NCBI GenBank assembly: GCA_025938935.1
Contig: JAPCWB010000001.1
Span: forward strand, 3,445,001 to 3,509,000
Direction of reading: 5' to 3'
DNA length: 64,000 bases
Source: Novosphingobium sp. MW5
GTDB taxonomy: Bacteria > Pseudomonadota > Alphaproteobacteria > Sphingomonadales > Sphingomonadaceae
The notes under the pieces are model-generated. The model was not told the origin of the DNA, ran no database searches, and saw only the letters and a program-made list of their open reading frames with translations. Shown piece after piece: positions 1 through 64,000 of the stretch (position 1 is its first letter; each line of letters starts with the position of its first letter). A program made the translations under genes and the position numbers.

Positions 1-756
1 CCGCTGGTCGCGCGCATGGATGCGGACGATGTTTGCCTGCCCCAGCGATTCGCCAGGCAGGTCGAATTCCTGAAGGCCCACCTGGAATACGGTGTGATCG
101 GTTCATGGTGCGAAGACATTGATGAGAACGGCCGCCCCTGGCCCGCCGCCACCGCACATCGCCACCCGACCGACCATAAGGGCTTCCTCGCGGCGGTTGA
201 ACTTGACCGCCCGCTGCTTTGCCATCCCGCCGTCATGTTCCGCCGTGACCTGGTACTTTCGGTTGGCGGCTATCATGCCGCGTTCAAGCATTGCGAGGAT
301 CTCGACCTCTGGCTGCGGCTCGCTTCGATCACCCGGATCGCCAGCCTGCCCGAGCAGCTGATCAAGTATCGCCATTATGCCGACCAGGTTTCCAGCCGCC
401 ACGCGACCGAGCAGCAAGTCGGAGCCGCGGTCGCGAAGCTCGCCTACAAGGAGCGGCTCGCCGGACGGCCCGACCCGACTGCAAACCTTGAACGCCTGCC
501 CGCGTTGGAGGAACTGGACTCCCTCTTCGGGCGCGAGGGTGTGAGCCGTGAGGTCCGCGCCGAGGTGGCCCCGGGCCTGCTCTATTCGAGCGATGGCCTG
601 CGCGGCAGCGGCTTCGACCTTGTCATCCAGCACCTGCGCGAAGGCGGCGCACGCGAAGGCATGTGGCGCACCGTGCTGCGCCTGCTTCGGTGGGGCGAGC
701 CGGCGCGCGCACTGAGGCTGGCCTCAACCCTCTCCTCCACGTTGCTGATCGGCTGA
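1..756 (+). CDS. Glycosyltransferase family 2 (5' truncated by window edge)
   Basis: The reading frame is open from base 1, so the true start lies upstream. The visible part begins with residues PLVARMDADD, the D-x-D-type metal/nucleotide-sugar motif that sits about 90-100 residues into GT-A family 2 enzymes. It continues with a HPAVMFRR stretch and an acceptor-side ED motif (HCEDLDLWLRL) typical of the family. Such enzymes transfer a sugar from a nucleotide donor to a growing polysaccharide or glycolipid at the inner face of the cytoplasmic membrane. The next gene is a polysaccharide flippase starting 3 nt after the stop, so this is probably the end of an exopolysaccharide or O-antigen locus. 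Donor and acceptor cannot be inferred. Confidence 0.85.
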   Translation, partial: PLVARMDADDVCLPQRFARQVEFLKAHLEYGVIGSWCEDIDENGRPWPAATAHRHPTDHKGFLAAVELDRPLLCHPAVMFRRDLVLSVGGYHAAFKHCEDLDLWLRLASITRIASLPEQLIKYRHYADQVSSRHATEQQVGAAVAKLAYKERLAGRPDPTANLERLPALEELDSLFGREGVSREVRAEVAPGLLYSSDGLRGSGFDLVIQHLREGGAREGMWRTVLRLLRWGEPARALRLASTLSSTLLIG

Positions 757-758
757 TC

Positions 759-2289
759 GTGAGCGAAAGCCCCGCCCCACTGATCGAACCCGAGGACAGC
801 GGCCGGGAACCGGCCACCATGACCGTGCGCGGAGCGGCGGTCTGGGCGATGGGCGGACAATACCTCTCTTTCGCCATCCAGTTCGTCACCTCGGTCATTA
901 TTTCGCGCTTCTTCCTCAGCCCCTCCGAGGTTGGCCTGTTCTCCATCGCCATGGCCGCCGCGCTGCTCGCTTCGGTGCTGCAGGACTTCGGACTGTCGCG
1001 TTACATTGCCGGCCTGCCGCGCATCGACAAGGCAGAGATCGCGCGCTGCTCTTCGGTGGCCCACGCCTTCTCGCTGTTCGTCGCCGGGCTGATCGCGGCG
1101 GCGGCATGGCCGATGGCGCAGACCTATCACCAGCCCGACCTGTTGCCGATCATGCTGATCATCGCGTCGAGCTACCTCTTCATTCCCTTCGCCGTCGTGC
1201 CCATGGCGCTGCTCGGGCGGACGATGTCGTTCAAGAACCACTTCACGATCAATGTCGGCGCGGCGCTGGCGCAGGGAGCAGTTAGCCTCGCCTGCGCGGC
1301 GGCGGGCTTCTCCGCCTTTGCGCTTGCACTGGGGAACACTTGCTTTCGGCATTGCGCGCGGGGTGATCGCGCAGGTGCTCAAGCCCGCCCTGCCCTGGCC
1401 GCTGCGGCTTGGCGGGCTGAAGCCGATCGTTTCGACCGGGTCGCGGCTGACGACACTCTATGCCATCGGCGCGGCGGGTTCGCGTTCGCCCGACCTGATC
1501 GTCGGCAAGGCGCTCGGGCTGCTCGCAGTCGGGCTCTATAGCCGCGCGGCAAGTCTGGCAGACCAGTTCCGGATGCTGATCGCCGGAGCTATCGGTTCGG
1601 TCTTCTACCCCGCTTTCGCCCGCATCCGAGACCGGGGCGAGCCGCTGGGCCCGGCCTATCTGCGCGTCTGTTCGGGCTATTCGGCGGTAGTCTGGCCGGG
1701 GATGGCGGGACTCGCTCTCGCCGCCGAGCCGGTGGTGCGCCTGCTTTATGGCGAGGCATGGATCGGCGTTGCCCCGCTGCTCGCCATGATCGCGCTCAGC
1801 GAGATCCTGCTGGTGTCCTTGCCGCTGCACACCGACCTGCCGATCCTGACCGGAAAGCTGAACCAGCTGATCCGGGTCAACCTGCTCGACACGATCCTTG
1901 CAGTCACCGTGCTGATAGCCGGCAGCCGCTGGGGTGTTGAGGGAGCCGCGGCATCGCGCCTGGTCTATGCGCTGGGCTGGCTGCTGCTTTACGCGCGCTT
2001 CCTGCACCGGCTGATCCAGTTCGACCTGCGGGCGCTGATGGGCATCTATATGAAGTCCGCCCTCGCCACACTGGCGGCGCTGGTGCCGCTGGCAATGACC
2101 TATGCGTTCCTGGTCCCGCCATCGCAGATCACCTTCATCCCGCTGGCGTTCGCATCAGGTGCCGGAGTCGCGCTGTGGCTGATCGCACTGGTTGGCCTGA
2201 AACACCCGGCGCTCGACGACCTGCTCGGCATGGCGGCTCACCTGCCGGTGATTGGCCGCTTTCGACCGATCGCCAAGTTCGCCCGCTGA
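759..2289 (+). pseudogene. Polysaccharide flippase (Wzx/MATE-like), single-base frameshift
   Basis: Translation from the GTG at 759 gives a multi-spanning protein (TVRGAAVWAMGGQY..., helices from about residue 30) in the style of lipopolysaccharide O-unit flippases. The frame breaks near 1335-1342 and resumes one base later (LAFGIARGVIAQ) and then runs to 2289. Removing one base restores about 509 residues, the usual length for this family. The role would be moving lipid-linked oligosaccharide across the inner membrane, consistent with the glycosyltransferase just upstream. The first part alone (to 1541) ends in out-of-frame residues. Whether this is a real lesion or a sequence error cannot be decided here; several other genes in the window show the same kind of break. 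Confidence 0.75.
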
Positions 2290-2343
2290 ACGGCATGGTA
2301 TAGCCCCCGCGCGCGTGGTATCCTGCGCGCCGGGAGAAATGCC

Positions 2344-3295
2344 ATGCACCCGATTGCCACAGGCTTGCTGCTCGCCATGTCGCTGCCCTCGGTCCACGCG
2401 GCCCAGCCGGCGGCAAGCGAGGCATCCGAAACGGACATCGTCGACCTTGCCAATTCCGCGTCCCGCCTGACCGTGCCGGTCAAGCTGGGGGATCACGGAC
2501 CTTTTCGTTTCCTTGTCGACACCGGATCGCAGAACACCGTGGTATCGAGCTCGCTGGTCCAGCGGCTCGCCCTCGTACCGTCCGCGCGGGCCACGCTGAT
2601 CGGGGTTGCAGGCTCGCAAAAGGTCGACACGGTGGAGATCGAGGAGGTCATGCTTGGCCGCCGCTCCTATTACGGCCTGATCGCCCCCGTGCTCGAACGC
2701 GCAAACATCGGGGCGGAGGGCATCCTCGGCATCGACAGCCTGCAGGACCAGCGCATCCTGCTCGATTTCCGCAAGGGCTTCATGGCGGTCAACGATGCAA
2801 GGGCGCTTGGCGGCAACCTGGGCTTCGAGATCGTCGTCACCGCACGCAAGCGGTCCGGCCAGCTCATCATGACCGACGCTAAGATCGACGGCATCCGCGT
2901 GGACGTGGTGATTGACACCGGCTCCGACACGACACTGGGCAACCGCGCATTGCAGGTGGCTATGGGCAAGCGCGGAGTGGCGATCAACCAGACGACGCTC
3001 CATTCGGTGACCGGCCAGACGCTCGCCGCGGACGTCGCCTATGGCAACCGGCTCGACATGCAGGGCCTTTCCATCACCCGGCCCACCATCGCCTATTCCG
3101 ATTCTGCCCACTTTCACGCACCTGGGCCTCGACAAGAAGCCGGCCATACTGCTGGGCATGCGCGAAATGCGGGTCTTCCCGCGCGTCGCCATAGACTTCA
3201 AGGCGCGCAAGGTGCTGTTCGACCTGCCCGATGCCGGCGATCCTGCCTATTTCGGCGTCGACCGCGAAAGCAAGCTGGATCGCGTGGCTAACTGA
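2344..3295 (+). pseudogene. Retropepsin-like aspartic protease, secreted, single-base frameshift
   Basis: The ATG at 2344 follows a good ribosome site (GGGAGAAA). A signal peptide (cleavage about VHA|AQ, residue 20) precedes two aspartic protease motifs: FLVDTGSQNT (about residue 58) and VVIDTGSDTT (about residue 190). This is the tandem arrangement of bacterial clan AA single-chain proteins. The frame breaks near 3107-3115 (...SDSAHF | THLGLDKKPAILLGM...) and one base must be removed to reach the true C-terminus (LLGMREMRVF...DFKARKVLFDLP) at 3295, giving about 316 residues. A periplasmic peptidase is likely; the substrate is unknown. The break may be a sequence error. Confidence 0.7.
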
Positions 3296-3337
3296 TTAGC
3301 GCTTTCGATTCCGCGCCCGCGCACTACATAGCGGGCC

Positions 3338-5158
3338 ATGCCGCCAGATCGCCACGCCAATGAACCGGGTGCCCGCCACGAAGGCTGGGCCACCCTGCGC
3401 CGTTTCGTCCCCTACCTGTGGCCGAAGGACAACCCGCGCCTGCGCTGGCGGATCGTCGTCTCGGTCCTGCTGATCGGCCTGTCGATCGCGGTGCAGACGG
3501 TGCTGCCCTATACATTGAAGTGGGCGGTCGACGCGATGACCGTCACCGGGCCGCGCGTGATCACTTTCGCCATGCTGGCCGTGCTCGCCTATTCGGCCGC
3601 CCGGCTGACGCAGGTGGTGCTGGATAACTTCCGCAACATCGTGTTCGAGCGGGTGGGGCAGGATTCGATCCGCTCGCTATCGGAAAGCGTGTTCGGCCAG
3701 CTTCACCAGCTGTCGCTGCGCTTCCACCTTGCCCGCCGCACCGGTGAGGTGACCAAGGCCATCGAGCGCGGGACCAAGAGCATCGACACGATGCTTTACT
3801 TCATGCTGTTCAACCTGGCCCCCACGGTGATCCAGCTGGTGATCGTGGGCGTGATCTTCCAGATCAACTTCGGATGGGAACTGGTGGCGGCGACCGCAGC
3901 GGCGATTGCGGCCTATATATACGTCACGCGCAAGATCACCGACTGGCGCAACCACCTGCGCGAGAGGATGAACCGGCTCGATGGGCAGGCGCTCAGCCGC
4001 GCGGTCGATTCGCTGCTCAATTACGAGACGGTGAAGTACTTCGGCGCGGAAAAGCGCGAGCAGGCCCGCTATGCGCAGGCAACCGGCGCCTTCGCCGATG
4101 CCGCGACCAAGAGCGCCAACAGCCTCGGCCTGCTCAACATGGCGCAGGCGCTGGTGATCAACCTGCTGATGGCGGGCGCGCTGGCGGCCACGGTGTGGGG
4201 CTGGGTCAAGGGCGAGTATTCGGCCGGACAGCTGGTCTTCGTCCAGACTTACCTGACCCAGCTGTTCCGCCCGCTCGACATGCTGGGCATGGTCTATCGT
4301 ACGATCAACCAGGGGCTGATCGACATGGCCGCCATGTTCAAGCTGCTCGATACCGAAGTGGAAGTGCGCGATGCGCCGGGGGCCCCTGCCATCGCCATCA
4401 AGCGCCCCAGCCTCGCCTTCGACAATGTCGTGTTCGGTTACGAGAAGGACCGCACGATCCTGCACGGCCTGTCGTTCGAGGTCGATGCTGGTAGCCAGGT
4501 TGCCATTGTCGGCCCCTCGGGAGCGGGCAAGAGCACGATCGCGCGGCTGGTCTTCCGCTTCTATGACCCATGGTCGGGTCGCATCCTGATCGATGGGCAG
4601 GATATCAAGGAGGTGACTCAGGAGAGCCTTCGCGCCGCTCTCGGCATCGTCCCGCAGGATTCGGTGCTGTTCAACGAGACCATCGGCTACAACATCGCCT
4701 ATGGCCGCGACGGCGCAGGGCTGGCCGAGGTCGAGGCGGCCGCGCGCGGCTCGGCGCTGATGCCCCTGATCGAGCGATTGCCGCAGGGCTTCGACACCGA
4801 AGTCGGCGAGAGGGGACTCAAGCTCTCGGGCGGCGAGAAGCAGCGCGTCGCGATTGCGCGCACCTTGGTGAAGAACCCGCCGATCCTGCTGCTGGACGAG
4901 GCGACCTCGGCGCTGGATACGCGGACCGAGCAGGACATCCTCGCCACGCTGCACAACGTCGCCGAAGGCCGCACCTCGCTCTCCATCGCGCACCGGCTTT
5001 CGACGATTGCGGACGCGGATAACATCCTCGTGCTCGACCAGGGCCGGCTGGCGGAGCAAGGCACCCATGCGCAGCTGCTTAGGAAGAAGGGCCTCTACGC
5101 GGAAATGTGGACGAGGCAGGCGAGCGAGCGCGAGCGGCTTAGCGAGGCGGCGGAGTAG
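3338..5158 (+). CDS. Atm1-type ABC transporter (glutathione-conjugate/persulfide exporter)
   Basis: This is a 606-residue half-transporter: an N-terminal six-helix exporter domain (about 30-330) and a C-terminal nucleotide-binding domain. Walker A GPSGAGKST, signature LSGGEKQR and Walker B ILLLDEATSALD are all intact. The residues FHLARRTGEVTK...IERGTKSIDTMLY and the overall length match bacterial Atm1/HMT1 proteins, especially the structurally known Atm1 of Novosphingobium aromaticivorans. That family exports glutathione derivatives, including metal-glutathione complexes, across the inner membrane and is tied to heavy-metal tolerance and Fe-S supply. It would act as a homodimer. It overlaps the convergent small gene at 5139 by 20 bp. 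Confidence 0.93.
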   Translation: MPPDRHANEPGARHEGWATLRRFVPYLWPKDNPRLRWRIVVSVLLIGLSIAVQTVLPYTLKWAVDAMTVTGPRVITFAMLAVLAYSAARLTQVVLDNFRNIVFERVGQDSIRSLSESVFGQLHQLSLRFHLARRTGEVTKAIERGTKSIDTMLYFMLFNLAPTVIQLVIVGVIFQINFGWELVAATAAAIAAYIYVTRKITDWRNHLRERMNRLDGQALSRAVDSLLNYETVKYFGAEKREQARYAQATGAFADAATKSANSLGLLNMAQALVINLLMAGALAATVWGWVKGEYSAGQLVFVQTYLTQLFRPLDMLGMVYRTINQGLIDMAAMFKLLDTEVEVRDAPGAPAIAIKRPSLAFDNVVFGYEKDRTILHGLSFEVDAGSQVAIVGPSGAGKSTIARLVFRFYDPWSGRILIDGQDIKEVTQESLRAALGIVPQDSVLFNETIGYNIAYGRDGAGLAEVEAAARGSALMPLIERLPQGFDTEVGERGLKLSGGEKQRVAIARTLVKNPPILLLDEATSALDTRTEQDILATLHNVAEGRTSLSIAHRLSTIADADNILVLDQGRLAEQGTHAQLLRKKGLYAEMWTRQASERERLSEAAE

Positions 5159-5492
5159 GGCTTCTTTCCCGGCGCATCTGGGCCATCATTGCATCTTCGC
5201 TATCGGCATATTCGGGTGGAAGCGCATAGCGGTCCTCCCGCTCATATCTTTTTCCTGCACGAAGAATACCGGCCCGCGACATTCTCCAGCTTCTCCAAGC
5301 ATGAAATGCGACGGCTAGTAGCCCCAGCGCAATCAGCACAAATCCGATAGCATCCGCGATCAGGTTGTCGAACTCTGCGAGCAGGTAGCAACCGCCGACC
5401 ACCACTAGAAGCGGCATGAAAAGACTTAGTGAGCGCCTTTCTTGGGTATCGTGATCAACCCAACGACTGATTTTGAGGTATCTATCCCTCAC
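5139..5492 (-). CDS. Small two-helix membrane protein of unknown function
   Basis: About 117 residues from a GTG at 5492. That GTG overlaps the stop of the upstream DUF1737 gene (GTGA), which argues for translational coupling. Two hydrophobic segments (LSLFMPLLVVVGGCYLLAEF and LIADAIGFVLIALGLLAVAF) are followed by a charged, proline-rich cytoplasmic tail ending in PTPPPR. I do not recognise a family. The longer open frame to 5771 reads through the DUF1737 gene out of frame and is unlikely to be its true extent. Confidence 0.5.
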   Translation of the reverse strand: MRDRYLKISRWVDHDTQERRSLSLFMPLLVVVGGCYLLAEFDNLIADAIGFVLIALGLLAVAFHAWRSWRMSRAGILRAGKRYEREDRYALPPEYADSEDAMMAQMRRERSPTPPPR

Positions 5493-5695
5493 CCCTTCAC
5501 CACATCCGCCCCGCCCCAAACAACCGCCTGCGCGACATAGCCGCAGCCGTCGTCCGAATTCCACGTGATGCTGGGCGAACCGTGCAGCTTCCAGCCTTCC
5601 TCCAGCGCCTTCGACACGCGCTCGCAAAAGGAGTGGTCGTCCTTGCCGGTGAGGCAGCGATAGACGAGGCGGCCATCGGGGGGCGTGCTGGACAT
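5489..5695 (-). CDS. DUF1737 domain protein
   Basis: A 68-residue protein, MSSTPPDGRLVYRCLTGKDD..., with the DUF1737 pattern: a compact alpha-beta domain containing FCERVSKALEEGWKLHGSPS and the QAVVW end. The ATG at 5695 is chosen because homologues start just before the YRCLTG strand; the frame is open to 5758. The function of DUF1737 is not known. These proteins are small and cytoplasmic and occur widely in Proteobacteria. It is followed by, and overlaps, the small membrane protein gene. Confidence 0.75.
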   Translation of the reverse strand: MSSTPPDGRLVYRCLTGKDDHSFCERVSKALEEGWKLHGSPSITWNSDDGCGYVAQAVVWGGADVVKG

Positions 5696-5849
5696 GTCGG
5701 GTCTTTCCTGAATTGGACAACTTGGGGTTAGCGCAGGCGCCGTTCGCGCGGCAACCAATTGTTCTTGCCATGCGTCACAATTGGTTCACCTTCGCGGCAC
5801 GAAGCAAGAGGTTCGCACCTTAATTAATGTCCGTGAGAGGTTTTTGCCG

Positions 5850-7274
5850 ATGAACGCAGCCGCCCCAGCCCCCGCCTCGAAAGACCTCTGGGGCCAGCCG
5901 CGCGGACTGTGGGTGCTCGCCGGGACCGAGTTCTGGGACCGCATATCCTTCCACGGCATGCAGGCGATGCTGGTGCTCTACATGACCGGCGACCTGCTGG
6001 TGCATCCCGAACGCGTCGGGCGGATCATCGGCTTTTCCGCCTATCGCGGCATGATCGAGGGCATGACCGGGCCGCTGAGCGACATCGCTCTCGCCACGCA
6101 GACCTTCGGGCTCTACCTCGCCTTCGTCACCGGACTGCCGCTGCTGGGCGGCTGGATCGGTGACAAGTTCACCGGCCGGCGAATCGCGGTGGGACTTGGC
6201 GCGGGGCTGATGACCGCGGGGCATTTCTGCCTGGCCTTCGATGCCACCTTCCTGATTGCGCTGATCCTGTTGATGACCGGCGCGGGGATGCTGCGCGGCA
6301 ACCTCTCGCCGCAGATCAAGTCGCTTTACGCCGATGGCGACTCGCGTGAGAGCAATGCCTTCCAGTACTACTACCTCTCGGTGAACCTCGGCGCCTTCGT
6401 CGCGCCGATCGTCTCGGGCGCGGTGGCGGCGGTCTGGGGCTGGCACATGGGCTTCGGCGTGGCCGGCTTCGGCATGTTGATCGGCTTCATCATCTACCTT
6501 GCCGGAAGCGCCTTCCTGCCCGCCGAAAGCGCGCGCGAGATGCATGGCGAGCCGGTGGCCGGGCGCAAGCTGACCGCGCCCGAACGCCGCCGCGTCTGGG
6601 GCCTGTTCCTGCTCTGGCCCGTGCCGCTCGCCTTCTGGACGGCGCAGGCGCAGGTGTGGAACGTCTATAACGTCTGGCTGCGCGATCACGTGAACATGGC
6701 AGTGGGCGGCTTCAACGTGCCGGTGCCGTGGATGCAATCGCTCGACGGCCTCGCCCCCGCCGTCTTCATCCCGCTGGCGCTGTGGATCTGGGCGCGTCAG
6801 GCCAAGGCCGGGCACGAGCCGGACGAATTCACCAAGGCCGGGATGGGCATGCTGATCTTTGCCGCCGCCGTTGCCACGCTGGCGCTGGGCCCGGCGCTTG
6901 CGGGCAGCGACGGCCGCGCGCCGATCCTCCTGCCGGTCCTGTTCCACGTCTTCTCGAACTTCGGCGCGGTCTTCGTCGCCCCTGTGATCCTCGCCATCTT
7001 TGCCACCCGCGCGCCCGAGCAGTGGCGCGGCACGCTGGTGGGGATCAACTCGTTGTCGATCTCGGCGGGTAGCCTGCTCAGCGGGCGCATGGGCAGCCTT
7101 TATGAGCAGATGACGCCAAGCGGCTTCTGGATGGTCAACGCCGCGATCTGCGGCGCTGGCGGGCTCTATATCCTGCTCACCCGCCGCTTCTACGCGCGCG
7201 TGCTCGATCACAAGAATGCTGAAGACACGATGCCGCTTCCGCCCAAGCAGGAAGCGGTCGTGGTCGCCGACTAG
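5850..7274 (+). CDS. POT-family proton-coupled oligopeptide transporter
   Basis: About 474 residues from the ATG at 5850 ([15 protein letters not shown]). The N-terminal motif [19 protein letters not shown] is the POT/PTR signature helix 1 (family form ExxER-FxYYG). [14 protein letters not shown] and the [14 protein letters not shown] segment match the second POT signature (helix 5). Twelve to fourteen hydrophobic segments follow. Members import di- and tripeptides with protons across the inner membrane. Helix 1 carries EFWDR rather than ExxER, so peptide specificity is inferred only at the family level. Its TAG stop interlocks with the convergent hslU stop in a shared CTAG. Confidence 0.88.
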
Positions 7275-8572
7275 AGGATATACTTGCTGAGGTCGGCGTC
7301 CTGCGCGAGGCCGGTCAGCTTGTCGCTGACATAGCTCGCGTCGATCGTCACCGTTTCCCCGGCGCGGTCCTCGGCCTCGAAGCTCAGTTCCTCGAGCAGC
7401 TTTTCCATTACCGTCTGCAGGCGGCGGGCGCCGATGTTTTCGACGCTTTCGTTCACCTGCGCGGCAATCTGGGCCACCTCGCGCACAGCTTCGGGGGTGA
7501 ATTCCACCGTCAGCTTCTCGGTCGCCAGCAGCGCCTTGTACTGATCGACAAGGTTGGCGCGCGTTTCGGAAAGAATGCGAACGAAATCGTCCTCGGTCAG
7601 CGCGTTCAGCTCGACGCGGATCGGCAGGCGGCCTTGAAGTTCGGGCAGCATGTCGCTCGGCTTGGCAACGTGGAACGCGCCGCTGGCGATGAACAGCACG
7701 TGGTCGGTCTTCATCGGGCCGTGCTTGGTGGAAACCGTGGTCCCCTCGATCAGCGGCAGCAGGTCGCGCTGTACGCCTTCGCGGCTGACCGAACCGCCGC
7801 GCACGTCGCTGACGGCGATCTTGTCGATCTCGTCGATGAAGACGATGCCGTTGTGCTCTGCATTGTGCAGCGCGACGCGGGCGACGTCGTCCTGGTCCAT
7901 GCGCTTTTCGGATTCCTCGTCGACCAGCTTGTCCCAGGCATCGGGCACCTTCAGCTTGCGCCGCTTGAGGTTCTGCTTGCCCATCGCCTTGTTCATCATG
8001 TCGGACAGGTTGATCATGCCGACATTGCCGCCCATGCCCGGAATGTCGAAGGGCATGGCGGGGGCTTCCTCGACCTCGATCTCGACCTCGGTGTCGTTCA
8101 TGGCGTTTTCGACAATGCGCTGACGGAAGGCTTCGCGGGTCGCCTCGCTGGCATTTTCACCGACCAGGGCTTTCAGCAGCCGGTCCATCGCCGCCTTGCT
8201 CGCCGCTTCGCGCACGGCTTCGCGGCGGCTTTCCTTTTCGAGCCGGATCGCTTCCTCGACAAGGTCGCGGGCGATCTGTTCGACATCGCGGCCGACATAG
8301 CCGACCTCAGTGAACTTGGTCGCCTCGACCTTGACGAAGGGCGCCTCGGCCAGCTTCGCCAGGCGCCGGCTGATCTCGGTCTTGCCGCAGCCGGTGGGTC
8401 CGATCATCAGGATGTTCTTGGGCGTCACCTCGTCGCGCAGTTCGGGGCTGAGCCGTTGCCGCCGCCAGCGGTTGCGCAGCGCGACGGCGACAGCTTTCTT
8501 CGCCTCGGTCTGGCCGATGATGTGTTCGTCAAGCGCGGCCACGATGGCCTTGGGGGTGAGATTGTCTTTCAC
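7271..8572 (-). CDS. hslU: ATP-dependent protease ATPase subunit HslU
   Basis: A 433-residue AAA+ unfoldase from the GTG at 8572 ([21 protein letters not shown]). The longer frame to 8608 would run into the preceding small gene. Walker A GPTGCGKT is at about residues 58-65 and Walker [11 protein letters not shown] is present. The pore-loop region GYVGRDVEQ is conserved, and the C-terminal LSKYIL tail is the part that inserts into HslV. HslU hexamers unfold substrates and feed them to the HslV peptidase. It starts 1 nt after the stop of the small membrane gene, downstream of hslV, so the three genes form one operon. Confidence 0.97.
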
Positions 8573-8573
8573 G

Positions 8574-8846
8574 TTATGGGTATCCGACGAATGCAGCAGT
8601 GACCCCAATCCCTAGGAAGGAGGCAAGGCCAAGTAGGGCGAACAATGCAAAACGATCCGCGAGACGTTTCTTGAAAAACATGGCAAGAATGAACGGGATG
8701 GCAATCATCCAAGCCAGGTTTAGCGCTGATCGAACTTCAAACTTCCAAGCGACATATGAAAATACGACGGCCACCACGAAGACTGCAACGACCGTAACAG
8801 TGAACCCGCTCGTTTTGTCAGCTTCAATTTCGGCATTTGCGGCCAT
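8574..8846 (-). CDS. Small three-helix membrane protein inserted between hslV and hslU
   Basis: About 90 residues ([17 protein letters not shown]...). The ATG at 8846 overlaps the hslV TGA (TGATG) and the stop lies 1 nt before the hslU GTG. Three hydrophobic segments are visible: [36 protein letters not shown] and [21 protein letters not shown] recognise no family. Tight coupling on both sides means it must be co-translated with the HslVU protease, although a membrane role in that system is not established. Confidence 0.75.
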
Positions 8847-9403
8847 CAAACCGTCTCCACCGTGACACGGTCATTGGTGAAAACGCAGACCTCTGCCGCC
8901 ACGGCCATGGCGCGGCGGGCGATCCTTTCCGGGTCGGTTTCATAATCGGTCAGCGCCTTGGCGGCCGACAGCGCGTAATTGCCGCCCGAGCCGATCGCGG
9001 CGATGCCGTGTTCGGGCTCAAGCACGTCGCCGTTGCCGGTAAGGATCAGCATCACGTCCTTGTCGGCCACGATCATCAGCGCTTCAAGGTTGCGCAGGTA
9101 CTTGTCGGTCCGCCAGTCCTTGGCGAGTTCGACAGCGGCGCGCATCAACTGCCCGCGGTGCTGCTCCAGCTTCTTCTCAAGACGTTCGAACAGGGTGAAG
9201 GCATCGGCGGTCGCCCCGGCGAAGCCCGCGATCACGCTGCCATCGCCGATGCGGCGCACCTTGCGCGCGTTCGGCTTCATCACGGTGTTGCCCATCGACA
9301 CCTGGCCATCGCCGGCGATGACGGTCTTGCCGTCCTTCTTGACGCCGATGATGGTGGTGCCGTGCCACTGGATAAGGCCGTGGCTGTCGCTGTGATTGGT
9401 CAT
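8846..9403 (-). CDS. hslV: ATP-dependent protease peptidase subunit HslV
   Basis: A 185-residue N-terminal nucleophile hydrolase of the proteasome-beta fold. The sequence HGTTIIGV contains the threonine that becomes the nucleophile after removal of the short propeptide. GDGQVSMG, the [10 protein letters not shown] segment and the IGSGGNYAL motif are conserved. HslV forms double hexamer rings capped by HslU in the cytoplasm and degrades unfolded or regulatory proteins during heat stress. No ribosome site precedes the ATG at 9403, and an RpoH-type promoter ends about 8 bases upstream, so the heat-shock transcript may be leaderless. Confidence 0.97.
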
Positions 9404-9410
9404 GAGGCGC

Positions 9411-9439
9411 GATATAAGTCTGCCATCGCGCCGTTCAAG
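9411..9439 (-). promoter_or_regulatory. RpoH (sigma-32) type heat-shock promoter of hslV
   Basis: On the minus strand CTTGAA (9439-9434) and CTTATATC (9418-9411) leave 17 nt between CTTG and CTTATAT. This fits the alphaproteobacterial RpoH consensus CTTG-N17/18-CYTATNT. The expected transcription start is near 9405, about two bases before the hslV start codon. Confidence 0.75.
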
Positions 9440-9931
9440 TTAGCTGCCGTTCGGTCCGGTGCCGCCGCTGGGACCAGCAGGTCCGCCCATGCCCGATCCG
9501 ACTGTGCCGATATTGCCGAACAGGTCCTCCAGGAAGGTGCGTTCACGGCCCAGCGTGGGGGTCTTGTTGCCATCGGGATCGAGCCGCACGACCTTTTCCA
9601 TGCCGATGCGTTCGATGTTCGAGACATTGCCGCGATCGTCGAAGCTGACCTTAAGGATGGTCTGGCTGGCAGCGCGGGGGCGCGCGAAAGCGGCCTGCTT
9701 GGTATCGATCGAGACGTAGTACCAGTCCTTCTGGCCCCACTCCGAAACGAAGGTCGGGCGGCCGAGCGAGCGTTCGACCGAGGTCTTGTTGTCGATCCCC
9801 GGCTGAACCGCATCGAGCAGCGCCGTATCGACGAGGTAGCCGCGATGATCCTTGATCGAGGCGCAGCCCGAGAGCGCCGCCACGGCCACAATGGCCGCCA
9901 GACCTGCCCTTACTGCCCGGGAATGCCGCAT
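9440..9931 (-). CDS. bamE: Outer membrane assembly lipoprotein BamE (SmpA/OmlA family)
   Basis: About 163 residues from ATG 9931 (MRHSRAVRAGLAAIVAVAALSGC). The LSGC lipobox predicts lipidation at Cys 23. The SmpA/OmlA domain follows: DNKTSVERSLGRPTFVSEWGQKDWYYVS with strands through SFDDRGNVSNIE. BamE stabilises the BamA-BamD complex that inserts beta-barrel proteins into the outer membrane. The C-terminal glycine/proline-rich tail (GSGMGGPAGPSGG...) is longer than in enteric BamE. It lies just upstream of hslV on the same strand. Confidence 0.88.
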   Translation of the reverse strand: MRHSRAVRAGLAAIVAVAALSGCASIKDHRGYLVDTALLDAVQPGIDNKTSVERSLGRPTFVSEWGQKDWYYVSIDTKQAAFARPRAASQTILKVSFDDRGNVSNIERIGMEKVVRLDPDGNKTPTLGRERTFLEDLFGNIGTVGSGMGGPAGPSGGTGPNGS

Positions 9932-10066
9932 CACTTCGCTCCGATCATTGCCTTGGCGCATATGCCAACTATATCGGCGCCTGCCTTAAAGACCCGAACG
10001 CCGCTGCGCAATGGCGCTTGGATCAGGGCGATTGAATTCCCGGTGAACGAAAGGAACGCCCTGCCC

Positions 10067-10597
10067 ATGTCCCTGCTGAAGCGCCTGCTGCGCCCCAAGG
10101 GTGACGACCTTTCGCCCTATCGCCCGCTGTGGCACCGCGTGGTCGAACTCTCGCGCGATCCCGCCTGGTACCGCGATGCCGGCATTGCCGACACCGTGCC
10201 GGGGCGATTCGACGCGATCACTCTCGTCCTCAGCCTCGTCCTGCTGCGCATGGAACGCGAGGAGGCGCTGGTCGAACCTTCCGTGCGGCTGACCGAACTG
10301 TTCGTCGATGACATGGACGGCCAGCTGCGCCAGTCGGGCGTGGGCGACATGGTGGTCGGCAAGAAGATGGGCAAGCTGATGAGCGCACTGGGCGGGCGGC
10401 TGGGTGCCTACCGCGATGCCCTCGCCGCCGGCGATGACGTCGCGCTGGGCGAGGCGATCGGCCGCAACGTGACCTTCAACGAAGGCGCGGAGCCTGCCGT
10501 GGCCGCAGCGATGGCGCGCCGGTTTGCCGAAGCGCTGGCGGCAAAGGACGCCTCCGCCCTGCTCGCCGGGGACATCGCGCTGGAGCCAGCGGCGTGA
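10067..10597 (+). CDS. Ubiquinol-cytochrome c chaperone family protein (Cbp3-like)
   Basis: About 176 residues from ATG 10067, MSLLKRLLRPKGDDLSPYRPLW. The body WYRDAGIADTVPGRFDAITLVLSLVLLRM...LTELFVDDMDGQLRQSGVGD is the ubiquinol-cytochrome c chaperone domain (PF03981), homologous to mitochondrial Cbp3/UQCC1, which helps cytochrome b assembly into complex III. GKKMGKLMSALGGRLGAY is the usual C-terminal helix pair. The stop overlaps the GTG of yceD (GTGA), so the two are translationally coupled, a common pairing in Sphingomonadales. Confidence 0.88.
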   Translation: MSLLKRLLRPKGDDLSPYRPLWHRVVELSRDPAWYRDAGIADTVPGRFDAITLVLSLVLLRMEREEALVEPSVRLTELFVDDMDGQLRQSGVGDMVVGKKMGKLMSALGGRLGAYRDALAAGDDVALGEAIGRNVTFNEGAEPAVAAAMARRFAEALAAKDASALLAGDIALEPAA

Positions 10598-11112
10598 GCG
10601 AGTTCAGCCGCATGATCGACCCGCGCCAGATCACGGCCGCACCAGTCACGCTGGTGGCCAGCGCTGAGGAATGCGCGGCACTGGCCAAGCGGTTCTCTCT
10701 GGTTTCGATCAAGCGGCTTGAAGCGAAAGTCTCGCTTGAACACGATGGTCCGGCGGTGAAGGCAGAGGGCAGCATCAACGCAGAAATCGTGCAGAGCTGC
10801 TCGGTTTCAGGCGAGGACCTGCCCGTCACGATCGACGAACCGGTCAGCCTGCGATTCGTGCCAGAAACAAACCATCGCCCGCACGAGGAACTGGAGCTGG
10901 AGGAGGACGATCTGGACGAGATCGCCTATTCCGGCAGCCAGTTCGACCTTGGCGAGGAAGTGGCACAGACCCTTGTCCTCGCCATCGATCCTTATGCCGA
11001 AGGCCCCGGCGCCGATGAATTCCGCCGCAAGGCCGGGATCATAAACGAAACGGCGAGCGGGCCTTTCGCCGCGCTCGCCGCATTGAAGAAGGATTCGTCG
11101 TCCCGGACCTGA
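10594..11112 (+). CDS. YceD family protein (DUF177)
   Basis: A 172-residue protein starting at a GTG that overlaps the previous stop. The conserved core includes VQSCSVSGEDLPVTIDEPVSLRFVP, an acidic stretch EELELEEDDLDEIAY, and the FDLGEEVAQTLVLAIDPYA motif typical of YceD/DUF177. Homologues in E. coli and plants affect 23S rRNA accumulation and are often next to rpmF, which is absent here. The last residues (SSSRT) and the stop are encoded inside a palindromic REP-like repeat at 11101-11119, so the repeat has shaped the C-terminus. Confidence 0.88.
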   Translation: MSEFSRMIDPRQITAAPVTLVASAEECAALAKRFSLVSIKRLEAKVSLEHDGPAVKAEGSINAEIVQSCSVSGEDLPVTIDEPVSLRFVPETNHRPHEELELEEDDLDEIAYSGSQFDLGEEVAQTLVLAIDPYAEGPGADEFRRKAGIINETASGPFAALAALKKDSSSRT

Positions 11113-11196
11113 TCCGGGACCGGTGGCCGGGAATATCCGGCCGCTCGTCCAAATCGGCTGAACTGGCCAGCGATCCCGGGTCAAGCCCGGGATGAC
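11098..11196. repeat. Inverted pair of REP-like palindromes between yceD and ssb
   Basis: Palindrome 1 (TCCCGGA-cctga-TCCGGGA, 11101-11119) and palindrome 2 (TCCCGGG-tcaag-CCCGGGA, 11174-11192) are near copies in opposite orientation, each flanked by a GTC(A/G)TC or GATGACGA arm. They lie between the convergent ends of yceD and ssb and could act as a bidirectional terminator or as a REP/BIME unit. The yceD stop is inside the first palindrome. Confidence 0.7.
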
Positions 11197-11202
11197 GAGT
11201 TC

Positions 11203-11739
11203 TCAAAACGGGATGTCGTCATCCAGATCGTCGGCATAGCCGCCCGCGCTGGCACCGCCTGCAGAGCCGCCGCCGCCCTGGTTCCAGCCGCCCGACTGGC
11301 CGCCGCCTGAACGCTGGCCACCACCGGAACCGCCGCCCCAGTCACCGCCGCCGCCCGAACGCTGGCCGCCGCCACCGGCGCCGCCACCCGGTGCGCCATC
11401 GAGCATGGTCAGCACTCCGTTCATACCGACCGAAACTTCGGTGGTGTAACGATCGTTGCCGTTCTGGTCCTGCCACTTGCGGGTGCGCAGCTGGCCTTCG
11501 ATGTAAACCTTGCTGCCCTTGCGCAGGTAGTTTTCCGCGACGCGTACCAGACCGTCCGACTGCAGGACGACCGAATGCCATTCGGTGCGTTCCTTGCGTT
11601 CGCCGGTTGCCTTGTCCTTCCAGTTTTCGCTGGTGGCGATGCGCAGGTTGGCGATGCGGCCGCCGTTCTGGAAGCTTTTCACTTCCGGGTCCGCCCCAAG
11701 GTTGCCGACCAGAATGACCTTGTTGACGCTGCCTGCCAT
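11203..11739 (-). CDS. ssb: Single-stranded DNA-binding protein
   Basis: A 178-residue SSB. The N-terminal OB fold begins [21 protein letters not shown] and includes [16 protein letters not shown]...RTEWHSVV and the [13 protein letters not shown] strand. A glycine-rich linker of about 45 residues carries QRSGGG-type repeats. The acidic tip DDLDDDIPF binds partner proteins of replication and repair. It functions as a tetramer on single-stranded DNA. It sits just upstream of feoB on the same strand in coordinates but is transcribed after it, with 15 bp between feoB stop and ssb start in the reverse order (feoB is downstream of no gene but ssb). Confidence 0.97.
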
Positions 11740-11754
11740 GAAATTCTCTCTTCG

Positions 11755-13597
11755 CTAAAGCCCGAGCGCCAGCGCGCTCCAGTAGGTGATTCCCGCGAAG
11801 AGATAGGCCAATCCGAACAGGTAAGCCAACATGAAGAGCGGCCATTTCCACCCGTTTGTTTCGCGGCGGGTTACGGCGATCGTGCTCATGCACTGCGGCG
11901 CGAAGACGAACCAGGCGAGGAAGGCGAGCGCCGTGGGCAGGCTCCAGCGCGCGGCGATCTGCTCGCCCAGCGCGGCCTGCGTTCGGTCGTCATCGCCCGA
12001 ATCGACCGCATAGGTCGTCGCCAGCGAGCTCACCGCCACTTCGCGCGCGGCCATGGCGGGGATCAGCGACAGCGCGATGTCGCGGTTGAAGCCGATCGGT
12101 TCGACCACCACGGCAAGGCCATTGGCGATCTTGCCGGCGAAGCTCGCATCAACCCGGCTTTCACCTTGGCCCGCGCGCGGGAAGTTGAGCAGCAACCACA
12201 GCACCACCGTGACCATGAAGATGATCGTGCCGGCGCGGCGCAGGAATATCCACGCGCGCTGCCACAGGCCGATGAGGAGATCCTTCGGCCTCGGCATCTG
12301 GTACTTGGGCAATTCCATGATGAAGCCGCTTGCCGTGCCCTTCGTCACCGAGCGGCGCAGCACCAGCGCGACGACCATGGCGCTGACGATACCCAAGGCA
12401 TAGAGCGTGAACAGGACGAGGCCTTGCAGTCCTATCGGGCCGAGTACGTTCCTTTGCGGGATGACCGCCGCAATCACCACGGCATAGACCGGCAGGCGGG
12501 CCGAACAGGTCATCAGCGGGGCGACGAGGATTGTGGTCAGCCGGTCCTTGGGATCGGCGATCGATCGGGTCGCCATGATGCCGGGAATGGCGCAGGCAAA
12601 GCTGGACAGCAGCGGGATGAAGCTGCGGCCCGACAAGCCGACAGAGGCCATCATCCGGTCCATCAGGAAGGCCGCCCGCGCCATATACCCAGAGGCTTCC
12701 ATGGCGAGGATGAAGAAGAACAGGATGATGATCTGCGGCAGGAAGACCACGACCGCACCGACGCCGGCGATGATGCCGTCGGTTAGGAGGCCCCGCAGCA
12801 GCGATTCAGGCATGGCGGCACGCACGGCATCGCCCAGCGCAGCGGCACCCGCGTCAAGCGCGTCGGCAAAAGGTGCGGCGCCGGCGAATACCGCCTGGAA
12901 CACCACGAACAGCAAGGCGAACAGGATCAGCGGCCCGGCCCACGGATGGAGCAGCACCTTGTCCAGCTTCGCGTGCATCCGGTGCCGCGCGGTTTCGGAA
13001 AGGATCGCGCCTTCGGCAATGGCATGGGCGGAAACGCGCCGCTCTGTCATGGAGATGTGGGCGTGTTGCGGGGTTTCATGCCGGGGAGCGGCCTCGCCTA
13101 TGGCGGAAGCCAGCTCGGCAAGGCCCTTGCGGCGCACGGCAACCGTTTCGATCACCGCGACGCCCAGAGCCGAGGACAGGGCCGAGGGATCGATCACCAG
13201 TCCGTCGCGCTCCGCCAGATCGACCATGTTGAGCGCAACGACGGTGGGCAGGCCCAGCTCGATCACTTCCTGCGCAAAGACGAGGTGCTGTTCGAGGTTG
13301 GAGGCATCGAGCACCACCACCAGCGCATCAGGCGCCGCCTCGCCATCGAATTCGCCGAGGATTACCTTGCGGGTCACCTCCTCGTCAGGGCTGGTGGCAT
13401 CGAGGCCGTAGGATCCCGGCAGGTCCACCAGTTCGACCGGCTGGCCAGAGGCAAGCACCAGTCGTCCGGCTTTCCGTTCCACCGTGACACCGGGATAGTT
13501 GGCGATCTTCTGCCGCGCGCCGGTAAGCGCGTTGAACAGCGCGCTCTTGCCCGCGTTGGGGTTGCCAACCAGCGCGACCTTGCGAGATCTGGCTCAT
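11755..13597 (-). pseudogene. feoB: Ferrous iron transporter FeoB, frameshift near the start
   Basis: FeoB couples an N-terminal G-protein domain to a membrane channel for Fe(II) uptake. The ATG at 13597 overlaps the feoA stop (ATGA). After MSQI the frame must move by one base near 13583 to read KVALVGNPNAGKSALFNALTG (G1 motif), then IANYPGVTVERKAG (G2), VDLPGSYGL (G3), and NMVD (G4). The remaining frame is intact to 11755, with gate motifs and about eight transmembrane helices. The corrected length is about 613 residues. Without the correction only a GTG inside the G domain (13482) is available and the nucleotide-binding loop is lost. A sequencing error is plausible because the rest of the gene is undamaged. 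Confidence 0.85.
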
Positions 13598-13833
13598 GCC
13601 ACCTCGACCGACATGGCACCGGCATGAACCCGGCGCAGGGCGACAGTCATGCGGCCGACCGTGATCGCCAGCGGATCGGACCCGGCAAAGACGCCGCGGT
13701 GCGCCACCGCAACCTTGGCCCCGGTATCGATGCCAAGCGCGCGCAGGCGCTTTCCTTCATCCGGAGCGAGCACGGACCAGTCCACCGCGACGATGCGGGC
13801 CTTCTGTCCGACAGGGAGCAGATCGAGTGTCAT
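13594..13833 (-). CDS. feoA: Ferrous iron transport protein A
   Basis: A 79-residue SH3-like FeoA: MTLDLLPVGQKARIVAVDWSVL...GKRLRALGIDTGAKVAVAHRG...GDPLAI-type ending PLAITVGRMTVALRR. FeoA is a small cytoplasmic partner of FeoB and modulates Fe(II) transport. It is the first gene of the feoAB operon and its stop overlaps the feoB start. Upstream lie a Fur/Irr-like inverted repeat (13866-13884) and an FNR-like site (13888-13901), suggesting control by both iron and oxygen. Confidence 0.93.
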   Translation of the reverse strand: MTLDLLPVGQKARIVAVDWSVLAPDEGKRLRALGIDTGAKVAVAHRGVFAGSDPLAITVGRMTVALRRVHAGAMSVEVA

Positions 13834-13865
13834 AGGGAGCTATGCGCTTGCATGGCGCGAGCCTA

Positions 13866-13884
13866 ATTGCAAGTCATTCGCAAT
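13866..13884. promoter_or_regulatory. Fur-like iron box upstream of feoAB
   Basis: The sequence ATTGC-AAGTCATTC-GCAAT is an inverted repeat resembling alphaproteobacterial Fur/Irr-type boxes (TGCGAATNATTCGCA-like). It is 33-51 bases upstream of the feoA start codon, within the expected promoter region. Confidence 0.55.
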
Positions 13885-13887
13885 AGA

Positions 13888-13901
13888 TTGACCTGGGTCA
13901 A
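13888..13901. promoter_or_regulatory. FNR-like box upstream of feoAB
   Basis: TTGACCTGGGTCAA is a perfect two-fold palindrome fitting the FNR/FnrL pattern TTGAY-N4-RTCAA. Its centre is about 61 bases upstream of the feoA start, consistent with activation of ferrous iron uptake at low oxygen. Confidence 0.6.
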
Positions 13902-13923
13902 ATTGTCGCGGGCCGCCGAGGAT

Positions 13924-14577
13924 TCAGCGCGGGGGGTAGCGCAGGCGGCCCAGGAAGCGCGCCGGGCTGAAATGCATGTCGCGATTGGCCAGCAGTCGCG
14001 CCTTGGCCTTTTCGAACTTCATCACGCCTTCGATTCGCCGGTCAAGAAAGGCGCGGGTTTCCGACAGATCCTCGCTGGTGTCATGGGCGAAAACGGTGAG
14101 AGTCGCGGCATAGATGCCGCCCAGTGTCGCGCGCTTGGTATAATGGTTGTAATCGGTCGCCACGTCACCCGCGAGCCGCCACATGGCATCGGCAGAGCGC
14201 CAGCCCATCTGCGCGGCGCGGGCAAGGTTCTGCGGCATGGCCATGATCGACAGCGCCCGGCGCAGCGCCTCGCGGTCAGCTCCGACGAAATCGAGCCGGA
14301 ATTGCACCAGCTGCCGGATGCGTTCGCGAATCGGCAGGTTGCCGATCTGGCTGGCGGGAAGAGCCTTGGCCATTTCGGCATCGACCGCGAGCGTCCATGC
14401 ATCGATCATGTCCATCGCGCCGCCGGGAAAGGCGATGCGCGCCGTGGCGGGATCGATCCCGGCTTCCTGCGCCGCCATCTCGACCGCCGTCATGGTCCAG
14501 CCGTCGAAAGCCGCCGCACGGGCAATGGCCGGGGCGAGGGCGAGGCGGACTTCTGGAAGGGTAAGGTCAGCGTTCAT
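13924..14577 (-). CDS. COQ9 family protein (ubiquinone biosynthesis)
   Basis: A 217-residue helical protein with the COQ9 pattern: an N-terminal TetR-like fold (GWTMTAVEMAAQEAGID...ARIAFPGGAMDMIDAW) and a C-terminal helical part with the conserved AMPQNLARAAQMGWRSADAMWRLAGD and DYNHYTKRATLGGIYAATL segments. In mitochondria COQ9 binds lipids and presents ubiquinone intermediates to COQ7; bacterial homologues are found in Alphaproteobacteria. The ankyrin gene ends a few bases downstream of the coordinates of its start, so the two may be co-transcribed. Confidence 0.88.
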   Translation of the reverse strand: MNADLTLPEVRLALAPAIARAAAFDGWTMTAVEMAAQEAGIDPATARIAFPGGAMDMIDAWTLAVDAEMAKALPASQIGNLPIRERIRQLVQFRLDFVGADREALRRALSIMAMPQNLARAAQMGWRSADAMWRLAGDVATDYNHYTKRATLGGIYAATLTVFAHDTSEDLSETRAFLDRRIEGVMKFEKAKARLLANRDMHFSPARFLGRLRYPPR

Positions 14578-14583
14578 AGCGGC

Positions 14584-15221
14584 TCAGAGCATGGGGCCGT
14601 AAGTCTTGGTCTTCTTGGCCTTGGCCGCCTTGCCGGCCGCCTCGATCTCGTTGCCGAGCACGGTGCCCTTGATCGAAAGCTGGGCGTAATCGACCGCGCT
14701 GCGGCCCGAATTGTCCGCCTTGTTCGCATCGGCACCCGCGGCGATCAGTGCGCGGGCCAGCTCAAGGTTCTTCTGGTGGACTGCCGCGATCAGCGGGGTT
14801 TCACCTGCTGGCCCCGGATCATTCACCTTTGCGCGCTTCTCGATCAGTTCGAGTGCGCCGTCGATGAAGCTGGTGTTCACCGCCAGCCACAGCGGGGTGG
14901 TGCCCTGGTTGTTGCGGATGTTCACATCGGCTTGGTTGTTGATCAGGAATCGCAGCCGGGGAACATCGCGCCGCTTCACGACAATGTGCAGCGCCGAATC
15001 GCCGGTGGTGATGTCCTGCGCATTGACGATGATTGTGCCGGGCGTGCTCTTCGAACCCGAAGAGCCAAGCATCTTCTGCACCGCTTCGAGGTCCTTCTTG
15101 CGCACCGCTTCAAGGAACTTGTGCCCCTGCGATACCTGCGCCTGCGCGGAAGGTGCGGAAAGCAGCCCCCTGCCGGCACCAGAGCCAGTGCCAATGCCAG
15201 ACCCATCACCCTGTTTCGCAC
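14584..15221 (-). pseudogene. Secreted ankyrin-repeat protein, frameshift in G5 tract
   Basis: A signal peptide begins at GTG 15221 (MRNRVMGLALALALVPAG). The frame is lost at a run of five C on the plus strand (15166-15170). With six bases there it would read on through LLSAPSAQAQ (cleavage about AQA|Q) into the ankyrin region FLEAVRKKDLEAVQKML. Four ankyrin-type repeats are visible, such as GDSALHIVVKRRDVPRLRFL, GTTPLWLAVN and GETPLIAAVHQKNLELARAL. The C-terminus is lysine-rich. It is probably a periplasmic protein-interaction module. Because the break is a homopolymer length change, a sequence error is likely. Confidence 0.72.
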
Positions 15222-15285
15222 GATTTTCGTCTCCTGCGGCCCATTGCCCGTCGCGGCCGTCTTGCGCGCCGGGCTTTAGCAGAGC

Positions 15286-15927
15286 ATGAACCGCCGCGCC
15301 ATGAGCAAGAACGCCCCCCGACGCCCCTATTTCGCCCTCGCCCTTTCGCTCCTGCTCGCCGCCTGTGGCAGCGGCGCGAGTGGCCCTGCCCAGCCTGACC
15401 TTTCAACGGCCCCGCTGGCCGGCGCGCGCATCGGCGGCGATTTTGCCCTGACCGGCAGCCAGGGACAGACGGTCCGCTGGTCCGATTTCAAGGGCAAGTG
15501 GCGCGTGGTCTATTTCGGCTACACCTGGTGCCCCGATGCCTGCCCGATGGACATGACCGTGCTGAGCCAGGGCCTGCAGAAGTACGCGGAGAAGAACCCG
15601 GCGCTCGCCGCGAAGATCCAGCCCATCTTCATCACCATCGATCCGGAACGCGATACGAAGGAACGCGTCGGCGAATTCGCCGCGGCCTTCAAGCCGCCCG
15701 TCGTCGGCCTTACCGGTACGCGCGAACAGATCGATGCCGCGGCCAAGGCCTTCGCCGTCTATCATGCCAAGGGCGCCAATGTTCCGGGCGGCTACCTGAT
15801 GGACCACAGCCGCGGCGCCAACCTGTTCGACCCGGATGGCAAGCCGGTTGCCATCCTGCCTATTGATCAGGGTCTGAAAGATGGCCCGGAGGCAGTCTCG
15901 GCGGAATTGCAGAAATGGGTACGTTGA
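15286..15927 (+). CDS. SCO family copper chaperone lipoprotein
   Basis: A 213-residue protein with a lipoprotein signal (ALSLLLAAC lipobox) and a thioredoxin-like SCO1/SenC domain. The copper-binding motif is YTWCPDACPMDM (C-x3-C) and the distal ligand is the histidine in YLMDHSRGANLF. SCO proteins deliver copper to the CuA centre of cytochrome c oxidase and act in the periplasm, anchored to the inner membrane. Its stop overlaps the start of the YcgN-family gene by 13 bp, so the two are co-translated. Confidence 0.93.
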   Translation: MNRRAMSKNAPRRPYFALALSLLLAACGSGASGPAQPDLSTAPLAGARIGGDFALTGSQGQTVRWSDFKGKWRVVYFGYTWCPDACPMDMTVLSQGLQKYAEKNPALAAKIQPIFITIDPERDTKERVGEFAAAFKPPVVGLTGTREQIDAAAKAFAVYHAKGANVPGGYLMDHSRGANLFDPDGKPVAILPIDQGLKDGPEAVSAELQKWVR

Positions 15928-16364
15928 GACCCGCCTTTGCCGAAATGCCGATCGAAGCGCTGACCCGCGAGGAGTGGGAAGCGCTGTGCGACGGCTGCGG
16001 CCAGTGCTGCCGCCACAAGGTGGAAGACGAGGATTCGGGACGGGTCTGGCCGACCAATGTCGGCTGCCGCCTACTCGACTTGAAGACGGCGCAGTGTTCG
16101 GATTACAAGAACCGGCTGAAATATGTGCCCGACTGCGTGCAGCTTACCCCGGCCCTTGCCGGATCGCTGCCTTGGCTCCCCGCCACCTGCGCCTATCGCC
16201 TGCGCGCCGAGGGCAAGGCCCTGCCCGAATGGCATTACCTCGTTTGCGGGGACCGGGAAGCGGTTCACCGCGCCGGCGTCGGCGTGCGCGGCAAGCTGCT
16301 GCATGAAGACTTCGCCGGCCCGATCGAGAACCATGTCGTCTGGGACGAAGCCTACAATGGATAG
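15915..16364 (+). CDS. YcgN family cysteine-cluster protein (UPF0260)
   Basis: A 149-residue cytoplasmic protein with the family cysteine cluster CDGCGQCCRHK (about residues 25-35) and further conserved cysteines in GCRLLDLKTAQCSDY, PDCVQLTP, ATCAYR and HYLVCGD. This layout defines the YcgN/UPF0260 family, probably metal or Fe-S binding, with unknown function. It overlaps the SCO gene and precedes the YgjP-like gene by 5 bp, forming a three-gene unit. Confidence 0.9.
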   Translation: MGTLRPAFAEMPIEALTREEWEALCDGCGQCCRHKVEDEDSGRVWPTNVGCRLLDLKTAQCSDYKNRLKYVPDCVQLTPALAGSLPWLPATCAYRLRAEGKALPEWHYLVCGDREAVHRAGVGVRGKLLHEDFAGPIENHVVWDEAYNG

Positions 16365-16369
16365 GCGAA

Positions 16370-17095
16370 ATGCTTGACTGGCTGCGCGGAGATCCCCGGC
16401 AGGACCCGACGATAGAGGTCGGCGGCGTTCTGCTGCCGGTGCAGGTGCGTCGCAATGCCCTTGCAAAACGCCTGACGCTCCGCCTCGCGCCCGATGGCAA
16501 GGCCGTGCAGGTCACCATCCCGCGCTGGACCCCGACCCGCGAGGCGCTGGCCTTCGCCCGGCAGGGAGCGCCTTGGCTCGAACAGCAGCTCGGCAAGATC
16601 GCGCCCACCCGCACGATTGCCGACGGCACGGTAATCCCCTTCCGGGGCCTCCCTCACGCCATCCGCCACGATCCCGCGCATCCCCGAAAGGTGCGGCTGG
16701 AGGAGAATGCGATCCGCCTCGGCGGCCCGGCGGACAGCCTAGCCGCCCGGCTCGAACGCTGGCTGCGCGGCGAGGCGCAGGCGAAACTGGCAGACGATCT
16801 TGCCTATTACTGCGCCCGCGCGGGCAAGATGCCTCCGGCCCTCAGCCTGTCCGGCGCGCAGCGGCGGTGGGGGAGCTGCTCGGCCAAGGGCGTAATCCGC
16901 ATCAACTGGCGGCTGATCATGGCGCCGGACACCGTGCGCCGCTCGGTCGTCGCGCACGAGGTCGCGCACCTTTCGCACTTTGACCATTCGCCCGAATTCC
17001 ACGCCGCCCTGCGCGCCTTGTTCGAAGACGACCTCTCGGCCGCCGACCGCTGGCTGAAGCGCGAGGGGCGCTCGCTCTATAGCCATTTCGGCTGA
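16370..17095 (+). CDS. YgjP/SprT-like zinc metallopeptidase (DUF45)
   Basis: A 241-residue protein of the YgjP-like metallopeptidase family. The zinc site is HEVAHLSHFDHSPEF (HExxH plus third ligand His). The preceding RRWGSCSAKGVIRINWRLIMAP block is the strongest family signature. The N-terminal half has the usual VRRNALAKRLTLRLAPDG strand segment. Function in bacteria is not established; related SprT-like enzymes act on protein-DNA crosslinks. Confidence 0.9.
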   Translation: MLDWLRGDPRQDPTIEVGGVLLPVQVRRNALAKRLTLRLAPDGKAVQVTIPRWTPTREALAFARQGAPWLEQQLGKIAPTRTIADGTVIPFRGLPHAIRHDPAHPRKVRLEENAIRLGGPADSLAARLERWLRGEAQAKLADDLAYYCARAGKMPPALSLSGAQRRWGSCSAKGVIRINWRLIMAPDTVRRSVVAHEVAHLSHFDHSPEFHAALRALFEDDLSAADRWLKREGRSLYSHFG

Positions 17096-17135
17096 CGCTC
17101 TGGCCTTGGGCCGCAACAATGCCTAGATTGGTCCC

Positions 17136-17570
17136 ATGCTGATCCGTCGATCCTACATGAAGCACATCAACCCGCGCGGCGCCGTCGCCGATTTTCGCGA
17201 GGTATTCCGCCAGGCTGGCAAGAACCGCTGGAAAATCACCATCGCGGCCATGGCGATCACCGGCACGCTGTTCTGGGCGCTGACCAAGGATTCATGGCGC
17301 ATCCCGCCGGCCAAGCCGGAGATCACCTATATCAATTCCTTCCCGCTCGACCGTACGCCCGAGGAAACCAAGGCCTTTATCGAGAAGAACCAGAAACTGA
17401 AGGACAAGGTGGAAGCGCGGGAAAAGGCCTTGGCCGAGGAAAGCAAGGAACTCTACCGCCAGCTCGGCCGGATGTCGGGCATGGACGTTGAAAAGATCGA
17501 ACGCGAGGCGAAGGCCGCCGAAGCCGCCGAGGCCGCACGCAAGCAGCAGGCACCGGTTGGCGGACGCTGA
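17136..17570 (+). CDS. Membrane-anchored coiled-coil protein of unknown function
   Basis: A 144-residue protein with one N-terminal transmembrane helix (ITIAAMAITGTLFWALT, about residues 34-50) and a charged helical region KAFIEKNQKLKDKVEAREKALAEESKELY likely to form a coiled coil. The start may be ATG 17136 or the internal ATG at 17157 (MKHINPRG). I do not recognise a named family, although similar short proteins precede ribD in other sphingomonads by inference from this order only. It overlaps the likely ribD start by 14 bases. Confidence 0.7.
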   Translation: MLIRRSYMKHINPRGAVADFREVFRQAGKNRWKITIAAMAITGTLFWALTKDSWRIPPAKPEITYINSFPLDRTPEETKAFIEKNQKLKDKVEAREKALAEESKELYRQLGRMSGMDVEKIEREAKAAEAAEAARKQQAPVGGR

Positions 17571-18576
17571 CGAAGCCGGCGACCGCCGCTGGCTAGACGC
17601 CGCGGCGCGGCTGGCCGGGCGCGGGGTACCGCTTTCGCGGCCCAACCCTTCGGTTGGCGCGATCATCGTGCGGCAAGGCGTGGTGGTCGGGCGCGGCTGG
17701 ACCATGGCAGGGGGCCGCCCTCACGCCGAGGCGGTGGCGCTAGAGCAGGCCGGAGAGGCGGCCCAAGGCGCAACACTCTATGTAAGCCTCGAACCCTGTG
17801 CCCACACCAGCCCGCGCGGCCCGGCTTGCGCGGACCTCGTCGCCGGCGCGGGACTGGCACGCGTCGTCATCGGATGCCCGGACCCCGACCCGCGCACCGC
17901 CGGCATCGGTGCCGAACGGATACGGTCGGCGGGCATCGAAGTCTTGCTTCCGGGAAGCGCGGCCTGCGAGGCGAGCCTCTCGGGCTACTTCGCCGTGCGC
18001 CAACTCGGAAGGCCGCACGTCACACTCAAGCTCGCCTTGTCGCAAGACGGTGCCCTCGCGCGCCCACCCGGCGGGGATCAGTGGCTGACCGGAGAGGTGG
18101 CCCGCTCCCACGTTCACGCCATGCGGGCGAAGATGGACGCAATCCTTGTCGGCAGCGGCACCTTGCAGGCGGACAATCCGAAGCTCGACGTGCGCTTGCC
18201 GGGCATCGCAGACCGCTCGCCCGAGCGCTGGCTGCTGACGAGCGGCGAGGCTCCGGACGGGTGGAAAGCTGTCGCCTCGCCGCAGGACATATCCGCCCTG
18301 CTGCCGGCCCAATACCTCATGGTGGAAGGCGGCGCACAGACGGCTCGGGCCTTTCTGGCCGCAGAGCTGGTCGACCGCATGCTGCTCTACCGCGCACCCA
18401 TCAGCATCACGGGTGATGTCCCGCGCCTGCCCGAACTGACAGCCGCCGCGCTCGACGGCAGTTCGGTTTGGCACAAGGCCGACAGCCGCCCGCTTGGCAG
18501 CGACACGCTCGACGTTTACGAGGCGCTTCCATGTTCACCGGAATCGTCACCGCCATCGGCACCATCCGCGAAGTGA
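17557..18576 (+). CDS. ribD: Bifunctional diaminohydroxyphosphoribosylaminopyrimidine deaminase/reductase RibD
   Basis: About 339 residues from the TTG at 17557 (LADADEAGDRRWLDAAARLAGRG), chosen because the family N-terminus aligns there; the open frame runs on to 17488. The deaminase domain has the zinc motif HAEAVAL and SLEPCAHTSPRGPAC, with RPNPSVGAIIV at the substrate site. The reductase domain begins RPHVTLKLALSQDGA and contains DAILVGSGTLQADNP and MVEGGAQTARAFL. RibD performs the second and third steps of riboflavin synthesis. The 3' end overlaps ribE by 46 bp. Confidence 0.92.
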   Translation: MADADEAGDRRWLDAAARLAGRGVPLSRPNPSVGAIIVRQGVVVGRGWTMAGGRPHAEAVALEQAGEAAQGATLYVSLEPCAHTSPRGPACADLVAGAGLARVVIGCPDPDPRTAGIGAERIRSAGIEVLLPGSAACEASLSGYFAVRQLGRPHVTLKLALSQDGALARPPGGDQWLTGEVARSHVHAMRAKMDAILVGSGTLQADNPKLDVRLPGIADRSPERWLLTSGEAPDGWKAVASPQDISALLPAQYLMVEGGAQTARAFLAAELVDRMLLYRAPISITGDVPRLPELTAAALDGSSVWHKADSRPLGSDTLDVYEALPCSPESSPPSAPSAK

Positions 18577-19148
18577 AAGGCGGCGGCGATATCCGCGCCG
18601 TCATCGCTTGTCCCTTCGATCCAGCGACGATTGCCATCGGCGCCTCGATCGCCTGTTCGGGCACCTGCCTGACCGTGGTGGAGCGAGGCGGAGTGGCCGG
18701 GGACGCGTGGTTCGCGGTCGATATTTCCGGCGAGACCGTCTCCCGCACCGTACCCGGCCGCTGGACCGAGGGCGCAGCGCTCAACCTAGAACCAGCGCTC
18801 AAGCTGGGCGATGAACTGGGCGGTCATATCGTCACCGGCCATGTCGATGGCGTGGGCGAAGTGGTGGGCATCTGCCTGGTGGGCGATTCGCGCAAGATCG
18901 GCATTTGCGCCCCGGCGGAACTCGCCCCCTACCTCGCGCCCAAGGGTTCGATCACGGTCGACGGCGTTTCACTGACGGTGAACGAGGTTGCGGACCAGGC
19001 TGACGGCACCTGCCATTTCAGCCTCAACATCATCCCGCACACGGCCGAAGTCACCACGCTCGGCGCGCTGGAGCGAGGCAGCCGCGTCAATCTCGAGATC
19101 GATGTGCTGGCGCGTTATCTCAAGCGGATGCAGTCGCTGCGCTCATAA
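18531..19148 (+). CDS. ribE: Riboflavin synthase alpha chain
   Basis: A 205-residue enzyme made of two tandem lumazine-binding barrels: MFTGIVTAIGTIREV...IACSGTCLTVV and the second repeat GHIVTGHVDGVGEVV...GSITVDGVSLTVNEV. It converts two molecules of dimethylribityllumazine to riboflavin and a pyrimidine. The start ATG 18531 lies inside the ribD 3' end, so expression is coupled. Confidence 0.95.
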   Translation: MFTGIVTAIGTIREVKGGGDIRAVIACPFDPATIAIGASIACSGTCLTVVERGGVAGDAWFAVDISGETVSRTVPGRWTEGAALNLEPALKLGDELGGHIVTGHVDGVGEVVGICLVGDSRKIGICAPAELAPYLAPKGSITVDGVSLTVNEVADQADGTCHFSLNIIPHTAEVTTLGALERGSRVNLEIDVLARYLKRMQSLRS

Positions 19149-19153
19149 GAAAA

Positions 19154-19179
19154 GGGCGCTCCGGTTTCCCAAAGCGCCC
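19154..19179. terminator. Possible terminator hairpin after ribE
   Basis: GGGCGCT (19154-19160) pairs with AGCGCCC (19173-19179) across a 12-nt loop, between convergent ribE and the autotransporter gene. There is no strong T tract on either side, so factor-independent activity is uncertain. Confidence 0.4.
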
Positions 19180-19204
19180 CTCCCCCTGTTTCGGATCCCG
19201 TGGA

Positions 19205-21895
19205 TCAGAAAGCGTGACTCAGGCCGAGCATCGCCCGATCGGCCTTGTAGCTGCCGCCATCGCGGAAGCCGGTGTAGTCGAGCCGCAGCGTGGTGCGCGC
19301 ACCCAGCTTGGCAGCGATGCCAGCACCGAACTCGTAGGTGTCGTTGTCACTGATCGGGCTTGAGACGACCCAGCTTGCCGGCCCTAGCGTCGCCACGCGG
19401 CTGGCGGTGGCATCGCCCGAGATCGTGTGACGCCATGCGCCCGTCGCGGTGAAGGTCAGCGGTCCGCCCATCGGCACAGAGAGGTCTGCCCCCACCTTGC
19501 TGCGGGTGACGTCCCACTTGGTCTTCGCCAGCTTGAGCGCGAGGTTCGGGTCGGTGTTGAGCTCGTTCACCGCTTCGGCGCTGACCGATTCGTGGGTGAT
19601 GCCCACGAGCGGCTGGATCACGCCCTTTCCAATCGGCACGTTGACGCGGGCTTCGGCCGCCGCGTTGAACGCGGTCATGTCGTAGGCCGCGGTCGAGGTG
19701 GTCGTGCCGGTCAGCAGGGTCAGGTCACGCTTGGTCTTGACCTTGGCCTTGCTCCAGCCGCCAGTGGCGCTGAGGCGGACCGGGCCCAGATCATGGCTGG
19801 CATAGGCGAAGAGGCCCCATCCATCGGCCTCTGCACTGTTGTGCAGGTTCGATTGCAGATCGTTCTCCGTATAGCGGCCGCCAAATCCGATCCGCGTTTC
19901 CGGCTGGTTGACGACGTGGACGCCGGCGATGAAGCCCTTCTGGTCGTTGCTGAAGTCATAGGCGACGGCATCGTCCTGCACCTGGGTCTGCTGGTAAAGC
20001 AGCTGGGTCCAGACGGCCGGGCGGAAGCGGCGATCCATGCAATCGCCTTCGCTGCGGCGCTTGCGATCACCGTCTTCGGCGCAGACTTCGCCGCCAAAGG
20101 TGGTGGCGGCAGCCGACAGGGCCAGGTTGTTCATGCCCTGCACCGTGTTGCCGATGACCGACATGGTGTTGGTGTGAACTTCACCCGAAAGCTGCTGGAA
20201 GGCATAGCCATAGCCAGCCGCATCCATGCCGTAGAGGCCGTTGAACAGCGACTGCAACGTACCTGCACGGGTACCGGCAGCGGGTCGCACCGCGTCAAGA
20301 CCTGCACCGGTGCGCACCGCATTCAGCTTCCAGTTGGAAGCCGCACCCAGAACCGCGAAGTTGTTCGGGGTGACGACCAGCTGGATGTTGGTCGGGTTGT
20401 AGAGCACGTCGAAGCGCATGTTGGCGGCAAGGCCCGATGCCGGCTGGGCAACCGCGAACTGGCCGCTGTTGCTCGCCGCGGTGATCACGGTGAAGCGATC
20501 GCCAAGGACGGGGGTGAAGGCATTGGTGGCAGGCGCCGTGATGCCGCGCAGGCGCGGGGCGATGGTGCCGCCGGCGATGAAGGTGCCAGCCGTGCCAGCG
20601 ACCACGACGCGGTCATAGGTGCCCGAGCCGCCAGCGCTGTTGTACACCCGGCCGTCGATGTCGATGGCGAGGGTCGAACCGGCGCGCATCGTCACGCGGT
20701 CGGTCACCGACATGGTGCCGATGGCATCGCCCGGAGAAAGCGTGCCGCCCGAATTGACGAAGATCGGCGCGATCACGTTGCCGCGGCCCATCAGCGTGCC
20801 ACCGCTGTTCACCTGCACGTCGAGCGCCGAGAGCGTACCAGACACGTTGAGCGCCCCGGCATTGATCGCCACCGACCCGTTGATCGTGTTGACATTGGCC
20901 AGCGTCGCCGTGCCGAGGCCGATCTTGGTCAGGCCGCCAGCGCCGGTGAAGGCACCGCTGAACAGAACGTTGAAGCCGTTGGTGTCGATCGTGCCTCCCG
21001 CCGACTGGACGGTGAAGGCGCTGGTCACGGCATTGGCCGTATCGGCGCGCAGGGTGCCGCCGACGAAGACCGCATTTACCAGTCCGCCCGCCAGCGCCGT
21101 CGTGGTGTAGAAGGGCTGCGCAGTATCGATATCCGGGATCGAGCCGCCGATCGGCAGCAGCAGGGTCGCGCCCTTGACCACGCCGGTCGCCGGGTTGAAC
21201 GAAACGCCCGCATTGGCGGTGGGAACCACATCGCCGAAACCGTCGAGATAGACGTAGCCACCATGGCCGCCGTAGAGGCAGTCGATCGCCACAAATTCCA
21301 TCTTCAGGTCGTGACCGGCGATGGTGTCGATGTCCTCGACCTTCCAGTCCGAGGTGACCCAGCCGTTGACATCGCGGAACAGGCCCGCGGCGTTCTGCGC
21401 GGTATAGGCGCTGTAGGCGATGTTGGTCAGCACGGTATTCGCGGTAAGGTCGGTCACCTTGATGACGAAGGACGGGCTGTCGGTCGCGCCATGCGAAGGC
21501 TCAAGCACCGCGTTCCAGGCGTAGTAGAGCTTGGCCGCGTTGTAGCCGTTGACGATCTGCGACGCGGCGTTGATGTCATTGCCGCCGCCCGAGTTGTTCA
21601 GCTTGAGCGCATAGTTGCCATTGAACACGACCGGCGCGCCGGTAATGGCATCGGTGCCGCCAACGGAGACCACGTTGGCGATCGTCGCCGGACCAGAGTA
21701 CTGCGACTGCGGCGGCGGCCAGCCGCTCGACCAGATACCGCCGTTGAGCGTCCAGCCGTTGGTGTTGCCGGTTTCGAAACCGGGGTTGGTCACCGTCTGG
21801 CCGAATGCCGGGAAGGTCACGGCGCCGGCCAGCAGGCTCGCCACCATGACGCTGCGCCGCATGGCCTTGCGCGTCGAACTCGAATTAATCCCCAT
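19205..21895 (-). CDS. Autotransporter (type Va secretion) outer membrane protein
   Basis: About 896 residues from ATG 21895 (MGINSSSTRKAMRRS), with a signal peptide ending near AFG|QTV. The N-terminal part, TVTNPGFETGNTNGWTL, resembles choice-of-anchor or carbohydrate-binding modules and spans about 200 residues. It is followed by beta-helix type passenger repeats (LTKIGLGTATLANVNTINGS, GALNVSGTLSALDVQVNSGGTL). The last roughly 280 residues form the translocator barrel and end in LSHAF, with a terminal aromatic. The barrel carries the passenger to the cell surface. The passenger's substrate is unknown. A short extra open frame upstream (to 21949) is not needed. Confidence 0.85.
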   Translation of the reverse strand: MGINSSSTRKAMRRSVMVASLLAGAVTFPAFGQTVTNPGFETGNTNGWTLNGGIWSSGWPPPQSQYSGPATIANVVSVGGTDAITGAPVVFNGNYALKLNNSGGGNDINAASQIVNGYNAAKLYYAWNAVLEPSHGATDSPSFVIKVTDLTANTVLTNIAYSAYTAQNAAGLFRDVNGWVTSDWKVEDIDTIAGHDLKMEFVAIDCLYGGHGGYVYLDGFGDVVPTANAGVSFNPATGVVKGATLLLPIGGSIPDIDTAQPFYTTTALAGGLVNAVFVGGTLRADTANAVTSAFTVQSAGGTIDTNGFNVLFSGAFTGAGGLTKIGLGTATLANVNTINGSVAINAGALNVSGTLSALDVQVNSGGTLMGRGNVIAPIFVNSGGTLSPGDAIGTMSVTDRVTMRAGSTLAIDIDGRVYNSAGGSGTYDRVVVAGTAGTFIAGGTIAPRLRGITAPATNAFTPVLGDRFTVITAASNSGQFAVAQPASGLAANMRFDVLYNPTNIQLVVTPNNFAVLGAASNWKLNAVRTGAGLDAVRPAAGTRAGTLQSLFNGLYGMDAAGYGYAFQQLSGEVHTNTMSVIGNTVQGMNNLALSAAATTFGGEVCAEDGDRKRRSEGDCMDRRFRPAVWTQLLYQQTQVQDDAVAYDFSNDQKGFIAGVHVVNQPETRIGFGGRYTENDLQSNLHNSAEADGWGLFAYASHDLGPVRLSATGGWSKAKVKTKRDLTLLTGTTTSTAAYDMTAFNAAAEARVNVPIGKGVIQPLVGITHESVSAEAVNELNTDPNLALKLAKTKWDVTRSKVGADLSVPMGGPLTFTATGAWRHTISGDATASRVATLGPASWVVSSPISDNDTYEFGAGIAAKLGARTTLRLDYTGFRDGGSYKADRAMLGLSHAF

Positions 21896-22021
21896 GAATG
21901 CCTCCGCTTTGGAATCCGCGAGAAAAGGAACGTATTTTCCCGTGGTCAAAGCGGCGGCTAACCGCGCTATTCCGGCTTGTCTTGCCCCCCAACAGCAAGC
22001 GTCACGAAGGTAACCGGACTT

Positions 22022-22035
22022 GTCATCTAGATGAC
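22022..22035. promoter_or_regulatory. Perfect 14-bp palindrome upstream of the autotransporter gene
   Basis: GTCATCTAGATGAC reads identically on both strands and lies 127-140 bases before the autotransporter start, in the gap between it and the 22095 gene. It may be an operator; no regulator can be named. Confidence 0.3.
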
Positions 22036-22094
22036 GGAGCAGGCGCCGATGGCATGGATTTCAATGTCGGATTCATACAACAAACGACGCCGGA

Positions 22095-24062
22095 TCAGAC
22101 CGGAACGGCGATGTGCTTTCCGCCGAACACCGCCTGCCAGCCCTCGATTTCGTCCACCACGGTCGATTCCACGGCGCGGGCCAGTTCGGCGACCTTGGCA
22201 TAGCTCAGTCCTGCCTCGCCGGCGGCCAGCAACTGGCTGATCCGCTGGTCGATGGCGGTCAGCTTGGTCGCAGCCACCTGCGAGATCGCGGCGAAGCGTT
22301 CGAAGTCCCCGAAATAGCGCATGCCGGCGATCGCCGCGCCGAACGTGGGGCACATCACGCCGAAGAATGTGAACAGGCTGGCCGAATGGGCCGACCATTC
22401 TAGCGGCACTATTCCCGCCAGCCCCAGCCCCTTCATCGCAAGCCACAGCGCGACAAGGCAGACGGCGGCGATGAACAGCCAGGCGGACAGCTTGTCGAGC
22501 CGGTGATGCACGGTGTTCAGCCGCCTTGCCTTGGCCAGATGATAGTCGCGCTGCGGGCGGAGGTGCTTGTCCCGCAGCGCGGTCAGGCCTGCCCGCAGGT
22601 AGGCGCGGTCCACGGCGAGCTGCGGCAAGCCGCTCTCACGCAGCCCGTGGCGGGCATAATATTCGGGCCAGCTGGTTTCGCTGCCCTTGGGCCAGCGTCC
22701 GGCCGGACGCGCGACGCCAAGCAATTGGAGCAGCGGGGCGTGGCGGAAATATTCGGCCACCCTGCGCGTTTCGAACCAGCGCTGGTGCCAGCGATTGCGG
22801 CGGCCGCGCCAGATGATGAGCAGGATCAGGCTGAGCAGGATGAATTCGGTCAGCGCGAAGTACACTTTCGCCCGCTCAAGGTGCAGCGGCTGGTAGGCCA
22901 GCCCCGCCGCCACGGCGAGCGCGGAGAGCACGAAATTGGCCATCATCCCGCCACGGTAGAAGTCCGACACGCGCGCCGAGATGCCCTCTGCCCAGGCGAA
23001 CCGGCGCAAGGTTCCGCGCTCGATGCTTTCGGCAAAGGCTGGATCGGCGGCGGCCATGGACCGCGCGGTTGCCATGGTATCCGCGCCGCTCCCTGATGCG
23101 ATGGCATCCGGCGTCTCGTAGTGGCGGGCGAGCGAACGCAGCGGCCGGCCCTCTCCGCCAAACAGCGCCTCGATGCGGCGATAGAGCGTCCAGAAACGGT
23201 GGCTGCGCGGGTGCCATGCCTCGCTGGCAAGCGCCTCGGCGCCGCGCTTGTAGGCACCGCCTTCGCCCGGCCGCAGGGCATGCTGGACCAGTGCCGCAAG
23301 TTCCGCATCACGCCGCTCGGCAGTGCAAGGCGGTGCGACGAGATCCTCTGGCGTGCGCAGGATGGTCCAGTCACCGGGCCGCGCGGGATCGATCCACACG
23401 ACCGGCGTTGCCGCCTCGAGCGAAGCGGCAATGGTGTGCCCGGTACCGCCGCCAAGGCTGTAAGAGCCGCCGTCCCACACCGCTACCAGCAGGTCGGATT
23501 GCTCGATCAACACGCGCCCCGCGAGCGCCGCACGGGCCGAGCATTCCGCGTTCCACAAGGCTGCCTTGGCCTGGTCTGCCGGATGGGTCAGATGATCGAG
23601 GAACAGGGCGGTCATCGCCTCGTCCGCGTCCGCCAGTTCGAACAGGCGTGCGGCAGCACAGGCCTGCGCGATGGCCGAGCCAGCCTGCGCCACTTCGGCA
23701 TCGCCGGGCTGCTCACCTGCAAGCAGCGCGCGAGCATCGGCTTCACTCGCCGGAATAGCATTGATCGCAAGGTTGAGCGCACGGCCGAAGGGCAGCGGCG
23801 CAATGACCTCCCAGCCGCGCTCGACCGCGATTCTCGCCGCAAGCTGGTCCACTCCGGTCGCGAGCAGGCTATGCAGCCGCACTGGCGCCAGTTTGCCAAG
23901 TGCCGCGCGTTCCTGTTCGGCCAAGTCACCGATGCGCGCGAAGAGAGCGGCAAGTGCAGCCTCGACTGCCGGACGATTGGCGCTGAAGGCGGCGTTGCCC
24001 GTCCGGTGACCGGTCACGCCAAGGCACAGGCGGGGGAGCGGAGGCAGCGGCGCTTCGGTCAT
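22095..24062 (-). CDS. SLOG-SLATT-like four-helix membrane protein
   Basis: About 655 residues from ATG 24062. The N-terminal domain looks like a SLOG/Rossmann nucleotide-sensor fold: CLGVTGHR (15-20), LLATGVDQLAARIAVERGWEVIAPLPF, SDLLVAVWDGG and GGTGHTIAASLEAATPVVWI. The C-terminal half has two pairs of membrane helices (NFVLSALAVAAGLAYQPL, FALTEFILLSLILLIIW; then LSAWLFIAAVCLVALWLAM, LFTFFGVMCPTFGAAIAGM). The end FGDFERFAAISQVAATKL...VDEIEGWQAVF resembles SLATT effectors. In conflict systems SLOG is proposed to sense a nucleotide signal and SLATT to make a membrane pore. Function here is inference; it lies alone, near an acetyltransferase gene. Confidence 0.7.
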   Translation of the reverse strand: MTEAPLPPLPRLCLGVTGHRTGNAAFSANRPAVEAALAALFARIGDLAEQERAALGKLAPVRLHSLLATGVDQLAARIAVERGWEVIAPLPFGRALNLAINAIPASEADARALLAGEQPGDAEVAQAGSAIAQACAAARLFELADADEAMTALFLDHLTHPADQAKAALWNAECSARAALAGRVLIEQSDLLVAVWDGGSYSLGGGTGHTIAASLEAATPVVWIDPARPGDWTILRTPEDLVAPPCTAERRDAELAALVQHALRPGEGGAYKRGAEALASEAWHPRSHRFWTLYRRIEALFGGEGRPLRSLARHYETPDAIASGSGADTMATARSMAAADPAFAESIERGTLRRFAWAEGISARVSDFYRGGMMANFVLSALAVAAGLAYQPLHLERAKVYFALTEFILLSLILLIIWRGRRNRWHQRWFETRRVAEYFRHAPLLQLLGVARPAGRWPKGSETSWPEYYARHGLRESGLPQLAVDRAYLRAGLTALRDKHLRPQRDYHLAKARRLNTVHHRLDKLSAWLFIAAVCLVALWLAMKGLGLAGIVPLEWSAHSASLFTFFGVMCPTFGAAIAGMRYFGDFERFAAISQVAATKLTAIDQRISQLLAAGEAGLSYAKVAELARAVESTVVDEIEGWQAVFGGKHIAVPV

Positions 24063-24075
24063 TCGTCCCCAAACC

Positions 24076-24618
24076 CTATTGCGCCAGCGGCCCCTTGGCA
24101 AAGCTTTCCCGCGTGATTTCATAAACCACGTGAACGATCTCTCGGCCTGCCAGGTGCGTGACAGGCCGCTCGTCCGTCAGCCGCCCGCCGATCTTTTCCA
24201 TGGCTCGGCGTGAGCGCAGGTTGGTTTCGCCCACGCGGAATTGAACCCGCCCGACCTGTCCGAGCGCGTGGCCGAGCATCAGCCGTTTGAGTTCCGGATT
24301 GTAGCGCCCACCCCAGTGGCTGCGGGCGAGGAACGTCCAGCCAATCTCTACCGAGCCGCCGTCTGCCGGATCGTATCCCTGCCAGCGCGACGAGCCGACA
24401 ATCGCGCCGCTCGTCTTGTCGATCACGGCAACCGCACCCCGGTTCTTCAGGGCATCGTCGAAAAAGGCGCGAAACACCGGCTCCTGCCAGCGGTCGTGCG
24501 CCGGGTGCACGGTCCAGATCTCCGGATCGCTGGCGACGGCGAACAATGTGTCCCAGTCATCGGGGCGCAGGGGCCTCAGCAGCAGCCGTTCCCCTTCGAG
24601 GACCGGCTGCCAGTCCAT
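24076..24618 (-). CDS. GNAT family N-acetyltransferase
   Basis: A 180-residue GNAT fold of the RimJ/RimL-like group: LRPLRPDDWDTLFAVASDPEIW at the start, IVGSSRWQGYDPADGGSVEIGWTFLARSHWG in the core and ETNLRSRRAMEKIGGRL at the acetyl-CoA side. Such enzymes transfer an acetyl group to an amine of a small molecule or protein N-terminus; the target is unknown. It follows the aminotransferase stop by 1 nt and ends 13 nt before the SLOG-like gene start, so all three may be co-transcribed. Confidence 0.88.
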   Translation of the reverse strand: MDWQPVLEGERLLLRPLRPDDWDTLFAVASDPEIWTVHPAHDRWQEPVFRAFFDDALKNRGAVAVIDKTSGAIVGSSRWQGYDPADGGSVEIGWTFLARSHWGGRYNPELKRLMLGHALGQVGRVQFRVGETNLRSRRAMEKIGGRLTDERPVTHLAGREIVHVVYEITRESFAKGPLAQ

Positions 24619-24619
24619 G

Positions 24620-25798
24620 TCAGGCGCTCACGTCGGCGACGGCGGCGATGAACTTGTCGATGTTGCTCATCGTCAGGCCCGCCACGTTGATGCGGCCCGA
24701 TCCGGCCATATAGACGCCGTGCTTTTCGCGCATGGCGAGTACCTGCTCACCGCTGAGCGGCACGATCGAAAACAGGCCGTTCTGCGAACCCATGGGCGTG
24801 AAATCGACCCCGCCCTGCTTGCCCGCGGCCCCCAGCCGCGCGCGGACCTGCAGCATGCGTTCGCGCATCTCGTCGAGTTCGGCGAGCCAGATCTTCACCA
24901 GCGCTTCATCCTCCAGGATCAGGCGCACCGCGGCCGCACCATGATCTGGCGGCATCGACCAGGCGGCGCGCGCTAGGGCGTGGCCGTTCGACAATGCGGC
25001 GTTCACCTGAGCGGCATCCTGCATCATAACGTAAACCGCACCGACGCGGTCACGGTAGAGACCGAAGTTCTTGTCGCACGAATAGGCGATCAGCGCCTCA
25101 GGCACTTCGCGCAGCACGCGGCGCAGGCCATAGGCGTCCTCTTCCATGCCGTGGCCGAGGCCCTGATAGGCAAGGTCGATCAGCGGCAGCACGCCCGATG
25201 CCTTGATGGCATCGGCGATGCGGTCCCAGTCGGCGTTCGAATAGTCGATGCCGGTCGGGTTGTGGCAGCAACCGTGAAGCAGGATCGCGTCGTCGGCAGC
25301 TGCCTCACTGATCGCACCGAGCACGGCATCGACATTGGCGGTGCCGTCGGACGCGCTGTGGGCAAAAGTCTTCAGTTCCAGGCCAAGGTCGGCAACGATC
25401 TGGGCATGGTTGGGCCAGCTTGGCGTGCCCATCCAGATGCGCTTCACGCCGGCTCGCTTGGCCAGCGCCAGTGCGAGTCGCACTGCGCCGGTGCCGCCGG
25501 GGGTCTGCATGCCATCGATGCGGCCGCCCATGGTCGGGTCTTCCTTGCCGAACACCCAGGGCATCAGCGCGTGGACGAAGCCCATATCGCCTTCGGGGCC
25601 GAGGTAGGCCTTGGAATCCTGCGTTTCGTGCAGCTTGTGCTCCGCCTGCTTGATCGCCGCGAAGACCGGCGTTGCGCCGCTATCCGTGCGATAGACACCG
25701 ACGCCGAGGTCGATCTTGTCGGCGCGCGGGTCCTCGTTGTGGAGCTTGATCAGCGCCAGGAGCGCATCGGCGGGCTGTTGTTGCAGGTTGTTCAGCAT
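24620..25798 (-). CDS. Aromatic amino acid/aspartate aminotransferase
   Basis: About 392 residues from ATG 25798 (MLNNLQQQPADALL). A class I PLP aminotransferase: LGVGVYRTDSGATPVF, TPGGTGAVRLA, LHGCCHNPTGIDYS, and the Schiff-base lysine in YSCDKNFGLYRDRVG. The arginine near the C-terminus (SGRINVAGL) binds the substrate carboxylate. It exchanges amino groups between aspartate or aromatic amino acids and oxo acids in the cytoplasm. tyrB and aspC homologues cannot be separated from sequence alone. Confidence 0.92.
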   Translation of the reverse strand: MLNNLQQQPADALLALIKLHNEDPRADKIDLGVGVYRTDSGATPVFAAIKQAEHKLHETQDSKAYLGPEGDMGFVHALMPWVFGKEDPTMGGRIDGMQTPGGTGAVRLALALAKRAGVKRIWMGTPSWPNHAQIVADLGLELKTFAHSASDGTANVDAVLGAISEAAADDAILLHGCCHNPTGIDYSNADWDRIADAIKASGVLPLIDLAYQGLGHGMEEDAYGLRRVLREVPEALIAYSCDKNFGLYRDRVGAVYVMMQDAAQVNAALSNGHALARAAWSMPPDHGAAAVRLILEDEALVKIWLAELDEMRERMLQVRARLGAAGKQGGVDFTPMGSQNGLFSIVPLSGEQVLAMREKHGVYMAGSGRINVAGLTMSNIDKFIAAVADVSA

Positions 25799-25934
25799 GA
25801 CGCGCGCGCCCTTAGCCCCCCACACCCGCAGGGGCAACCCCGCGCTGACGCTACGGCGACCATCGCCCGGGCGCGAGGGGTGGCGCTTGGCGGCCGGTGG
25901 CTTGTGTGACAGCCTGCCGGACGGGAGAATGCGA

Positions 25935-27962
25935 ATGACGGTCAGCGCCTCGGTCGAGACGAAACGCACATACTGCAAGGTCTGCATGGTCCACTGCGGT
26001 CTGCTGGTCGATGTGGAAGGTGACCGCGTGATCAAGGTTCGCGGCGACAAGGACCACCCGATCTCGAAGGGCTACACTTGCCCCAAGGGGCGCGCGACCG
26101 GCCAGATCCATCACGACCCGAACGCAATCACCCAGCCACTGATGCGCAAGGAAGGGGAACTCGTCCCGGTCAGCTGGGACGAAGCACTGGCAGACATCGC
26201 GGCAAAGCTTCGCTCAGTCATAGACCGGCACGGCGGCCATGCGGTGGGGATCAATTTCGGCTCGGGCCTCGGCCTCGATTCCTCCGGCTATGCGATGGAG
26301 GAGGCGCTCCACGCCGCGCTGGGCCACGGCCCCAAGTTCACCCCGCTGACCATCGACGGCGTCGCCAAGGTGCTGGTCGCCGGGGCAGTCGGGCGTTTTC
26401 CGGGGCTCAATGCCAAGACCGACTATGACGGCGTGAACCTGCTGCTCTACATCGGCACCAACCCCATGGTCAGCCACGCGCACAACACTGGCATGGCCAA
26501 CCCCGCCCCGCTGATCCGCACCATCGCCGAACGGGGCGAAGTCTGGACCATCGATCCGGTCTTCACCGAAACGGCGAAATTCTCCACCCGCCATCTCGCG
26601 GCGTGGCCCGGCAAGGACTATGCGATCCTCGCCTGGTTGGTGCGCGAGGTAATCGCGGGTGGGCCGCTGGACCCCGCGCAGCCGATGGAAGGACTGGACG
26701 AGCTTGCCGAGCTGCTGAGCGACTACACCCTAGGCAAAGCCGCCGCGATTGCCGGTGTCGCGGAGCAGGATCTCACCGACCTCCTCGCCGCCGTGCGCCG
26801 CCACGGCAAGCTTTCGGTGGAGACCGGAACCGGCGTGACCATGTCGGCCGGCTGCAACCTGACCCAGTGGCTGGCCTGGGTGCTGATGATCCTGACCGGC
26901 TCGATGAACCGGCCCGGCGGCGCATGGTTCCACCCGGGCATGCTGATGCCGTTCGATGCCTTCGAGCTGCCTGACATGGACTCGTGGACGCCAGGATCGA
27001 AGACTAGGCCCGAGGTGAACGGCGTGCTGGGCGACTGGCCCTGCGCCGTCCTGCCGGACGAGATCGCTGCAGGGAATATCCGCGGCCTGTTCAACTTTGG
27101 TGGCCGCCTGCTGCGCAATTTTCCCGATACGGACAAGCTCTCGGCCGCGCTGGAGGCGCTCGAATTCAACGTCATGACCGAGATCTCCGCCAACGAGACC
27201 AGCGCCGCCGCTAGCCATGTCCTCCCCACCAAGGGTCCGCTCGAGCGTGTCGAATTCACCCGCTGGGACACGCTCAATTGGAACGCCAACCTGCAATTGT
27301 CTGAAGCCCTGGTGCCGGTCTCTGGCGAGCGCCGCTCGGCCTGGTGGGTCATCTCGCAGATCATGCGCCGCGCCGACCTGCCGGTGGCGAACGACATTCC
27401 CGTCGATGATGATGAGCCCGGCGCCGATGAGCGGATGCTCGCGCGCCTGTTCACCCCGATCTCGCGTTGCACGTTCGACGAACTGAAGGAGCAGCGCTTC
27501 GTCCAGCGCGATTTCGCTTTCCCCGCTCCGTGGGTGGATGCTCACATCGATAAGGTCGGCGGCTGGAAGCTGATGCCCGAAAAGCTCGCCGCCCAATGGC
27601 GCGAACTGCGCGCCGCCGACGAGGCCGAGCTTGGGCAGCCCCGTCCCCTCGTCTTCACCTCGCGCCGCCAGCGCCGCAAGCTTAATGCCCAGCTCGATTT
27701 CCTGGGCGCCGAAGCCGACGCCCTCATCAACCCCGCCGATGCCGCCGCGCATGGCATCGAAGATGAGCAGCGCCTTTGCGTTCGCACACAGTCAGGTGAA
27801 GCCGAGTTCATTGCACGGATCGAACCCGGCATGCGCCGCGGTGTGATCTCCATCGCGCATGGCCACCTGCCAGCCAACGTCAACCGCCTGACCTCCACCC
27901 GCACGATCGATCCGATCAGCGGAATGGCGCTCTATACCGGGGTGCCGATCGAGATCAGCTGA
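25935..27962 (+). CDS. Molybdopterin-dependent (Mo-bisMGD) oxidoreductase, stand-alone
   Basis: About 675 residues; ATG 25935 is used because it is well spaced from ACGGGAGA, with another ATG at 25929. The N-terminus has an Fe4S4 cluster motif TYCKVCMVHCG...GYTCPKGRATG. The main domain has DYDGVNLLLYIGTNPMVSHAHN and WTIDPVFTETAKFSTRHLAAWPGKDYAILAW, as in the DMSO-reductase superfamily. The C-terminal MGD-binding domain ends HGHLPANVNRLTSTRTIDPISGMALY. There is no neighbouring Fe-S or membrane subunit, nor a Tat signal, so it is probably cytoplasmic. The substrate is unknown. Confidence 0.85.
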   Translation: MTVSASVETKRTYCKVCMVHCGLLVDVEGDRVIKVRGDKDHPISKGYTCPKGRATGQIHHDPNAITQPLMRKEGELVPVSWDEALADIAAKLRSVIDRHGGHAVGINFGSGLGLDSSGYAMEEALHAALGHGPKFTPLTIDGVAKVLVAGAVGRFPGLNAKTDYDGVNLLLYIGTNPMVSHAHNTGMANPAPLIRTIAERGEVWTIDPVFTETAKFSTRHLAAWPGKDYAILAWLVREVIAGGPLDPAQPMEGLDELAELLSDYTLGKAAAIAGVAEQDLTDLLAAVRRHGKLSVETGTGVTMSAGCNLTQWLAWVLMILTGSMNRPGGAWFHPGMLMPFDAFELPDMDSWTPGSKTRPEVNGVLGDWPCAVLPDEIAAGNIRGLFNFGGRLLRNFPDTDKLSAALEALEFNVMTEISANETSAAASHVLPTKGPLERVEFTRWDTLNWNANLQLSEALVPVSGERRSAWWVISQIMRRADLPVANDIPVDDDEPGADERMLARLFTPISRCTFDELKEQRFVQRDFAFPAPWVDAHIDKVGGWKLMPEKLAAQWRELRAADEAELGQPRPLVFTSRRQRRKLNAQLDFLGAEADALINPADAAAHGIEDEQRLCVRTQSGEAEFIARIEPGMRRGVISIAHGHLPANVNRLTSTRTIDPISGMALYTGVPIEIS

Positions 27963-27968
27963 AGCGGC

Positions 27969-28751
27969 TTACTCCGCCGCCACGGCCTCCGGCGTGGGTT
28001 CGCGCAGCGGGCGCTCCTTGATCTTCACGAAGTCGCTTTCGAAGCGCTTGTGCACCGTGCCGCACAGGCGGTCCCATACCGTGGTATAGCCGCCAAAGTT
28101 GGCGGTGAAGTACTTGTGATGGTGATCGTGGAACGTCGCTGAGATGAACCACTTGGTTGCCCAGGTCTTGTTCCACCACTTGGGCAGGAACTCGTAACCC
28201 GAATGGACCCACAGCCCCATGATCACGTTGGTCGGCACGATCAGCGCCATCGACGCGCTGTGCACGTCGACCACGGTGACAAAGATGATCATCCAGCCGC
28301 CGTTGATCAGCGATTCAAAGGGATGGACCGAAAAGGTCGTGATCAGGTTCGGCGAGGTCGACTTGTGGTGCAGCTTGTGGATCCACGAGTAATAGGGCTC
28401 GTTGTGCATCCAGCGGTGCAGCCAGTAGAACCAGGTGTCGAACGTGATGAAGTAGGCCGCAAATTCCAGCAGGATCACCCACCAGGCCGCCGGTTCGTTC
28501 TTGAACGTGATCCATTCGTGGGCGACGAGCCATTTCTGGAGGTTGCCCATCACGATCGCGCCGAAGGCGAAGGTGATGACCATCATCACCGCCTCGAAGC
28601 GGAACTGCTTCCACTTGAAGCCGCGCGGCTGGCACTTACGCGCCTTGAGATAGCCTGAAGCAATGCCGGCGACGATGGCGAGGCCGACGATGGCCACCGT
28701 CACCACGTACCAGAGGTTGAGCGCCGTTTCGCCCGTCAGTAGTCCACGCAT
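27969..28751 (-). CDS. Sterol desaturase/fatty acid hydroxylase family protein
   Basis: About 260 residues from ATG 28751 (MRGLLTGETALNLWY). Four to five transmembrane segments and the histidine clusters of the membrane di-iron family: HRWMHNEP, HKLHHKS and HDHHHKYF. This family uses two irons and O2 to hydroxylate or desaturate lipids, such as carotenoids, hopanoids or fatty acids; the substrate is not determinable. It faces the molybdenum enzyme tail to tail, 6 bases apart. Confidence 0.88.
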   Translation of the reverse strand: MRGLLTGETALNLWYVVTVAIVGLAIVAGIASGYLKARKCQPRGFKWKQFRFEAVMMVITFAFGAIVMGNLQKWLVAHEWITFKNEPAAWWVILLEFAAYFITFDTWFYWLHRWMHNEPYYSWIHKLHHKSTSPNLITTFSVHPFESLINGGWMIIFVTVVDVHSASMALIVPTNVIMGLWVHSGYEFLPKWWNKTWATKWFISATFHDHHHKYFTANFGGYTTVWDRLCGTVHKRFESDFVKIKERPLREPTPEAVAAE

Positions 28752-28878
28752 CGCCAATCTCGTTCAAGAGTTGAATTACCTGCGCGGCGAAATGCGGGAT
28801 TATGCCTTCAAAGTCCAGCCACTCGCCGCCGCGCGGGCAATCGTCCGCCGCGGCGATGAAGTTGTGAGCAATACTATA

Positions 28879-29670
28879 TCAGAATGGCAGCCACTTCGAC
28901 TTCTTGGACAGCTTCATGTAGCCCGCGTTGATACCGAGGCGCAGCCCGACGCCGGTGCGCACCGGGATCAGCACCACGTCGCCGCGCCGCAGGTAGCTGA
29001 CGTGGAAACCACCGACGAGATAGGCCTGGCCCTCGCCCTGCCCGAAGCGATGGTAAAGGTCGTCGGTGTTGTAGAGGTTATAGACCAGCACGAAGGTATT
29101 ACCGGCATTGGCACCGGCATCGAGCCCGATCGAAGGCCCGGTCCAATAGACCGGCTTCTGCCCTTCGACCTTGTGATAAAGCGTTCCCGACCCATAGCGC
29201 AGGCCGACGATGATCGCGCCGCCGCCTTCGCGCCCGACGATGTAACCGTTAGGCTCGCCCTGCTTCTTGAGGATGTCCTTGATTACTCCGGCCAGGCCCT
29301 TGGCCCCCTTGCCGAACACGCCCTCTGCCGCGCCGATCAGGTCGTTTTCCTGATAAGTGCCGGTCTTTGCCGCCGGGTTTTGCGCGTTTGTCGCCGCGCT
29401 CTCCGCACTGGCATTTGCATAGCCGGGCGAAGCCGTCGGGTCCTGCTGCGCTACCGGAGCGGCTGTCATCGTGGGAGCCGGAACGGGCGTTGCGGGCGTC
29501 GGATTGGGCGTCACCTTCTGCTGCGACAGCGGGATCAGGTCTCCATCGATCGCCTTGTCGGGATCGACCGACTTGACCTGCGCCGATGCCGAGATGCCGG
29601 ACAGCATCATGGCGCTGCCCGCCAGCGCGCCCAGCATCATTTTCCCGAGCTTGCGAAGTCCCTGATCCAT
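28879..29670 (-). CDS. DUF1134 periplasmic protein (EipA-like)
   Basis: About 263 residues from ATG 29670 (MDQGLRKLGKMMLGALAGSA), with a signal peptide cleaved near ASA|QV. A low-complexity proline/alanine region precedes the DUF1134 domain: LIGAAEGVFGKGAKGLAGVIKDIL...GYIVGREGGGAIIVGLRYGSGTLYHK...WTGPSIGLDAGANA. The Brucella member, EipA, is a periplasmic beta-barrel-like protein needed for envelope integrity. A similar role here is inferred from family. Confidence 0.85.
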   Translation of the reverse strand: MDQGLRKLGKMMLGALAGSAMMLSGISASAQVKSVDPDKAIDGDLIPLSQQKVTPNPTPATPVPAPTMTAAPVAQQDPTASPGYANASAESAATNAQNPAAKTGTYQENDLIGAAEGVFGKGAKGLAGVIKDILKKQGEPNGYIVGREGGGAIIVGLRYGSGTLYHKVEGQKPVYWTGPSIGLDAGANAGNTFVLVYNLYNTDDLYHRFGQGEGQAYLVGGFHVSYLRRGDVVLIPVRTGVGLRLGINAGYMKLSKKSKWLPF

Positions 29671-29927
29671 CCCGTTGTTTCCCACTTCCGCAGCCGAACG
29701 CCTGAGGGCGCACGCTTCCGCGTCGAGACAGAATCGATGGCCGCGCCCGCGGCAACGAGGCGGCGATGAGTCGAGTCGCTTTTGCGATGGACCGAGTCCC
29801 CCGCTCCCGCAAACGCCCCGGGATCCGGCGAAAAACGAGGCATGCGAATTCTTGTCACCCGCTTCCCATTTCGATCTTGCCGCCCCCCGCCCCCCTCGCT
29901 ATAGGCCGCCCTTCGCCGCTGCGATCC

Positions 29928-30020
29928 GGAGACGTGGGTGAGTGGCTGAAACCAACGGTTTGCTAAACCGTCGTACTGGTAAATCCGGTACCGAGGGTTC
30001 GAATCCCTCCGTCTCCGCCA
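29928..30020 (+). tRNA. tRNA-Ser (anticodon GCU)
   Basis: The acceptor stem GGAGACG (29928-29934) pairs with CGTCTCC (30010-30016) and is followed by G and an encoded CCA. The anticodon stem ACGGT/ACCGT encloses TTGCTAA, giving anticodon GCU. A long variable arm (CGTACTGG...CCGGTACCG) and the T arm GGTTCGAATCC are as in serine tRNAs. It is the likely left neighbour of an integrative element beginning about 30.2 kb. Confidence 0.97.
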
Positions 30021-30421
30021 GCGACCCCCAGCACCAGTCTCTGTGAACAGGGTCTCCGCGCAATGCCGCGGTGTGCGCGGGCTTGCGCGGCCCAAACCGG
30101 ATCAGCGCGCGGTTGTTGCCGCCGTCTCTAGCCCCTTCTTCGGCCCAGCGCGATGCCCGTCTCCGCACGGATCGTAATCAGTCCAGTTTCCCTGCTTTTT
30201 GGCATTAACAGGGAAAAACATAAATTTCGACGGTCAAAACAGGGCATTTGAGGGCAGGATGGCCATCGCAGCTCGCTGCGGGCCGCAGATTTCAGCCACT
30301 TTCGAGCTTCAAAACAGCCTTCCCTGTTAAATGCCATAACAGGGGCTCTAAATGGCAGAACAGGGCCTGTTATTGCGCATAACAGGCCCTGTTCGGTGCA
30401 ATAACAGGCAGAATCGCCTGT
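30021..30421. other. Intergenic region with TAACAGG repeat cluster between tRNA-Ser and recombinase gene
   Basis: No convincing gene is present in these 401 bases; the small open frames on the minus strand cross the tRNA or the repeats. The distal part (about 30180-30420) holds the TAACAGG/CCTGTTA repeat set described separately. The proximal part (30021-30170) is ordinary GC-rich sequence with no recognisable signal. Confidence 0.7.
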
Positions 30422-30425
30422 TCAG
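30204..30425. repeat. Cluster of inverted TAACAGG/CCTGTTA repeats at element end
   Basis: At least eight copies of (T)AACAGG or its complement occur in about 220 bases: near 30205, 30236, 30322, 30337, 30359, 30379, 30401 and 30417. Two form clear hairpins: CCCTGTTA-aatgcca-TAACAGGG (30322-30344) and a 15-bp perfect inverted repeat, arms 30359-30373 and 30379-30393, around TGCGC. They sit immediately 3' of the recombinase gene and may be recombinase binding sites, an attachment site or a transcription terminator for the element. Confidence 0.75.
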
Positions 30426-31984
30426 CCGTGCCAGCGCAGCGTGGTGCGCTGGTCATCCCATCCGGGCGGAATGTCCGCCTTGATCAGTGCCTCGAGATTG
30501 ACATGTCGGGGCTGGCGCCCGGCGAGGATGTCGGCCTGGATTGCGGGAGCAAGAAACGCCAGCCGAACAAGGCGCCGCTCGTATCCCGAGGTGGGCGAGG
30601 CATGGAGGACCGGCCTGCCGCCTCCATCACATTCCAGCATCCGGTGCGCCTTGCGCAGCGCGGCGATGAGCACTGGATCGGGCTGGACGTCCAGCCTCGC
30701 ACCGCTCGCGATCGTCCTCGCACCGCGGCGGGAGGAGAAAGTGACGGGCAGAATGAGTAGGCTGGTAGCGCGGTCCAGTGGGACGACTTCTTCGCCCTCC
30801 AGACATTGAGAAACTGCTTCGCGACCGAACTTTGATGGAATCGCCAATTCGATCCGGTCGTGCCGCAACGTGACCTTGTTCACTTGCCCGAAGGGATGAC
30901 CCGAGGTCGGCAAGAGTCTGCCCAACGCCTGTGCCAGGATCTTCTCGAGCGCGACCGCCGACACGCGCGAGGTATTGTCCTTGGTTGTGCCACCGCCCTG
31001 CTGCAGCGCTGCTGACACGTAATAGCGGTAGACCCGCCCGGAGCGGCCGCGCGAGAACGACGGCGTCATCGGCTGATCGGCTGAATCGAACAGCCGCCCG
31101 GTGAGCAGGGCCTTGGCGACCCGGCTCTCGGCCTTGTTGCCGTGCCGGCGCTTCTGCAGATCAAGCCGTGTCTGCACGGCCGCGAACAGGTCTTCGTCAA
31201 TGATCGCCTCGTGCTGTCCTTCGTGGACCAGCGCGCCGTGAGTGATCTTGCCGAGGTAGGTTCGATTGCGCAGCAAGTGGAACAGCGCCCCGCGACTGAA
31301 CGGCAGGCCACCGAGTTCCTTACCGGCCACTGTCACTCGTCGCTTCGAGACGATACCCTGGTCCTGCAGCACCTCGACAAGCCGGTGCACCGAGCCAAGT
31401 TCAAGGTACCGCGTGAACATGCATCGCACGGTTGCTGCCTCGGTCTCGTTCACGCGCAGCACGTGGGTGCCGGGCAGCGGCGCATCGTAGCCCAGTGGCA
31501 GGGTACCCCCCATCCACATGCCCTTGGCCTTGGAGGCAGCGATCTTGTCGCGGATGCGCTCGCCGGTGACCTCGCGCTCGAACTGGGCAAACGAGAGCAG
31601 GACATTGAGTGTCAGCCGGCCCATCGACGAAGTGGTGTTGAACGCCTGCGTCACCGAGACGAAGCTGACTTCATTCGCATCGAACTGTTCGACGATGCGG
31701 GCGAAGTCGGCAAGGCTGCGGGTCAGCCGGTCGATCTTGTAGACCACCACGACATCGATCAGCCCTGAATCGATATCGGCAAGCAGGCGCCTCAGGCCAG
31801 GCCGTTCCATGGTACCGCCGGAGAACCCGCCATCGTCATAGCGGGTTGCCGATGCCCGCCAGCCTTCACTGGCCTGGCTCTTCACATAGGCTTCTCCCGC
31901 CTCGCGCTGGGCATCGAGGCTGTTGAACTCCTGCTCGAGCCCTTCGTCCGAACTCTTGCGGGTATAGATGGCGCAGCGCTTCAT
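30422..31984 (-). CDS. Large serine recombinase (resolvase/integrase)
   Basis: A 520-residue recombinase. The N-terminal catalytic domain has YTRKSSDEGLEQ (nucleophile Ser 11 in Y-x-R-x-S), DVVVVYKIDRLTRSLADFARIV, and LTLNVLLSFAQFEREVTGERIRDK. The recombinase domain LPLGYD...RLVEVLQDQGIVSKR and a zinc-ribbon-like/C-terminal region follow. Such proteins integrate and excise DNA between short att sites. It starts an operon with the DUF2924 and DUF3489 genes (their coding frames overlap by 4 bp). Its position beside tRNA-Ser and the repeat cluster marks an integrative element. Confidence 0.93.
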   Translation of the reverse strand: MKRCAIYTRKSSDEGLEQEFNSLDAQREAGEAYVKSQASEGWRASATRYDDGGFSGGTMERPGLRRLLADIDSGLIDVVVVYKIDRLTRSLADFARIVEQFDANEVSFVSVTQAFNTTSSMGRLTLNVLLSFAQFEREVTGERIRDKIAASKAKGMWMGGTLPLGYDAPLPGTHVLRVNETEAATVRCMFTRYLELGSVHRLVEVLQDQGIVSKRRVTVAGKELGGLPFSRGALFHLLRNRTYLGKITHGALVHEGQHEAIIDEDLFAAVQTRLDLQKRRHGNKAESRVAKALLTGRLFDSADQPMTPSFSRGRSGRVYRYYVSAALQQGGGTTKDNTSRVSAVALEKILAQALGRLLPTSGHPFGQVNKVTLRHDRIELAIPSKFGREAVSQCLEGEEVVPLDRATSLLILPVTFSSRRGARTIASGARLDVQPDPVLIAALRKAHRMLECDGGGRPVLHASPTSGYERRLVRLAFLAPAIQADILAGRQPRHVNLEALIKADIPPGWDDQRTTLRWHG

Positions 31985-32391
31985 GGTGCCTCGCGAAGGC
32001 CAAAGAATCGAGGGCCGTTCCAGCGGCTTCCGGCAATCGCCGTCGCAGCCGCTGACAGGCTGCGATAAGTGCGTCCTTCCCAGCGGAACCCGTCTGCCTC
32101 AACTATTACTTCGTGGGTGCGCCCTTGCCATTGCCGCGTGAGCCGGGCGCCGACCCCAAGCTCCAGCCCCTCGGCCTTGATGCGTCCCTTCTTCGCCAGA
32201 GCGCGGCGCGTATCGCTATCGAGCCCACCGTGCGTATCGGCCTGCAACCGCCATGCCAGCATCAGCCGCAAGATGGTGACCGAGCGCAGCGCCGGGGGCG
32301 CGCCGTAATGGCGCGCCCACTCTGTTCTGAGGCCATCGAGATCTAGGCCCTCAACCTCTCGGACCAGATTTGCAACCTGCGCCCCGCTCAT
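31981..32391 (-). CDS. DUF2924 domain protein
   Basis: A 136-residue protein: LDLDGLRTEWARHYGAPPALRSVTILRLMLAWRLQ at the N-terminus and RLTRQWQGRTHEVIVEADGFRWEGRTYRSLSAAATAIAGSRWNGPRFFGL, the DUF2924 core. Members are usually encoded just upstream of a serine recombinase and may be accessory DNA-binding factors; this is inferred from context. It overlaps both neighbours by 4 bp, in the order DUF3489, DUF2924, recombinase. Confidence 0.85.
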   Translation of the reverse strand: MSGAQVANLVREVEGLDLDGLRTEWARHYGAPPALRSVTILRLMLAWRLQADTHGGLDSDTRRALAKKGRIKAEGLELGVGARLTRQWQGRTHEVIVEADGFRWEGRTYRSLSAAATAIAGSRWNGPRFFGLREAP

Positions 32392-32702
32392 GCCGCGCTC
32401 GCGCGGTAGCGGCGGGTGCCGCCGGCCTTGTCCGAGGTGATCACCAGACCGCGCTTCTTGAGCGCGCCCGCCATCGCGCCTCGGACCGAGTGCTGCTGCC
32501 AGCCGGTCGCGGCCATGATCTCGGCAATGCTGGCGCCGGTGCTCGCGCGCAGCAGCGCCTCGACCTGGTCGAGCTTCGATGGCGTCTTCGTGGAAGTCTT
32601 GGCGGGCTGCTCAGGCTGCGGATCAAAGCTCGCGCCGCTCTGCGGCTCGCGGGCCATGCGGCGCGGCTTCTTCGCAGGCGCCGGGTTGGTGGTGTTAGTC
32701 AT
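32388..32702 (-). CDS. DUF3489 domain protein (winged-helix-like)
   Basis: A 104-residue protein with a basic N-terminus and a DUF3489 helix-turn-helix-like domain, SKLDQVEALLRASTGASIAEIMAATGWQQHSVRGAMAGALKKRGL. It is probably a DNA-binding regulator of the element, made first in the transcript that also carries DUF2924 and the recombinase. It is divergent from the methyltransferase gene. Confidence 0.85.
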   Translation of the reverse strand: MTNTTNPAPAKKPRRMAREPQSGASFDPQPEQPAKTSTKTPSKLDQVEALLRASTGASIAEIMAATGWQQHSVRGAMAGALKKRGLVITSDKAGGTRRYRASAA

Positions 32703-32887
32703 CGCGGTTCTCCGGTGCGGCGCGGGACTATCCCGGCCGCTACCGCCACGAGCCCGGCTGGCCGGGCACGACGACCAATGCTCGGCTTTGCCCGGCAGTC
32801 CAGTGCAATCTGGGCGCGGCCGGCGTCCCCGGAATTATCCCCAACTTGCGTATGGCCAGCTCTGGACAAAAAGAGAACGTTCTGCAT
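32703..32887. promoter_or_regulatory. Divergent control region with AGAACGTTCT palindrome
   Basis: This region separates the recombinase operon from the methyltransferase operon. Near its right end is AGAACGTTCT (about 32875-32884), a perfect 10-bp palindrome overlapping the ribosome-binding zone of the methyltransferase, and a short ribosome-like AAGAGA. A self-regulatory site is possible. No other signal is recognised. Confidence 0.4.
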
Positions 32888-34198
32888 ATGTACGCAATGG
32901 CCGATTCGCCCCTCTCGGTAGCCCCGCCTGCCGATCGCCCGCTCGCCGTCGCCTATTGGCCGACCGCCAGCCTCGTGCCCGACCCTCGCAATGCGCGTAC
33001 GCATCCCAAGCGGCAGATCGACCAGATCGCCGCCTCGATCCGCGCGTTCGGGTTTACCAACCCGGTGCTCGCCGAGCCATCGGGCAAGGTGATCGCAGGC
33101 CACGGCCGCCTGCTCGCGGCAAAACAGCTGGGCCTTGCCGAAGTGCCGGTTATCGAGATCGCCGGGCTCAGCGATGCCCAGGTCCGCGCGCTCAGACTTG
33201 CCGACAACAAGATCGCTCTGGGTGCCAGCTGGGACGTCGAGATCCTGAAGCTCGAGCTTGCCGACCTGTCGCTGCCCGATATCGACATCGATCTAGGCCT
33301 CACCGGGTTCAGCTCGGGCGAGATCGACGTAATCCTGAAAGACAGCGAAGACCCAGACGACGAGGTCATTCCTGCCGTCCCGGAAAATCCTCGCACCATG
33401 CCCGGAGACATCTGGCAGCTCGGCGAGCACCGCATCGGCTGCGGTGACGGGCGGGAGATCGCGTTCCTGCGCGAAGTGATCGGTGAGGGCGCGATCGACG
33501 CGGCGTTCCTTGATCCGCCCTACAACGTGAAGATCAATGGCCATGCCAATGCCAAGGGGCGTCACCGCGAGTTTGCGATGGCCTCGGGCGAAATGACCAC
33601 CTCGGCGTTCCGCACTTTCCTCTCCGAGACGCTTGGCGCCTGCGCCCAGGTATCACGGCCCGGCGCGGTTCACTTCGTCTGCATGGACTGGCGGCACATG
33701 GATGACCTCAGCGCGGCTGCTACGCCGGTCTACGATACCCTGCTCAACATGTGCATGTGGAACAAGAGCAATGCCGGCATGGGATCGCTCTACCGGTCCA
33801 AGCATGAGATGGTGTTCGTCTACCGCGTGCCGGGAGCAACCCACACCAACACGGTCGAGCTTGGCATGCACGGACGCAACCGGACCAACGTCTGGGACTA
33901 TGCCTCGGTTAACTCGATGCGCGGCAGCCGCCGCGAGGATCTGGCGCTGCATCCGACGGTGAAACCGGTCGCCATGGTCGCCGACGCGATCTGCGATGTT
34001 ACCCGACAGGGTGAGCTTGTGCTCGACATCTTCCTCGGTTCGGGCACCAGCCTGATCGCGGCAGAGCGCGTCGGTCGTCGCTTCCGCGGGGTCGATATCG
34101 ACTCCGCCTATGTTGATGTCGCTATCACCCGCTGGGAGCAGCTCACCGGCAAACAGGCGGTTCTCGCGCACCGTGAGGCTGCGGAGGCTGCCGAATGA
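32888..34198 (+). CDS. ParB-domain DNA methyltransferase (N4/N6-type)
   Basis: About 436 residues from ATG 32888 (upstream in-frame starts exist at 32846 and 32852). A ParB/Srx-like N-terminal domain has NARTHPKRQIDQIAASIRAFGFTNPVLAE and AGHGRLLAAKQLG. The methyltransferase domain follows: catalytic DPPYNVK in AAFLDPPYNV, TVKPVAM, and the SAM motif DIFLGSGTSLIAAERVGRRFRG; the order (DPPY before FxGxG) is the beta class. It would methylate DNA, possibly to protect the element or host. The stop overlaps the first DUF5681 start by 4 bp. Confidence 0.92.
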   Translation: MYAMADSPLSVAPPADRPLAVAYWPTASLVPDPRNARTHPKRQIDQIAASIRAFGFTNPVLAEPSGKVIAGHGRLLAAKQLGLAEVPVIEIAGLSDAQVRALRLADNKIALGASWDVEILKLELADLSLPDIDIDLGLTGFSSGEIDVILKDSEDPDDEVIPAVPENPRTMPGDIWQLGEHRIGCGDGREIAFLREVIGEGAIDAAFLDPPYNVKINGHANAKGRHREFAMASGEMTTSAFRTFLSETLGACAQVSRPGAVHFVCMDWRHMDDLSAAATPVYDTLLNMCMWNKSNAGMGSLYRSKHEMVFVYRVPGATHTNTVELGMHGRNRTNVWDYASVNSMRGSRREDLALHPTVKPVAMVADAICDVTRQGELVLDIFLGSGTSLIAAERVGRRFRGVDIDSAYVDVAITRWEQLTGKQAVLAHREAAEAAE

Positions 34199-34734
34199 GC
34201 AGCACGGCATCGACACGGTTCGCCAAGGGCCAGTCGGGCAATCCGAAAGGCCGACCCAAGAAGCGCCGGCCCGACGTATCTGCGTTCGACATCATCTTCG
34301 ACAAGACGCTGACCGTCACCCAGAACGGCGTGGAACGCGAGCTCACGGTCGACGAGGCGCTTCAGCTCCAGACCTATCAGGCCGCGCTCAAGGGCAGCCG
34401 TATGTCGGTGCGCGCAGTGCTCAAGATGATCGAGAAGCGGGAGCTGGCCCTCGCCAAGCTTAATCCTGCGCCAAGTGCCCCGGTCAAACTTGAGTATGAG
34501 CATGACAGCGACAATGCCGACGAGGCCTTGCTTCTGCTCGGTATCGCCGAATTCCTTCCGACGCCCGATGGAGCACCCTCTAACTACAGGCAGTTCAGGC
34601 TCGCAACTTGGGCCGCCCAGTTCGGCATCAGCCGGGCGGGGCGACGCCCGCTGTCTGACAAGGACCGCGAGGACATCAAGCGTTTTACGCTTAATCCTGA
34701 CAAGCTGCGCTGGCCGCGCCGGAGGGGCGCATGA
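34195..34734 (+). CDS. DUF5681 domain protein 1
   Basis: A 179-residue protein with the DUF5681 motif STRFAKGQSGNPKGRPKKRR at the N-terminus, a basic DNA-binding-like signature. The middle part KTLTVTQNGVERELTVDEALQLQTYQAALKGSRMS is the family's second block. The family often accompanies phage or element methyltransferases; function is unknown. It overlaps both the methyltransferase and the next DUF5681 gene. Confidence 0.85.
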   Translation: MSSTASTRFAKGQSGNPKGRPKKRRPDVSAFDIIFDKTLTVTQNGVERELTVDEALQLQTYQAALKGSRMSVRAVLKMIEKRELALAKLNPAPSAPVKLEYEHDSDNADEALLLLGIAEFLPTPDGAPSNYRQFRLATWAAQFGISRAGRRPLSDKDREDIKRFTLNPDKLRWPRRRGA

Positions 34735-35297
34735 GCGAGAGCGAAAGCACCGATGTGTCGACGGGCGCGGGCTACAAGCGGCCGCCGGCTGCATCGCGGT
34801 TCGCCAAGGGTCGGTCCGGGAACCCCAAGGGCCGGCCGCGCGGGCGTCACCGGGAGGTTCCGTACCACTCGGTGCTGGGACAGATGGTCACCGTGCGCGA
34901 GGATGGCCGCGAGCGGCGCGTGACGGCTGCCGAGGCGTTTCTGCTGCAGCTTACCCGGAAGGGGTTGATGGGCGACAGCGCCGCTGCGCGAGCTTCGCTG
35001 GCTGCGATCGAAGCGGCGCGGGCGGGACGCGCGGAACATGCTGCGCCGACAATCATGCGGGTCGTGTTCGTCGGGTTCGGCATTGGTTGCATCCTTCGGA
35101 CCCTGGGACTCGCGGTGAAGCGATATCCGCTCGATGAGCAGCGCGTGCACTGGCTGCTCGAGCCAGGAATCGTCCAGGCTGCGCTTGATCGGTTCGGGGT
35201 TCGCCGGCTGAGCCCGGATGAGCAGCGCGAAGTGTGGAAAGTGACCCGCGCGCCAGAGAAAGTACAATGGCCTGAATGGTGGTCAGAGCGGGGTTGA
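34731..35297 (+). CDS. DUF5681 domain protein 2
   Basis: A 188-residue paralogue of the preceding gene: ASRFAKGRSGNPKGRPRGRHREVP, then QMVTVREDGRERRVTAAEAFLLQLTRKGLMGDSAAAR. The C-terminal half is divergent (VQWPEWWSERG at the end). It overlaps the first DUF5681 gene by 4 bp and is the last gene recognisable in the element. No matching attachment repeat was seen beyond it. Confidence 0.85.
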   Translation: MSESESTDVSTGAGYKRPPAASRFAKGRSGNPKGRPRGRHREVPYHSVLGQMVTVREDGRERRVTAAEAFLLQLTRKGLMGDSAAARASLAAIEAARAGRAEHAAPTIMRVVFVGFGIGCILRTLGLAVKRYPLDEQRVHWLLEPGIVQAALDRFGVRRLSPDEQREVWKVTRAPEKVQWPEWWSERG

Positions 35298-35502
35298 CGT
35301 CCGCTTTTGCGGACAATCCGGAATGGCAGCTTATGTCACCAGGCAACAAGAACCGGCCATTTACCGATAGGTAGCAAAAAATAGGCTTCCTCTAGCAGGC
35401 GCTGAAAGCAAATTTCCGGCCCGACAAAGTAAGGCAACTCACCTGACAAGGTAGTCAAATTCCAAATACTTGAATAACTGAGCGGTGTGGTTGATGCCAC
35501 GA

Positions 35503-36447
35503 CTACGCCCGCACCACGCAGCGAAATCCCACATGGCACGTCGAGGTGTCCGTAGGCTGCGGATAGCGTGCTGCAGGGCGATAGCGGCGGCAATAGTCTT
35601 CGGCGCAGAGGTGCGACCCTCCCTTGAGGACCTTGCGGGGAATACGGACCGGTTCCCGCTTGTCGAACGATCCGCCGCGTGTGCCACCGCGCGGGTTGGC
35701 GGGGATGCAGCAGGAGCCGGGGCGCTTCTTCTCGATCCGCGGCTGACCGTACCAGTCGTCCGTCCATTCCCAGACATTTCCGATCAGGTCGTAAAGGCCA
35801 TAACCGTTGGGGGGATAACTCCTGACCGGTGATGTGCGCAGAAAGCCGTCTTCCAGGCTATTGCCGTGGGGGAATGGCCCCTGCCAGTAATTGGCAAGCA
35901 TCCGGCCCTCGGGCGCAAGTTCGTTGCCCCAGGCATAGTCGGAACCATCAAGTCCGCCGCGCGCGGCAAATTCGTGTTCTGCTTCGGTCGGCAATGCCTT
36001 TCCGGCCCAGTGCGCATAGGCTTCGGCATCGGCGTGAGTCACATGGACCACTGGGTGATCCTCGATCCCGGTGGTCGAGGAACCCGGGCCGAGCGGCTGG
36101 CGCCAGTTGGCGCCGAGGCGGAATTGCCACCATGACACCTGGTCGAGTGCCGCCGGGAAGCCGGCCGGCTCGAACACCAGCGAGCCGGGGTGAGCGAGGG
36201 ACGGGTCCATGCCGGGGTATTGGCGGGGATCAGGCGCGTGCTCGGCAAACGTGACGTAGTCGGTCTCGGCGACGAACTGGGCAAAGTCGGCGTTGGTCAC
36301 CGGGGTTTCGTCGATCCAGAAGGCATCGACCCGCACCCGCCGGACGGGGGCTTCTTCGGGATAGAAATTGTCCGAACCCATGGCCATGGTGCCACCATCG
36401 AGCCGCACCATGGCTGGACCCGGTCTAGTCGAAGGTGATGGAGACAT
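35503..36447 (-). CDS. Formylglycine-generating enzyme (sulfatase activator)
   Basis: About 314 residues from ATG 36447 (MSPSPSTRPGPAMVRLDGG), which overlaps the sulfatase end by 23 bp. The FGE-sulfatase fold is clear: DGGTMAMGSDNFYPEEAPVRRVRVDAFWID, DHPVVHVTHADAEAYAHWAGKALPTEAEHEFAARGG and GLYDLIGNVWEWTDDWY. The active-site motif GGSHLCAEDYCRRYRPAAR carries two cysteines (about 281 and 286) as in copper-dependent aerobic FGE. It converts the sulfatase active-site cysteine to formylglycine. The substrates are probably the two sulfatases of this locus. Confidence 0.93.
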   Translation of the reverse strand: MSPSPSTRPGPAMVRLDGGTMAMGSDNFYPEEAPVRRVRVDAFWIDETPVTNADFAQFVAETDYVTFAEHAPDPRQYPGMDPSLAHPGSLVFEPAGFPAALDQVSWWQFRLGANWRQPLGPGSSTTGIEDHPVVHVTHADAEAYAHWAGKALPTEAEHEFAARGGLDGSDYAWGNELAPEGRMLANYWQGPFPHGNSLEDGFLRTSPVRSYPPNGYGLYDLIGNVWEWTDDWYGQPRIEKKRPGSCCIPANPRGGTRGGSFDKREPVRIPRKVLKGGSHLCAEDYCRRYRPAARYPQPTDTSTCHVGFRCVVRA

Positions 36448-38746
36448 GCGGTATATCGCCCTCGATCTCGCCGAATGGCGTGGCATAGGCGGCTACAGGT
36501 ACGCCAAGGTCGCGTCCGATGTCGAGGTTCTCGCCGTTCCCCGACGCCAGTAGCATCTTGCCGTGCAGCGGTCCGCGGGCGACTTCGGTGCCATTGCTGG
36601 TAAGGATGGCTATCGCAGCGGTCGGCGTGGTTTCGAAACGCAAGGTCAGGTTGACCTTGCCCTGCGGCAAGGTTGCGACCGAACGCACCGTTGCCATTTC
36701 AGCGGGGTCGGTCGACCTGGCCCAGGCAAAAGCGGCATGGCCATGGTCGAGGTAAAGGCTGATTCCGCCGAACTTGCTGCCCCAGGCCAGCACGGCGCCT
36801 GATGCATCGGCCTTGTCGAGCACCAGCTCCGCCCGAATGGTAAAGCTGCGCCCGGCAAGATAGGGCGCGGCCCCGACTGCGGGCATCGAAACGTCCTTGC
36901 CCCAATAGTCGAACTGCTTGCGCGGTGATCCTGCGGATTGGCGGTCAACCCTGTCCATCGGCCGGCGGCTGTCGACCGGGTAGACATTGTTGCGGGTGGC
37001 TTCACTCTTCCACAGCGCGAGCATTTCCGAGAGCTTTGCCGGCTCCTTCGCGGCAACATCGGTGCCCTGCGAGAAGTCCTTGTCCAGATTGTAGAGCGAC
37101 CAAACAGGCGGCTTGGCGGCAGTCTCCGCCTCCCACGATGGCCGCCCGTCGTCTCCCGAAAGGAACCAGCCGTCGTGATAGAGGCCGACCTTGCCGCCGA
37201 TCTCGAAATACTGCGTGCGCGGCTTGGTACCATCGCAGGCAGCCAGTGAGGCAACCAGGCTCTGCCCGTCCATCGGCTTTTGCTTCACGCCGTAAACCAC
37301 CTCCGGCGCGGGAAGCTTGGCGGCTTCCAGCACGGTCGGGACGATGTCGACCAGGTGCGCGAATTGCGGGCAGATCGACCCGGGACGGGCAACGCGGTTC
37401 GGCCAGGCCAGCACCATGCCGTTACGCACGCCGCCCAGCATCGATGGCATCTGCTTCACCCAGCGCAGCGGCGTGTTCATCGCCCAGGCCCAGCCGACCG
37501 GATAATTCGCATAGGTATCCGGGCCGCCGAGCTTTTCAGTATTGGCGATCATCCACGCTTCGTTTTCGTCGTGGGTTTCGATTGAGCGCAATTCGTTGAT
37601 CGTTCCGGGAGGTCCCGCCTCGCCGCTGGCGCCGTTGTCCCCCTGAATGATCGAGACGAGGGTGTTGGACGCGAGGCCCATGCGGTCGAGTTCGGCGAGC
37701 ACGCGGCCGATCTGTTCATCCTGCATGACCAGTTGCGCGGCGGCGACTTCCATGGTGCGCGCGGCAAAGGCCTTTTGCGGCTGGCTGAGCGAAGCCCGGG
37801 CGGGAATCTCGGCCGGGCGTGCGGTCAATTTCGTCCCCTTGGGCACGATCCCGCCGGCCAGCTGGCGCTTGAAGCTCTCTTCGCGCAGCTTGTCCCAGCC
37901 CTGATTGAACTGCCCCTTGAAGCGCGCGATATATTCGGGCGGTGCCTGATGCGGGGCGTGGGTTGAGCCGGGCGCCCAGTACAGCAGGAACGGCTTGCCC
38001 GGAGACGCGGCGTTCTGGTTGTGGACATAGCGGATGATGTCGTCAGCCAGTCGCCGGTCGAGCATCCGGCCCTGGCCTTCGCGGGGATCGACAGGGTCCG
38101 TGCCGCGGAAGAGGATGGGTGAATACTGATCATTATCGCCGCTGTTGAAGCCGAAGAAATACTCGAAACCCAGTCCTGTCGGCCAGGCATCGAAGGGTCC
38201 TGTCGCGCTGCGATCGGTCGCCGGCATGTTGTGGTGCTTACCGAACATCGCGGTGTTGTAGCCATTGAGCCGCAGAACCTGCGCCATGGTCGCCGTTTCG
38301 GCAACAATCCGCCCGCCATAGCCGGGGAAGTTCACCGGCAGGTCAGAAAGATAGCCGACGCCCGCGTTGTGGTGGTTGCGTCCGGTGAGCAGCGCCGCGC
38401 GGCTGGGTGAGCAGACGCCGGTGGTGTGGAAGCGGTTGTAGCGCTGCCCCTGCGCCGCCACGCGGTCCATGTTCGGCGTCGGCACCGGGCCCCCGAAGGT
38501 GCTGGCCATGGCAAAGCCGACGTCATCGCTCATCAGTACGAGGATGTTGGGCGCCCCCTGCGGCGCACGGACAGGGGCTGGCGTTCCCGGGCGCGATTGC
38601 GGTATCGTCTCGCCAATCGTGCCGTTGAACGCAGGCGCCGGCAGCGGCAGAACCGTCCGCGCAGATTGCGCGAGCGCCGATGTCGTTCCCAGTAGCGCCA
38701 GCGTGAGCGCTCCGGCCTTGCCTAACTTCAGCATCCCGATCTCCAT
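36425..38746 (-). CDS. Arylsulfatase 1, Cys-type, periplasmic
   Basis: About 773 residues from ATG 38746 (MEIGMLKLG), with a signal peptide ending ALA|QSA. Sulfatase residues are NILVLMSDDVGFAM (metal-binding DD about 74-75) and the formylglycine site TGVCSPSRAALLTGRN (Cys about 112), with APGSTHAPHQAPPEYI downstream and MLGGVRNGMVLAWPNR in the central part. A C-terminal extension of about 180 residues has a lectin-like beta pattern (LYLDHGHAAFAWA...). It cleaves sulfate esters, probably outside the cytoplasm. It overlaps the FGE gene, so the enzyme and its activator are made together. Confidence 0.92.
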   Translation of the reverse strand: MEIGMLKLGKAGALTLALLGTTSALAQSARTVLPLPAPAFNGTIGETIPQSRPGTPAPVRAPQGAPNILVLMSDDVGFAMASTFGGPVPTPNMDRVAAQGQRYNRFHTTGVCSPSRAALLTGRNHHNAGVGYLSDLPVNFPGYGGRIVAETATMAQVLRLNGYNTAMFGKHHNMPATDRSATGPFDAWPTGLGFEYFFGFNSGDNDQYSPILFRGTDPVDPREGQGRMLDRRLADDIIRYVHNQNAASPGKPFLLYWAPGSTHAPHQAPPEYIARFKGQFNQGWDKLREESFKRQLAGGIVPKGTKLTARPAEIPARASLSQPQKAFAARTMEVAAAQLVMQDEQIGRVLAELDRMGLASNTLVSIIQGDNGASGEAGPPGTINELRSIETHDENEAWMIANTEKLGGPDTYANYPVGWAWAMNTPLRWVKQMPSMLGGVRNGMVLAWPNRVARPGSICPQFAHLVDIVPTVLEAAKLPAPEVVYGVKQKPMDGQSLVASLAACDGTKPRTQYFEIGGKVGLYHDGWFLSGDDGRPSWEAETAAKPPVWSLYNLDKDFSQGTDVAAKEPAKLSEMLALWKSEATRNNVYPVDSRRPMDRVDRQSAGSPRKQFDYWGKDVSMPAVGAAPYLAGRSFTIRAELVLDKADASGAVLAWGSKFGGISLYLDHGHAAFAWARSTDPAEMATVRSVATLPQGKVNLTLRFETTPTAAIAILTSNGTEVARGPLHGKMLLASGNGENLDIGRDLGVPVAAYATPFGEIEGDIPHVSITFD

Positions 38747-38822
38747 CCTGTTTGAGGTTGCCGTATCAGGCAGCGCCATAACGTCTAATGCAATGTGATG
38801 CCGATGCTGATACCTTGCAGTT
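38747..38822. promoter_or_regulatory. Divergent sulfatase / LysR control region
   Basis: An inverted repeat GTATCAG (38763-38769) and CTGATAC (38807-38813) lies between the sulfatase and LysR starts, spacing about 38 bases, a plausible LysR-type regulatory region. No other motif is clear. Confidence 0.4.
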
Positions 38823-39713
38823 ATGGAAATTGACCTCAATCGCCTGCGCCACATCGCGGCAATTGCGCGCACTGGCAGTTTTTCGCGCGCTGCCGACGAT
38901 CTGCACATTACACAGCCGGCGCTCAGCCGCTCTATCGCCACGTTCGAGAAGCGCTTCGGCCTGCGCATCTTCGACCGGGATCGCTCAGGCGTGGTGCCCA
39001 CCGCTATGGGGCGACTGGTTATCGAAGAGGCAGAGCGAGTGCTGCGCGCTGCCCGCGATCTAGACCACAACCTGCGCCTTTATGCGCGGGGCGAGGGCGG
39101 TGATCTGGCGATCGGCACTGGCCCGCTGCTCGCCATGTTGCTGCCCGACATTGGCCGGCGCTTGCTGGAAGAATGCCCGGCGATCCACTTGCGCGCGTCA
39201 GTGCGGACGCCGGAACATCTTGTGCAGGAATTGCTCGACGACAGGATTGAACTGATTTTCGGCAACAGCTGGGCCATTCGAGACATTCCCGATCTCGAGT
39301 TTTCTTCCGTTGGATCGGTCCGCCTTGCCTTCCTTGTTCGCGCCGGCCATCCACTGACGGCGCAGTCAGGGATAACTTTGGAGATGTTGGCCCAGTACCC
39401 GCTAGCGAGCGCGGCCAGTTCAAGCGTTGCTGGGCTCAGCAGCGCGACCGGGAGCTTCATCTGCGACAATTTCCACGTCCTGCGCGAACTTGTCATCCAG
39501 ACAGACTGCGTCTGGCTGTCGGCCCCGAGCGTACTGGCCGACGATATTGCGGCTGGCTGTCTGATCGCGCTCAAGGTCGAAGACTTTCATGACATCGATA
39601 GCGAGGTCGCGCTGATCACCCGCCGCAACCGCACGCTGTCCCCGTCTGCCCGTTCGCTTGTGGATCATCTACGCGGGCTCCTTTCAGCGCATGGCTCGCG
39701 CGCATTTGCATAA
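38823..39713 (+). CDS. LysR-family transcription regulator of the sulfatase locus
   Basis: A 296-residue LTTR. The N-terminal helix-turn-helix DLNRLRHIAAIARTGSFSRAADDLHITQPALSRSIATFEKRFGLRIFDRD is canonical. The effector domain (GDLAIGTGPLLAMLLPDIGRRLLEECP...) follows. It is transcribed divergently from the arylsulfatase and in the same direction as the second sulfatase, so it probably controls both in response to a sulfate-ester-derived ligand; inferred from position. Confidence 0.92.
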   Translation: MEIDLNRLRHIAAIARTGSFSRAADDLHITQPALSRSIATFEKRFGLRIFDRDRSGVVPTAMGRLVIEEAERVLRAARDLDHNLRLYARGEGGDLAIGTGPLLAMLLPDIGRRLLEECPAIHLRASVRTPEHLVQELLDDRIELIFGNSWAIRDIPDLEFSSVGSVRLAFLVRAGHPLTAQSGITLEMLAQYPLASAASSSVAGLSSATGSFICDNFHVLRELVIQTDCVWLSAPSVLADDIAAGCLIALKVEDFHDIDSEVALITRRNRTLSPSARSLVDHLRGLLSAHGSRAFA

Positions 39714-39795
39714 TCCCAAGGCATGCTTTGTTGCGCTTTTATGCATTGGACGTCTGGCTGGCGGGAGCATAGGGTTCCGTTCCTGAGGGAGACGG

Positions 39796-42123
39796 ATGAT
39801 GAGCAGGTTGGGCAGAGTTTCGCGGACAGCCTTGGTGGTTGCCGGAATGGCAATCGCTCCGTGCGGATCCGCCTTGGCCCAGCACGGCACTGCAGACCCG
39901 TTCCAACCGGGGGCATCCACGACCACCCATCAGCCCGCCGCCCCGGTCCGGCAGGAAACGCGGCCGAACGTGCTGATCTGGATGGTCGACGATGTCGGTT
40001 TCGGCCAGTTCTCCAGCTTTGGCGGTCTGGTCGATACGCCAAACATTGATCGCGTGGCGCGATCGGGGCTGCGCTACACCAATTACCATACCGCGCCGAT
40101 CTGCTCGGCAAGCCGGGCGGCCATGCTGACCGGTCGTAATCCGCACACGGTCCACATTGGCGGCCATGCCACCGCCGCGCGCGAGGGGTTTCTGGCCCAC
40201 GATGCCAGGATTCCGGCTGGGGCAGGCACCATTGCCGCCAACCTCAATGCCGCCGGATATGCCACCTTTGCGCTTGGCAAATGGGACCACTTGCCCAACG
40301 AGGAAGCGAGCCCCGCCGGTCCCTTCACCCGTTGGGCGCAAGGTCAGGGCTTTGAACAGTTCTATGGCTTCATGGCTGCCGATGCTGACCAGTGGAACCC
40401 GGTGCTGTATCGCGGCACCACGCCGGTGATGAAGCCCAAGGGCGCAGATTACCATGTCTCTGCCGACCTCGCTGATCAGGCGATTGCGATGATCGACCAG
40501 CGCAGCGCTCCGGGCGAGCAGGGCCGCACGCGGCCGTTTTTCATGTACTGGGCGACCGGTGCCGCCCACGCCCCACACCATGCGCCGAAGGAATGGATCG
40601 AGCGCTACAAGGGCAAGTTCGATCAAGGCTGGGATGCGGCGCGCGCGGCGGTGCTCAAATCGCAGATCGCCGCCGGTCTGGTTCCCAAGGGCACGAAGCT
40701 GGCACCCCGGCCCGAAGGCATGCCCGCTTGGGACAGCCTAGCCCCGGACGAAAGGAAGCTGTTCGCCCGCCAGATGGAAGCATTCGCCGCCTCGCTTGCT
40801 TATGCCGATGCGCAATTCGGGCGGATCCTTGATCGGCTGCAGGAGCGCGGTGAACTCGACAATACGATGGTCGTCATTACCAGCGACAACGGGGCCAGCG
40901 CCGAAGGCGCGCCCGGCGGCCTGTACAACGAGGCCGAGGTTACCAGCGCGAAACCGCCAAGCACTGCCGAAAACCTTGCCTTCTATGACGATTGGGGCGG
41001 CCCGCGCACCTATCCGCACTATGCGATGGGCTGGGCGGTGGCGGGCAATACGCCCTTTCGCTTTTTCAAGCAGACCACGCATGAAGGCGGAACGCGCGTG
41101 CCGCTCGTGGTGTCCTGGCCAAAGGGCATCGCGGCCCGCGGCGCGATCCGGCGGGACTTTGCCTATGTCACAGATGTCGCGCCGACCATCCTCGAGACGA
41201 CGGGGACCCCGCTGGCCAAGGTCGTCAACAACGTGCCCCAGACGCCGATGGAAGGGCAAAGCATCGCTGCGACTTTCAATGCCGCCGGTGATCCGCGCGG
41301 GGGCCGAGCGCAATATGTCGAACTCTACGGCAACAAGAAGCTGATGTGGCAGGGCTGGTCGCTGGTCACATCGCACCGGCTCAGGACCTGGGACTGGCAG
41401 ACCGCAAAGACCTTCAACGAACCCTGGGAGCTCTACGACGTCGTCAACGATCCCGGCGAAACCCGCGATCTTGCCTCAAGCGAGCCGGAACGCGTGGCGC
41501 GCATGGCGGCAGAATTCGATCGTCAGGTGCAGCCGCGCAACGTCTTTCCGCTGTTCAACCTTGCCGACACGGGCGCAGAATCGGTCATGCGAGGGCGCGC
41601 CGAATTCGCGCGGCGCGGCGGCCAATGGCGCTATGCCGGGCCGGTTGGCAGCATCAGTTCGGGTCTTGCCCCGCCCGTCATTGCCCGCAGCTTTAGCATG
41701 ACCGTCGCGATCGACAACCTCACACCCGGAGCTACCGGAGCGATCTTTGCCCAGGGCGGGCAGATGGGCGGGATCGGGTTCTACCTCAATCAGGGCCGTC
41801 CCCAGTTCATTCTCAACGACCTGCGAGGTAACAGCGTTTCGGTCACTGCCCCGGCACCTCTGGCGCAAGGGAAAGCGGACCTTCACCTCGAGGTCGCCCG
41901 CAGCACGCCGGGTGCGGACGGCAAGGCCGAATTCGACGTCACTATCCGCGATGGCGAGCGAATCCTCGCCCATCAGGCCGTGCGGTTCGCCTTGCCGCCC
42001 TATTTCGGCTTGTCCGAGGTGTTCGGTATTGGCGGCGATGCCGGCTCGCCGGTCCTGCGCGGTTATGAAGCGGGCGCACCCTTCCCGGGGCGGATCAGCG
42101 ACGTGCATTTCGATTTCAAATAA
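39796..42123 (+). CDS. Arylsulfatase 2, Cys-type, periplasmic
   Basis: A 775-residue protein with signal peptide (ALA|QHG). The sulfatase domain has RPNVLIWMVDDVGFG, the active-site motif TAPICSASRAAMLTGRNP (Cys about 103, C-x-A-x-R) and YWATGAAHAPHHAPKEWIERY. It is a paralogue of sulfatase 1 with the same two-domain layout and the same C-terminal beta module (GIGFYLNQGRPQFILND). The residues around the active site differ (CSASR against CSPSR), so the two probably handle different sulfate esters. There is no FGE of its own; the one upstream should serve both. Confidence 0.92.
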   Translation: MMSRLGRVSRTALVVAGMAIAPCGSALAQHGTADPFQPGASTTTHQPAAPVRQETRPNVLIWMVDDVGFGQFSSFGGLVDTPNIDRVARSGLRYTNYHTAPICSASRAAMLTGRNPHTVHIGGHATAAREGFLAHDARIPAGAGTIAANLNAAGYATFALGKWDHLPNEEASPAGPFTRWAQGQGFEQFYGFMAADADQWNPVLYRGTTPVMKPKGADYHVSADLADQAIAMIDQRSAPGEQGRTRPFFMYWATGAAHAPHHAPKEWIERYKGKFDQGWDAARAAVLKSQIAAGLVPKGTKLAPRPEGMPAWDSLAPDERKLFARQMEAFAASLAYADAQFGRILDRLQERGELDNTMVVITSDNGASAEGAPGGLYNEAEVTSAKPPSTAENLAFYDDWGGPRTYPHYAMGWAVAGNTPFRFFKQTTHEGGTRVPLVVSWPKGIAARGAIRRDFAYVTDVAPTILETTGTPLAKVVNNVPQTPMEGQSIAATFNAAGDPRGGRAQYVELYGNKKLMWQGWSLVTSHRLRTWDWQTAKTFNEPWELYDVVNDPGETRDLASSEPERVARMAAEFDRQVQPRNVFPLFNLADTGAESVMRGRAEFARRGGQWRYAGPVGSISSGLAPPVIARSFSMTVAIDNLTPGATGAIFAQGGQMGGIGFYLNQGRPQFILNDLRGNSVSVTAPAPLAQGKADLHLEVARSTPGADGKAEFDVTIRDGERILAHQAVRFALPPYFGLSEVFGIGGDAGSPVLRGYEAGAPFPGRISDVHFDFK

Positions 42124-42220
42124 ACTTGGATGCACGCTAGGGATGGTTATGGCTCGCCCCCACATTCAATCATCCGGCATGTGACGATACGGTCACGCAC
42201 GGCGACCTCGCGCGCTTGCC

Positions 42221-42535
42221 TTGGCACTCTTGACCTTGGTTGACTGTGTCTTGAGGAAGCCGTCGCAGATCGATTTGTCAGGCTGGACTTTCGAGTGTTG
42301 CAATCTGCATCGGTCGGATCTCCACCGTGCCGATTTTGAAGGTACGAACTGGGCGATCCTGCGGGAGCATTTGCCTAATTTCAAGGACAGTGAACTGTCC
42401 GACGCAATGCTCATGTCCTGAGACTTCAAGAATGCATCGTTCGCGCGGGCAAGCCTTGAGGCAGCCAAGTTCATGCAGTGCTCATTGACCAACGCAAATC
42501 TGTCGGGACACGGTATTTCTTGGCTGTCCGATTAA
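42221..42535 (+). pseudogene. Pentapeptide-repeat protein remnant with internal stop
   Basis: An open frame reads PSQIDLSGWTFECCNLHRSDLHRADFEGTNWAIL, with A(D/N)L-type pentapeptide units, and meets TGA at 42419-42421. In the same frame it resumes DFKNASFARASLEAAKFMQCSLTNANLSGH and stops at 42535. The pattern of pentapeptide repeats on both sides of the stop marks a decayed gene. No good start codon exists (the only candidate is a TTG), so the 5' end is probably also lost. It lies in sequence of lower GC than the flanks. Confidence 0.65.
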
Positions 42536-42778
42536 GAGGCGGCAGCTTTTAAGTATGTTGCTCAATAGCTTGTTCGACCGTTTTGTCAGCGGAAGCGAAC
42601 ATTTACGGAATCTCCAAAGGGTCTTTTTAAATAACTGCGCCTGTTGAGTTCGGCGCCGCAGCTCCCTTTGCCTGGAATCTGGACTCGCCTCGCGATGTCG
42701 TCGTTCTTCCCGAGCAATAACCAAAAATAGCAAAGTCGTACTAATCTTCTGCCGAGCGCAGTTACTCCGACAATTGCA
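42536..42778. other. AT-rich gap without a recognisable gene
   Basis: About 240 bases with visibly lower GC than the rest of the window. Short minus-strand open frames exist but show no family pattern or ribosome site. It probably marks the edge of acquired DNA. Confidence 0.5.
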
Positions 42779-43999
42779 TCAAGCTGGGTCAAATTCGATT
42801 GGCAGGCCCTTTAGCCCCCATGCCCCGGGGTAAGGACGCCAGCCGATCGGACCTGCCAGTCGCGGGTTCTTCAGCCGCTGCGCGCAGCGGTGTAATGCCT
42901 CTTGTAATTGCACTCGGGCTATATGCTGGCCCAAGCACACGTGCGTGCCCAGACTGAAGGCGATCTGCCGCTTCGCCGGTCCAACTTCACGGTCCGGGTC
43001 GAAGGTGTCGGCATCGTCGAACACGTGCTGGTCACGGCCTGAGACATTCAGCGTAAACCAGAGCATTGTATCCTTGGGCAAGAGAACGTCTCGGTAGACA
43101 ATATCTTCATTCGTGAAACGGGGGACTGATCCCGGGTTGAACACCCGAAGCCCCTCTTCGAGCACCTTGCGGCAGTATTCAGTGTCGACTGCGCAGCGCT
43201 CATAGATTTCCGGGCGCTCGAGCAGCTTCCACATCGTATGGGTCAGCACATTCTTGGAAGTGTCATAGCCGGCAATGAAGAAGAAGATGATCAGGTCTTC
43301 CAGTCTCCGCTCGGGCACACCGCCTTCGTCGCTGACGCTTATCAGCAGGTCGAGTAGGTCACCATAGGTCCCGGCTTTGGCGTCCGTTCGCCGTTCGGCG
43401 ATGACTCGTTGAACCAGCTTCTCAAGCCGATCAAACGAGGCATGTATTTCGGGCACGCGGTCCTTATCCATCGAAAATGCGAGACCGAGCGTTTCGAGAC
43501 TCGCGCGGATGCCGGGGATTTCCTCTAGGGGCGCGCCGACAAGGCGAAACATGACCGAGATCGGGTAATTGGCGGCGAACTCCTCGAAATCGAATGCTCC
43601 CTTAGGCGCCCACTCATCAAGCATGTGCGTGATTGTCTCGCTCATCATCGGGCGCAGCTGAGTGGCATATCGGGGAGTGAACTTGGCTGCGAAGGTTTCG
43701 CGCAAACTGCGATGCAGCTCCGTGGGCAGGGAAATCAGCTGCTCTTCGGTGAAGCGCCCCCACGATGTGCCGTGCGCGCCGAGCATATCGACAATGCCGT
43801 CATAGGCGGGACGCAAGTTATCATCATGCCCAAGCAAGTCGCGGATCGCCCGATAATCGTGAACCCAGTAGCCCATGTCGGATGCCGCAAGCCACGGATG
43901 CTGACGCTTCGCCTCGCGGAAATGGCTGACCGGATCGGCCGCGAACTCCGGCGTATCGACGGCGACAAAAGGAAGATTCAGCTCGGTGATCTTCTGCAC
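42779..43999 (-). CDS. Cytochrome P450 (first of two in the cluster)
   Basis: A 406-residue bacterial P450 from GTG 43999. The heme loop is FSLGTHVCLGQHIAR (Cys about 355), the ExxR motif is EEGLR, and the I-helix is IFFFIAGYDTSKN with the oxygen-activating DT (usual AGxDT). It uses electrons from a separate ferredoxin/reductase (not in the window) to oxidise a small molecule. It is the last gene of the leftward eight-gene unit. Substrate is unknown. Confidence 0.92.
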   Translation of the reverse strand: MQKITELNLPFVAVDTPEFAADPVSHFREAKRQHPWLAASDMGYWVHDYRAIRDLLGHDDNLRPAYDGIVDMLGAHGTSWGRFTEEQLISLPTELHRSLRETFAAKFTPRYATQLRPMMSETITHMLDEWAPKGAFDFEEFAANYPISVMFRLVGAPLEEIPGIRASLETLGLAFSMDKDRVPEIHASFDRLEKLVQRVIAERRTDAKAGTYGDLLDLLISVSDEGGVPERRLEDLIIFFFIAGYDTSKNVLTHTMWKLLERPEIYERCAVDTEYCRKVLEEGLRVFNPGSVPRFTNEDIVYRDVLLPKDTMLWFTLNVSGRDQHVFDDADTFDPDREVGPAKRQIAFSLGTHVCLGQHIARVQLQEALHRCAQRLKNPRLAGPIGWRPYPGAWGLKGLPIEFDPA

Positions 44000-44074
44000 G
44001 GGCGCATCCTCTCGGTTTAGTTGTTTTCAAGTTATCGTATCGCTGAAGGGTAATTCCATCCTGCGTTGCGCCGG

Positions 44075-44821
44075 CTACATATAAATGCCCCCGTTTACCG
44101 CCAGAACCTGGCCAGTGATGTAGGCGGCATCGTCAGACGCCAGGAATGCGCAAGCTCCGGCGATTTCGTCCGGGCGGCCGGCGCGCGGTATCGGAATCAA
44201 CGGTGTAACGTGGTCGAGTGAAAACTCGTTTGCCTCGATGGCCCGGAGCATTTGCGGAGTTTCACAAACCGAAGGCGCGATCGTGTTCACGGTGGTGCCC
44301 CCGCCGGCAAGCTCCCTGGCCAAAGCCTTGGTCAGGCTGATCACTCCGCCCTTGGCTGCCGAATAGTGCGCCATGCTCAATGCTCCGGACTGCCCGGCGT
44401 GGGAAGAAATCGAAATGACGCGTCCCCATCCGGCTTCGACTAAGTCCGGAAGAGCCGCCTGAATCGTGTGGAAGACGCCGGTCAGGTTAACGTCGATGAC
44501 CCGCTGCCAGTGCGCCGTCGTCATTTCTGCAAAAGATATGACAGGGGCTATTCCCGCATTCGGCACGACGATCGAAATGGGGCCGAATTGAGCCCGAACA
44601 ACCGCATAGACGGCATCGATGTCTGCACGCTGGGAGACATCCGCCCGGCAAGCGAGCACTGTGGCTCCCTCCTCAAGCAAGGCACCCGCTTCCTGTTCGA
44701 GAAGCTCCTCCTGAACGTCGAGCATCGCAGTAGGGTGGCCATCCTGAGCAAAGCGCTTTGCAATACCCAGTCCGATACCTCCGGCGGCGCCTGTGACGAC
44801 CACGACCCTTTTCCTGTTCAT
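44075..44821 (-). CDS. Short-chain dehydrogenase/reductase (SDR)
   Basis: A 248-residue classical SDR: TGAAGGIGLGIAKRFAQDGH (cofactor), NAGIAPVISF, active-site region SSHAGQSGALSMAHYSAAKGG (Ser-Tyr-Lys) and the C-terminal DDAAYITGQVLAVNGGIYM. It oxidises or reduces an alcohol/ketone with NAD(P). The cluster of two P450s suggests it oxidises a hydroxylated intermediate. It ends 75 bp before P450 1 and follows the next gene by 83 bp. Confidence 0.93.
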   Translation of the reverse strand: MNRKRVVVVTGAAGGIGLGIAKRFAQDGHPTAMLDVQEELLEQEAGALLEEGATVLACRADVSQRADIDAVYAVVRAQFGPISIVVPNAGIAPVISFAEMTTAHWQRVIDVNLTGVFHTIQAALPDLVEAGWGRVISISSHAGQSGALSMAHYSAAKGGVISLTKALARELAGGGTTVNTIAPSVCETPQMLRAIEANEFSLDHVTPLIPIPRAGRPDEIAGACAFLASDDAAYITGQVLAVNGGIYM

Positions 44822-44904
44822 TTTGTTTTTCCTAGTTCGAGGCAGATTAGATCGAATTCGATGTCGCAGCAGCCATCGCCAGCATCAGTCCAACAACCGC
44901 GGGT

Positions 44905-45981
44905 TCACGGACGCTTATCGGTGCGGCTGAGGTCAGCGAAAATCTGAGGCAGGTCCACGGTGGTGACGATCCCTGGCGCGGCCGAGCAGACTGCCGGGAT
45001 TGCATTGATCGGCCTGTGGGCGGTCAGGTTCGGCATCACCTTTGCCCTTGTGTCAGGATCATTGGCGACCGGAAACTGGATCATGATGTCGAGTGGAGTG
45101 TCGCCCTCCACAATAACGCGCCAACCATCATCCCGTAGCTGCCAGGCTGGTTCGAGGTCCGTGGTGACAAACCAGTTTGAACGGAAGCGGAGCACCGGCT
45201 TGCCCTTGTGAAGCCCGGTGACAGTATGGCGTTGCCCGCCAACCGTTCCGCTGCCGATTGTCGTATCATGAAGTTTCACGGGCCCGCGGGTGACAGCGTG
45301 CTCGCTGGTGACTTCCACATCGTCGAAGGCAAGTCCGATAGCATCGGCTATCAGCCCGAGGGAGTTTGCGAAAACGGTATCGCGTTCCGTGAATTCTGTG
45401 GCTCCGAAGATTTCCGGGGCCTCGCCGAACCGCATGATGTTGATCAGCATGTCTTCCGAACAGGTGTCTACGCAATGGGCGAACTCGTCGATGGTCAGAA
45501 GGTCCAGGCGTCGTTGCAGCGACAAGAGCGGTGGCAGAAGCGCCTCGGTGATAAAGCCCGGGCTGCTGCCGCTGGCATGAATGGAACTGTTCCCCGTTTG
45601 ACACGCCTTCTCGACCCGTTGGCGAAGAGCCGCGTTCATTCGCTCTGGATTGAAGAATTCGGCACGTGTGGTGACGATGTTTGCCCCGCTTTCCAGAATG
45701 CGGCAGATTTCGTCTGCATCGGTTCGGTCTGCCATGTAGACTACGCAGTCGGGCAAAGTTGCAAGTAGCGCCTCGACGTTGCGCGTGGCCAATACACCGG
45801 TGGCAGCCAGGCCGCACAGATCTCCTGCGTCCTTGCCTTCCTTGTTCTCGGAGTAGACCCGAACGCCGACGAGTTCGAGTTGAGGATGTCCAATCACAGC
45901 CCGCAGCGCGCTGGTGCCGACGGTACCCGTTGCCCACTGCACCACACGTAGAACGGCACCGCTCCTTTTATCAGCTTTCAT
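44905..45981 (-). CDS. NAD(P)-binding dehydrogenase of the dihydrodipicolinate-reductase-like family
   Basis: About 358 residues from ATG 45981, just after a strong ribosome site (GAGGAGTGGGAA). An N-terminal Rossmann fold, RVVQWATGTVGTSALRAVIGHPQLELVGVRVY, and the pattern CVVYMADRTDADEICRIL...GANIVTTRAEFF match the family that includes 2,4-diaminopentanoate dehydrogenase and other NAD(P)H-dependent amine dehydrogenase-like proteins. Exact reaction is unknown. The start overlaps the VOC gene's end by 11 bp. Confidence 0.85.
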   Translation of the reverse strand: MKADKRSGAVLRVVQWATGTVGTSALRAVIGHPQLELVGVRVYSENKEGKDAGDLCGLAATGVLATRNVEALLATLPDCVVYMADRTDADEICRILESGANIVTTRAEFFNPERMNAALRQRVEKACQTGNSSIHASGSSPGFITEALLPPLLSLQRRLDLLTIDEFAHCVDTCSEDMLINIMRFGEAPEIFGATEFTERDTVFANSLGLIADAIGLAFDDVEVTSEHAVTRGPVKLHDTTIGSGTVGGQRHTVTGLHKGKPVLRFRSNWFVTTDLEPAWQLRDDGWRVIVEGDTPLDIMIQFPVANDPDTRAKVMPNLTAHRPINAIPAVCSAAPGIVTTVDLPQIFADLSRTDKRP

Positions 45982-46618
45982 TTCCCACTCCTCTATCTCG
46001 TTCAGGCATTGGCGGACACGGTGTGACGTTTGCTGTGTGGTGAATGGGCGAGAATAAAGCGCGGCGATTGCCCGCAATTACGGTTCCGTTCCAGTGCGGC
46101 AGGCCTTCACGGATAGGGTCGCTTCCGTCCCACTCTGCCGCGTGACTCCTGACTGACTCCCGAACACCATCCTTGAACGGATCACAATCGCTCAGTTCGA
46201 TGCAGACTGCCGGGTCGCCGGGATGTATCAAGAAGATCGATTTTCCAGGCCCCGACTTCGTCTCGAACACAGTCTCCCAGCCCCTGATGTGGGCAGCCGC
46301 CTGCAATCGGACAACATCGCGCGACCACACGCCCATGTGCTGAATATGCAGGCCCGGGATACCCACAAGAGCATCGGTATAAAGCGAAGGCGTATCATTG
46401 TGTTGCATGACAATTTCGAATTGCAGGTCACCGCAATTCGCCATTGCAATTGATACGTCGAGTTGGATCGCGTTACCCTTGTAGAGCATTGCCGCATCGA
46501 GATGCCGGAGTACGAACCACGGCCCCACGCCACAGCTCTCGGCGAAGAATCTCATGCTGCTGTCGATGTCGCGCGACATGAAACCGATCTGGCGGACCTC
46601 TCCAAAGATGGATTGCAT
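45971..46618 (-). CDS. VOC-superfamily (glyoxalase-like) protein
   Basis: A 215-residue protein with a VOC fold: IFGEVRQIGFMSRDIDSSMRFFAESCGVGPWFVL...LHIQHMGVWSRDVVRLQAAAHIRG...SIFLIHPGDPAVCIELSD. His and Glu residues in HIQHMG and CIELSD are candidate metal ligands. The family includes dioxygenases, epimerases and isomerases, and the substrate is not clear. The tail past about residue 160 is unconserved. Confidence 0.82.
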   Translation of the reverse strand: MQSIFGEVRQIGFMSRDIDSSMRFFAESCGVGPWFVLRHLDAAMLYKGNAIQLDVSIAMANCGDLQFEIVMQHNDTPSLYTDALVGIPGLHIQHMGVWSRDVVRLQAAAHIRGWETVFETKSGPGKSIFLIHPGDPAVCIELSDCDPFKDGVRESVRSHAAEWDGSDPIREGLPHWNGTVIAGNRRALFSPIHHTANVTPCPPMPERDRGVGNES

Positions 46619-46660
46619 TTGGCTACTCCCGTTTCGACCGCTTGAATGGAGCGATGGCCA

Positions 46661-47941
46661 TCAGCTCGCCGAGGCTGGCTCCAGAACCAGCTGCAATTCC
46701 GCAAGGCCGCGCACAATGAAGCTGGGCTCGAACGTTAGCCTTCGCGCTGCGGGCTCTCCGTGTCGCAGGGGATCGAGATCTATCTTTGAAGTGTACTCAA
46801 AAAATTTCTCCAGCAGGACCCGAACTTCTACGCGGGCCAGCGGCGCTCCAGCGCAGGTATGCGCGCCTCGTCCGAAGGAGAGATGCTCCTTGATACGGGG
46901 GCGACCGAGTGTGAACTTGTTGGGCTCATCCCAGCGGGCCGGATCACGGCTGATTACTGCAAGCGCAATGGCTACCTTGGTTCCGGCCGCTATGGAAACG
47001 CCCCCGATGGTCGTATCGCGAACCGCAAGGCGCGCAGTAATCTTGGAAGAGCCTTCGAGCCGCAGCACCTCCTCCAGCATTGGCGCTATCAGGCTGGGGT
47101 CCTGCCTCAGCCTGTCCTGAAGCCCGGGCTCATCGACGATGAACCGCATCGCATTGCCGATAAGCTTCGCGCTGGTGTCCTGACCGGCACCGAACATGAA
47201 GGTTGAAAGGTTCACGAGGTCTTCGAGATTTGGCGTAGTTCCGTCGGGGTAACTAGCGTGGGCCAGTTCACTCAGGATGTCGTTACGTGGGTTCAGTTGA
47301 CGTTCGCGAATGTATTTCGCGAAATAGTTGCCCATTACGACCATCGGGTGGTTCTCCCCGGAATAGTCGTTCTCATCGGCGTCGAGACTTCCCGGAACCG
47401 GAGCCGCTGCGATGACATCCATGAAGAATTGACGATCTTCGACCGGCACGCCGAGTAAGTCCGCGATCACCACCGTTACGAACGGGGTAGCGATGTCGCC
47501 GATAAGCTCACACTTACCCTTCGCGGCCGCCGCCCTTACCAATTCGTCCGAATAGCTCTCGATGAACTTCTCGTTGGCCTTGAGCCGCGATGGTGTGAAC
47601 AAGCGGTTGACCAGGGAACGCAAGTTGACATGCGCCTTGTCGTCGAGGTTCACCAGCAGGTCGTGGCCAAGGATTCCGGTGCGGTTCCTCTCAAGTTGCT
47701 CGGAAATGTCGGACCCTTCTGGCTCGAAAGGCAGCGGAGCCGCCGCACCCTGCAAAGCGATCGAGGACGAAAAATCCTTGGCATTGAGAAAAACGTCGAG
47801 TGCCTCGTTGAACCCGGTTACGATGACATAGTCCTTGCCTGGAGGCTGAAAGACCGGGCCGTGGCGGCGCACTTCCTCGAAGTATGCATAAGGGTCCACC
47901 AGGATCTCGGGATCAGTGAAAAAGTCTTTCTCAATCAGCAT
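46661..47941 (-). CDS. Cytochrome P450 (second of two in the cluster)
   Basis: A 426-residue P450: heme loop LSFGRGAHTCAGAPLAR (Cys about 363), ExxR in LEEVLRLEG, and I-helix STFMFGAGQDTSAKLIGN (AGxDT). It is divergent from the first P450, so the two probably act at different positions or steps. It starts 10 bp after the alpha/beta hydrolase stop, in the same operon. Confidence 0.93.
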   Translation of the reverse strand: MLIEKDFFTDPEILVDPYAYFEEVRRHGPVFQPPGKDYVIVTGFNEALDVFLNAKDFSSSIALQGAAAPLPFEPEGSDISEQLERNRTGILGHDLLVNLDDKAHVNLRSLVNRLFTPSRLKANEKFIESYSDELVRAAAAKGKCELIGDIATPFVTVVIADLLGVPVEDRQFFMDVIAAAPVPGSLDADENDYSGENHPMVVMGNYFAKYIRERQLNPRNDILSELAHASYPDGTTPNLEDLVNLSTFMFGAGQDTSAKLIGNAMRFIVDEPGLQDRLRQDPSLIAPMLEEVLRLEGSSKITARLAVRDTTIGGVSIAAGTKVAIALAVISRDPARWDEPNKFTLGRPRIKEHLSFGRGAHTCAGAPLARVEVRVLLEKFFEYTSKIDLDPLRHGEPAARRLTFEPSFIVRGLAELQLVLEPASAS

Positions 47942-47951
47942 ATCAAATCTC

Positions 47952-48782
47952 TCAGTAGATTATGGGTTCTGACACCGGCGCGCCGCGCTGGTCGGCGAGC
48001 CAATTTGCCATCACGCGGGTGAACGCGACGGCCTGTTCGACCATGGGAATATGCCGCGCTCCTTCGAACACGCTTCGTTTCGAACCGGGAATTGCGTCGG
48101 CGATAAGGGCGTTACCTGCGGGCGGCGTTCCTGTGTCATTGCTACCCCAGACAATCATTGTGGGAACCTTGATTGAAGCCAGCTGCGACCGGCTGTCAAA
48201 AGTCAGGATCGCCATGCCGCCCCCAAAGTATCCCGCTAGCGTGGTGGCCGCGACAGTGGCCCTGATCACGTTCCATCGTTCGGGGTTTGCGGTCTTGAAT
48301 TCTTCAGTAACCCAGCGATCCATAGTGGCGTCCGCCAGGGGCTCCAGTGAACCCGCGTTATGCATGGCGGCGAATCTATCGATCCAGACGGTTTCGCCGC
48401 CGGGGATGTTCGTCGCGGCAGTATCGCAAAGCATCAAGGAAATCAGCCGGTGCGGGTGATCAATACCAAGCTGCTGGCCAATCATTCCGCCAATCGAGAC
48501 ACCGGCGAAATGCACCTTATCAAGGCCGAGAAGGTTCAACACTGCCACCACATCCTGCGCAAGCCCCGGCATTGTGTAGGCTTCCTCGCACCCGGGAGAA
48601 CTGCCGCCGTGGCCGCGCATGTCGATACGCAGGACGCGCCAGCCTCGTGCCAGCAATGGCGAAACCTGTTCGGCCCAGATGCCCATATCGGCGGACAGTG
48701 AGTGCGCCAGGCAGACAACTGGCGCACCTTCGTCTCCGAGCAGGTCGAAGCAAATATGGCGTCCGCCAAGTTGCAATAACAT
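47952..48782 (-). CDS. Alpha/beta hydrolase
   Basis: About 276 residues from ATG 48782 (MLLQLGGRHICF); the long frame upstream is out of frame with the previous gene and unsupported. The nucleophile elbow is FAGVSIGGMIGQ, an Asp in VWGSNDTGTP and the catalytic His in EGARHIPMVEQ complete the triad. HSLSADMGIWAEQVSPLL resembles enol-lactone hydrolases such as 3-oxoadipate enol-lactonase. Substrate here is unknown. It lies 8 bp after the UGSC-partner stop. Confidence 0.9.
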   Translation of the reverse strand: MLLQLGGRHICFDLLGDEGAPVVCLAHSLSADMGIWAEQVSPLLARGWRVLRIDMRGHGGSSPGCEEAYTMPGLAQDVVAVLNLLGLDKVHFAGVSIGGMIGQQLGIDHPHRLISLMLCDTAATNIPGGETVWIDRFAAMHNAGSLEPLADATMDRWVTEEFKTANPERWNVIRATVAATTLAGYFGGGMAILTFDSRSQLASIKVPTMIVWGSNDTGTPPAGNALIADAIPGSKRSVFEGARHIPMVEQAVAFTRVMANWLADQRGAPVSEPIIY

Positions 48783-48790
48783 GGCCGGAG

Positions 48791-49903
48791 TCAGGCGACG
48801 TTTGAGTGCACGGCCGGCGCTGTAGCAGCGATCGGCTTGGTCTGCGCCAAGGAGCTGCCAAAGCTGTGCAACCCGAGCGCGTGGAGTCCTCCAAGGCCAC
48901 CACAGACGAAGAGGATCATGTCTTTCGGCTCGGGTGTCGCATAAATGCGACCGTCGCCGCGGATACGTCCCTGTGCCTCGATCTGCGCGCGGTGCTGTTC
49001 CTGCAACCAGTCTCCGGGCAGACTTGCGAACCGCCACAGGATTTCCTGCACGTCTCCTATGTTTGGGATCTCCTTGGCTATTATCTCCGCGCAGATTGGA
49101 TTGATCCCGATCGCCATCTCCGAAAACTCCATAGACGGCGAAAAGCAATTGGCTCCCGGGTAAGCGACCGACTTGCCGATCATCTCCAGGAAGGCGCGGG
49201 CGCCGGTCGATGTCGTATCAAGGACATTCATCGTGCCCATGGTGTTGAGCGCGGTCACGGCGTTCCCGGCAACAGCCGCACGCCGCTCGGCCAGCGGAGC
49301 CCACGGCGAGCGCTCTTCCCATTCCCCCATCAGTATACTGGCAAGCCTGCCAGGAGAGCCGAAGGTGGTCTGGGAGGTCACTCCGGCAACCTGACCGGCA
49401 ACATTGCGCATGATGAGGCGGATGGCGCGGCCGATGGCGTTGGCCTTCGTGGCTACACCGCCCGCGCAGCCGTAGCTGAAAGGAATGTCCAAGGCTTGCC
49501 GCACAGGTCCATTGACGACGAAGGCGGGGAAAACCGGAGCGGTTGTAGCGTTGACGCCATAAAGTTCGAAATCGGGTTCGCTAACAGCCTCGATAGCAGC
49601 CACGATCAGCTCAAGTGAAGCCGGTGGAGCTCCTGCCATGACTGCATTGATAACGATCTTCTCGATAGTGCAGTCGGATCCGTCCGGCATTCTGGCGATG
49701 AGTTCGTCCGGGTAGCGATCGTTTTCCGCAAGAAACGAACGCACCCGGCTTTCTGTTGGCGGTACAAGCGGAAGACCGTCCCCCCAGCCTTGCGCGAGCG
49801 AGAAATCAGTGAAAGCACAAATATCGTCTTCAACTTCGATACGATCGCTGGTGAGCCAGTCTACGGAGCACCCTGCGGGACCACAATCGCGGCTGACAAG
49901 CAT
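48791..49903 (-). CDS. UGSC-associated partner protein, function unknown
   Basis: About 370 residues from ATG 49903; a TTG at 49954 overlapping the preceding stop is an alternative. No named domain is recognised. Conserved-looking features are AQGWGDGLPLVPPTESRV near the start, the glycine-rich PFSYGCAGGVATKANAIGRAIRLIMRNVAG, and ANCFSPSMEFSEMAIGINPICAEIIAKEI. It is coupled to the UGSC gene upstream and is followed by the hydrolase. A two-component UGSC enzyme is suggested by the pairing only. Confidence 0.75.
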   Translation of the reverse strand: MLVSRDCGPAGCSVDWLTSDRIEVEDDICAFTDFSLAQGWGDGLPLVPPTESRVRSFLAENDRYPDELIARMPDGSDCTIEKIVINAVMAGAPPASLELIVAAIEAVSEPDFELYGVNATTAPVFPAFVVNGPVRQALDIPFSYGCAGGVATKANAIGRAIRLIMRNVAGQVAGVTSQTTFGSPGRLASILMGEWEERSPWAPLAERRAAVAGNAVTALNTMGTMNVLDTTSTGARAFLEMIGKSVAYPGANCFSPSMEFSEMAIGINPICAEIIAKEIPNIGDVQEILWRFASLPGDWLQEQHRAQIEAQGRIRGDGRIYATPEPKDMILFVCGGLGGLHALGLHSFGSSLAQTKPIAATAPAVHSNVA

Positions 49904-49950
49904 CGTGCGAGCTTGCTTGCTTCGATTGGAAGGCCGGACGAGGTGAATGC

Positions 49951-50523
49951 TCAAGCGACCATCTCCTCTGCGTCGGACGTAACGCCCATGCAGGAAAGCA
50001 AGCCTGCGTAGTATTCATTGGCGACCTGTTCCACGTCCTCACGAGACAACTCGTTCAACGGATAGGGGAGCGTGTGGACACGCAACCCTGACCGCCCACC
50101 GCGCCGTGCCATCTCGTGCGCAAAAGCTTCGAAGTTGCGAGTTGCGACAGCGACGGTTGGGAGGCCGGCATTAGCAGCGGCAATCGCATCGCGAATGGTC
50201 CAGCCGGTGCACGATCCGCAGTTTGCGAGCCCTAGGACCACAACGTCAACAGTCTTTAGCCACGCGAGCAGAGATCGTTCCTGCTCCTCGCCTTCTTCAC
50301 CCGAGCGATTGGTCGAGCGCCAATACGTAACCTGAGCCCCCGCCTGGCGAAAATTTGCCTCCCAGATTTCGCTGATCCAATCCCAGGATCGCCATATCTG
50401 ATCGACTCGAATGCCGACCGTTTTGCCGTGCAAACTGTCAGCAGGCGGCCCGGCACTAGCGTTGTCAGCCGCTCTTTGCGCAGTCGGATTCAAGATCCTG
50501 ATACGCGATCCCTCCGTTTCCAT
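49951..50523 (-). CDS. UGSC-family protein (Cys variant)
   Basis: About 190 residues from ATG 50523, which follows a strong ribosome site (GGGAGAAGGAAACC). The signature is LGLANCGSCTGWTIRDAIA: the UGSC motif in which the first residue (selenocysteine in the named members, coded here by TGC) is Cys. KTVGIRVDQIWRSWDWISEIWE and LPTVAVATRNFEAFAHEMARR are conserved blocks. The CxxC-like thiol pair suggests redox or nucleophilic chemistry. It is the first gene of the leftward operon. Function of the family is not established. Confidence 0.8.
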   Translation of the reverse strand: METEGSRIRILNPTAQRAADNASAGPPADSLHGKTVGIRVDQIWRSWDWISEIWEANFRQAGAQVTYWRSTNRSGEEGEEQERSLLAWLKTVDVVVLGLANCGSCTGWTIRDAIAAANAGLPTVAVATRNFEAFAHEMARRGGRSGLRVHTLPYPLNELSREDVEQVANEYYAGLLSCMGVTSDAEEMVA

Positions 50524-50641
50524 GGTTTCCTTCTCCCGATCGGGTGCCACGCAGCTGGCTCGCCGACTCTAATAAAAAGGGTTTTCCCACGATGGCGGTT
50601 AGGTCGTCCAATGCATAATAGGGAGAGCTGTGATACGCCGC

Positions 50642-51534
50642 ATGTATATGCTCAATCTGCGCTCCCTTCATCATTTCGTCATACTGGCTGAGCGTCTCAA
50701 TTACACGCGGGCTGCCGACGAACTTGGTATCACCCAGCCCACTCTCACCCGGTCCATCCAGGCTCTTGAACGACGATTGGGCCTGAGACTGTTTGATCGG
50801 GATCAGGGGGTGTCCATCTGACCCGAGACGGGGAGCGTACCGCTGAACGTGCTCGGCACATCCTGATCGACGCGAGTGATCTCGAGCGACAGTCCCGCGA
50901 AAGCGGAGTGGGTCTGACGGGGCGAGTGCGGTTCGGCATGACGCCGATGCTGGCTCATGCTCTCCTCCACAATATCCTGTCTGAGCGACTGAGTTCATTT
51001 CCGGCGGTTACAAATGAGGTGGTTGTGCGCGACGGCGAGGCGTTATGGGGGATGCTCATGGCGGGCGAGATCGAGTTTTTCGCTAGCGCTGATCCCCCGC
51101 TACATGACCTGTCTCGCGTCAGCGTCGAAGTCCTTGGTAACTCACCTCTTTGTTTGCTGGTACGCCGGGATCATCCGTTAGTGACCGGATCAAACATTAC
51201 GAGTCAGTTCCCACTCGTAAGAGCCAGTTGGGCCGGCCTGAAGGTGCCTGACGAGGTTAGGCACTGGGTGCTCAACGAAGCCAACATTATCGAGGACTTC
51301 GCGGTCCTGGAGAAGCTCACTACTACGACTGACTGCATGTGGCTTGCTTCGGCCCACGCCGTTCCGCAAATGCTGCAACGTGGAGATTTGGTCGAACTCT
51401 TCAGGTCCGAACGGACGGTCGAGTTGGTAGTCTGCTCGCTCAAGAGGCGAAGCCTGTCGCTGCTGGCAAGAGCGATCATTCAGCACCTTCGCTCTCAAGT
51501 CCTGCTGATGACAGGTGCGACTCACACGCTTTGA
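50642..51534 (+). pseudogene. LysR-family regulator with frameshift in a G5 tract
   Basis: The start may be ATG 50642 (GTG 50630 is in frame). The HTH reads LRSLHHFVILAERLNYTRAADELGITQPTLTRSIQALERRLGLRLFDRDQG and then breaks at five G (50806-50810). With six G it continues GVHLTRDGERTAERARHILIDASDLERQSRESGVGLTGRVRFG and reaches the effector-binding domain to 51534, about 297 residues, a normal LTTR. It is divergent from the UGSC operon and probably its regulator. Because the change is in a homopolymer, it could be an error or a reversible phase-variable site. Confidence 0.8.
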
Positions 51535-51680
51535 TGATCACAGTGCGGTGCTTGTTACAGCGGTCCAATCCCATCTATATGCCGCTGCCCTTAGGCCAGC
51601 GATACTCTACAAACGCCCCATCATCGTACCGCAGGTTAGCGACGCGCAAGTCGATCAGCCGCGTCGACATCTTCCGAACA

Positions 51681-52523
51681 GGCATTGTCAGAGCAAATGC
51701 ACCGACTGGTGACGACGGAGACTGAACGCTAAGGGCACCACCATGCCGCGCCCTAGAAAACCTACCAGCCCGTTCCGCTATTTCAACTCATCGCCTGAGG
51801 TGATCTGCCTCGTGGTGATGATGTACGTACGGTTTCCGCTGTCGCTGAGGAACGTTGAGGACCTGCTGTTCGAACGCGGGATCGACCTGTGCCACGAGAC
51901 GGTGCGAATGTGGTGGAACCGGTTCGGGCCGATGTTCGCTGGCGACATCCGTCGGCAGCGGGTTAGCCGGATGCGGGGCTTCAGGCAATGGCGCTGGCAT
52001 CTTGATGAGATGTACGTGAAGCTGAACGGTGAGATGGTCTACCTCTGGCGCGCGGTCGACCAGGAAGGCGAGATCCTCGAGAGTTTCATCACGAAGACGC
52101 GCGACAAGGCCGCAGCCCTCACGTTCATGAAGAAGGCACTCAAGCGCCACGGATCACCGGAGAACATCACCACCGACGGGCTGCGCTTCTACGGTGCAGC
52201 GATCAACGAGCTTGGCAATGGCGAGAAGCAGGAGATCGGCCGCTGGGCCAACAACCGGGTTGAGAACTCGCACCTGTCTTTCCGGCGACGAGAGCGAGCG
52301 ATGCTCAGGATTCGGCGAATCAAGACCCTCCAGAAATTCGCCTCGGTATATGCCAACGTCCACAACCACTTTAATCAGGAACGCCACCTCATCGACCGCC
52401 AGACTTACAGGCTCCGCCGCTCGGCCGCACTGGCCGAGTGGCAGTCTCTCATGGCCTAAACGCTTCCGCTCAAAGCCATAGTTCCGCCAATTGGAGGCGA
52501 GTTGCGAATAGACTGACAGCACC
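51681..52523 (+). mobile_element. IS6-family insertion sequence, copy 1
   Basis: Left end GGCATTGTCAGAGC (51681) and right end CTGACAGCACC (52513-52523) are imperfect inverted repeats resembling the ends of copy 2. The element is about 843 bp and encodes one transposase. The flanking 8-bp sequences differ, so no target duplication is visible. Confidence 0.8.
51743..52459 (+). CDS. IS6-family DDE transposase, copy 1
   Basis: A 238-residue transposase of the IS6 family: an N-terminal zinc/HTH region FRYFNSSPEVICLVVMMYVRFPLSLRNVEDLLFERGIDLCHETVRMWWNRFG and the catalytic residues in RWHLDEMYVKLNG (D), ITTDGLRFYG (D) and WANNRVENSHLSFRRRERAM (E). It promotes replicative transposition with cointegrate formation. 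It is roughly 80 to 85% identical by eye to copy 2, so the two are not a recent duplication. Confidence 0.95.
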   Translation: MPRPRKPTSPFRYFNSSPEVICLVVMMYVRFPLSLRNVEDLLFERGIDLCHETVRMWWNRFGPMFAGDIRRQRVSRMRGFRQWRWHLDEMYVKLNGEMVYLWRAVDQEGEILESFITKTRDKAAALTFMKKALKRHGSPENITTDGLRFYGAAINELGNGEKQEIGRWANNRVENSHLSFRRRERAMLRIRRIKTLQKFASVYANVHNHFNQERHLIDRQTYRLRRSAALAEWQSLMA

Positions 52524-52668
52524 GATTGTGCAGTCTAACTTCACATTGCTCGTCCGGCCCAGTTTCCGGTTTGCACCCTGCAGAAATGCAGACCCGAAAA
52601 CTGGCGGTCCTGGGGCGCGTTAATAAACTAATCAACACAGTAGCGTCACTTGACCGGAATAACGGCGT

Positions 52669-53508
52669 GGCTCTGTCAGGGCAATGTGGCACGCGGCGCA
52701 TTGCGCTGATAGCCAGCGCACATGAGCCGCAAATCCAAGGCCAAGCCGCCTAGCCCATTCCGGTGTTTCAACTCGTCGCCTGAGGTGATCCGCCTCGTGG
52801 TCATGATGTATGTTCGCTTTCCGCTGTCGCTGCGGAACGTCGATGACCTGCTGTTCGAGCGCGGGATTGACCTGTGCCATGAGACGGTGCGGAGGTGGTG
52901 GAACCGGTTCGGGCCGCTATTCGCGGCCGACATCCGCCGGCAACGGGTGAGCCGAATGAAGGGCTTTCGCCAGTGGCGCTGGCACCTTGACGAGGTCTAC
53001 GTCAAGATCAACGGCGAGATGCACTACCTCTGGCGCGCGGTCGACCAGGAAGGCGAAATCCTCGAGAGTTTCGTGACCAAAAGGCGGGACAAGGAAGCGG
53101 CCCTGTCGTTCATGAGGAAGGCACTGAAGCGCCATGGTTCACCCGAGGCGATCACCACCGATGGGCTGGCTTCCTACAAGGCTGCGATGAAGGTGTTGGG
53201 CAACACCGACAAGCAGGAAATCGGCCGTTGGGCCAACAATCGGGTCGAGAACAGTCACTTGCCGTTCCGACGACGAGAGCGGGCAATGCTCCGGTTTCGA
53301 CAGATGAAGTCGTTACAGAAGTTCGCCTCGGTCCACGCCGGTCTCCACAACCACTTCAACCAGGAACGCCACCTCATCGATCGCCAGACTTACAAGCTTC
53401 GCCGCTCGGCCGCATTGGTCGAGTGGCAGTCGCTTATGGGCTGAGGTCTCGCACCAAAAGCCAAAGTTGCGCGAAACGTAGACGAGTTGCGATTAGACTG
53501 ACAGCACC
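52669..53508 (+). mobile_element. IS6-family insertion sequence, copy 2
   Basis: Left end GGCTCTGTCAGG (52669) and right end CTGACAGCACC (53498-53508) form imperfect inverted repeats. It is about 840 bp in the same orientation as copy 1, with 145 bases between them. No 8-bp target duplication is seen. Confidence 0.8.
52722..53444 (+). CDS. IS6-family DDE transposase, copy 2
   Basis: A 240-residue IS6 transposase: PFRCFNSSPEVIRLVVMMYVRFPLSLRNVDDLLFERGIDLCHETVRRWWNRFG, catalytic D in HLDEVYVKING, D in ITTDGLASYK and E in NRVENSHLPFRRRERAM. Full length, apparently intact. IS6 pairs in direct orientation can carry the DNA between them as a unit, but here the intervening 145 bases hold no gene. 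Confidence 0.95.
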   Translation: MSRKSKAKPPSPFRCFNSSPEVIRLVVMMYVRFPLSLRNVDDLLFERGIDLCHETVRRWWNRFGPLFAADIRRQRVSRMKGFRQWRWHLDEVYVKINGEMHYLWRAVDQEGEILESFVTKRRDKEAALSFMRKALKRHGSPEAITTDGLASYKAAMKVLGNTDKQEIGRWANNRVENSHLPFRRRERAMLRFRQMKSLQKFASVHAGLHNHFNQERHLIDRQTYKLRRSAALVEWQSLMG

Positions 53509-53736
53509 GCCATCGAGCCCCAGAAACGAGGGCATTTCTCAGAATTCCGGAGGATTTGCAGCCCAGCTGTCCGTCCGAATTCACCTCCGTTCAGGGCAAT
53601 CAAGCGCAGCCGTCAGGGTCAGCATTAGGGTCGGCAGTCGGGCCGCTGATGAGTTGCAGAGCAATCTCCCAAATCCAAGCACTCTGTCCGATTACGACCC
53701 GCTTCCCGTGACTTCAGCCAAAAAATCCTGAAGCAC

Positions 53737-54339
53737 TTAGCTGGCGATTGCGGACAGCACTGCGCGATCGACGATCGCTTCAGCGACATCGACCGTGGCA
53801 ACCGCCCCCGGACTGGTGTGGATGATGCCTTTCCGGCGCATTGATGCGAAGCCGTAGATCGCCGACCAGTAGGCCAGAGTACGCAGATCGATTTCCTCGT
53901 CGGGCAGGCCGGGAACCGCCGAAGCTATTTGCCGGCGGAGGGTGTCGTGGCCAATCATCTGGAATTCGAGAAGCTGTTCATCCAGGGCGGGCGTGGTCAC
54001 CTCGCTCTCGTACATCAAGTCGATGAGATGCGGATTGCGTTCGGCGAAGCGGATGAACGCCAGGCCAAGGCTGCGTAATTTCCCGGCAGGTGTGTCGGCG
54101 ACTTCGGCGATCGCTTCGGTTCCCGCCAGCATCTCCTTGAACCCCTCAAGGGCTAGCGCCAACAGAAAGGACCGCCGGTCCGGAAAGTGATGATAGGGCG
54201 CGCCGGGAGACACGCCGACTTGCTGCGCCAATGTGCGGATCGAAAGCCCGAGATGCCCATTGGCCTCGATATAAGTCCTGCCAGCCTCGAGCAGGTCGCG
54301 GCGCAGGTTTTCTTTGTGGTAAGGCTTCTTGGCAGTCAT
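53737..54339 (-). CDS. TetR/AcrR-family transcription regulator
   Basis: A 200-residue TetR: the HTH in LRRDLLEAGRTYIEANGHLGLSIRTLAQQVGVSPGAPYHHFPDRRSFLLAL, then a helical ligand domain (KLRSLGLAFIRFAERNPHLIDLMYE). It is divergent-adjacent to the DoxX gene and the glycoside cluster. A direct role in that cluster is possible but the operator found there is not tied to it. Confidence 0.92.
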   Translation of the reverse strand: MTAKKPYHKENLRRDLLEAGRTYIEANGHLGLSIRTLAQQVGVSPGAPYHHFPDRRSFLLALALEGFKEMLAGTEAIAEVADTPAGKLRSLGLAFIRFAERNPHLIDLMYESEVTTPALDEQLLEFQMIGHDTLRRQIASAVPGLPDEEIDLRTLAYWSAIYGFASMRRKGIIHTSPGAVATVDVAEAIVDRAVLSAIAS

Positions 54340-54403
54340 TTCACTTCCCCGGTTAGGGTCCTAGCAGCAACGCCTGCCTTTTCCAGCCTTCTCTCAGCGG
54401 CGA

Positions 54404-54805
54404 TCAGCGGGCATCGACCGGGAAACGTATGGCGCGCCCCCACCAGACATAGGCGGCGAGCAGCAGATAGACGAGGTTGATCGGCGTAGCCCATGCCTCA
54501 CCGCGCATGAGATGAAAGACGATGGCGCAGATCATGAGGGCGATGCAACCGATCGCGGCCCAGACTGTGAGGCGCGGCATTATCCGTGTCAGAGAAGGCA
54601 GGATAATTCCCAGCGCGCCGGCAAGGTCGATCGCCCCTGCCACACGGACCATGACCGGATATTCCCCAGCCCAGAGCACTTGCGCGCTCAATTGATCGAG
54701 CGGCTTGGTCAGCTTCAGAACCGCGATCCCCGCGAAGGGAACGGCAATCAGTAACTGGGCAAGCCAGACCGATGCCTGAGCCCACCGATCACGCGAATGA
54801 CCCAT
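54404..54805 (-). CDS. DoxX family membrane protein
   Basis: A 133-residue four-helix protein: ASVWLAQLLIAVPFAGIAVLKLTKPLDQL, ARVAGAIDLAGALGIILPSL-type segment, ALMICAIVFHLM and PINLVYLLLAAYVWWGRA. The family includes DoxX-like inner-membrane proteins of uncertain electron-transfer or redox roles. It lies between the TetR gene and the Gfo/Idh gene and is transcribed away from the latter. Confidence 0.85.
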   Translation of the reverse strand: MGHSRDRWAQASVWLAQLLIAVPFAGIAVLKLTKPLDQLSAQVLWAGEYPVMVRVAGAIDLAGALGIILPSLTRIMPRLTVWAAIGCIALMICAIVFHLMRGEAWATPINLVYLLLAAYVWWGRAIRFPVDAR

Positions 54806-54875
54806 GAAGATCCTCCCGATAAGTGCGATGCCAAGACCGGCATCGCGATTGACCCCTGCTTCGGATTGCTCTAAC

Positions 54876-54888
54876 TAATCGATGATTA
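54876..54888. promoter_or_regulatory. Palindromic operator copy 1 of the glycoside island
   Basis: TAATC-GAT-GATTA (54876-54888) is an inverted repeat 8-20 bases upstream of the ATG at 54896 and 35-23 bases upstream of the annotated dehydrogenase start (54911). It matches the two sites upstream of the TonB receptor (63618 and 63638) within the consensus TRATCGNYGATYA. Confidence 0.6.
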
Positions 54889-54910
54889 AATAGCAATGAG
54901 GGTGAGGGTC

Positions 54911-55990
54911 ATGACCGATGAGGCAGTGCGCTGGGGCATATTAGGGCCGGGTGGAATTTCCTCCGAATTCCTGCGCGGGGCTGAAAATTCCGCCACCGGA
55001 AAGGTCACCGCTATCGGCACCCGCAACGCGGGCCGGCCTGACCTTGCCGAGCGATTCCCCGGCCTGAAGATTCATCCGTCCTGCGAAGCCCTGCTCGCTG
55101 ATCCGGAGGTTGATGCGATCTACATTGCCACGCCCCACCCCTTCCACGCCGAATGGGCGATCAAGGCGGCCGAGGCCGGAAAGCATGTCCTCTGCGAAAA
55201 GCCGGCGGCGATGAACGCGGCCGAGGTTAAGGCCATGTTCGCAGCAGCGACCCGTGCGGGAACGTTCCCGGGCGAGGCCTTCATGTACCGCCTTCATCCC
55301 ATAACTGCATTTCTGCTGAAGCTGCTGAACGAGGGCAAGATTGGCGACCTGCGCCTGATCCGCTCTTCATTCGGCTTCGCCATCCCGGTGTTCCTGCCCG
55401 AGCACCGGCTGTTCAAGCCAGAGCTGGGCGGCGGCGCGATCCTCGACCTCGGGGGCTACCCGATGTCGATGGTCCGGCTGCTGGTCGGTCATGCCGAAGG
55501 CCGCGACGACCTGGAGCCGGTCGAAATCAGCGGCTATGCGCGCAATGGCCCGACCGGGGTGGAGGAAATCGCGGTTGCCACCACAACCTTTGCCAACGGC
55601 GTCATCGCCCAGATGTCGGTTTCGATTGCGCAGCATCAGGACAATTTCCTGCACCTGATGGGTAGCGCCGGCAGGCTGGAAGTGGACTCGTTCTGGTTCG
55701 GATCGGGCAGGCACGGCGGCACAACGCAGATCCGCTTCGTGCCCGCACACGGCGAGGCTGAGATGATCCCGTTCACCGATGAGCGCAATGTCTACAGCTT
55801 CCAGTTCGAAGCGGCGAACGCAGCCATCCGCGCCGGCAAGACCCGCTTCGCCTACCCCGGCATGACCGAGGCTGACAGCCTGGCCAACGCCCGCTCGCTG
55901 GATCGCTGGCTCGCATACAGCCACTTGGTTCCGCCAGCACTGCCGCAGCCATCCGCCCCTGAACATTTCAACCCGGTCCAGGCCCACTGA
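54911..55990 (+). CDS. Gfo/Idh/MocA family sugar oxidoreductase (first gene of glycoside island)
   Basis: About 359 residues from ATG 54911; an ATG at 54896 is in frame but lacks family support. The Rossmann motif is VRWGILGPGGISSEFLRG, followed by the family EKP motif CEKPAAMNAAE and GGGAILDLGGYPMSMVRLL. The C-terminal dimerisation/substrate domain is VEEIAVATTTFANGVIAQMSVS. In puerarin-degrading gut bacteria a Gfo/Idh/MocA enzyme oxidises the sugar of a C-glucoside at C3; the same step is proposed here from context. NAD(P)-dependent, cytoplasmic. Confidence 0.88.
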   Translation: MTDEAVRWGILGPGGISSEFLRGAENSATGKVTAIGTRNAGRPDLAERFPGLKIHPSCEALLADPEVDAIYIATPHPFHAEWAIKAAEAGKHVLCEKPAAMNAAEVKAMFAAATRAGTFPGEAFMYRLHPITAFLLKLLNEGKIGDLRLIRSSFGFAIPVFLPEHRLFKPELGGGAILDLGGYPMSMVRLLVGHAEGRDDLEPVEISGYARNGPTGVEEIAVATTTFANGVIAQMSVSIAQHQDNFLHLMGSAGRLEVDSFWFGSGRHGGTTQIRFVPAHGEAEMIPFTDERNVYSFQFEAANAAIRAGKTRFAYPGMTEADSLANARSLDRWLAYSHLVPPALPQPSAPEHFNPVQAH

Positions 55991-56000
55991 AAGACCAGAC

Positions 56001-56996
56001 ATGCCAAAGCACCCTCGACTTCCGATCATCGCCCTCGCCTTGCTGGCCTGTCCCGCCCATATTTCAGCGCAGGATGGCCCGCCGCTTGGCTCCAGCCCGG
56101 CAGAGCAGGCGGTGATCGCCAACGATCCGCCCTTCGTTGCCAAGCCGCTGACCCTCTCAGCGCTGCCCAAGGGCAAGGTCGCCCCCGTGCGCCTGTTCAA
56201 CGGGAAGAGCCTGAAGGGCTGGGATTCATGGCTGGGCTATGCCGACCCGCGCGATACCTATGGCAAGCCCACCGTGGGTCCGATCGGCCTCAACAGGAAC
56301 ACCGACGCCGTCTTCCGCGTCGTCTCCGTCGATGGCCGGCCGGCAATTTATTCGAGCGGCAAGATCTGGGGCGGGCTGATCACGAAGAAAAGCTACAGCA
56401 ACTACCACCTGCGACTGCAGTTCAAGTGGGGCGAGCATGCCTGGCTGCCGATCCCGCGTAACAATGGCGTGCTTTACCATTCGCACGGTGCCTATGGTGC
56501 CTTCTTCGGCACCTGGATGTCAGCAGTCGAGTTCGAGATCGTGCCTAAGTCGGTGGGCATGCTGCTGGGCGTCGGCGATCCCAAGGGCACGCATTCGTTC
56601 ATGACCGTCGACTGGCGCGTGGGCGCCAATGCCGAGGTGGGTCGCGACAACTCGATCCCTTACCCCTTCCGCCGCTACATGCATGGCGGCAGGCTCTCGC
56701 CCGTTCAGGTGCCGGCTTTCAACGTCGACGCCGGTGTCGATGCCGAAAAGCCGCTGGGTGAATGGAACACGCTCGAGATTTATGCCGTGGGCGACAAGTC
56801 TATCCACGTAGTGAACGGCGTGCCGGTGATGGCGGCAAGCGGCTTCACCACCACCAATGACAAGGGCGCGAAGATCCCGCTGACCGGCGGCCGCATCCAG
56901 CTGCAGTCCGAGGGCGCCGAGGCCTATTTCCGTGATATCACCATCCAGCCGATCACCCGGCTGCCCAAGATCATTCCCGTTGGAGGCAAAAAGTGA
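56001..56996 (+). CDS. DUF1080 (3-keto-disaccharide hydrolase type) secreted protein
   Basis: A 331-residue protein with signal peptide (ISA|QDG) and a concanavalin-like DUF1080 domain: PVRLFNGKSLKGWDSWLGYADPR, YSSGKIWGGLITKKSYSNYHLRLQFKWGE, NNGVLYHSHGAYGAFFGTWMSAVEFEIVP and GGRIQLQSEGAEAYFRDITIQPI. Members hydrolyse or eliminate 3-oxo-glycosides made by C3 dehydrogenases. It lies 10 bp after the dehydrogenase, fitting that pathway. The periplasmic location suggests O-glycosides oxidised before uptake, or recycling of 3-keto products. Confidence 0.88.
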   Translation: MPKHPRLPIIALALLACPAHISAQDGPPLGSSPAEQAVIANDPPFVAKPLTLSALPKGKVAPVRLFNGKSLKGWDSWLGYADPRDTYGKPTVGPIGLNRNTDAVFRVVSVDGRPAIYSSGKIWGGLITKKSYSNYHLRLQFKWGEHAWLPIPRNNGVLYHSHGAYGAFFGTWMSAVEFEIVPKSVGMLLGVGDPKGTHSFMTVDWRVGANAEVGRDNSIPYPFRRYMHGGRLSPVQVPAFNVDAGVDAEKPLGEWNTLEIYAVGDKSIHVVNGVPVMAASGFTTTNDKGAKIPLTGGRIQLQSEGAEAYFRDITIQPITRLPKIIPVGGKK

Positions 56997-57821
56997 CCGA
57001 ACATGCGCTTGGCCGGCAAGGCGATGAATACATCCTCTCGCCCGAGCAGATCGAACAGTTTCACCGCGACGGCTACGTCACGCTGCGCGACGTGGTGACC
57101 GAGGAAGAACTGGCCCCGCTCGAAGCAGAATTCGAACGCTTCATCCGCGGCGAAGTGCCCGGCATGGGCCGTGACTTCTGCGACATGTCGGGGCCTTACG
57201 ATCGCAAGTTCGAGGATTTCAGCCTGGTCAATGCGGTGCTGCCGCGCAAGTACCAGCCGCACATTCAGGGCAACATCTACGAACGCCGCGCCGCCTCGAT
57301 CTCGCGCCAGTTGATCGGGGAGAGCGCCACGCTCGACTATGACCAGTTCCTCGCCAAGCGCCCGGCCAAGCCCGACGCGGTGTTCACCTGGCACCAGGAC
57401 CTCGGCTACTGGCCGACCGGCACGCCCGAGCCGCTCACCGCCACCTGCAGCCTCGCGCTCGACGATGCCGACAGCGAGAACGGCTGCCTGAAGGTGGTTC
57501 CTCGGATCACAGAAGAAGGGCCTGCGCCCGCACCGCCCGCTGATGGGCGAGGACCGCGAGAACTCGCACATCCTCAGCGTCGAGCTGACAGCGGACGATC
57601 CGGTCGTCGAACTGCCGCTGAAGCGCGGTGACATTACCGTGCATGATGAGATGATCATCCACGGATCGGGCGGCAACCGCTCGGCAGACCGCTGGCGGCG
57701 CACCTATATCGCAGCCTTCCGCAGCAAGGCCTGCGTGGACTTCGAACGGAGCATCGGTTTTACCCATTCGCATAACGATACGATCAACTGGGAGACGCAT
57801 CTCGGCGCTCTCACGGCCTGA
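56993..57821 (+). pseudogene. Phytanoyl-CoA dioxygenase family protein, single-base frameshift
   Basis: Starts at GTG 56993, overlapping the DUF1080 stop (GTGA). Fe(II)/2-oxoglutarate oxygenase of the PhyH family: QFHRDGYVTLRDVVTEEEL, metal ligands FTWHQDLGYW (His 134, Asp 136) and distal His in DEMIIHGSGGNRSADRWRRTYI. The frame breaks near 57500-57505: one extra base must be dropped so that ENGCLKVVPGSQKKGLRPHRPLMGED reads on. The corrected length is about 275. It probably hydroxylates the sugar or aglycone in the pathway. The break could be a sequence error. Confidence 0.78.
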
Positions 57822-57834
57822 GGAGGGCGAGCAG

Positions 57835-58698
57835 ATCAGCATCGAACTTGCATCCGACGGCTACCGGCTGGTCGTGGCACCGGAGCGCGGGGGCTCGATC
57901 CTCGCGTTCGATTGGCGGGGCCAGCCTTTGCTTCGCGCATCATCCGGGGCCGGCATCCTTGACGTCGCCAGCTTCCCGCTGGTGCCGTTTTCAAACCGGA
58001 TTGCGGACGGGCGCTTCACATGGGGGGAGCGTAACTTAGCGCTCGAGCCGAATTTCCCCGAGGTCGATCCGCGCAATCTGATCCACGGGTTCGGCTGGCT
58101 ATCCGAATGGCAAATGCTGAACTCTGGCGAACGGGAACTGCACCTCGAACATCTGTATTCGGCAGGCGAGTGGCCTTGGTCCTACGGGGCCGAACTCGTC
58201 TACGCCCTCGATGAGGAGGGCCTCTCCGCTCGGCTTTCGCTGACAAACCTGTCCGATAAACCCATGCCGGCAGGGCTGGGTTTCCATCCCTATTTCCCGC
58301 AAACCGGATCGACACGCTACCTTGGACTCCACTGGGGAGAGTGGCGTAGCGATGCCAGCGCGATGCCAATCGAACTGGACTTGCGAGAGAGCCCGACGGA
58401 CTGGTGGCACGGGGCCGCTGTGGCAACCCGCGCAGTGGACACGGTTTACACGGGACGCGAAGGCGGTCTGGAGATTCTCTGGCCCGAAAGGGACCTCGCG
58501 CTACGGATCAGCCTTTCGGACAACCTGTCAGCAACATGCGTCTACGTGCCGCAGAACCTGGGCTGGTTCTGCGTCGAACCCGTCAGTCACATGACCGATG
58601 CAATCAACCGGCCTGATGCGCCGGACCAGATGGCCAGCCTCCCGCCCGGAGAGACGATGGTCGTGGAAATGCGGCTACAGGCTTTTGCCTTGGCGTGA
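57835..58698 (+). CDS. Aldose 1-epimerase-like protein
   Basis: The full N-terminus (ISIELASDGYRLVVAPERGGSILAF) begins at an ATC at 57835, 7 nt after a strong ribosome site AGGAGGG; the next usual start is GTG 57874, which would cut the first strand. The galactose-mutarotase fold follows: FPLVPFSNRIADGRFTWG, HGFGWLSEWQ (catalytic His), GLGFHPYFPQTG and VEPVSHMTDAIN. It interconverts sugar anomers or binds a modified sugar; in the island it should act on a C3-oxidised or released sugar. It ends 24 bp into the convergent FMN oxidase gene. Confidence 0.85.
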   Translation: MSIELASDGYRLVVAPERGGSILAFDWRGQPLLRASSGAGILDVASFPLVPFSNRIADGRFTWGERNLALEPNFPEVDPRNLIHGFGWLSEWQMLNSGERELHLEHLYSAGEWPWSYGAELVYALDEEGLSARLSLTNLSDKPMPAGLGFHPYFPQTGSTRYLGLHWGEWRSDASAMPIELDLRESPTDWWHGAAVATRAVDTVYTGREGGLEILWPERDLALRISLSDNLSATCVYVPQNLGWFCVEPVSHMTDAINRPDAPDQMASLPPGETMVVEMRLQAFALA

Positions 58699-59772
58699 AT
58701 CGCTCCGTAAGCCGAGCACAGAGGCATCAATGTCTGCCACGCATGCTGCGCCAGTGATTGCCATGACCTCGGCGAGTTCGGCCTGAAGAATTTGCAGTAC
58801 GCGCTGAACCCCTGCCGCACCGCCTGCCGCGAGGCCCCAAAGCGTCGGACGGCCGATCAAGACACTCTTCGCCCCCAGCGCTAGCGCCCGCAGCACATCG
58901 GCGCCGGTCCGGATGCCGCTGTCGGCATAGACCTCGATCTCATTGCCCACTGCCTCGACAATCGCGGGGAGCGCGTGGGCCACCGGCTGCGACGAGCGGA
59001 GGCCCTGCCCGGCGTGGTTCGATACGATTATCGCGTCAGCGCCGTGGTCGCGCGCCATCACCGCGTCGTCGGGACGGATAATTCCCTTGAGCACGAGCGG
59101 CAGGCGCGACAAGCCCTTCAGCCACTCCAGATCCTTCCAGGTGATCGCTGGATCGGGCCAGGTCGCGCCCATCGGTTTGTCGCGGTAGTCGCGGATGGTG
59201 TACATGGCGTGTTCGCCGTCGGACCAGGGTTCGAGCAACGAAAGCCACGCCTCGCGCATCGGACGTGGGAATGCTGGCATGACCGGCAGGTCAACCGTCA
59301 GACACAGCGCTGCCGCGCCTGATGCCATCGCGCGGGCGACAATGTCGCGCACCACTTCGCGGTCGCGCACCCAGTAGAGCTGCTGCCAGTACAGGCCGTT
59401 CGCAGCCGGTCCGACGAGCTCGGGCGGACGTGAGCCCATCATGCTCAGCGTCGAGATCGTTCCCGCAGCGCTCGCCCCCCGCGCCGTGGCAACCTCACCT
59501 TCGGGATGGACGAAGGTCGAACCGACGAAGGGTGCGGTCATGATGGGCATTGAGATGCGCTGGCCGAGAAGCGTCACCGAGGTGTCGACGCGGCTAACAT
59601 CGACCAGCGCGCGCGGGCGCAGATGCAGTTCGCGCCACGCGGCAATGTCATCCTCGAGCGTCCGCTCCATGCCTTCGTTGTTTACGAAGCTGCGGTAGGC
59701 CTGCGGCATGGTGGGTTCTGCAGCGGCGCGAACCTCATCAATATCCCAAAGATCGTCTGGGTTGGCCGTCAA
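58675..59772 (-). CDS. FMN-dependent alpha-hydroxy-acid oxidase family protein
   Basis: About 365 residues from TTG 59772, which follows a good ribosome site (CAGGAG, 7 nt). Family blocks are DLWDIDEVRAAAEPTMPQAYRSFVNNEGMERTLEDD, ISMPIMTAPFVGSTFVHPEGEVATARGA, MGSRPPELVGPAANGLYWQQLYW, LPLVLKGIIRPDDAVMARDHGADAIIVSNHAGQGL and ADSGIRTGADVLRALALGAKSVLIGRP. The VSNHAGQG stretch carries the catalytic His; FMN lies in the TIM barrel. Usual substrates are L-lactate, glycolate or mandelate. In the island it may oxidise a sugar-derived 2-hydroxy acid. Confidence 0.9.
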   Translation of the reverse strand: MTANPDDLWDIDEVRAAAEPTMPQAYRSFVNNEGMERTLEDDIAAWRELHLRPRALVDVSRVDTSVTLLGQRISMPIMTAPFVGSTFVHPEGEVATARGASAAGTISTLSMMGSRPPELVGPAANGLYWQQLYWVRDREVVRDIVARAMASGAAALCLTVDLPVMPAFPRPMREAWLSLLEPWSDGEHAMYTIRDYRDKPMGATWPDPAITWKDLEWLKGLSRLPLVLKGIIRPDDAVMARDHGADAIIVSNHAGQGLRSSQPVAHALPAIVEAVGNEIEVYADSGIRTGADVLRALALGAKSVLIGRPTLWGLAAGGAAGVQRVLQILQAELAEVMAITGAACVADIDASVLGLRSDSRQGKSL

Positions 59773-59785
59773 GGCAGTGCTCCTG

Positions 59786-60190
59786 TCAGGCGATGCAGAT
59801 CGTCGCGAAGCGCTCGGCATGCATCGGGAAGATGTGGACGTCTGGCGGGAAGTAGGAATAGCGGATGCGCGCCACCACCTCGACCTTGTGGACGCCCGGC
59901 TCAAGCCCGCCGGGCTTGTCCACGAGGATTTCTCCCCATTCGGTCAGGCCCCAGCGCGCCTCGGTCTCTTCGCGCATTTCGGCCATAGTGTAGACCTCGT
60001 CGCGAATGCCGAAGCGGTTGATCTCGTGATCGTAGTATTCACCGTCGACCGTCACGTCGAACCCGTCGAGCTGCGACAGCCGGGTGCCATGATAGTTCGG
60101 AATGCGGATGCGGATGGCAAAGCCTTCGCGTGCACCGACGGGACCGAAGTTGCGGAAGCCGGTGCTCTGGATCAGTTGATGTTCAAGCAT
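59786..60190 (-). CDS. DUF6379 protein, candidate C-glycoside deglycosidase beta subunit
   Basis: A 134-residue protein from ATG 60190 (MLEHQLIQSTGFRNFGPVG). Residues GFAIRIRIPNYHGTRLSQLDGFDVTVDGEYYD and KPGGLEPGVHKVEVVARIRYSYFPPDVHIFP match DUF6379, which includes the small beta subunit of bacterial C-deglycosidases (DgpB/DfgB/CarB type). The start overlaps the end of the next gene (60183) by 8 bp, as expected for a two-subunit enzyme. Function is inferred from family and pairing. Confidence 0.82.
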   Translation of the reverse strand: MLEHQLIQSTGFRNFGPVGAREGFAIRIRIPNYHGTRLSQLDGFDVTVDGEYYDHEINRFGIRDEVYTMAEMREETEARWGLTEWGEILVDKPGGLEPGVHKVEVVARIRYSYFPPDVHIFPMHAERFATICIA

Positions 60191-61100
60191 TGGCCGTCTC
60201 CATCTGGCGGGCATCGTATTCGGCTTCGAGCTTACGAAGCAGCACGTGCTGGCGGCGGACCTGGTCGATCGAACGCCAGGGCGCGCGCCATCCTTCATAT
60301 TCGCTCGACAGATAACCCGAATAACCGGACTGCTTGATCGCTGCGATTACCGGCTCCCACGGGATGTTCTGGTCGACCAGGTTCTCGTCGATGTCATGGA
60401 ACTTTGCCTGGATGAAGACGACGTACTGCGCGACATCGAGGAAGTGTTCCGGCGGGGTCTTGATCCCGTTCAGGAACTCCATGTGCTTGCGCGCCTCGTC
60501 GTTGATCTGATGTGAACCCCAGTGTGTGAGCGGGCGGTCCTGAAAGATGCCGGTGTCGATCATCAGCCCGAAGTTCTTGGTGCCGGTGCGCTCGATAAGG
60601 TTGATGTAGCCATCGACAACCTCGTGCTTGATCGGCGTGGGAGAATGGATTTCCGGGCAGATCACGATGTCCAGCTTATGGGCCAGATCGAGGTTGCGCT
60701 CGACATAGGCCTCCCAGTTCGTCTCCGGGATCAGGTCGTGCGAAAGCACGCCGAACTTGGGCCGCAGGAATTTGAAGCCCAGCTGGTGGGCGAGGCGCAG
60801 ATCGCGCTCCAGTTCAGCAGCGCCTTCCTCGACCGTCAGGTAATGATTCAGCGTCAGCCGCATGTCGACCCAGGAACACATGTTGGTCGGCTCAAGCTTG
60901 TAGCGGTCCAGCAGGCCGAACCAGCGGTCGAGGAACTCACTGCTGGGGTTGGGATAGCCTTCGATCTGCCCCTCGCCGAGGATCTCGATCCCGGTCGCTC
61001 CGGTGTCAGCAATGTGATCGAACGCGTCCTCCAGCGTCATCACCGAGCCATAGTCGTCAACGTAGCTGTACGTGGAGACGCCGTATTTGAATGCACCCAT
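60183..61100 (-). CDS. Sugar isomerase-like TIM barrel, candidate C-glycoside deglycosidase alpha subunit
   Basis: A 305-residue protein from ATG 61100 (MGAFKYGVSTYSYVDDYG). Xylose-isomerase-like barrel with metal ligands PEIHSP (Glu 150), LMIDTG (Asp 182), KFHDID (His 235) and SSEYEG (Glu 267). In known C-deglycosidases such a manganese-binding subunit pairs with DUF6379 and breaks the C-C bond of a 3-oxo-glucoside by beta-elimination. Adjacent DUF6379 and dehydrogenase genes support that role here. The substrate is unknown and could also be an O-linked 3-ketosugar. Confidence 0.82.
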   Translation of the reverse strand: MGAFKYGVSTYSYVDDYGSVMTLEDAFDHIADTGATGIEILGEGQIEGYPNPSSEFLDRWFGLLDRYKLEPTNMCSWVDMRLTLNHYLTVEEGAAELERDLRLAHQLGFKFLRPKFGVLSHDLIPETNWEAYVERNLDLAHKLDIVICPEIHSPTPIKHEVVDGYINLIERTGTKNFGLMIDTGIFQDRPLTHWGSHQINDEARKHMEFLNGIKTPPEHFLDVAQYVVFIQAKFHDIDENLVDQNIPWEPVIAAIKQSGYSGYLSSEYEGWRAPWRSIDQVRRQHVLLRKLEAEYDARQMETANA

Positions 61101-61220
61101 TCCGATTAACCCTTTAACCCGCGCTGCCCGCATCGATCATAACGTTGACCCGCCGCGATAAAAATCCGGAAGACGGGCGACGGGTTATGCGCTCGCAACG
61201 CCCGTCGCTCCGCCCTCAAC

Positions 61221-63551
61221 CTAGAAGTTATAGCCCAGCCTGACCCCGATCGTACGCATCGAGTTGAACCCTACCCGCTGCGTGAACGACAAGGTGTTCC
61301 GGTTGACACTGTCGCCCGGCTCGGCGTCGATCGCGATGGGCCGGAAGCTGTTGGTGCAGTTCTGGCAGAACAGCGCCGCCGACCAGCTTTCGCCCTTCAC
61401 ACCGATGCGCAGGTCGAGCGTATCCCAGGCCGGGATCGTATTGCCCGGAGCAAAGCCGGTGTAGAACTTGTCGCGGTGATTATAGACCACTGACAGGATG
61501 CCCTTCAGGCTCCCGCCGAGGCTGGGTTCGTAATCGGCCGAGACACTGGACGCGAACTTGCTTGAAAGCAGCAGGGGAAGTCCGCTGGCATTGAATGTTC
61601 CGTCCACCGCGCAGCTTGCCGTGGCCTGGGTCGGATAGCACGGTGCACCCGGATAGGTGTCGTACTTCGCGTCGGTGTAGTTGGCCGCGACCGAGAAGCG
61701 CAGGTCATCCGAGGCGCGGTACTGAAGTGAAAGATCGACGCCCTTGGTGGTTGCTTTGCCGGCGTTGCCAAGCAGCACAGCGCGAACGCCGGAGTCGAAG
61801 GCCGAAACCTGCAGGTTGTCGAACTTGGTGTAGAAAGCTGCAATACTGAGGTTGAGTCGGCGATCCATCATGCTGGACTTCAGGCCGATCTCGCCGCCCT
61901 TGGAGATTTCGGGATCGACAGCGAGCGAAGTGCGCCCCGGCGCGGCGGTGGAGGAGAAGCCCGGTCCCTTGTATCCATGGCCGTAGAAGCCGTAGATCAG
62001 CAGGTCGGGAGTCGCCTGGTAGTCGAGCCCGAGTTTCCAGCTGAAATTGGTGTTCTTCTTGTTTTCGACAATGCGGCTGTTCGGCACGCCGAGGGTCACG
62101 AAATAGTTCCGGACGTTCTCGGTGTTGTCCATGGAGACGTCGTCTCCGGTCACGCGCCCGCCTGCCGTCAGCTTGAGCTGCTCGGTCAGCTTGTAGCTGA
62201 ACTGGGCAAATCCGGCGATGCTTTTGACGTCGTAAATGTAGTGGGCGTCCGAACCGATGAAGAGGGCGTTGCTGCGGGGACAAGCGGCGGGCGGCGCACC
62301 GAGCACAGTCGCACCGACGCAGAACGGAAAGTTTGGCAGCAGGAAGCCCGGGAAGCCGTTGTTGCCACCGCGTCCCTCGTTATCGTCCAGGTGCGACTTG
62401 AAGTAGTAGAAGCCCATCTGGCCGGACAGCGGCCCATCGTCTGGCAAGGCCAGGCGCAATTCGTTCGAGTACTGGTTGTACTTGGAATTGTTGAAGTTGA
62501 AGTCGAAGTAGTTGACGGGAACAGGATCGGAATCGAACTGGAAGTTCAGCTTGTAGGTCTTCCACGCGAAGATATTGGAAAGCTCCATCCCGTTATCGAA
62601 CTGGTAGGCAACCTTCGCCTGCAGACCGCCGCTGTCGCGGTCACGGAAGCTGGTCGAATTCGCGGCCACCAGCAGGTTGTTGTCAGCCGGAACAATGCCA
62701 AGTGAGGCAAGCGTCGCGGTGTACTGGCTGTTGGAGCCGAGCGAACGCACCGGGGCGTCGAACTCGCCCGCCGTGCCCTGCGAGCGGAAGAATTCTCCGC
62801 CGATGTTGATCGAAAGCGCTTCGGTGGGCTCGAAGCGCAGCTTGACCCTGACGCCGATCTGCTCAAGCCCGCGATCATCGCGGCCGGTTACGGTGCCGAG
62901 CTGGCGAACAAGCGGATCCTGGTTCGAATAGAGCCCGGCAATGCGCAGCGCCGCCTTGTCTCCGAGCGGCGCGTTGATCGCACCGGTCATGCGGATGCCG
63001 AGCCCGTCGGTGCCGGGCCGCCAGCGGCTGGTACCTTCAGCTTCGACGAAGCCGCCGAATTCTCCCAGCTTGGGGCTGGCGGTGGTGATGTTGATCAGGC
63101 CGGCCGAAGCGTTCTTGCCAAACAACAGACCCTGCGGTCCGTTGAGGACTTCAACCCGCTCAAGATCGAAGAAGCCGTTGCCGCTGAGATGGTGGCTGCC
63201 GATGACCACTTCATCGACTGCCTGCGAGACGCTCTTTTCCACCGAGCCAAAGAACGATGCGGTGCCAACACCGCGCACCGAGAAGTTGTCGGATTCGGTC
63301 GATTGCAGGCTGGGCGTCAGCTTGGTGAGCTCGTGCAGTCCAGCGACGCCGCGGTCCGAAAGGGTTTCTGCGCTCACCACGGTCACGTTGAGCGGCACTG
63401 TCATTACGTTTTCTGCCCGGCGCTGCGCGGTGACGATAATGGCACCGTCGTCTGCGACATCATCATCGCCCGGCGTGCTTTGCGCCATTGCGGGGCTCGC
63501 GCTCAGCACGGTGCCCAGCATCAAACTTACGACATAAGGATTGAAACGCAT
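61221..63551 (-). CDS. TonB-dependent outer membrane receptor
   Basis: About 776 residues from ATG 63551 (MRFNPYVVSLML), preceded by GGGAGGGAGAAGAAGA. Signal peptide (AMA|QST), TonB-box-like region GAIIVTAQRRAENV, plug domain VPLNVTVVSAETLSDRGVAGLHELTKLTPSLQ...GPQGLLFGKNASAGLINI, and a 22-strand barrel ending GYNF. It imports a scarce substrate through the outer membrane with energy from TonB. Shared operator sites and orientation tie it to the glycoside island, so a glycoside is the likely cargo. Confidence 0.92.
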   Translation of the reverse strand: MRFNPYVVSLMLGTVLSASPAMAQSTPGDDDVADDGAIIVTAQRRAENVMTVPLNVTVVSAETLSDRGVAGLHELTKLTPSLQSTESDNFSVRGVGTASFFGSVEKSVSQAVDEVVIGSHHLSGNGFFDLERVEVLNGPQGLLFGKNASAGLINITTASPKLGEFGGFVEAEGTSRWRPGTDGLGIRMTGAINAPLGDKAALRIAGLYSNQDPLVRQLGTVTGRDDRGLEQIGVRVKLRFEPTEALSINIGGEFFRSQGTAGEFDAPVRSLGSNSQYTATLASLGIVPADNNLLVAANSTSFRDRDSGGLQAKVAYQFDNGMELSNIFAWKTYKLNFQFDSDPVPVNYFDFNFNNSKYNQYSNELRLALPDDGPLSGQMGFYYFKSHLDDNEGRGGNNGFPGFLLPNFPFCVGATVLGAPPAACPRSNALFIGSDAHYIYDVKSIAGFAQFSYKLTEQLKLTAGGRVTGDDVSMDNTENVRNYFVTLGVPNSRIVENKKNTNFSWKLGLDYQATPDLLIYGFYGHGYKGPGFSSTAAPGRTSLAVDPEISKGGEIGLKSSMMDRRLNLSIAAFYTKFDNLQVSAFDSGVRAVLLGNAGKATTKGVDLSLQYRASDDLRFSVAANYTDAKYDTYPGAPCYPTQATASCAVDGTFNASGLPLLLSSKFASSVSADYEPSLGGSLKGILSVVYNHRDKFYTGFAPGNTIPAWDTLDLRIGVKGESWSAALFCQNCTNSFRPIAIDAEPGDSVNRNTLSFTQRVGFNSMRTIGVRLGYNF

Positions 63552-63617
63552 TCTTCTTCTCCCTCCCATTTTTGACAACGGCAACAACCCAAATTCGGCC
63601 CGTGCCGCGGCCCTATC

Positions 63618-63650
63618 TGATCGCTGATCAGTTAATTTGATCGCCGATTA
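63618..63650. promoter_or_regulatory. Two palindromic operator copies upstream of the TonB receptor
   Basis: TGATCGCTGATCA (63618-63630) and TGATCGCCGATTA (63638-63650) are 20 bp apart (centre to centre), two helical turns, and lie 67-99 bases upstream of the receptor start at 63551. Both match the consensus TRATCGNYGATYA shared with 54876-54888. Confidence 0.65.
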
Positions 63651-64000
63651 ATTTGACTGTACGGCTCTGTCAAGGGGTGGGGAGCCCGAACGCTTACGGA
63701 ACCCAGTCCCCACGTTGGAGCGTCTCGCTTCCTCGGCTCAGTCTGTTGGGTGGCAGGCCGCTGCGTTGCCGATTACGATCTGGGCTTCTGCGCTGGTGTG
63801 CCAATGCGATCATTTGGCAATGCGAAGGCATTTCCTCGCTTTTGGAGCCGCCCAAAATCTCCACGTTCAAACGATCTCGATTGCTTGGGAACAACAGCCC
63901 TTCGAGCGCTTTATGTGCAGTAGTGAACAGATGGCGTAGCGCTTTTTGCCTATCGCGAAACACATCAGGGGCCTGCCGTGGCGCAACCGGTAGCTTACGA
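63651..64000. other. Window end without a recognisable gene
   Basis: Beyond the receptor's operators there are about 350 bases in which only short open frames with no family pattern occur, such as those on each strand between 63694 and 63963. No tRNA, repeat or convincing promoter was found. Confidence 0.5.

Follow-up and report, generated by a model that had tools for sequence, protein, structure and literature searches.

A Cys-form UGSC protein at the head of a P450 operon and its conserved partner, a candidate two-subunit thiol reductase

The UGSC gene, its partner and the host operon

The window analysed here, a stretch of 64,000 nucleotides from Novosphingobium sp. MW5, carries on its minus strand (49951..50523) a gene for a UGSC-family protein in the Cys form (C102-G-S-C105). 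The open frame encodes 190 amino acids with the motif ANCGSCTGW, and its product matches PF24696 (E = 2e-34) at 119.6 bits, above the Pfam gathering cut-off of 25. The U/C-G-S-C motif is common to this protein and the known UGSC family (GOS 2008; PF24696; NF041046), but the window protein differs from the NCBI equivalog NF041046 in having Cys in place of Sec and in its score, 76.8 bits, which is under the cut-off of 125. The 2008 selenoprotein survey, in the part consulted, counted 21 Cys homologues in the UGSC family (PMC2398784).

The next gene on the same strand (48791..49954) starts with TTG and overlaps the UGSC stop by 4 nt. It encodes a protein of 387 amino acids, hereafter the partner, with an N-terminal W-x-DGLPxxPPT motif (alignments A2/A6) and an AlphaFold model of pLDDT 91.9. 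Rows whose translation failed, including L052, L053 and L055-L057, are not part of alignment A6. Six more genes complete a run of eight in one direction on the minus strand. After 11 nt comes an alpha/beta hydrolase resembling 3-oxoadipate enol-lactonase (47952..48779; PF00561; TIGR02427 at 218.6 bits, below the cut-off of 255.85), after 10 nt a first cytochrome P450, P450a (46661..47941; PF00067), and after 42 nt a VOC-superfamily protein (45971..46618; PF13669). Further down are an oxidoreductase like 2,4-diaminopentanoate dehydrogenase (DAPDH-like; 44905..46077; PF19328), a short-chain dehydrogenase (SDR) 83 nt away (44075..44821; PF13561) and, after 75 nt, a second P450, P450b (42779..43999; PF00067). 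The listed start of the DAPDH-like gene overlaps the VOC gene by 107 nt, which is probably a start-codon artefact, the true start lying inside the listed frame.

The preliminary description had reported a Cys-form UGSC motif beside an unrecognised protein of roughly 370 residues, followed by co-directional hydrolase, P450, VOC, oxidoreductase, SDR and P450 genes. Both frames were confirmed, and so were, by Pfam, all the genes that follow; for the partner there was no Pfam match, no NCBIfam match above cut-off (one sub-threshold row, E = 0.045) and no sequence match in the PDB, where all sequence searches yielded nothing usable.

Two tandem IS240-type (DDE_Tnp_IS240) transposase genes lie near the operon head at 51743-53444, and beside it is a LysR gene (50908-51534) whose frame contains the substrate-binding domain alone, as if cut. 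Past the P450 end of the operon, at 35503-42123, are two large sulfatases, a formylglycine-generating-enzyme-like gene and a LysR regulator.

Pairing and fusion across genomes

The preliminary description had suggested a search for co-occurrence of the two genes, and its reading relied on UGSC homologues having a conserved partner. Such a partner was found at 101 of 105 distinct UGSC loci above cut-off (40 of 41 fetched first, 47 of 50 further loci and all 14 additional fusion loci, the last being 17 fetched with 3 repeats removed). This set leaves aside L010-L012 and L047, which are below the Pfam cut-off, and G478:C154, and the 101 include two weak cases, L228, where the partner match is a fragment of 31 bits at the edge of a contig, and L030, where the partner is about 0.9 kb off. 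The four loci without partner are L029, L215, L221 and L253, the last two of which end near contig ends.

In the reverse direction, a scan with a partner profile, one genome per species, gave at least 583 relatives. UGSC was present at 73 of the best 80 of these, which are the loci closest to the window partner and not a random draw; at L077 and L113 the distance is 1.0 and 3.9 kb. The close pairs within the best 80 (n = 81) had UGSC first in 66 cases and the partner first in 15, with a median gap of 42 nt, and 71 of the 81 were of the Sec form according to an automatic U/C reading that misread L016 (really Sec) and left a few cases unresolved. Judged by record titles, these best 80 of at least 583 loci span Proteobacteria, Actinobacteria, Chloroflexi, Myxococcota, Acidobacteriota, Rokubacteria, Methylomirabilota, Poribacteria, a Bacillus and a haloarchaeon. 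These results indicate that coupling of UGSC and partner is a general rule and not a local oddity, far beyond chance.

UGSC was found in 9 of 296 genomes of the host's order (6 above cut-off), 38 of 385 of its class and 5 of 398 drawn from its phylum, with up to 8 copies per genome. Viral contigs searched with a UGSC query gave no match. Plasmid records with partner relatives numbered 24, every one below 60% identity, and the operon DNA had no near match among plasmids. Of seven annotated plasmid regions, chosen by hand from the 24 records, six label the partner "hypothetical protein" and one lists no gene for it; UGSC is named in three.

The host genome itself has a second UGSC, of the Sec form, fused in one frame to a partner domain that shares 28% identity with that of the window (E = 1e-25). 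The sole interruption of this frame is a TGA, precisely where the U of UGSC is expected. About 3 kb separate the tRNA-Sec of the host (73.2 bits; ARAGORN anticodon tca) from its SelA (E = 7e-159), and therefore translation of the TGA as Sec is very probable. Among the fusion loci as a whole, UGSC and partner were in one frame in 17 of 17, with TGA at the U position in 16 and Cys in one. When SECIS elements were sought, hairpins after the TGA were seen in L002 and L127, with a loop sequence that recurs in L150; shuffling gave z-scores of -1.3, -0.5 and +1.2, and the putative signal is weak.

Fusion as such is not new, because a fusion of UGSC to an unnamed domain, "Unknown_1", was already in print in the consulted part of the 2008 survey (PMC2398784). 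Unknown_1 is likely the same domain as the window partner. At L127:1280-5508 a stand-alone partner and a Sec-form UGSC directly precede a fusion of Sec-form UGSC and partner and a gene like thioredoxin reductase (TrxR). Tandem pairs of different partner copies follow UGSC or the fusion at L230, L232, L235, L238, L240, L242, L244, L246-L249, L150, L152, L154, L157 and L159, an arrangement that suggests a heteromeric partner.

Sequence and predicted structure of the two proteins

U/C102, G103 and C105 were invariant across 66 UGSC sequences. In the AlphaFold model of the window protein (pLDDT 94.4), strand and helix alternate five times, and C102 sits between strand 94-100 and helix 103-118. The predicted fold is a parallel-type alpha/beta sandwich; the likely fold given in 2008 was thioredoxin-like (PMC2398784, in the part consulted), which may still hold. 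The structural neighbours listed are varied three-layer alpha/beta proteins, namely DNPH1/MilB, flavodoxin-type quinone reductases, flavo-diiron proteins, TIR, LacI-type and receiver domains, and thioredoxin was absent among the 50 rows listed in each of two structure searches. In the profile comparison, UGSC against a thioredoxin-like domain scored 0.7%.

When the UGSC profile was compared by hhalign with that of PrdB/GrdB, the probabilities in the two directions were 95.7% and 95.9% (P = 1.1e-8 and 5.1e-9), with the Sec columns aligned; the PrdB/GrdB sequences were drawn from genomes that carry UGSC. Ten control families reached at most 4.2% against UGSC, and the positive control, PrdB against GrdB, gave 99.5%. 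UGSC scored 89.7% against PrdB-like sequences alone and 56.0% against GrdB alone (two sequences). Shared features are the UxxC Sec motif at the same profile position and, after it, a strand with -G-(I/L)-P-T-V- and then an HP-like motif. At the level of Pfam, no match to GRDB (PF07355) was present among the matches listed for UGSC sequences (25 of 36 families), and the window protein hit, at E <= 1, UGSC and one unrelated sub-threshold family. From these profiles we read UGSC and the Sec module of PrdB/GrdB as probable remote homologues, short of membership at the Pfam level. The match seems to be new; the portions of the UGSC literature that were consulted contain no statement of a general UGSC partner or of a link to PrdB/GrdB. 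Some genomes with UGSC also encode, at L131-L139, short PrdB-like selenoproteins (U-P-x-C), and the four neighbours of these that were scanned (methyltransferase, luciferase-like, MocA-type, enoyl-CoA hydratase) include no PrdA-like gene.

The likeness to PrdB/GrdB extends to organisation, as UGSC too has a larger second subunit and, in some operons, a thioredoxin system. It differs in that the second subunit is unrelated to the pyruvoyl-type GrdE and in that UGSC occurs in many other lineages, sometimes in the Cys form. A partner homologous to GrdE was considered and dropped, the partner profile showing no similarity to GrdE (PF09338; 2 sequences) at 0.2%.

The top Foldseek rows for the partner were class I fumarases (best E = 1.4e-4, TM about 0.2), and with VIA-align its model scored Z = 4.6 against a two-subunit fumarase (187 residues), the maximum for a fumarase, and at most 5.3 against anything. 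This is a weak overall resemblance to the class I fumarase alpha domain, with scores too low for kinship. It is nevertheless the starting point of a reading in which the pair is a non-redox enzyme: the thiol or selenol of UGxC would serve as nucleophile for isomerisation, hydrolysis or a lyase reaction, thioredoxin genes would only keep it reduced, and the partner would be distantly related to the fumarase alpha domain. The rank of class I fumarases in Foldseek and the VIA-align Z agree with it, as do genes for aconitase X, adenylosuccinate-lyase-like and MmgE/PrpD proteins near some loci. However, the structural scores are in the range that the tool calls "common arrangement", and the conserved cluster cysteines of class I fumarase, which has three such ligands, were not seen in the partner, which has one nearly invariant Cys that the window copy lacks. 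A fused CxxC domain, described below, suggests electron delivery. We consider the non-redox reading rather improbable.

This nearly invariant partner Cys lies in a NAVMAGC motif, where the window has Ala109. In the ten closest relatives of the window partner (L048-L057) it is Ala in nine and Thr in one, and it is kept in L058, the outermost row of the window clade; its loss in the window and these relatives shows that the partner Cys is not essential for all members. A tree of the partner made by a quick method placed the window in a clade of 12 rows with 100% support, containing 7 Cys and 5 Sec forms, and required at least four Cys/Sec switches overall. The window copy belongs to a subclade in which Cys and Sec forms are mixed and the partner Cys is lost.

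Such a copy might be specialised or degenerate, riding in a P450 cluster near IS elements and having left the ancestral role. The Ala or Thr at the partner Cys, the mixture of Cys and Sec forms in this group, and the IS240-type transposases and LysR fragment that flank the operon head fit this idea; yet proximity to IS elements alone shows little, and the gene is under constraint, since it retains U/C-G-x-C and several lineages have relatives of 62-67% identity. We regard this reading as quite unlikely.

Thioredoxin links, candidate reaction and gene neighbourhood

One branch of the partner has an extra N-terminal domain, which contained CxxC in 12 of 12 members examined and had thioredoxin-superfamily matches in five of eight scanned, two of them above the Pfam cut-off. 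A TrxR-like gene with CxxC was found at 10 of 17 fusion loci, at 4 of the best 80 of at least 583 partner loci and at 2 of 43 short first-set loci, and at none of 16 control regions, which were placed by hand in 12 genomes, mostly on contigs from another search, with two of them short and one (L167) holding a UGSC/partner copy. In the host genome, the fusion overlaps a TrxR-like gene (Pyr_redox_2, CATC motif) by 4 nt when counted from the first possible start codon, the overlap depending on the start chosen, as a later one is possible. The order of fusion, second partner copy and TrxR recurs in six loci (L150, L151, L152, L154, L157 and L159); in L155 the TrxR gene is in the opposite direction, and in L156 it is about 4 kb away. 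Annotated gene rows include trxB-trxA-partner-UGSC in Arthrobacter and partner-UGSC-trxB in Roseovarius, and in Variovorax trxB is three genes upstream and the partner is followed by a hypothetical protein that its score identifies as UGSC. Among the listed window genes around the pair there is neither thioredoxin nor TrxR. This repeated tie of the partner to thioredoxin seems to be new.

The conserved pairing in either gene order and the natural fusions support the view that UGSC and partner form one unit. The preliminary description had proposed a "two-component thiol enzyme", and since gene arrangements also tie the pair to thioredoxin and TrxR, this is a good reading. More specifically, we hold with moderate confidence that the two are subunits of one selenol/thiol reductase driven by a thioredoxin-type system. 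The basis for this is the pairing, the fusion, the invariant U/C-G-x-C at a predicted strand end, the PrdB/GrdB profile match and the links to thioredoxin and TrxR genes and domains; the best reading is that the pair works like PrdB/GrdB with an unrelated second subunit. The partner would bind the substrate, the selenolate, or in the window the thiolate of C102, would attack it, and the second Cys (C105) would resolve the intermediate, leaving a Se-S or S-S bond. This bond could then be reduced again by thioredoxin or a thioredoxin-like domain that receives electrons from the TrxR-like flavoprotein, and by analogy with glycine and D-proline reductases the net reaction may be one that reductively cleaves a C-X bond adjacent to a carboxylate. 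We infer this mechanism from remote homology and from the links between genes and between domains.

Precedents were found in the consulted parts of the literature. In glycine reduction the chain runs from NADPH through thioredoxin reductase and thioredoxin to GrdA and GrdB (PMC3091704), feeding by NADPH-TrxR-Trx is also described elsewhere (PMC10298544), and a figure legend places trxA among the glycine-reduction genes (PMC10838667). Cleavage of the C-F bond of fluoroacetate is assigned to GrdB/GrdE relatives, a precedent for C-X bonds beyond C-N (PMC10838667). Against the analogy, D-proline reductase reportedly works without thioredoxin (PMC10298544).

A related alternative is thioredoxin-linked detoxification or repair, in which UGSC reduces peroxides, disulfides or a metal or organometal adduct while the toxic or damaged substrate is brought in by the partner. 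The same thioredoxin and TrxR links are compatible with it, and most selenoprotein families of the 2008 survey are, in the part consulted, thiol-oxidoreductase homologues or have a thioredoxin-like fold (PMC2398784). By contrast, the profile likeness is to PrdB/GrdB rather than to a thioredoxin-like domain, and the presence of up to 8 UGSC copies in one genome and neighbours that look catabolic (CoA transferases, enoyl-CoA hydratases, acyl-CoA dehydrogenases, amidohydrolase and transporters) may also speak against a detoxifying role, which we judge unlikely.

Returning to the reductase, we tentatively consider a wider picture, possible though less secure than the two-subunit reading itself, of a widespread and so far undescribed class of two-subunit selenoenzymes analogous to glycine and proline reductases. 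Its members would combine a PrdB-like Sec module with a new substrate subunit and a dedicated thioredoxin or TrxR, many copies would cleave C-X bonds of different small organic acids in bacteria and haloarchaea, and the window pair would be a Cys version grafted on a P450 catabolic operon. Glycine and proline reductases belong to anaerobes, and many UGSC carriers are probably aerobic, which counts against the analogy. With a near-obligate partner, a predicted fold and a candidate mechanism and electron donor, the orphan UGSC becomes a pair that can be expressed and assayed, and if the link to PrdB/GrdB holds, the reductive selenol chemistry of Stickland fermenters would reach far beyond them, into many further lineages.

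The preliminary description had also suggested that the pair may start or end an oxidative catabolic pathway, and had regarded the genomic context as a rare clue to the role of UGSC. The latter view was not borne out: relatives of the window P450s, VOC and DAPDH-like proteins occurred at 0 of the best 80 of at least 583 partner loci, with flanks of up to 8 kb on each side, many shorter and some contigs of only 4 kb, and we set the P450 operon aside as a clue to function. SDRs were present at many of these 80 loci and hydrolases at 6, both being very common superfamilies. Six regions with P450a relatives, one of them a paralogue in the host genome, had the SDR in three and UGSC and partner in none. 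As the window-type neighbours are missing elsewhere and the P450a-SDR combination recurs without UGSC, the pair joins varied contexts.

Across loci, with gene calls that are crude choices of open frames, the neighbours included CoA transferases, enoyl-CoA hydratases, acyl-CoA dehydrogenases, MmgE/PrpD, amidohydrolase and transporters, families that may loosely fit organic-acid catabolism. The commonest were TctC receptors, with 20 of 115 co-directional neighbours scanned (of 135 chosen) and 62 genes in 22 of the best 80 of at least 583 partner loci. TctC was rejected as a clue to the substrate, because all 12 carrier genomes tested had at least 97 TctC genes and its proximity to the pair is therefore background. 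Sulfatases like those of the window were within 8 kb of the pair in L056 and L057, closely related Acidimicrobiia among the best 80 of at least 583 loci, and sulfated substrates may be part of the same catabolic islands. At L197 and L194, in an Arthrobacter and on a haloarchaeon plasmid, the UGSC pair has a gene with the annotation phosphosulfolactate synthase less than 3 kb away.
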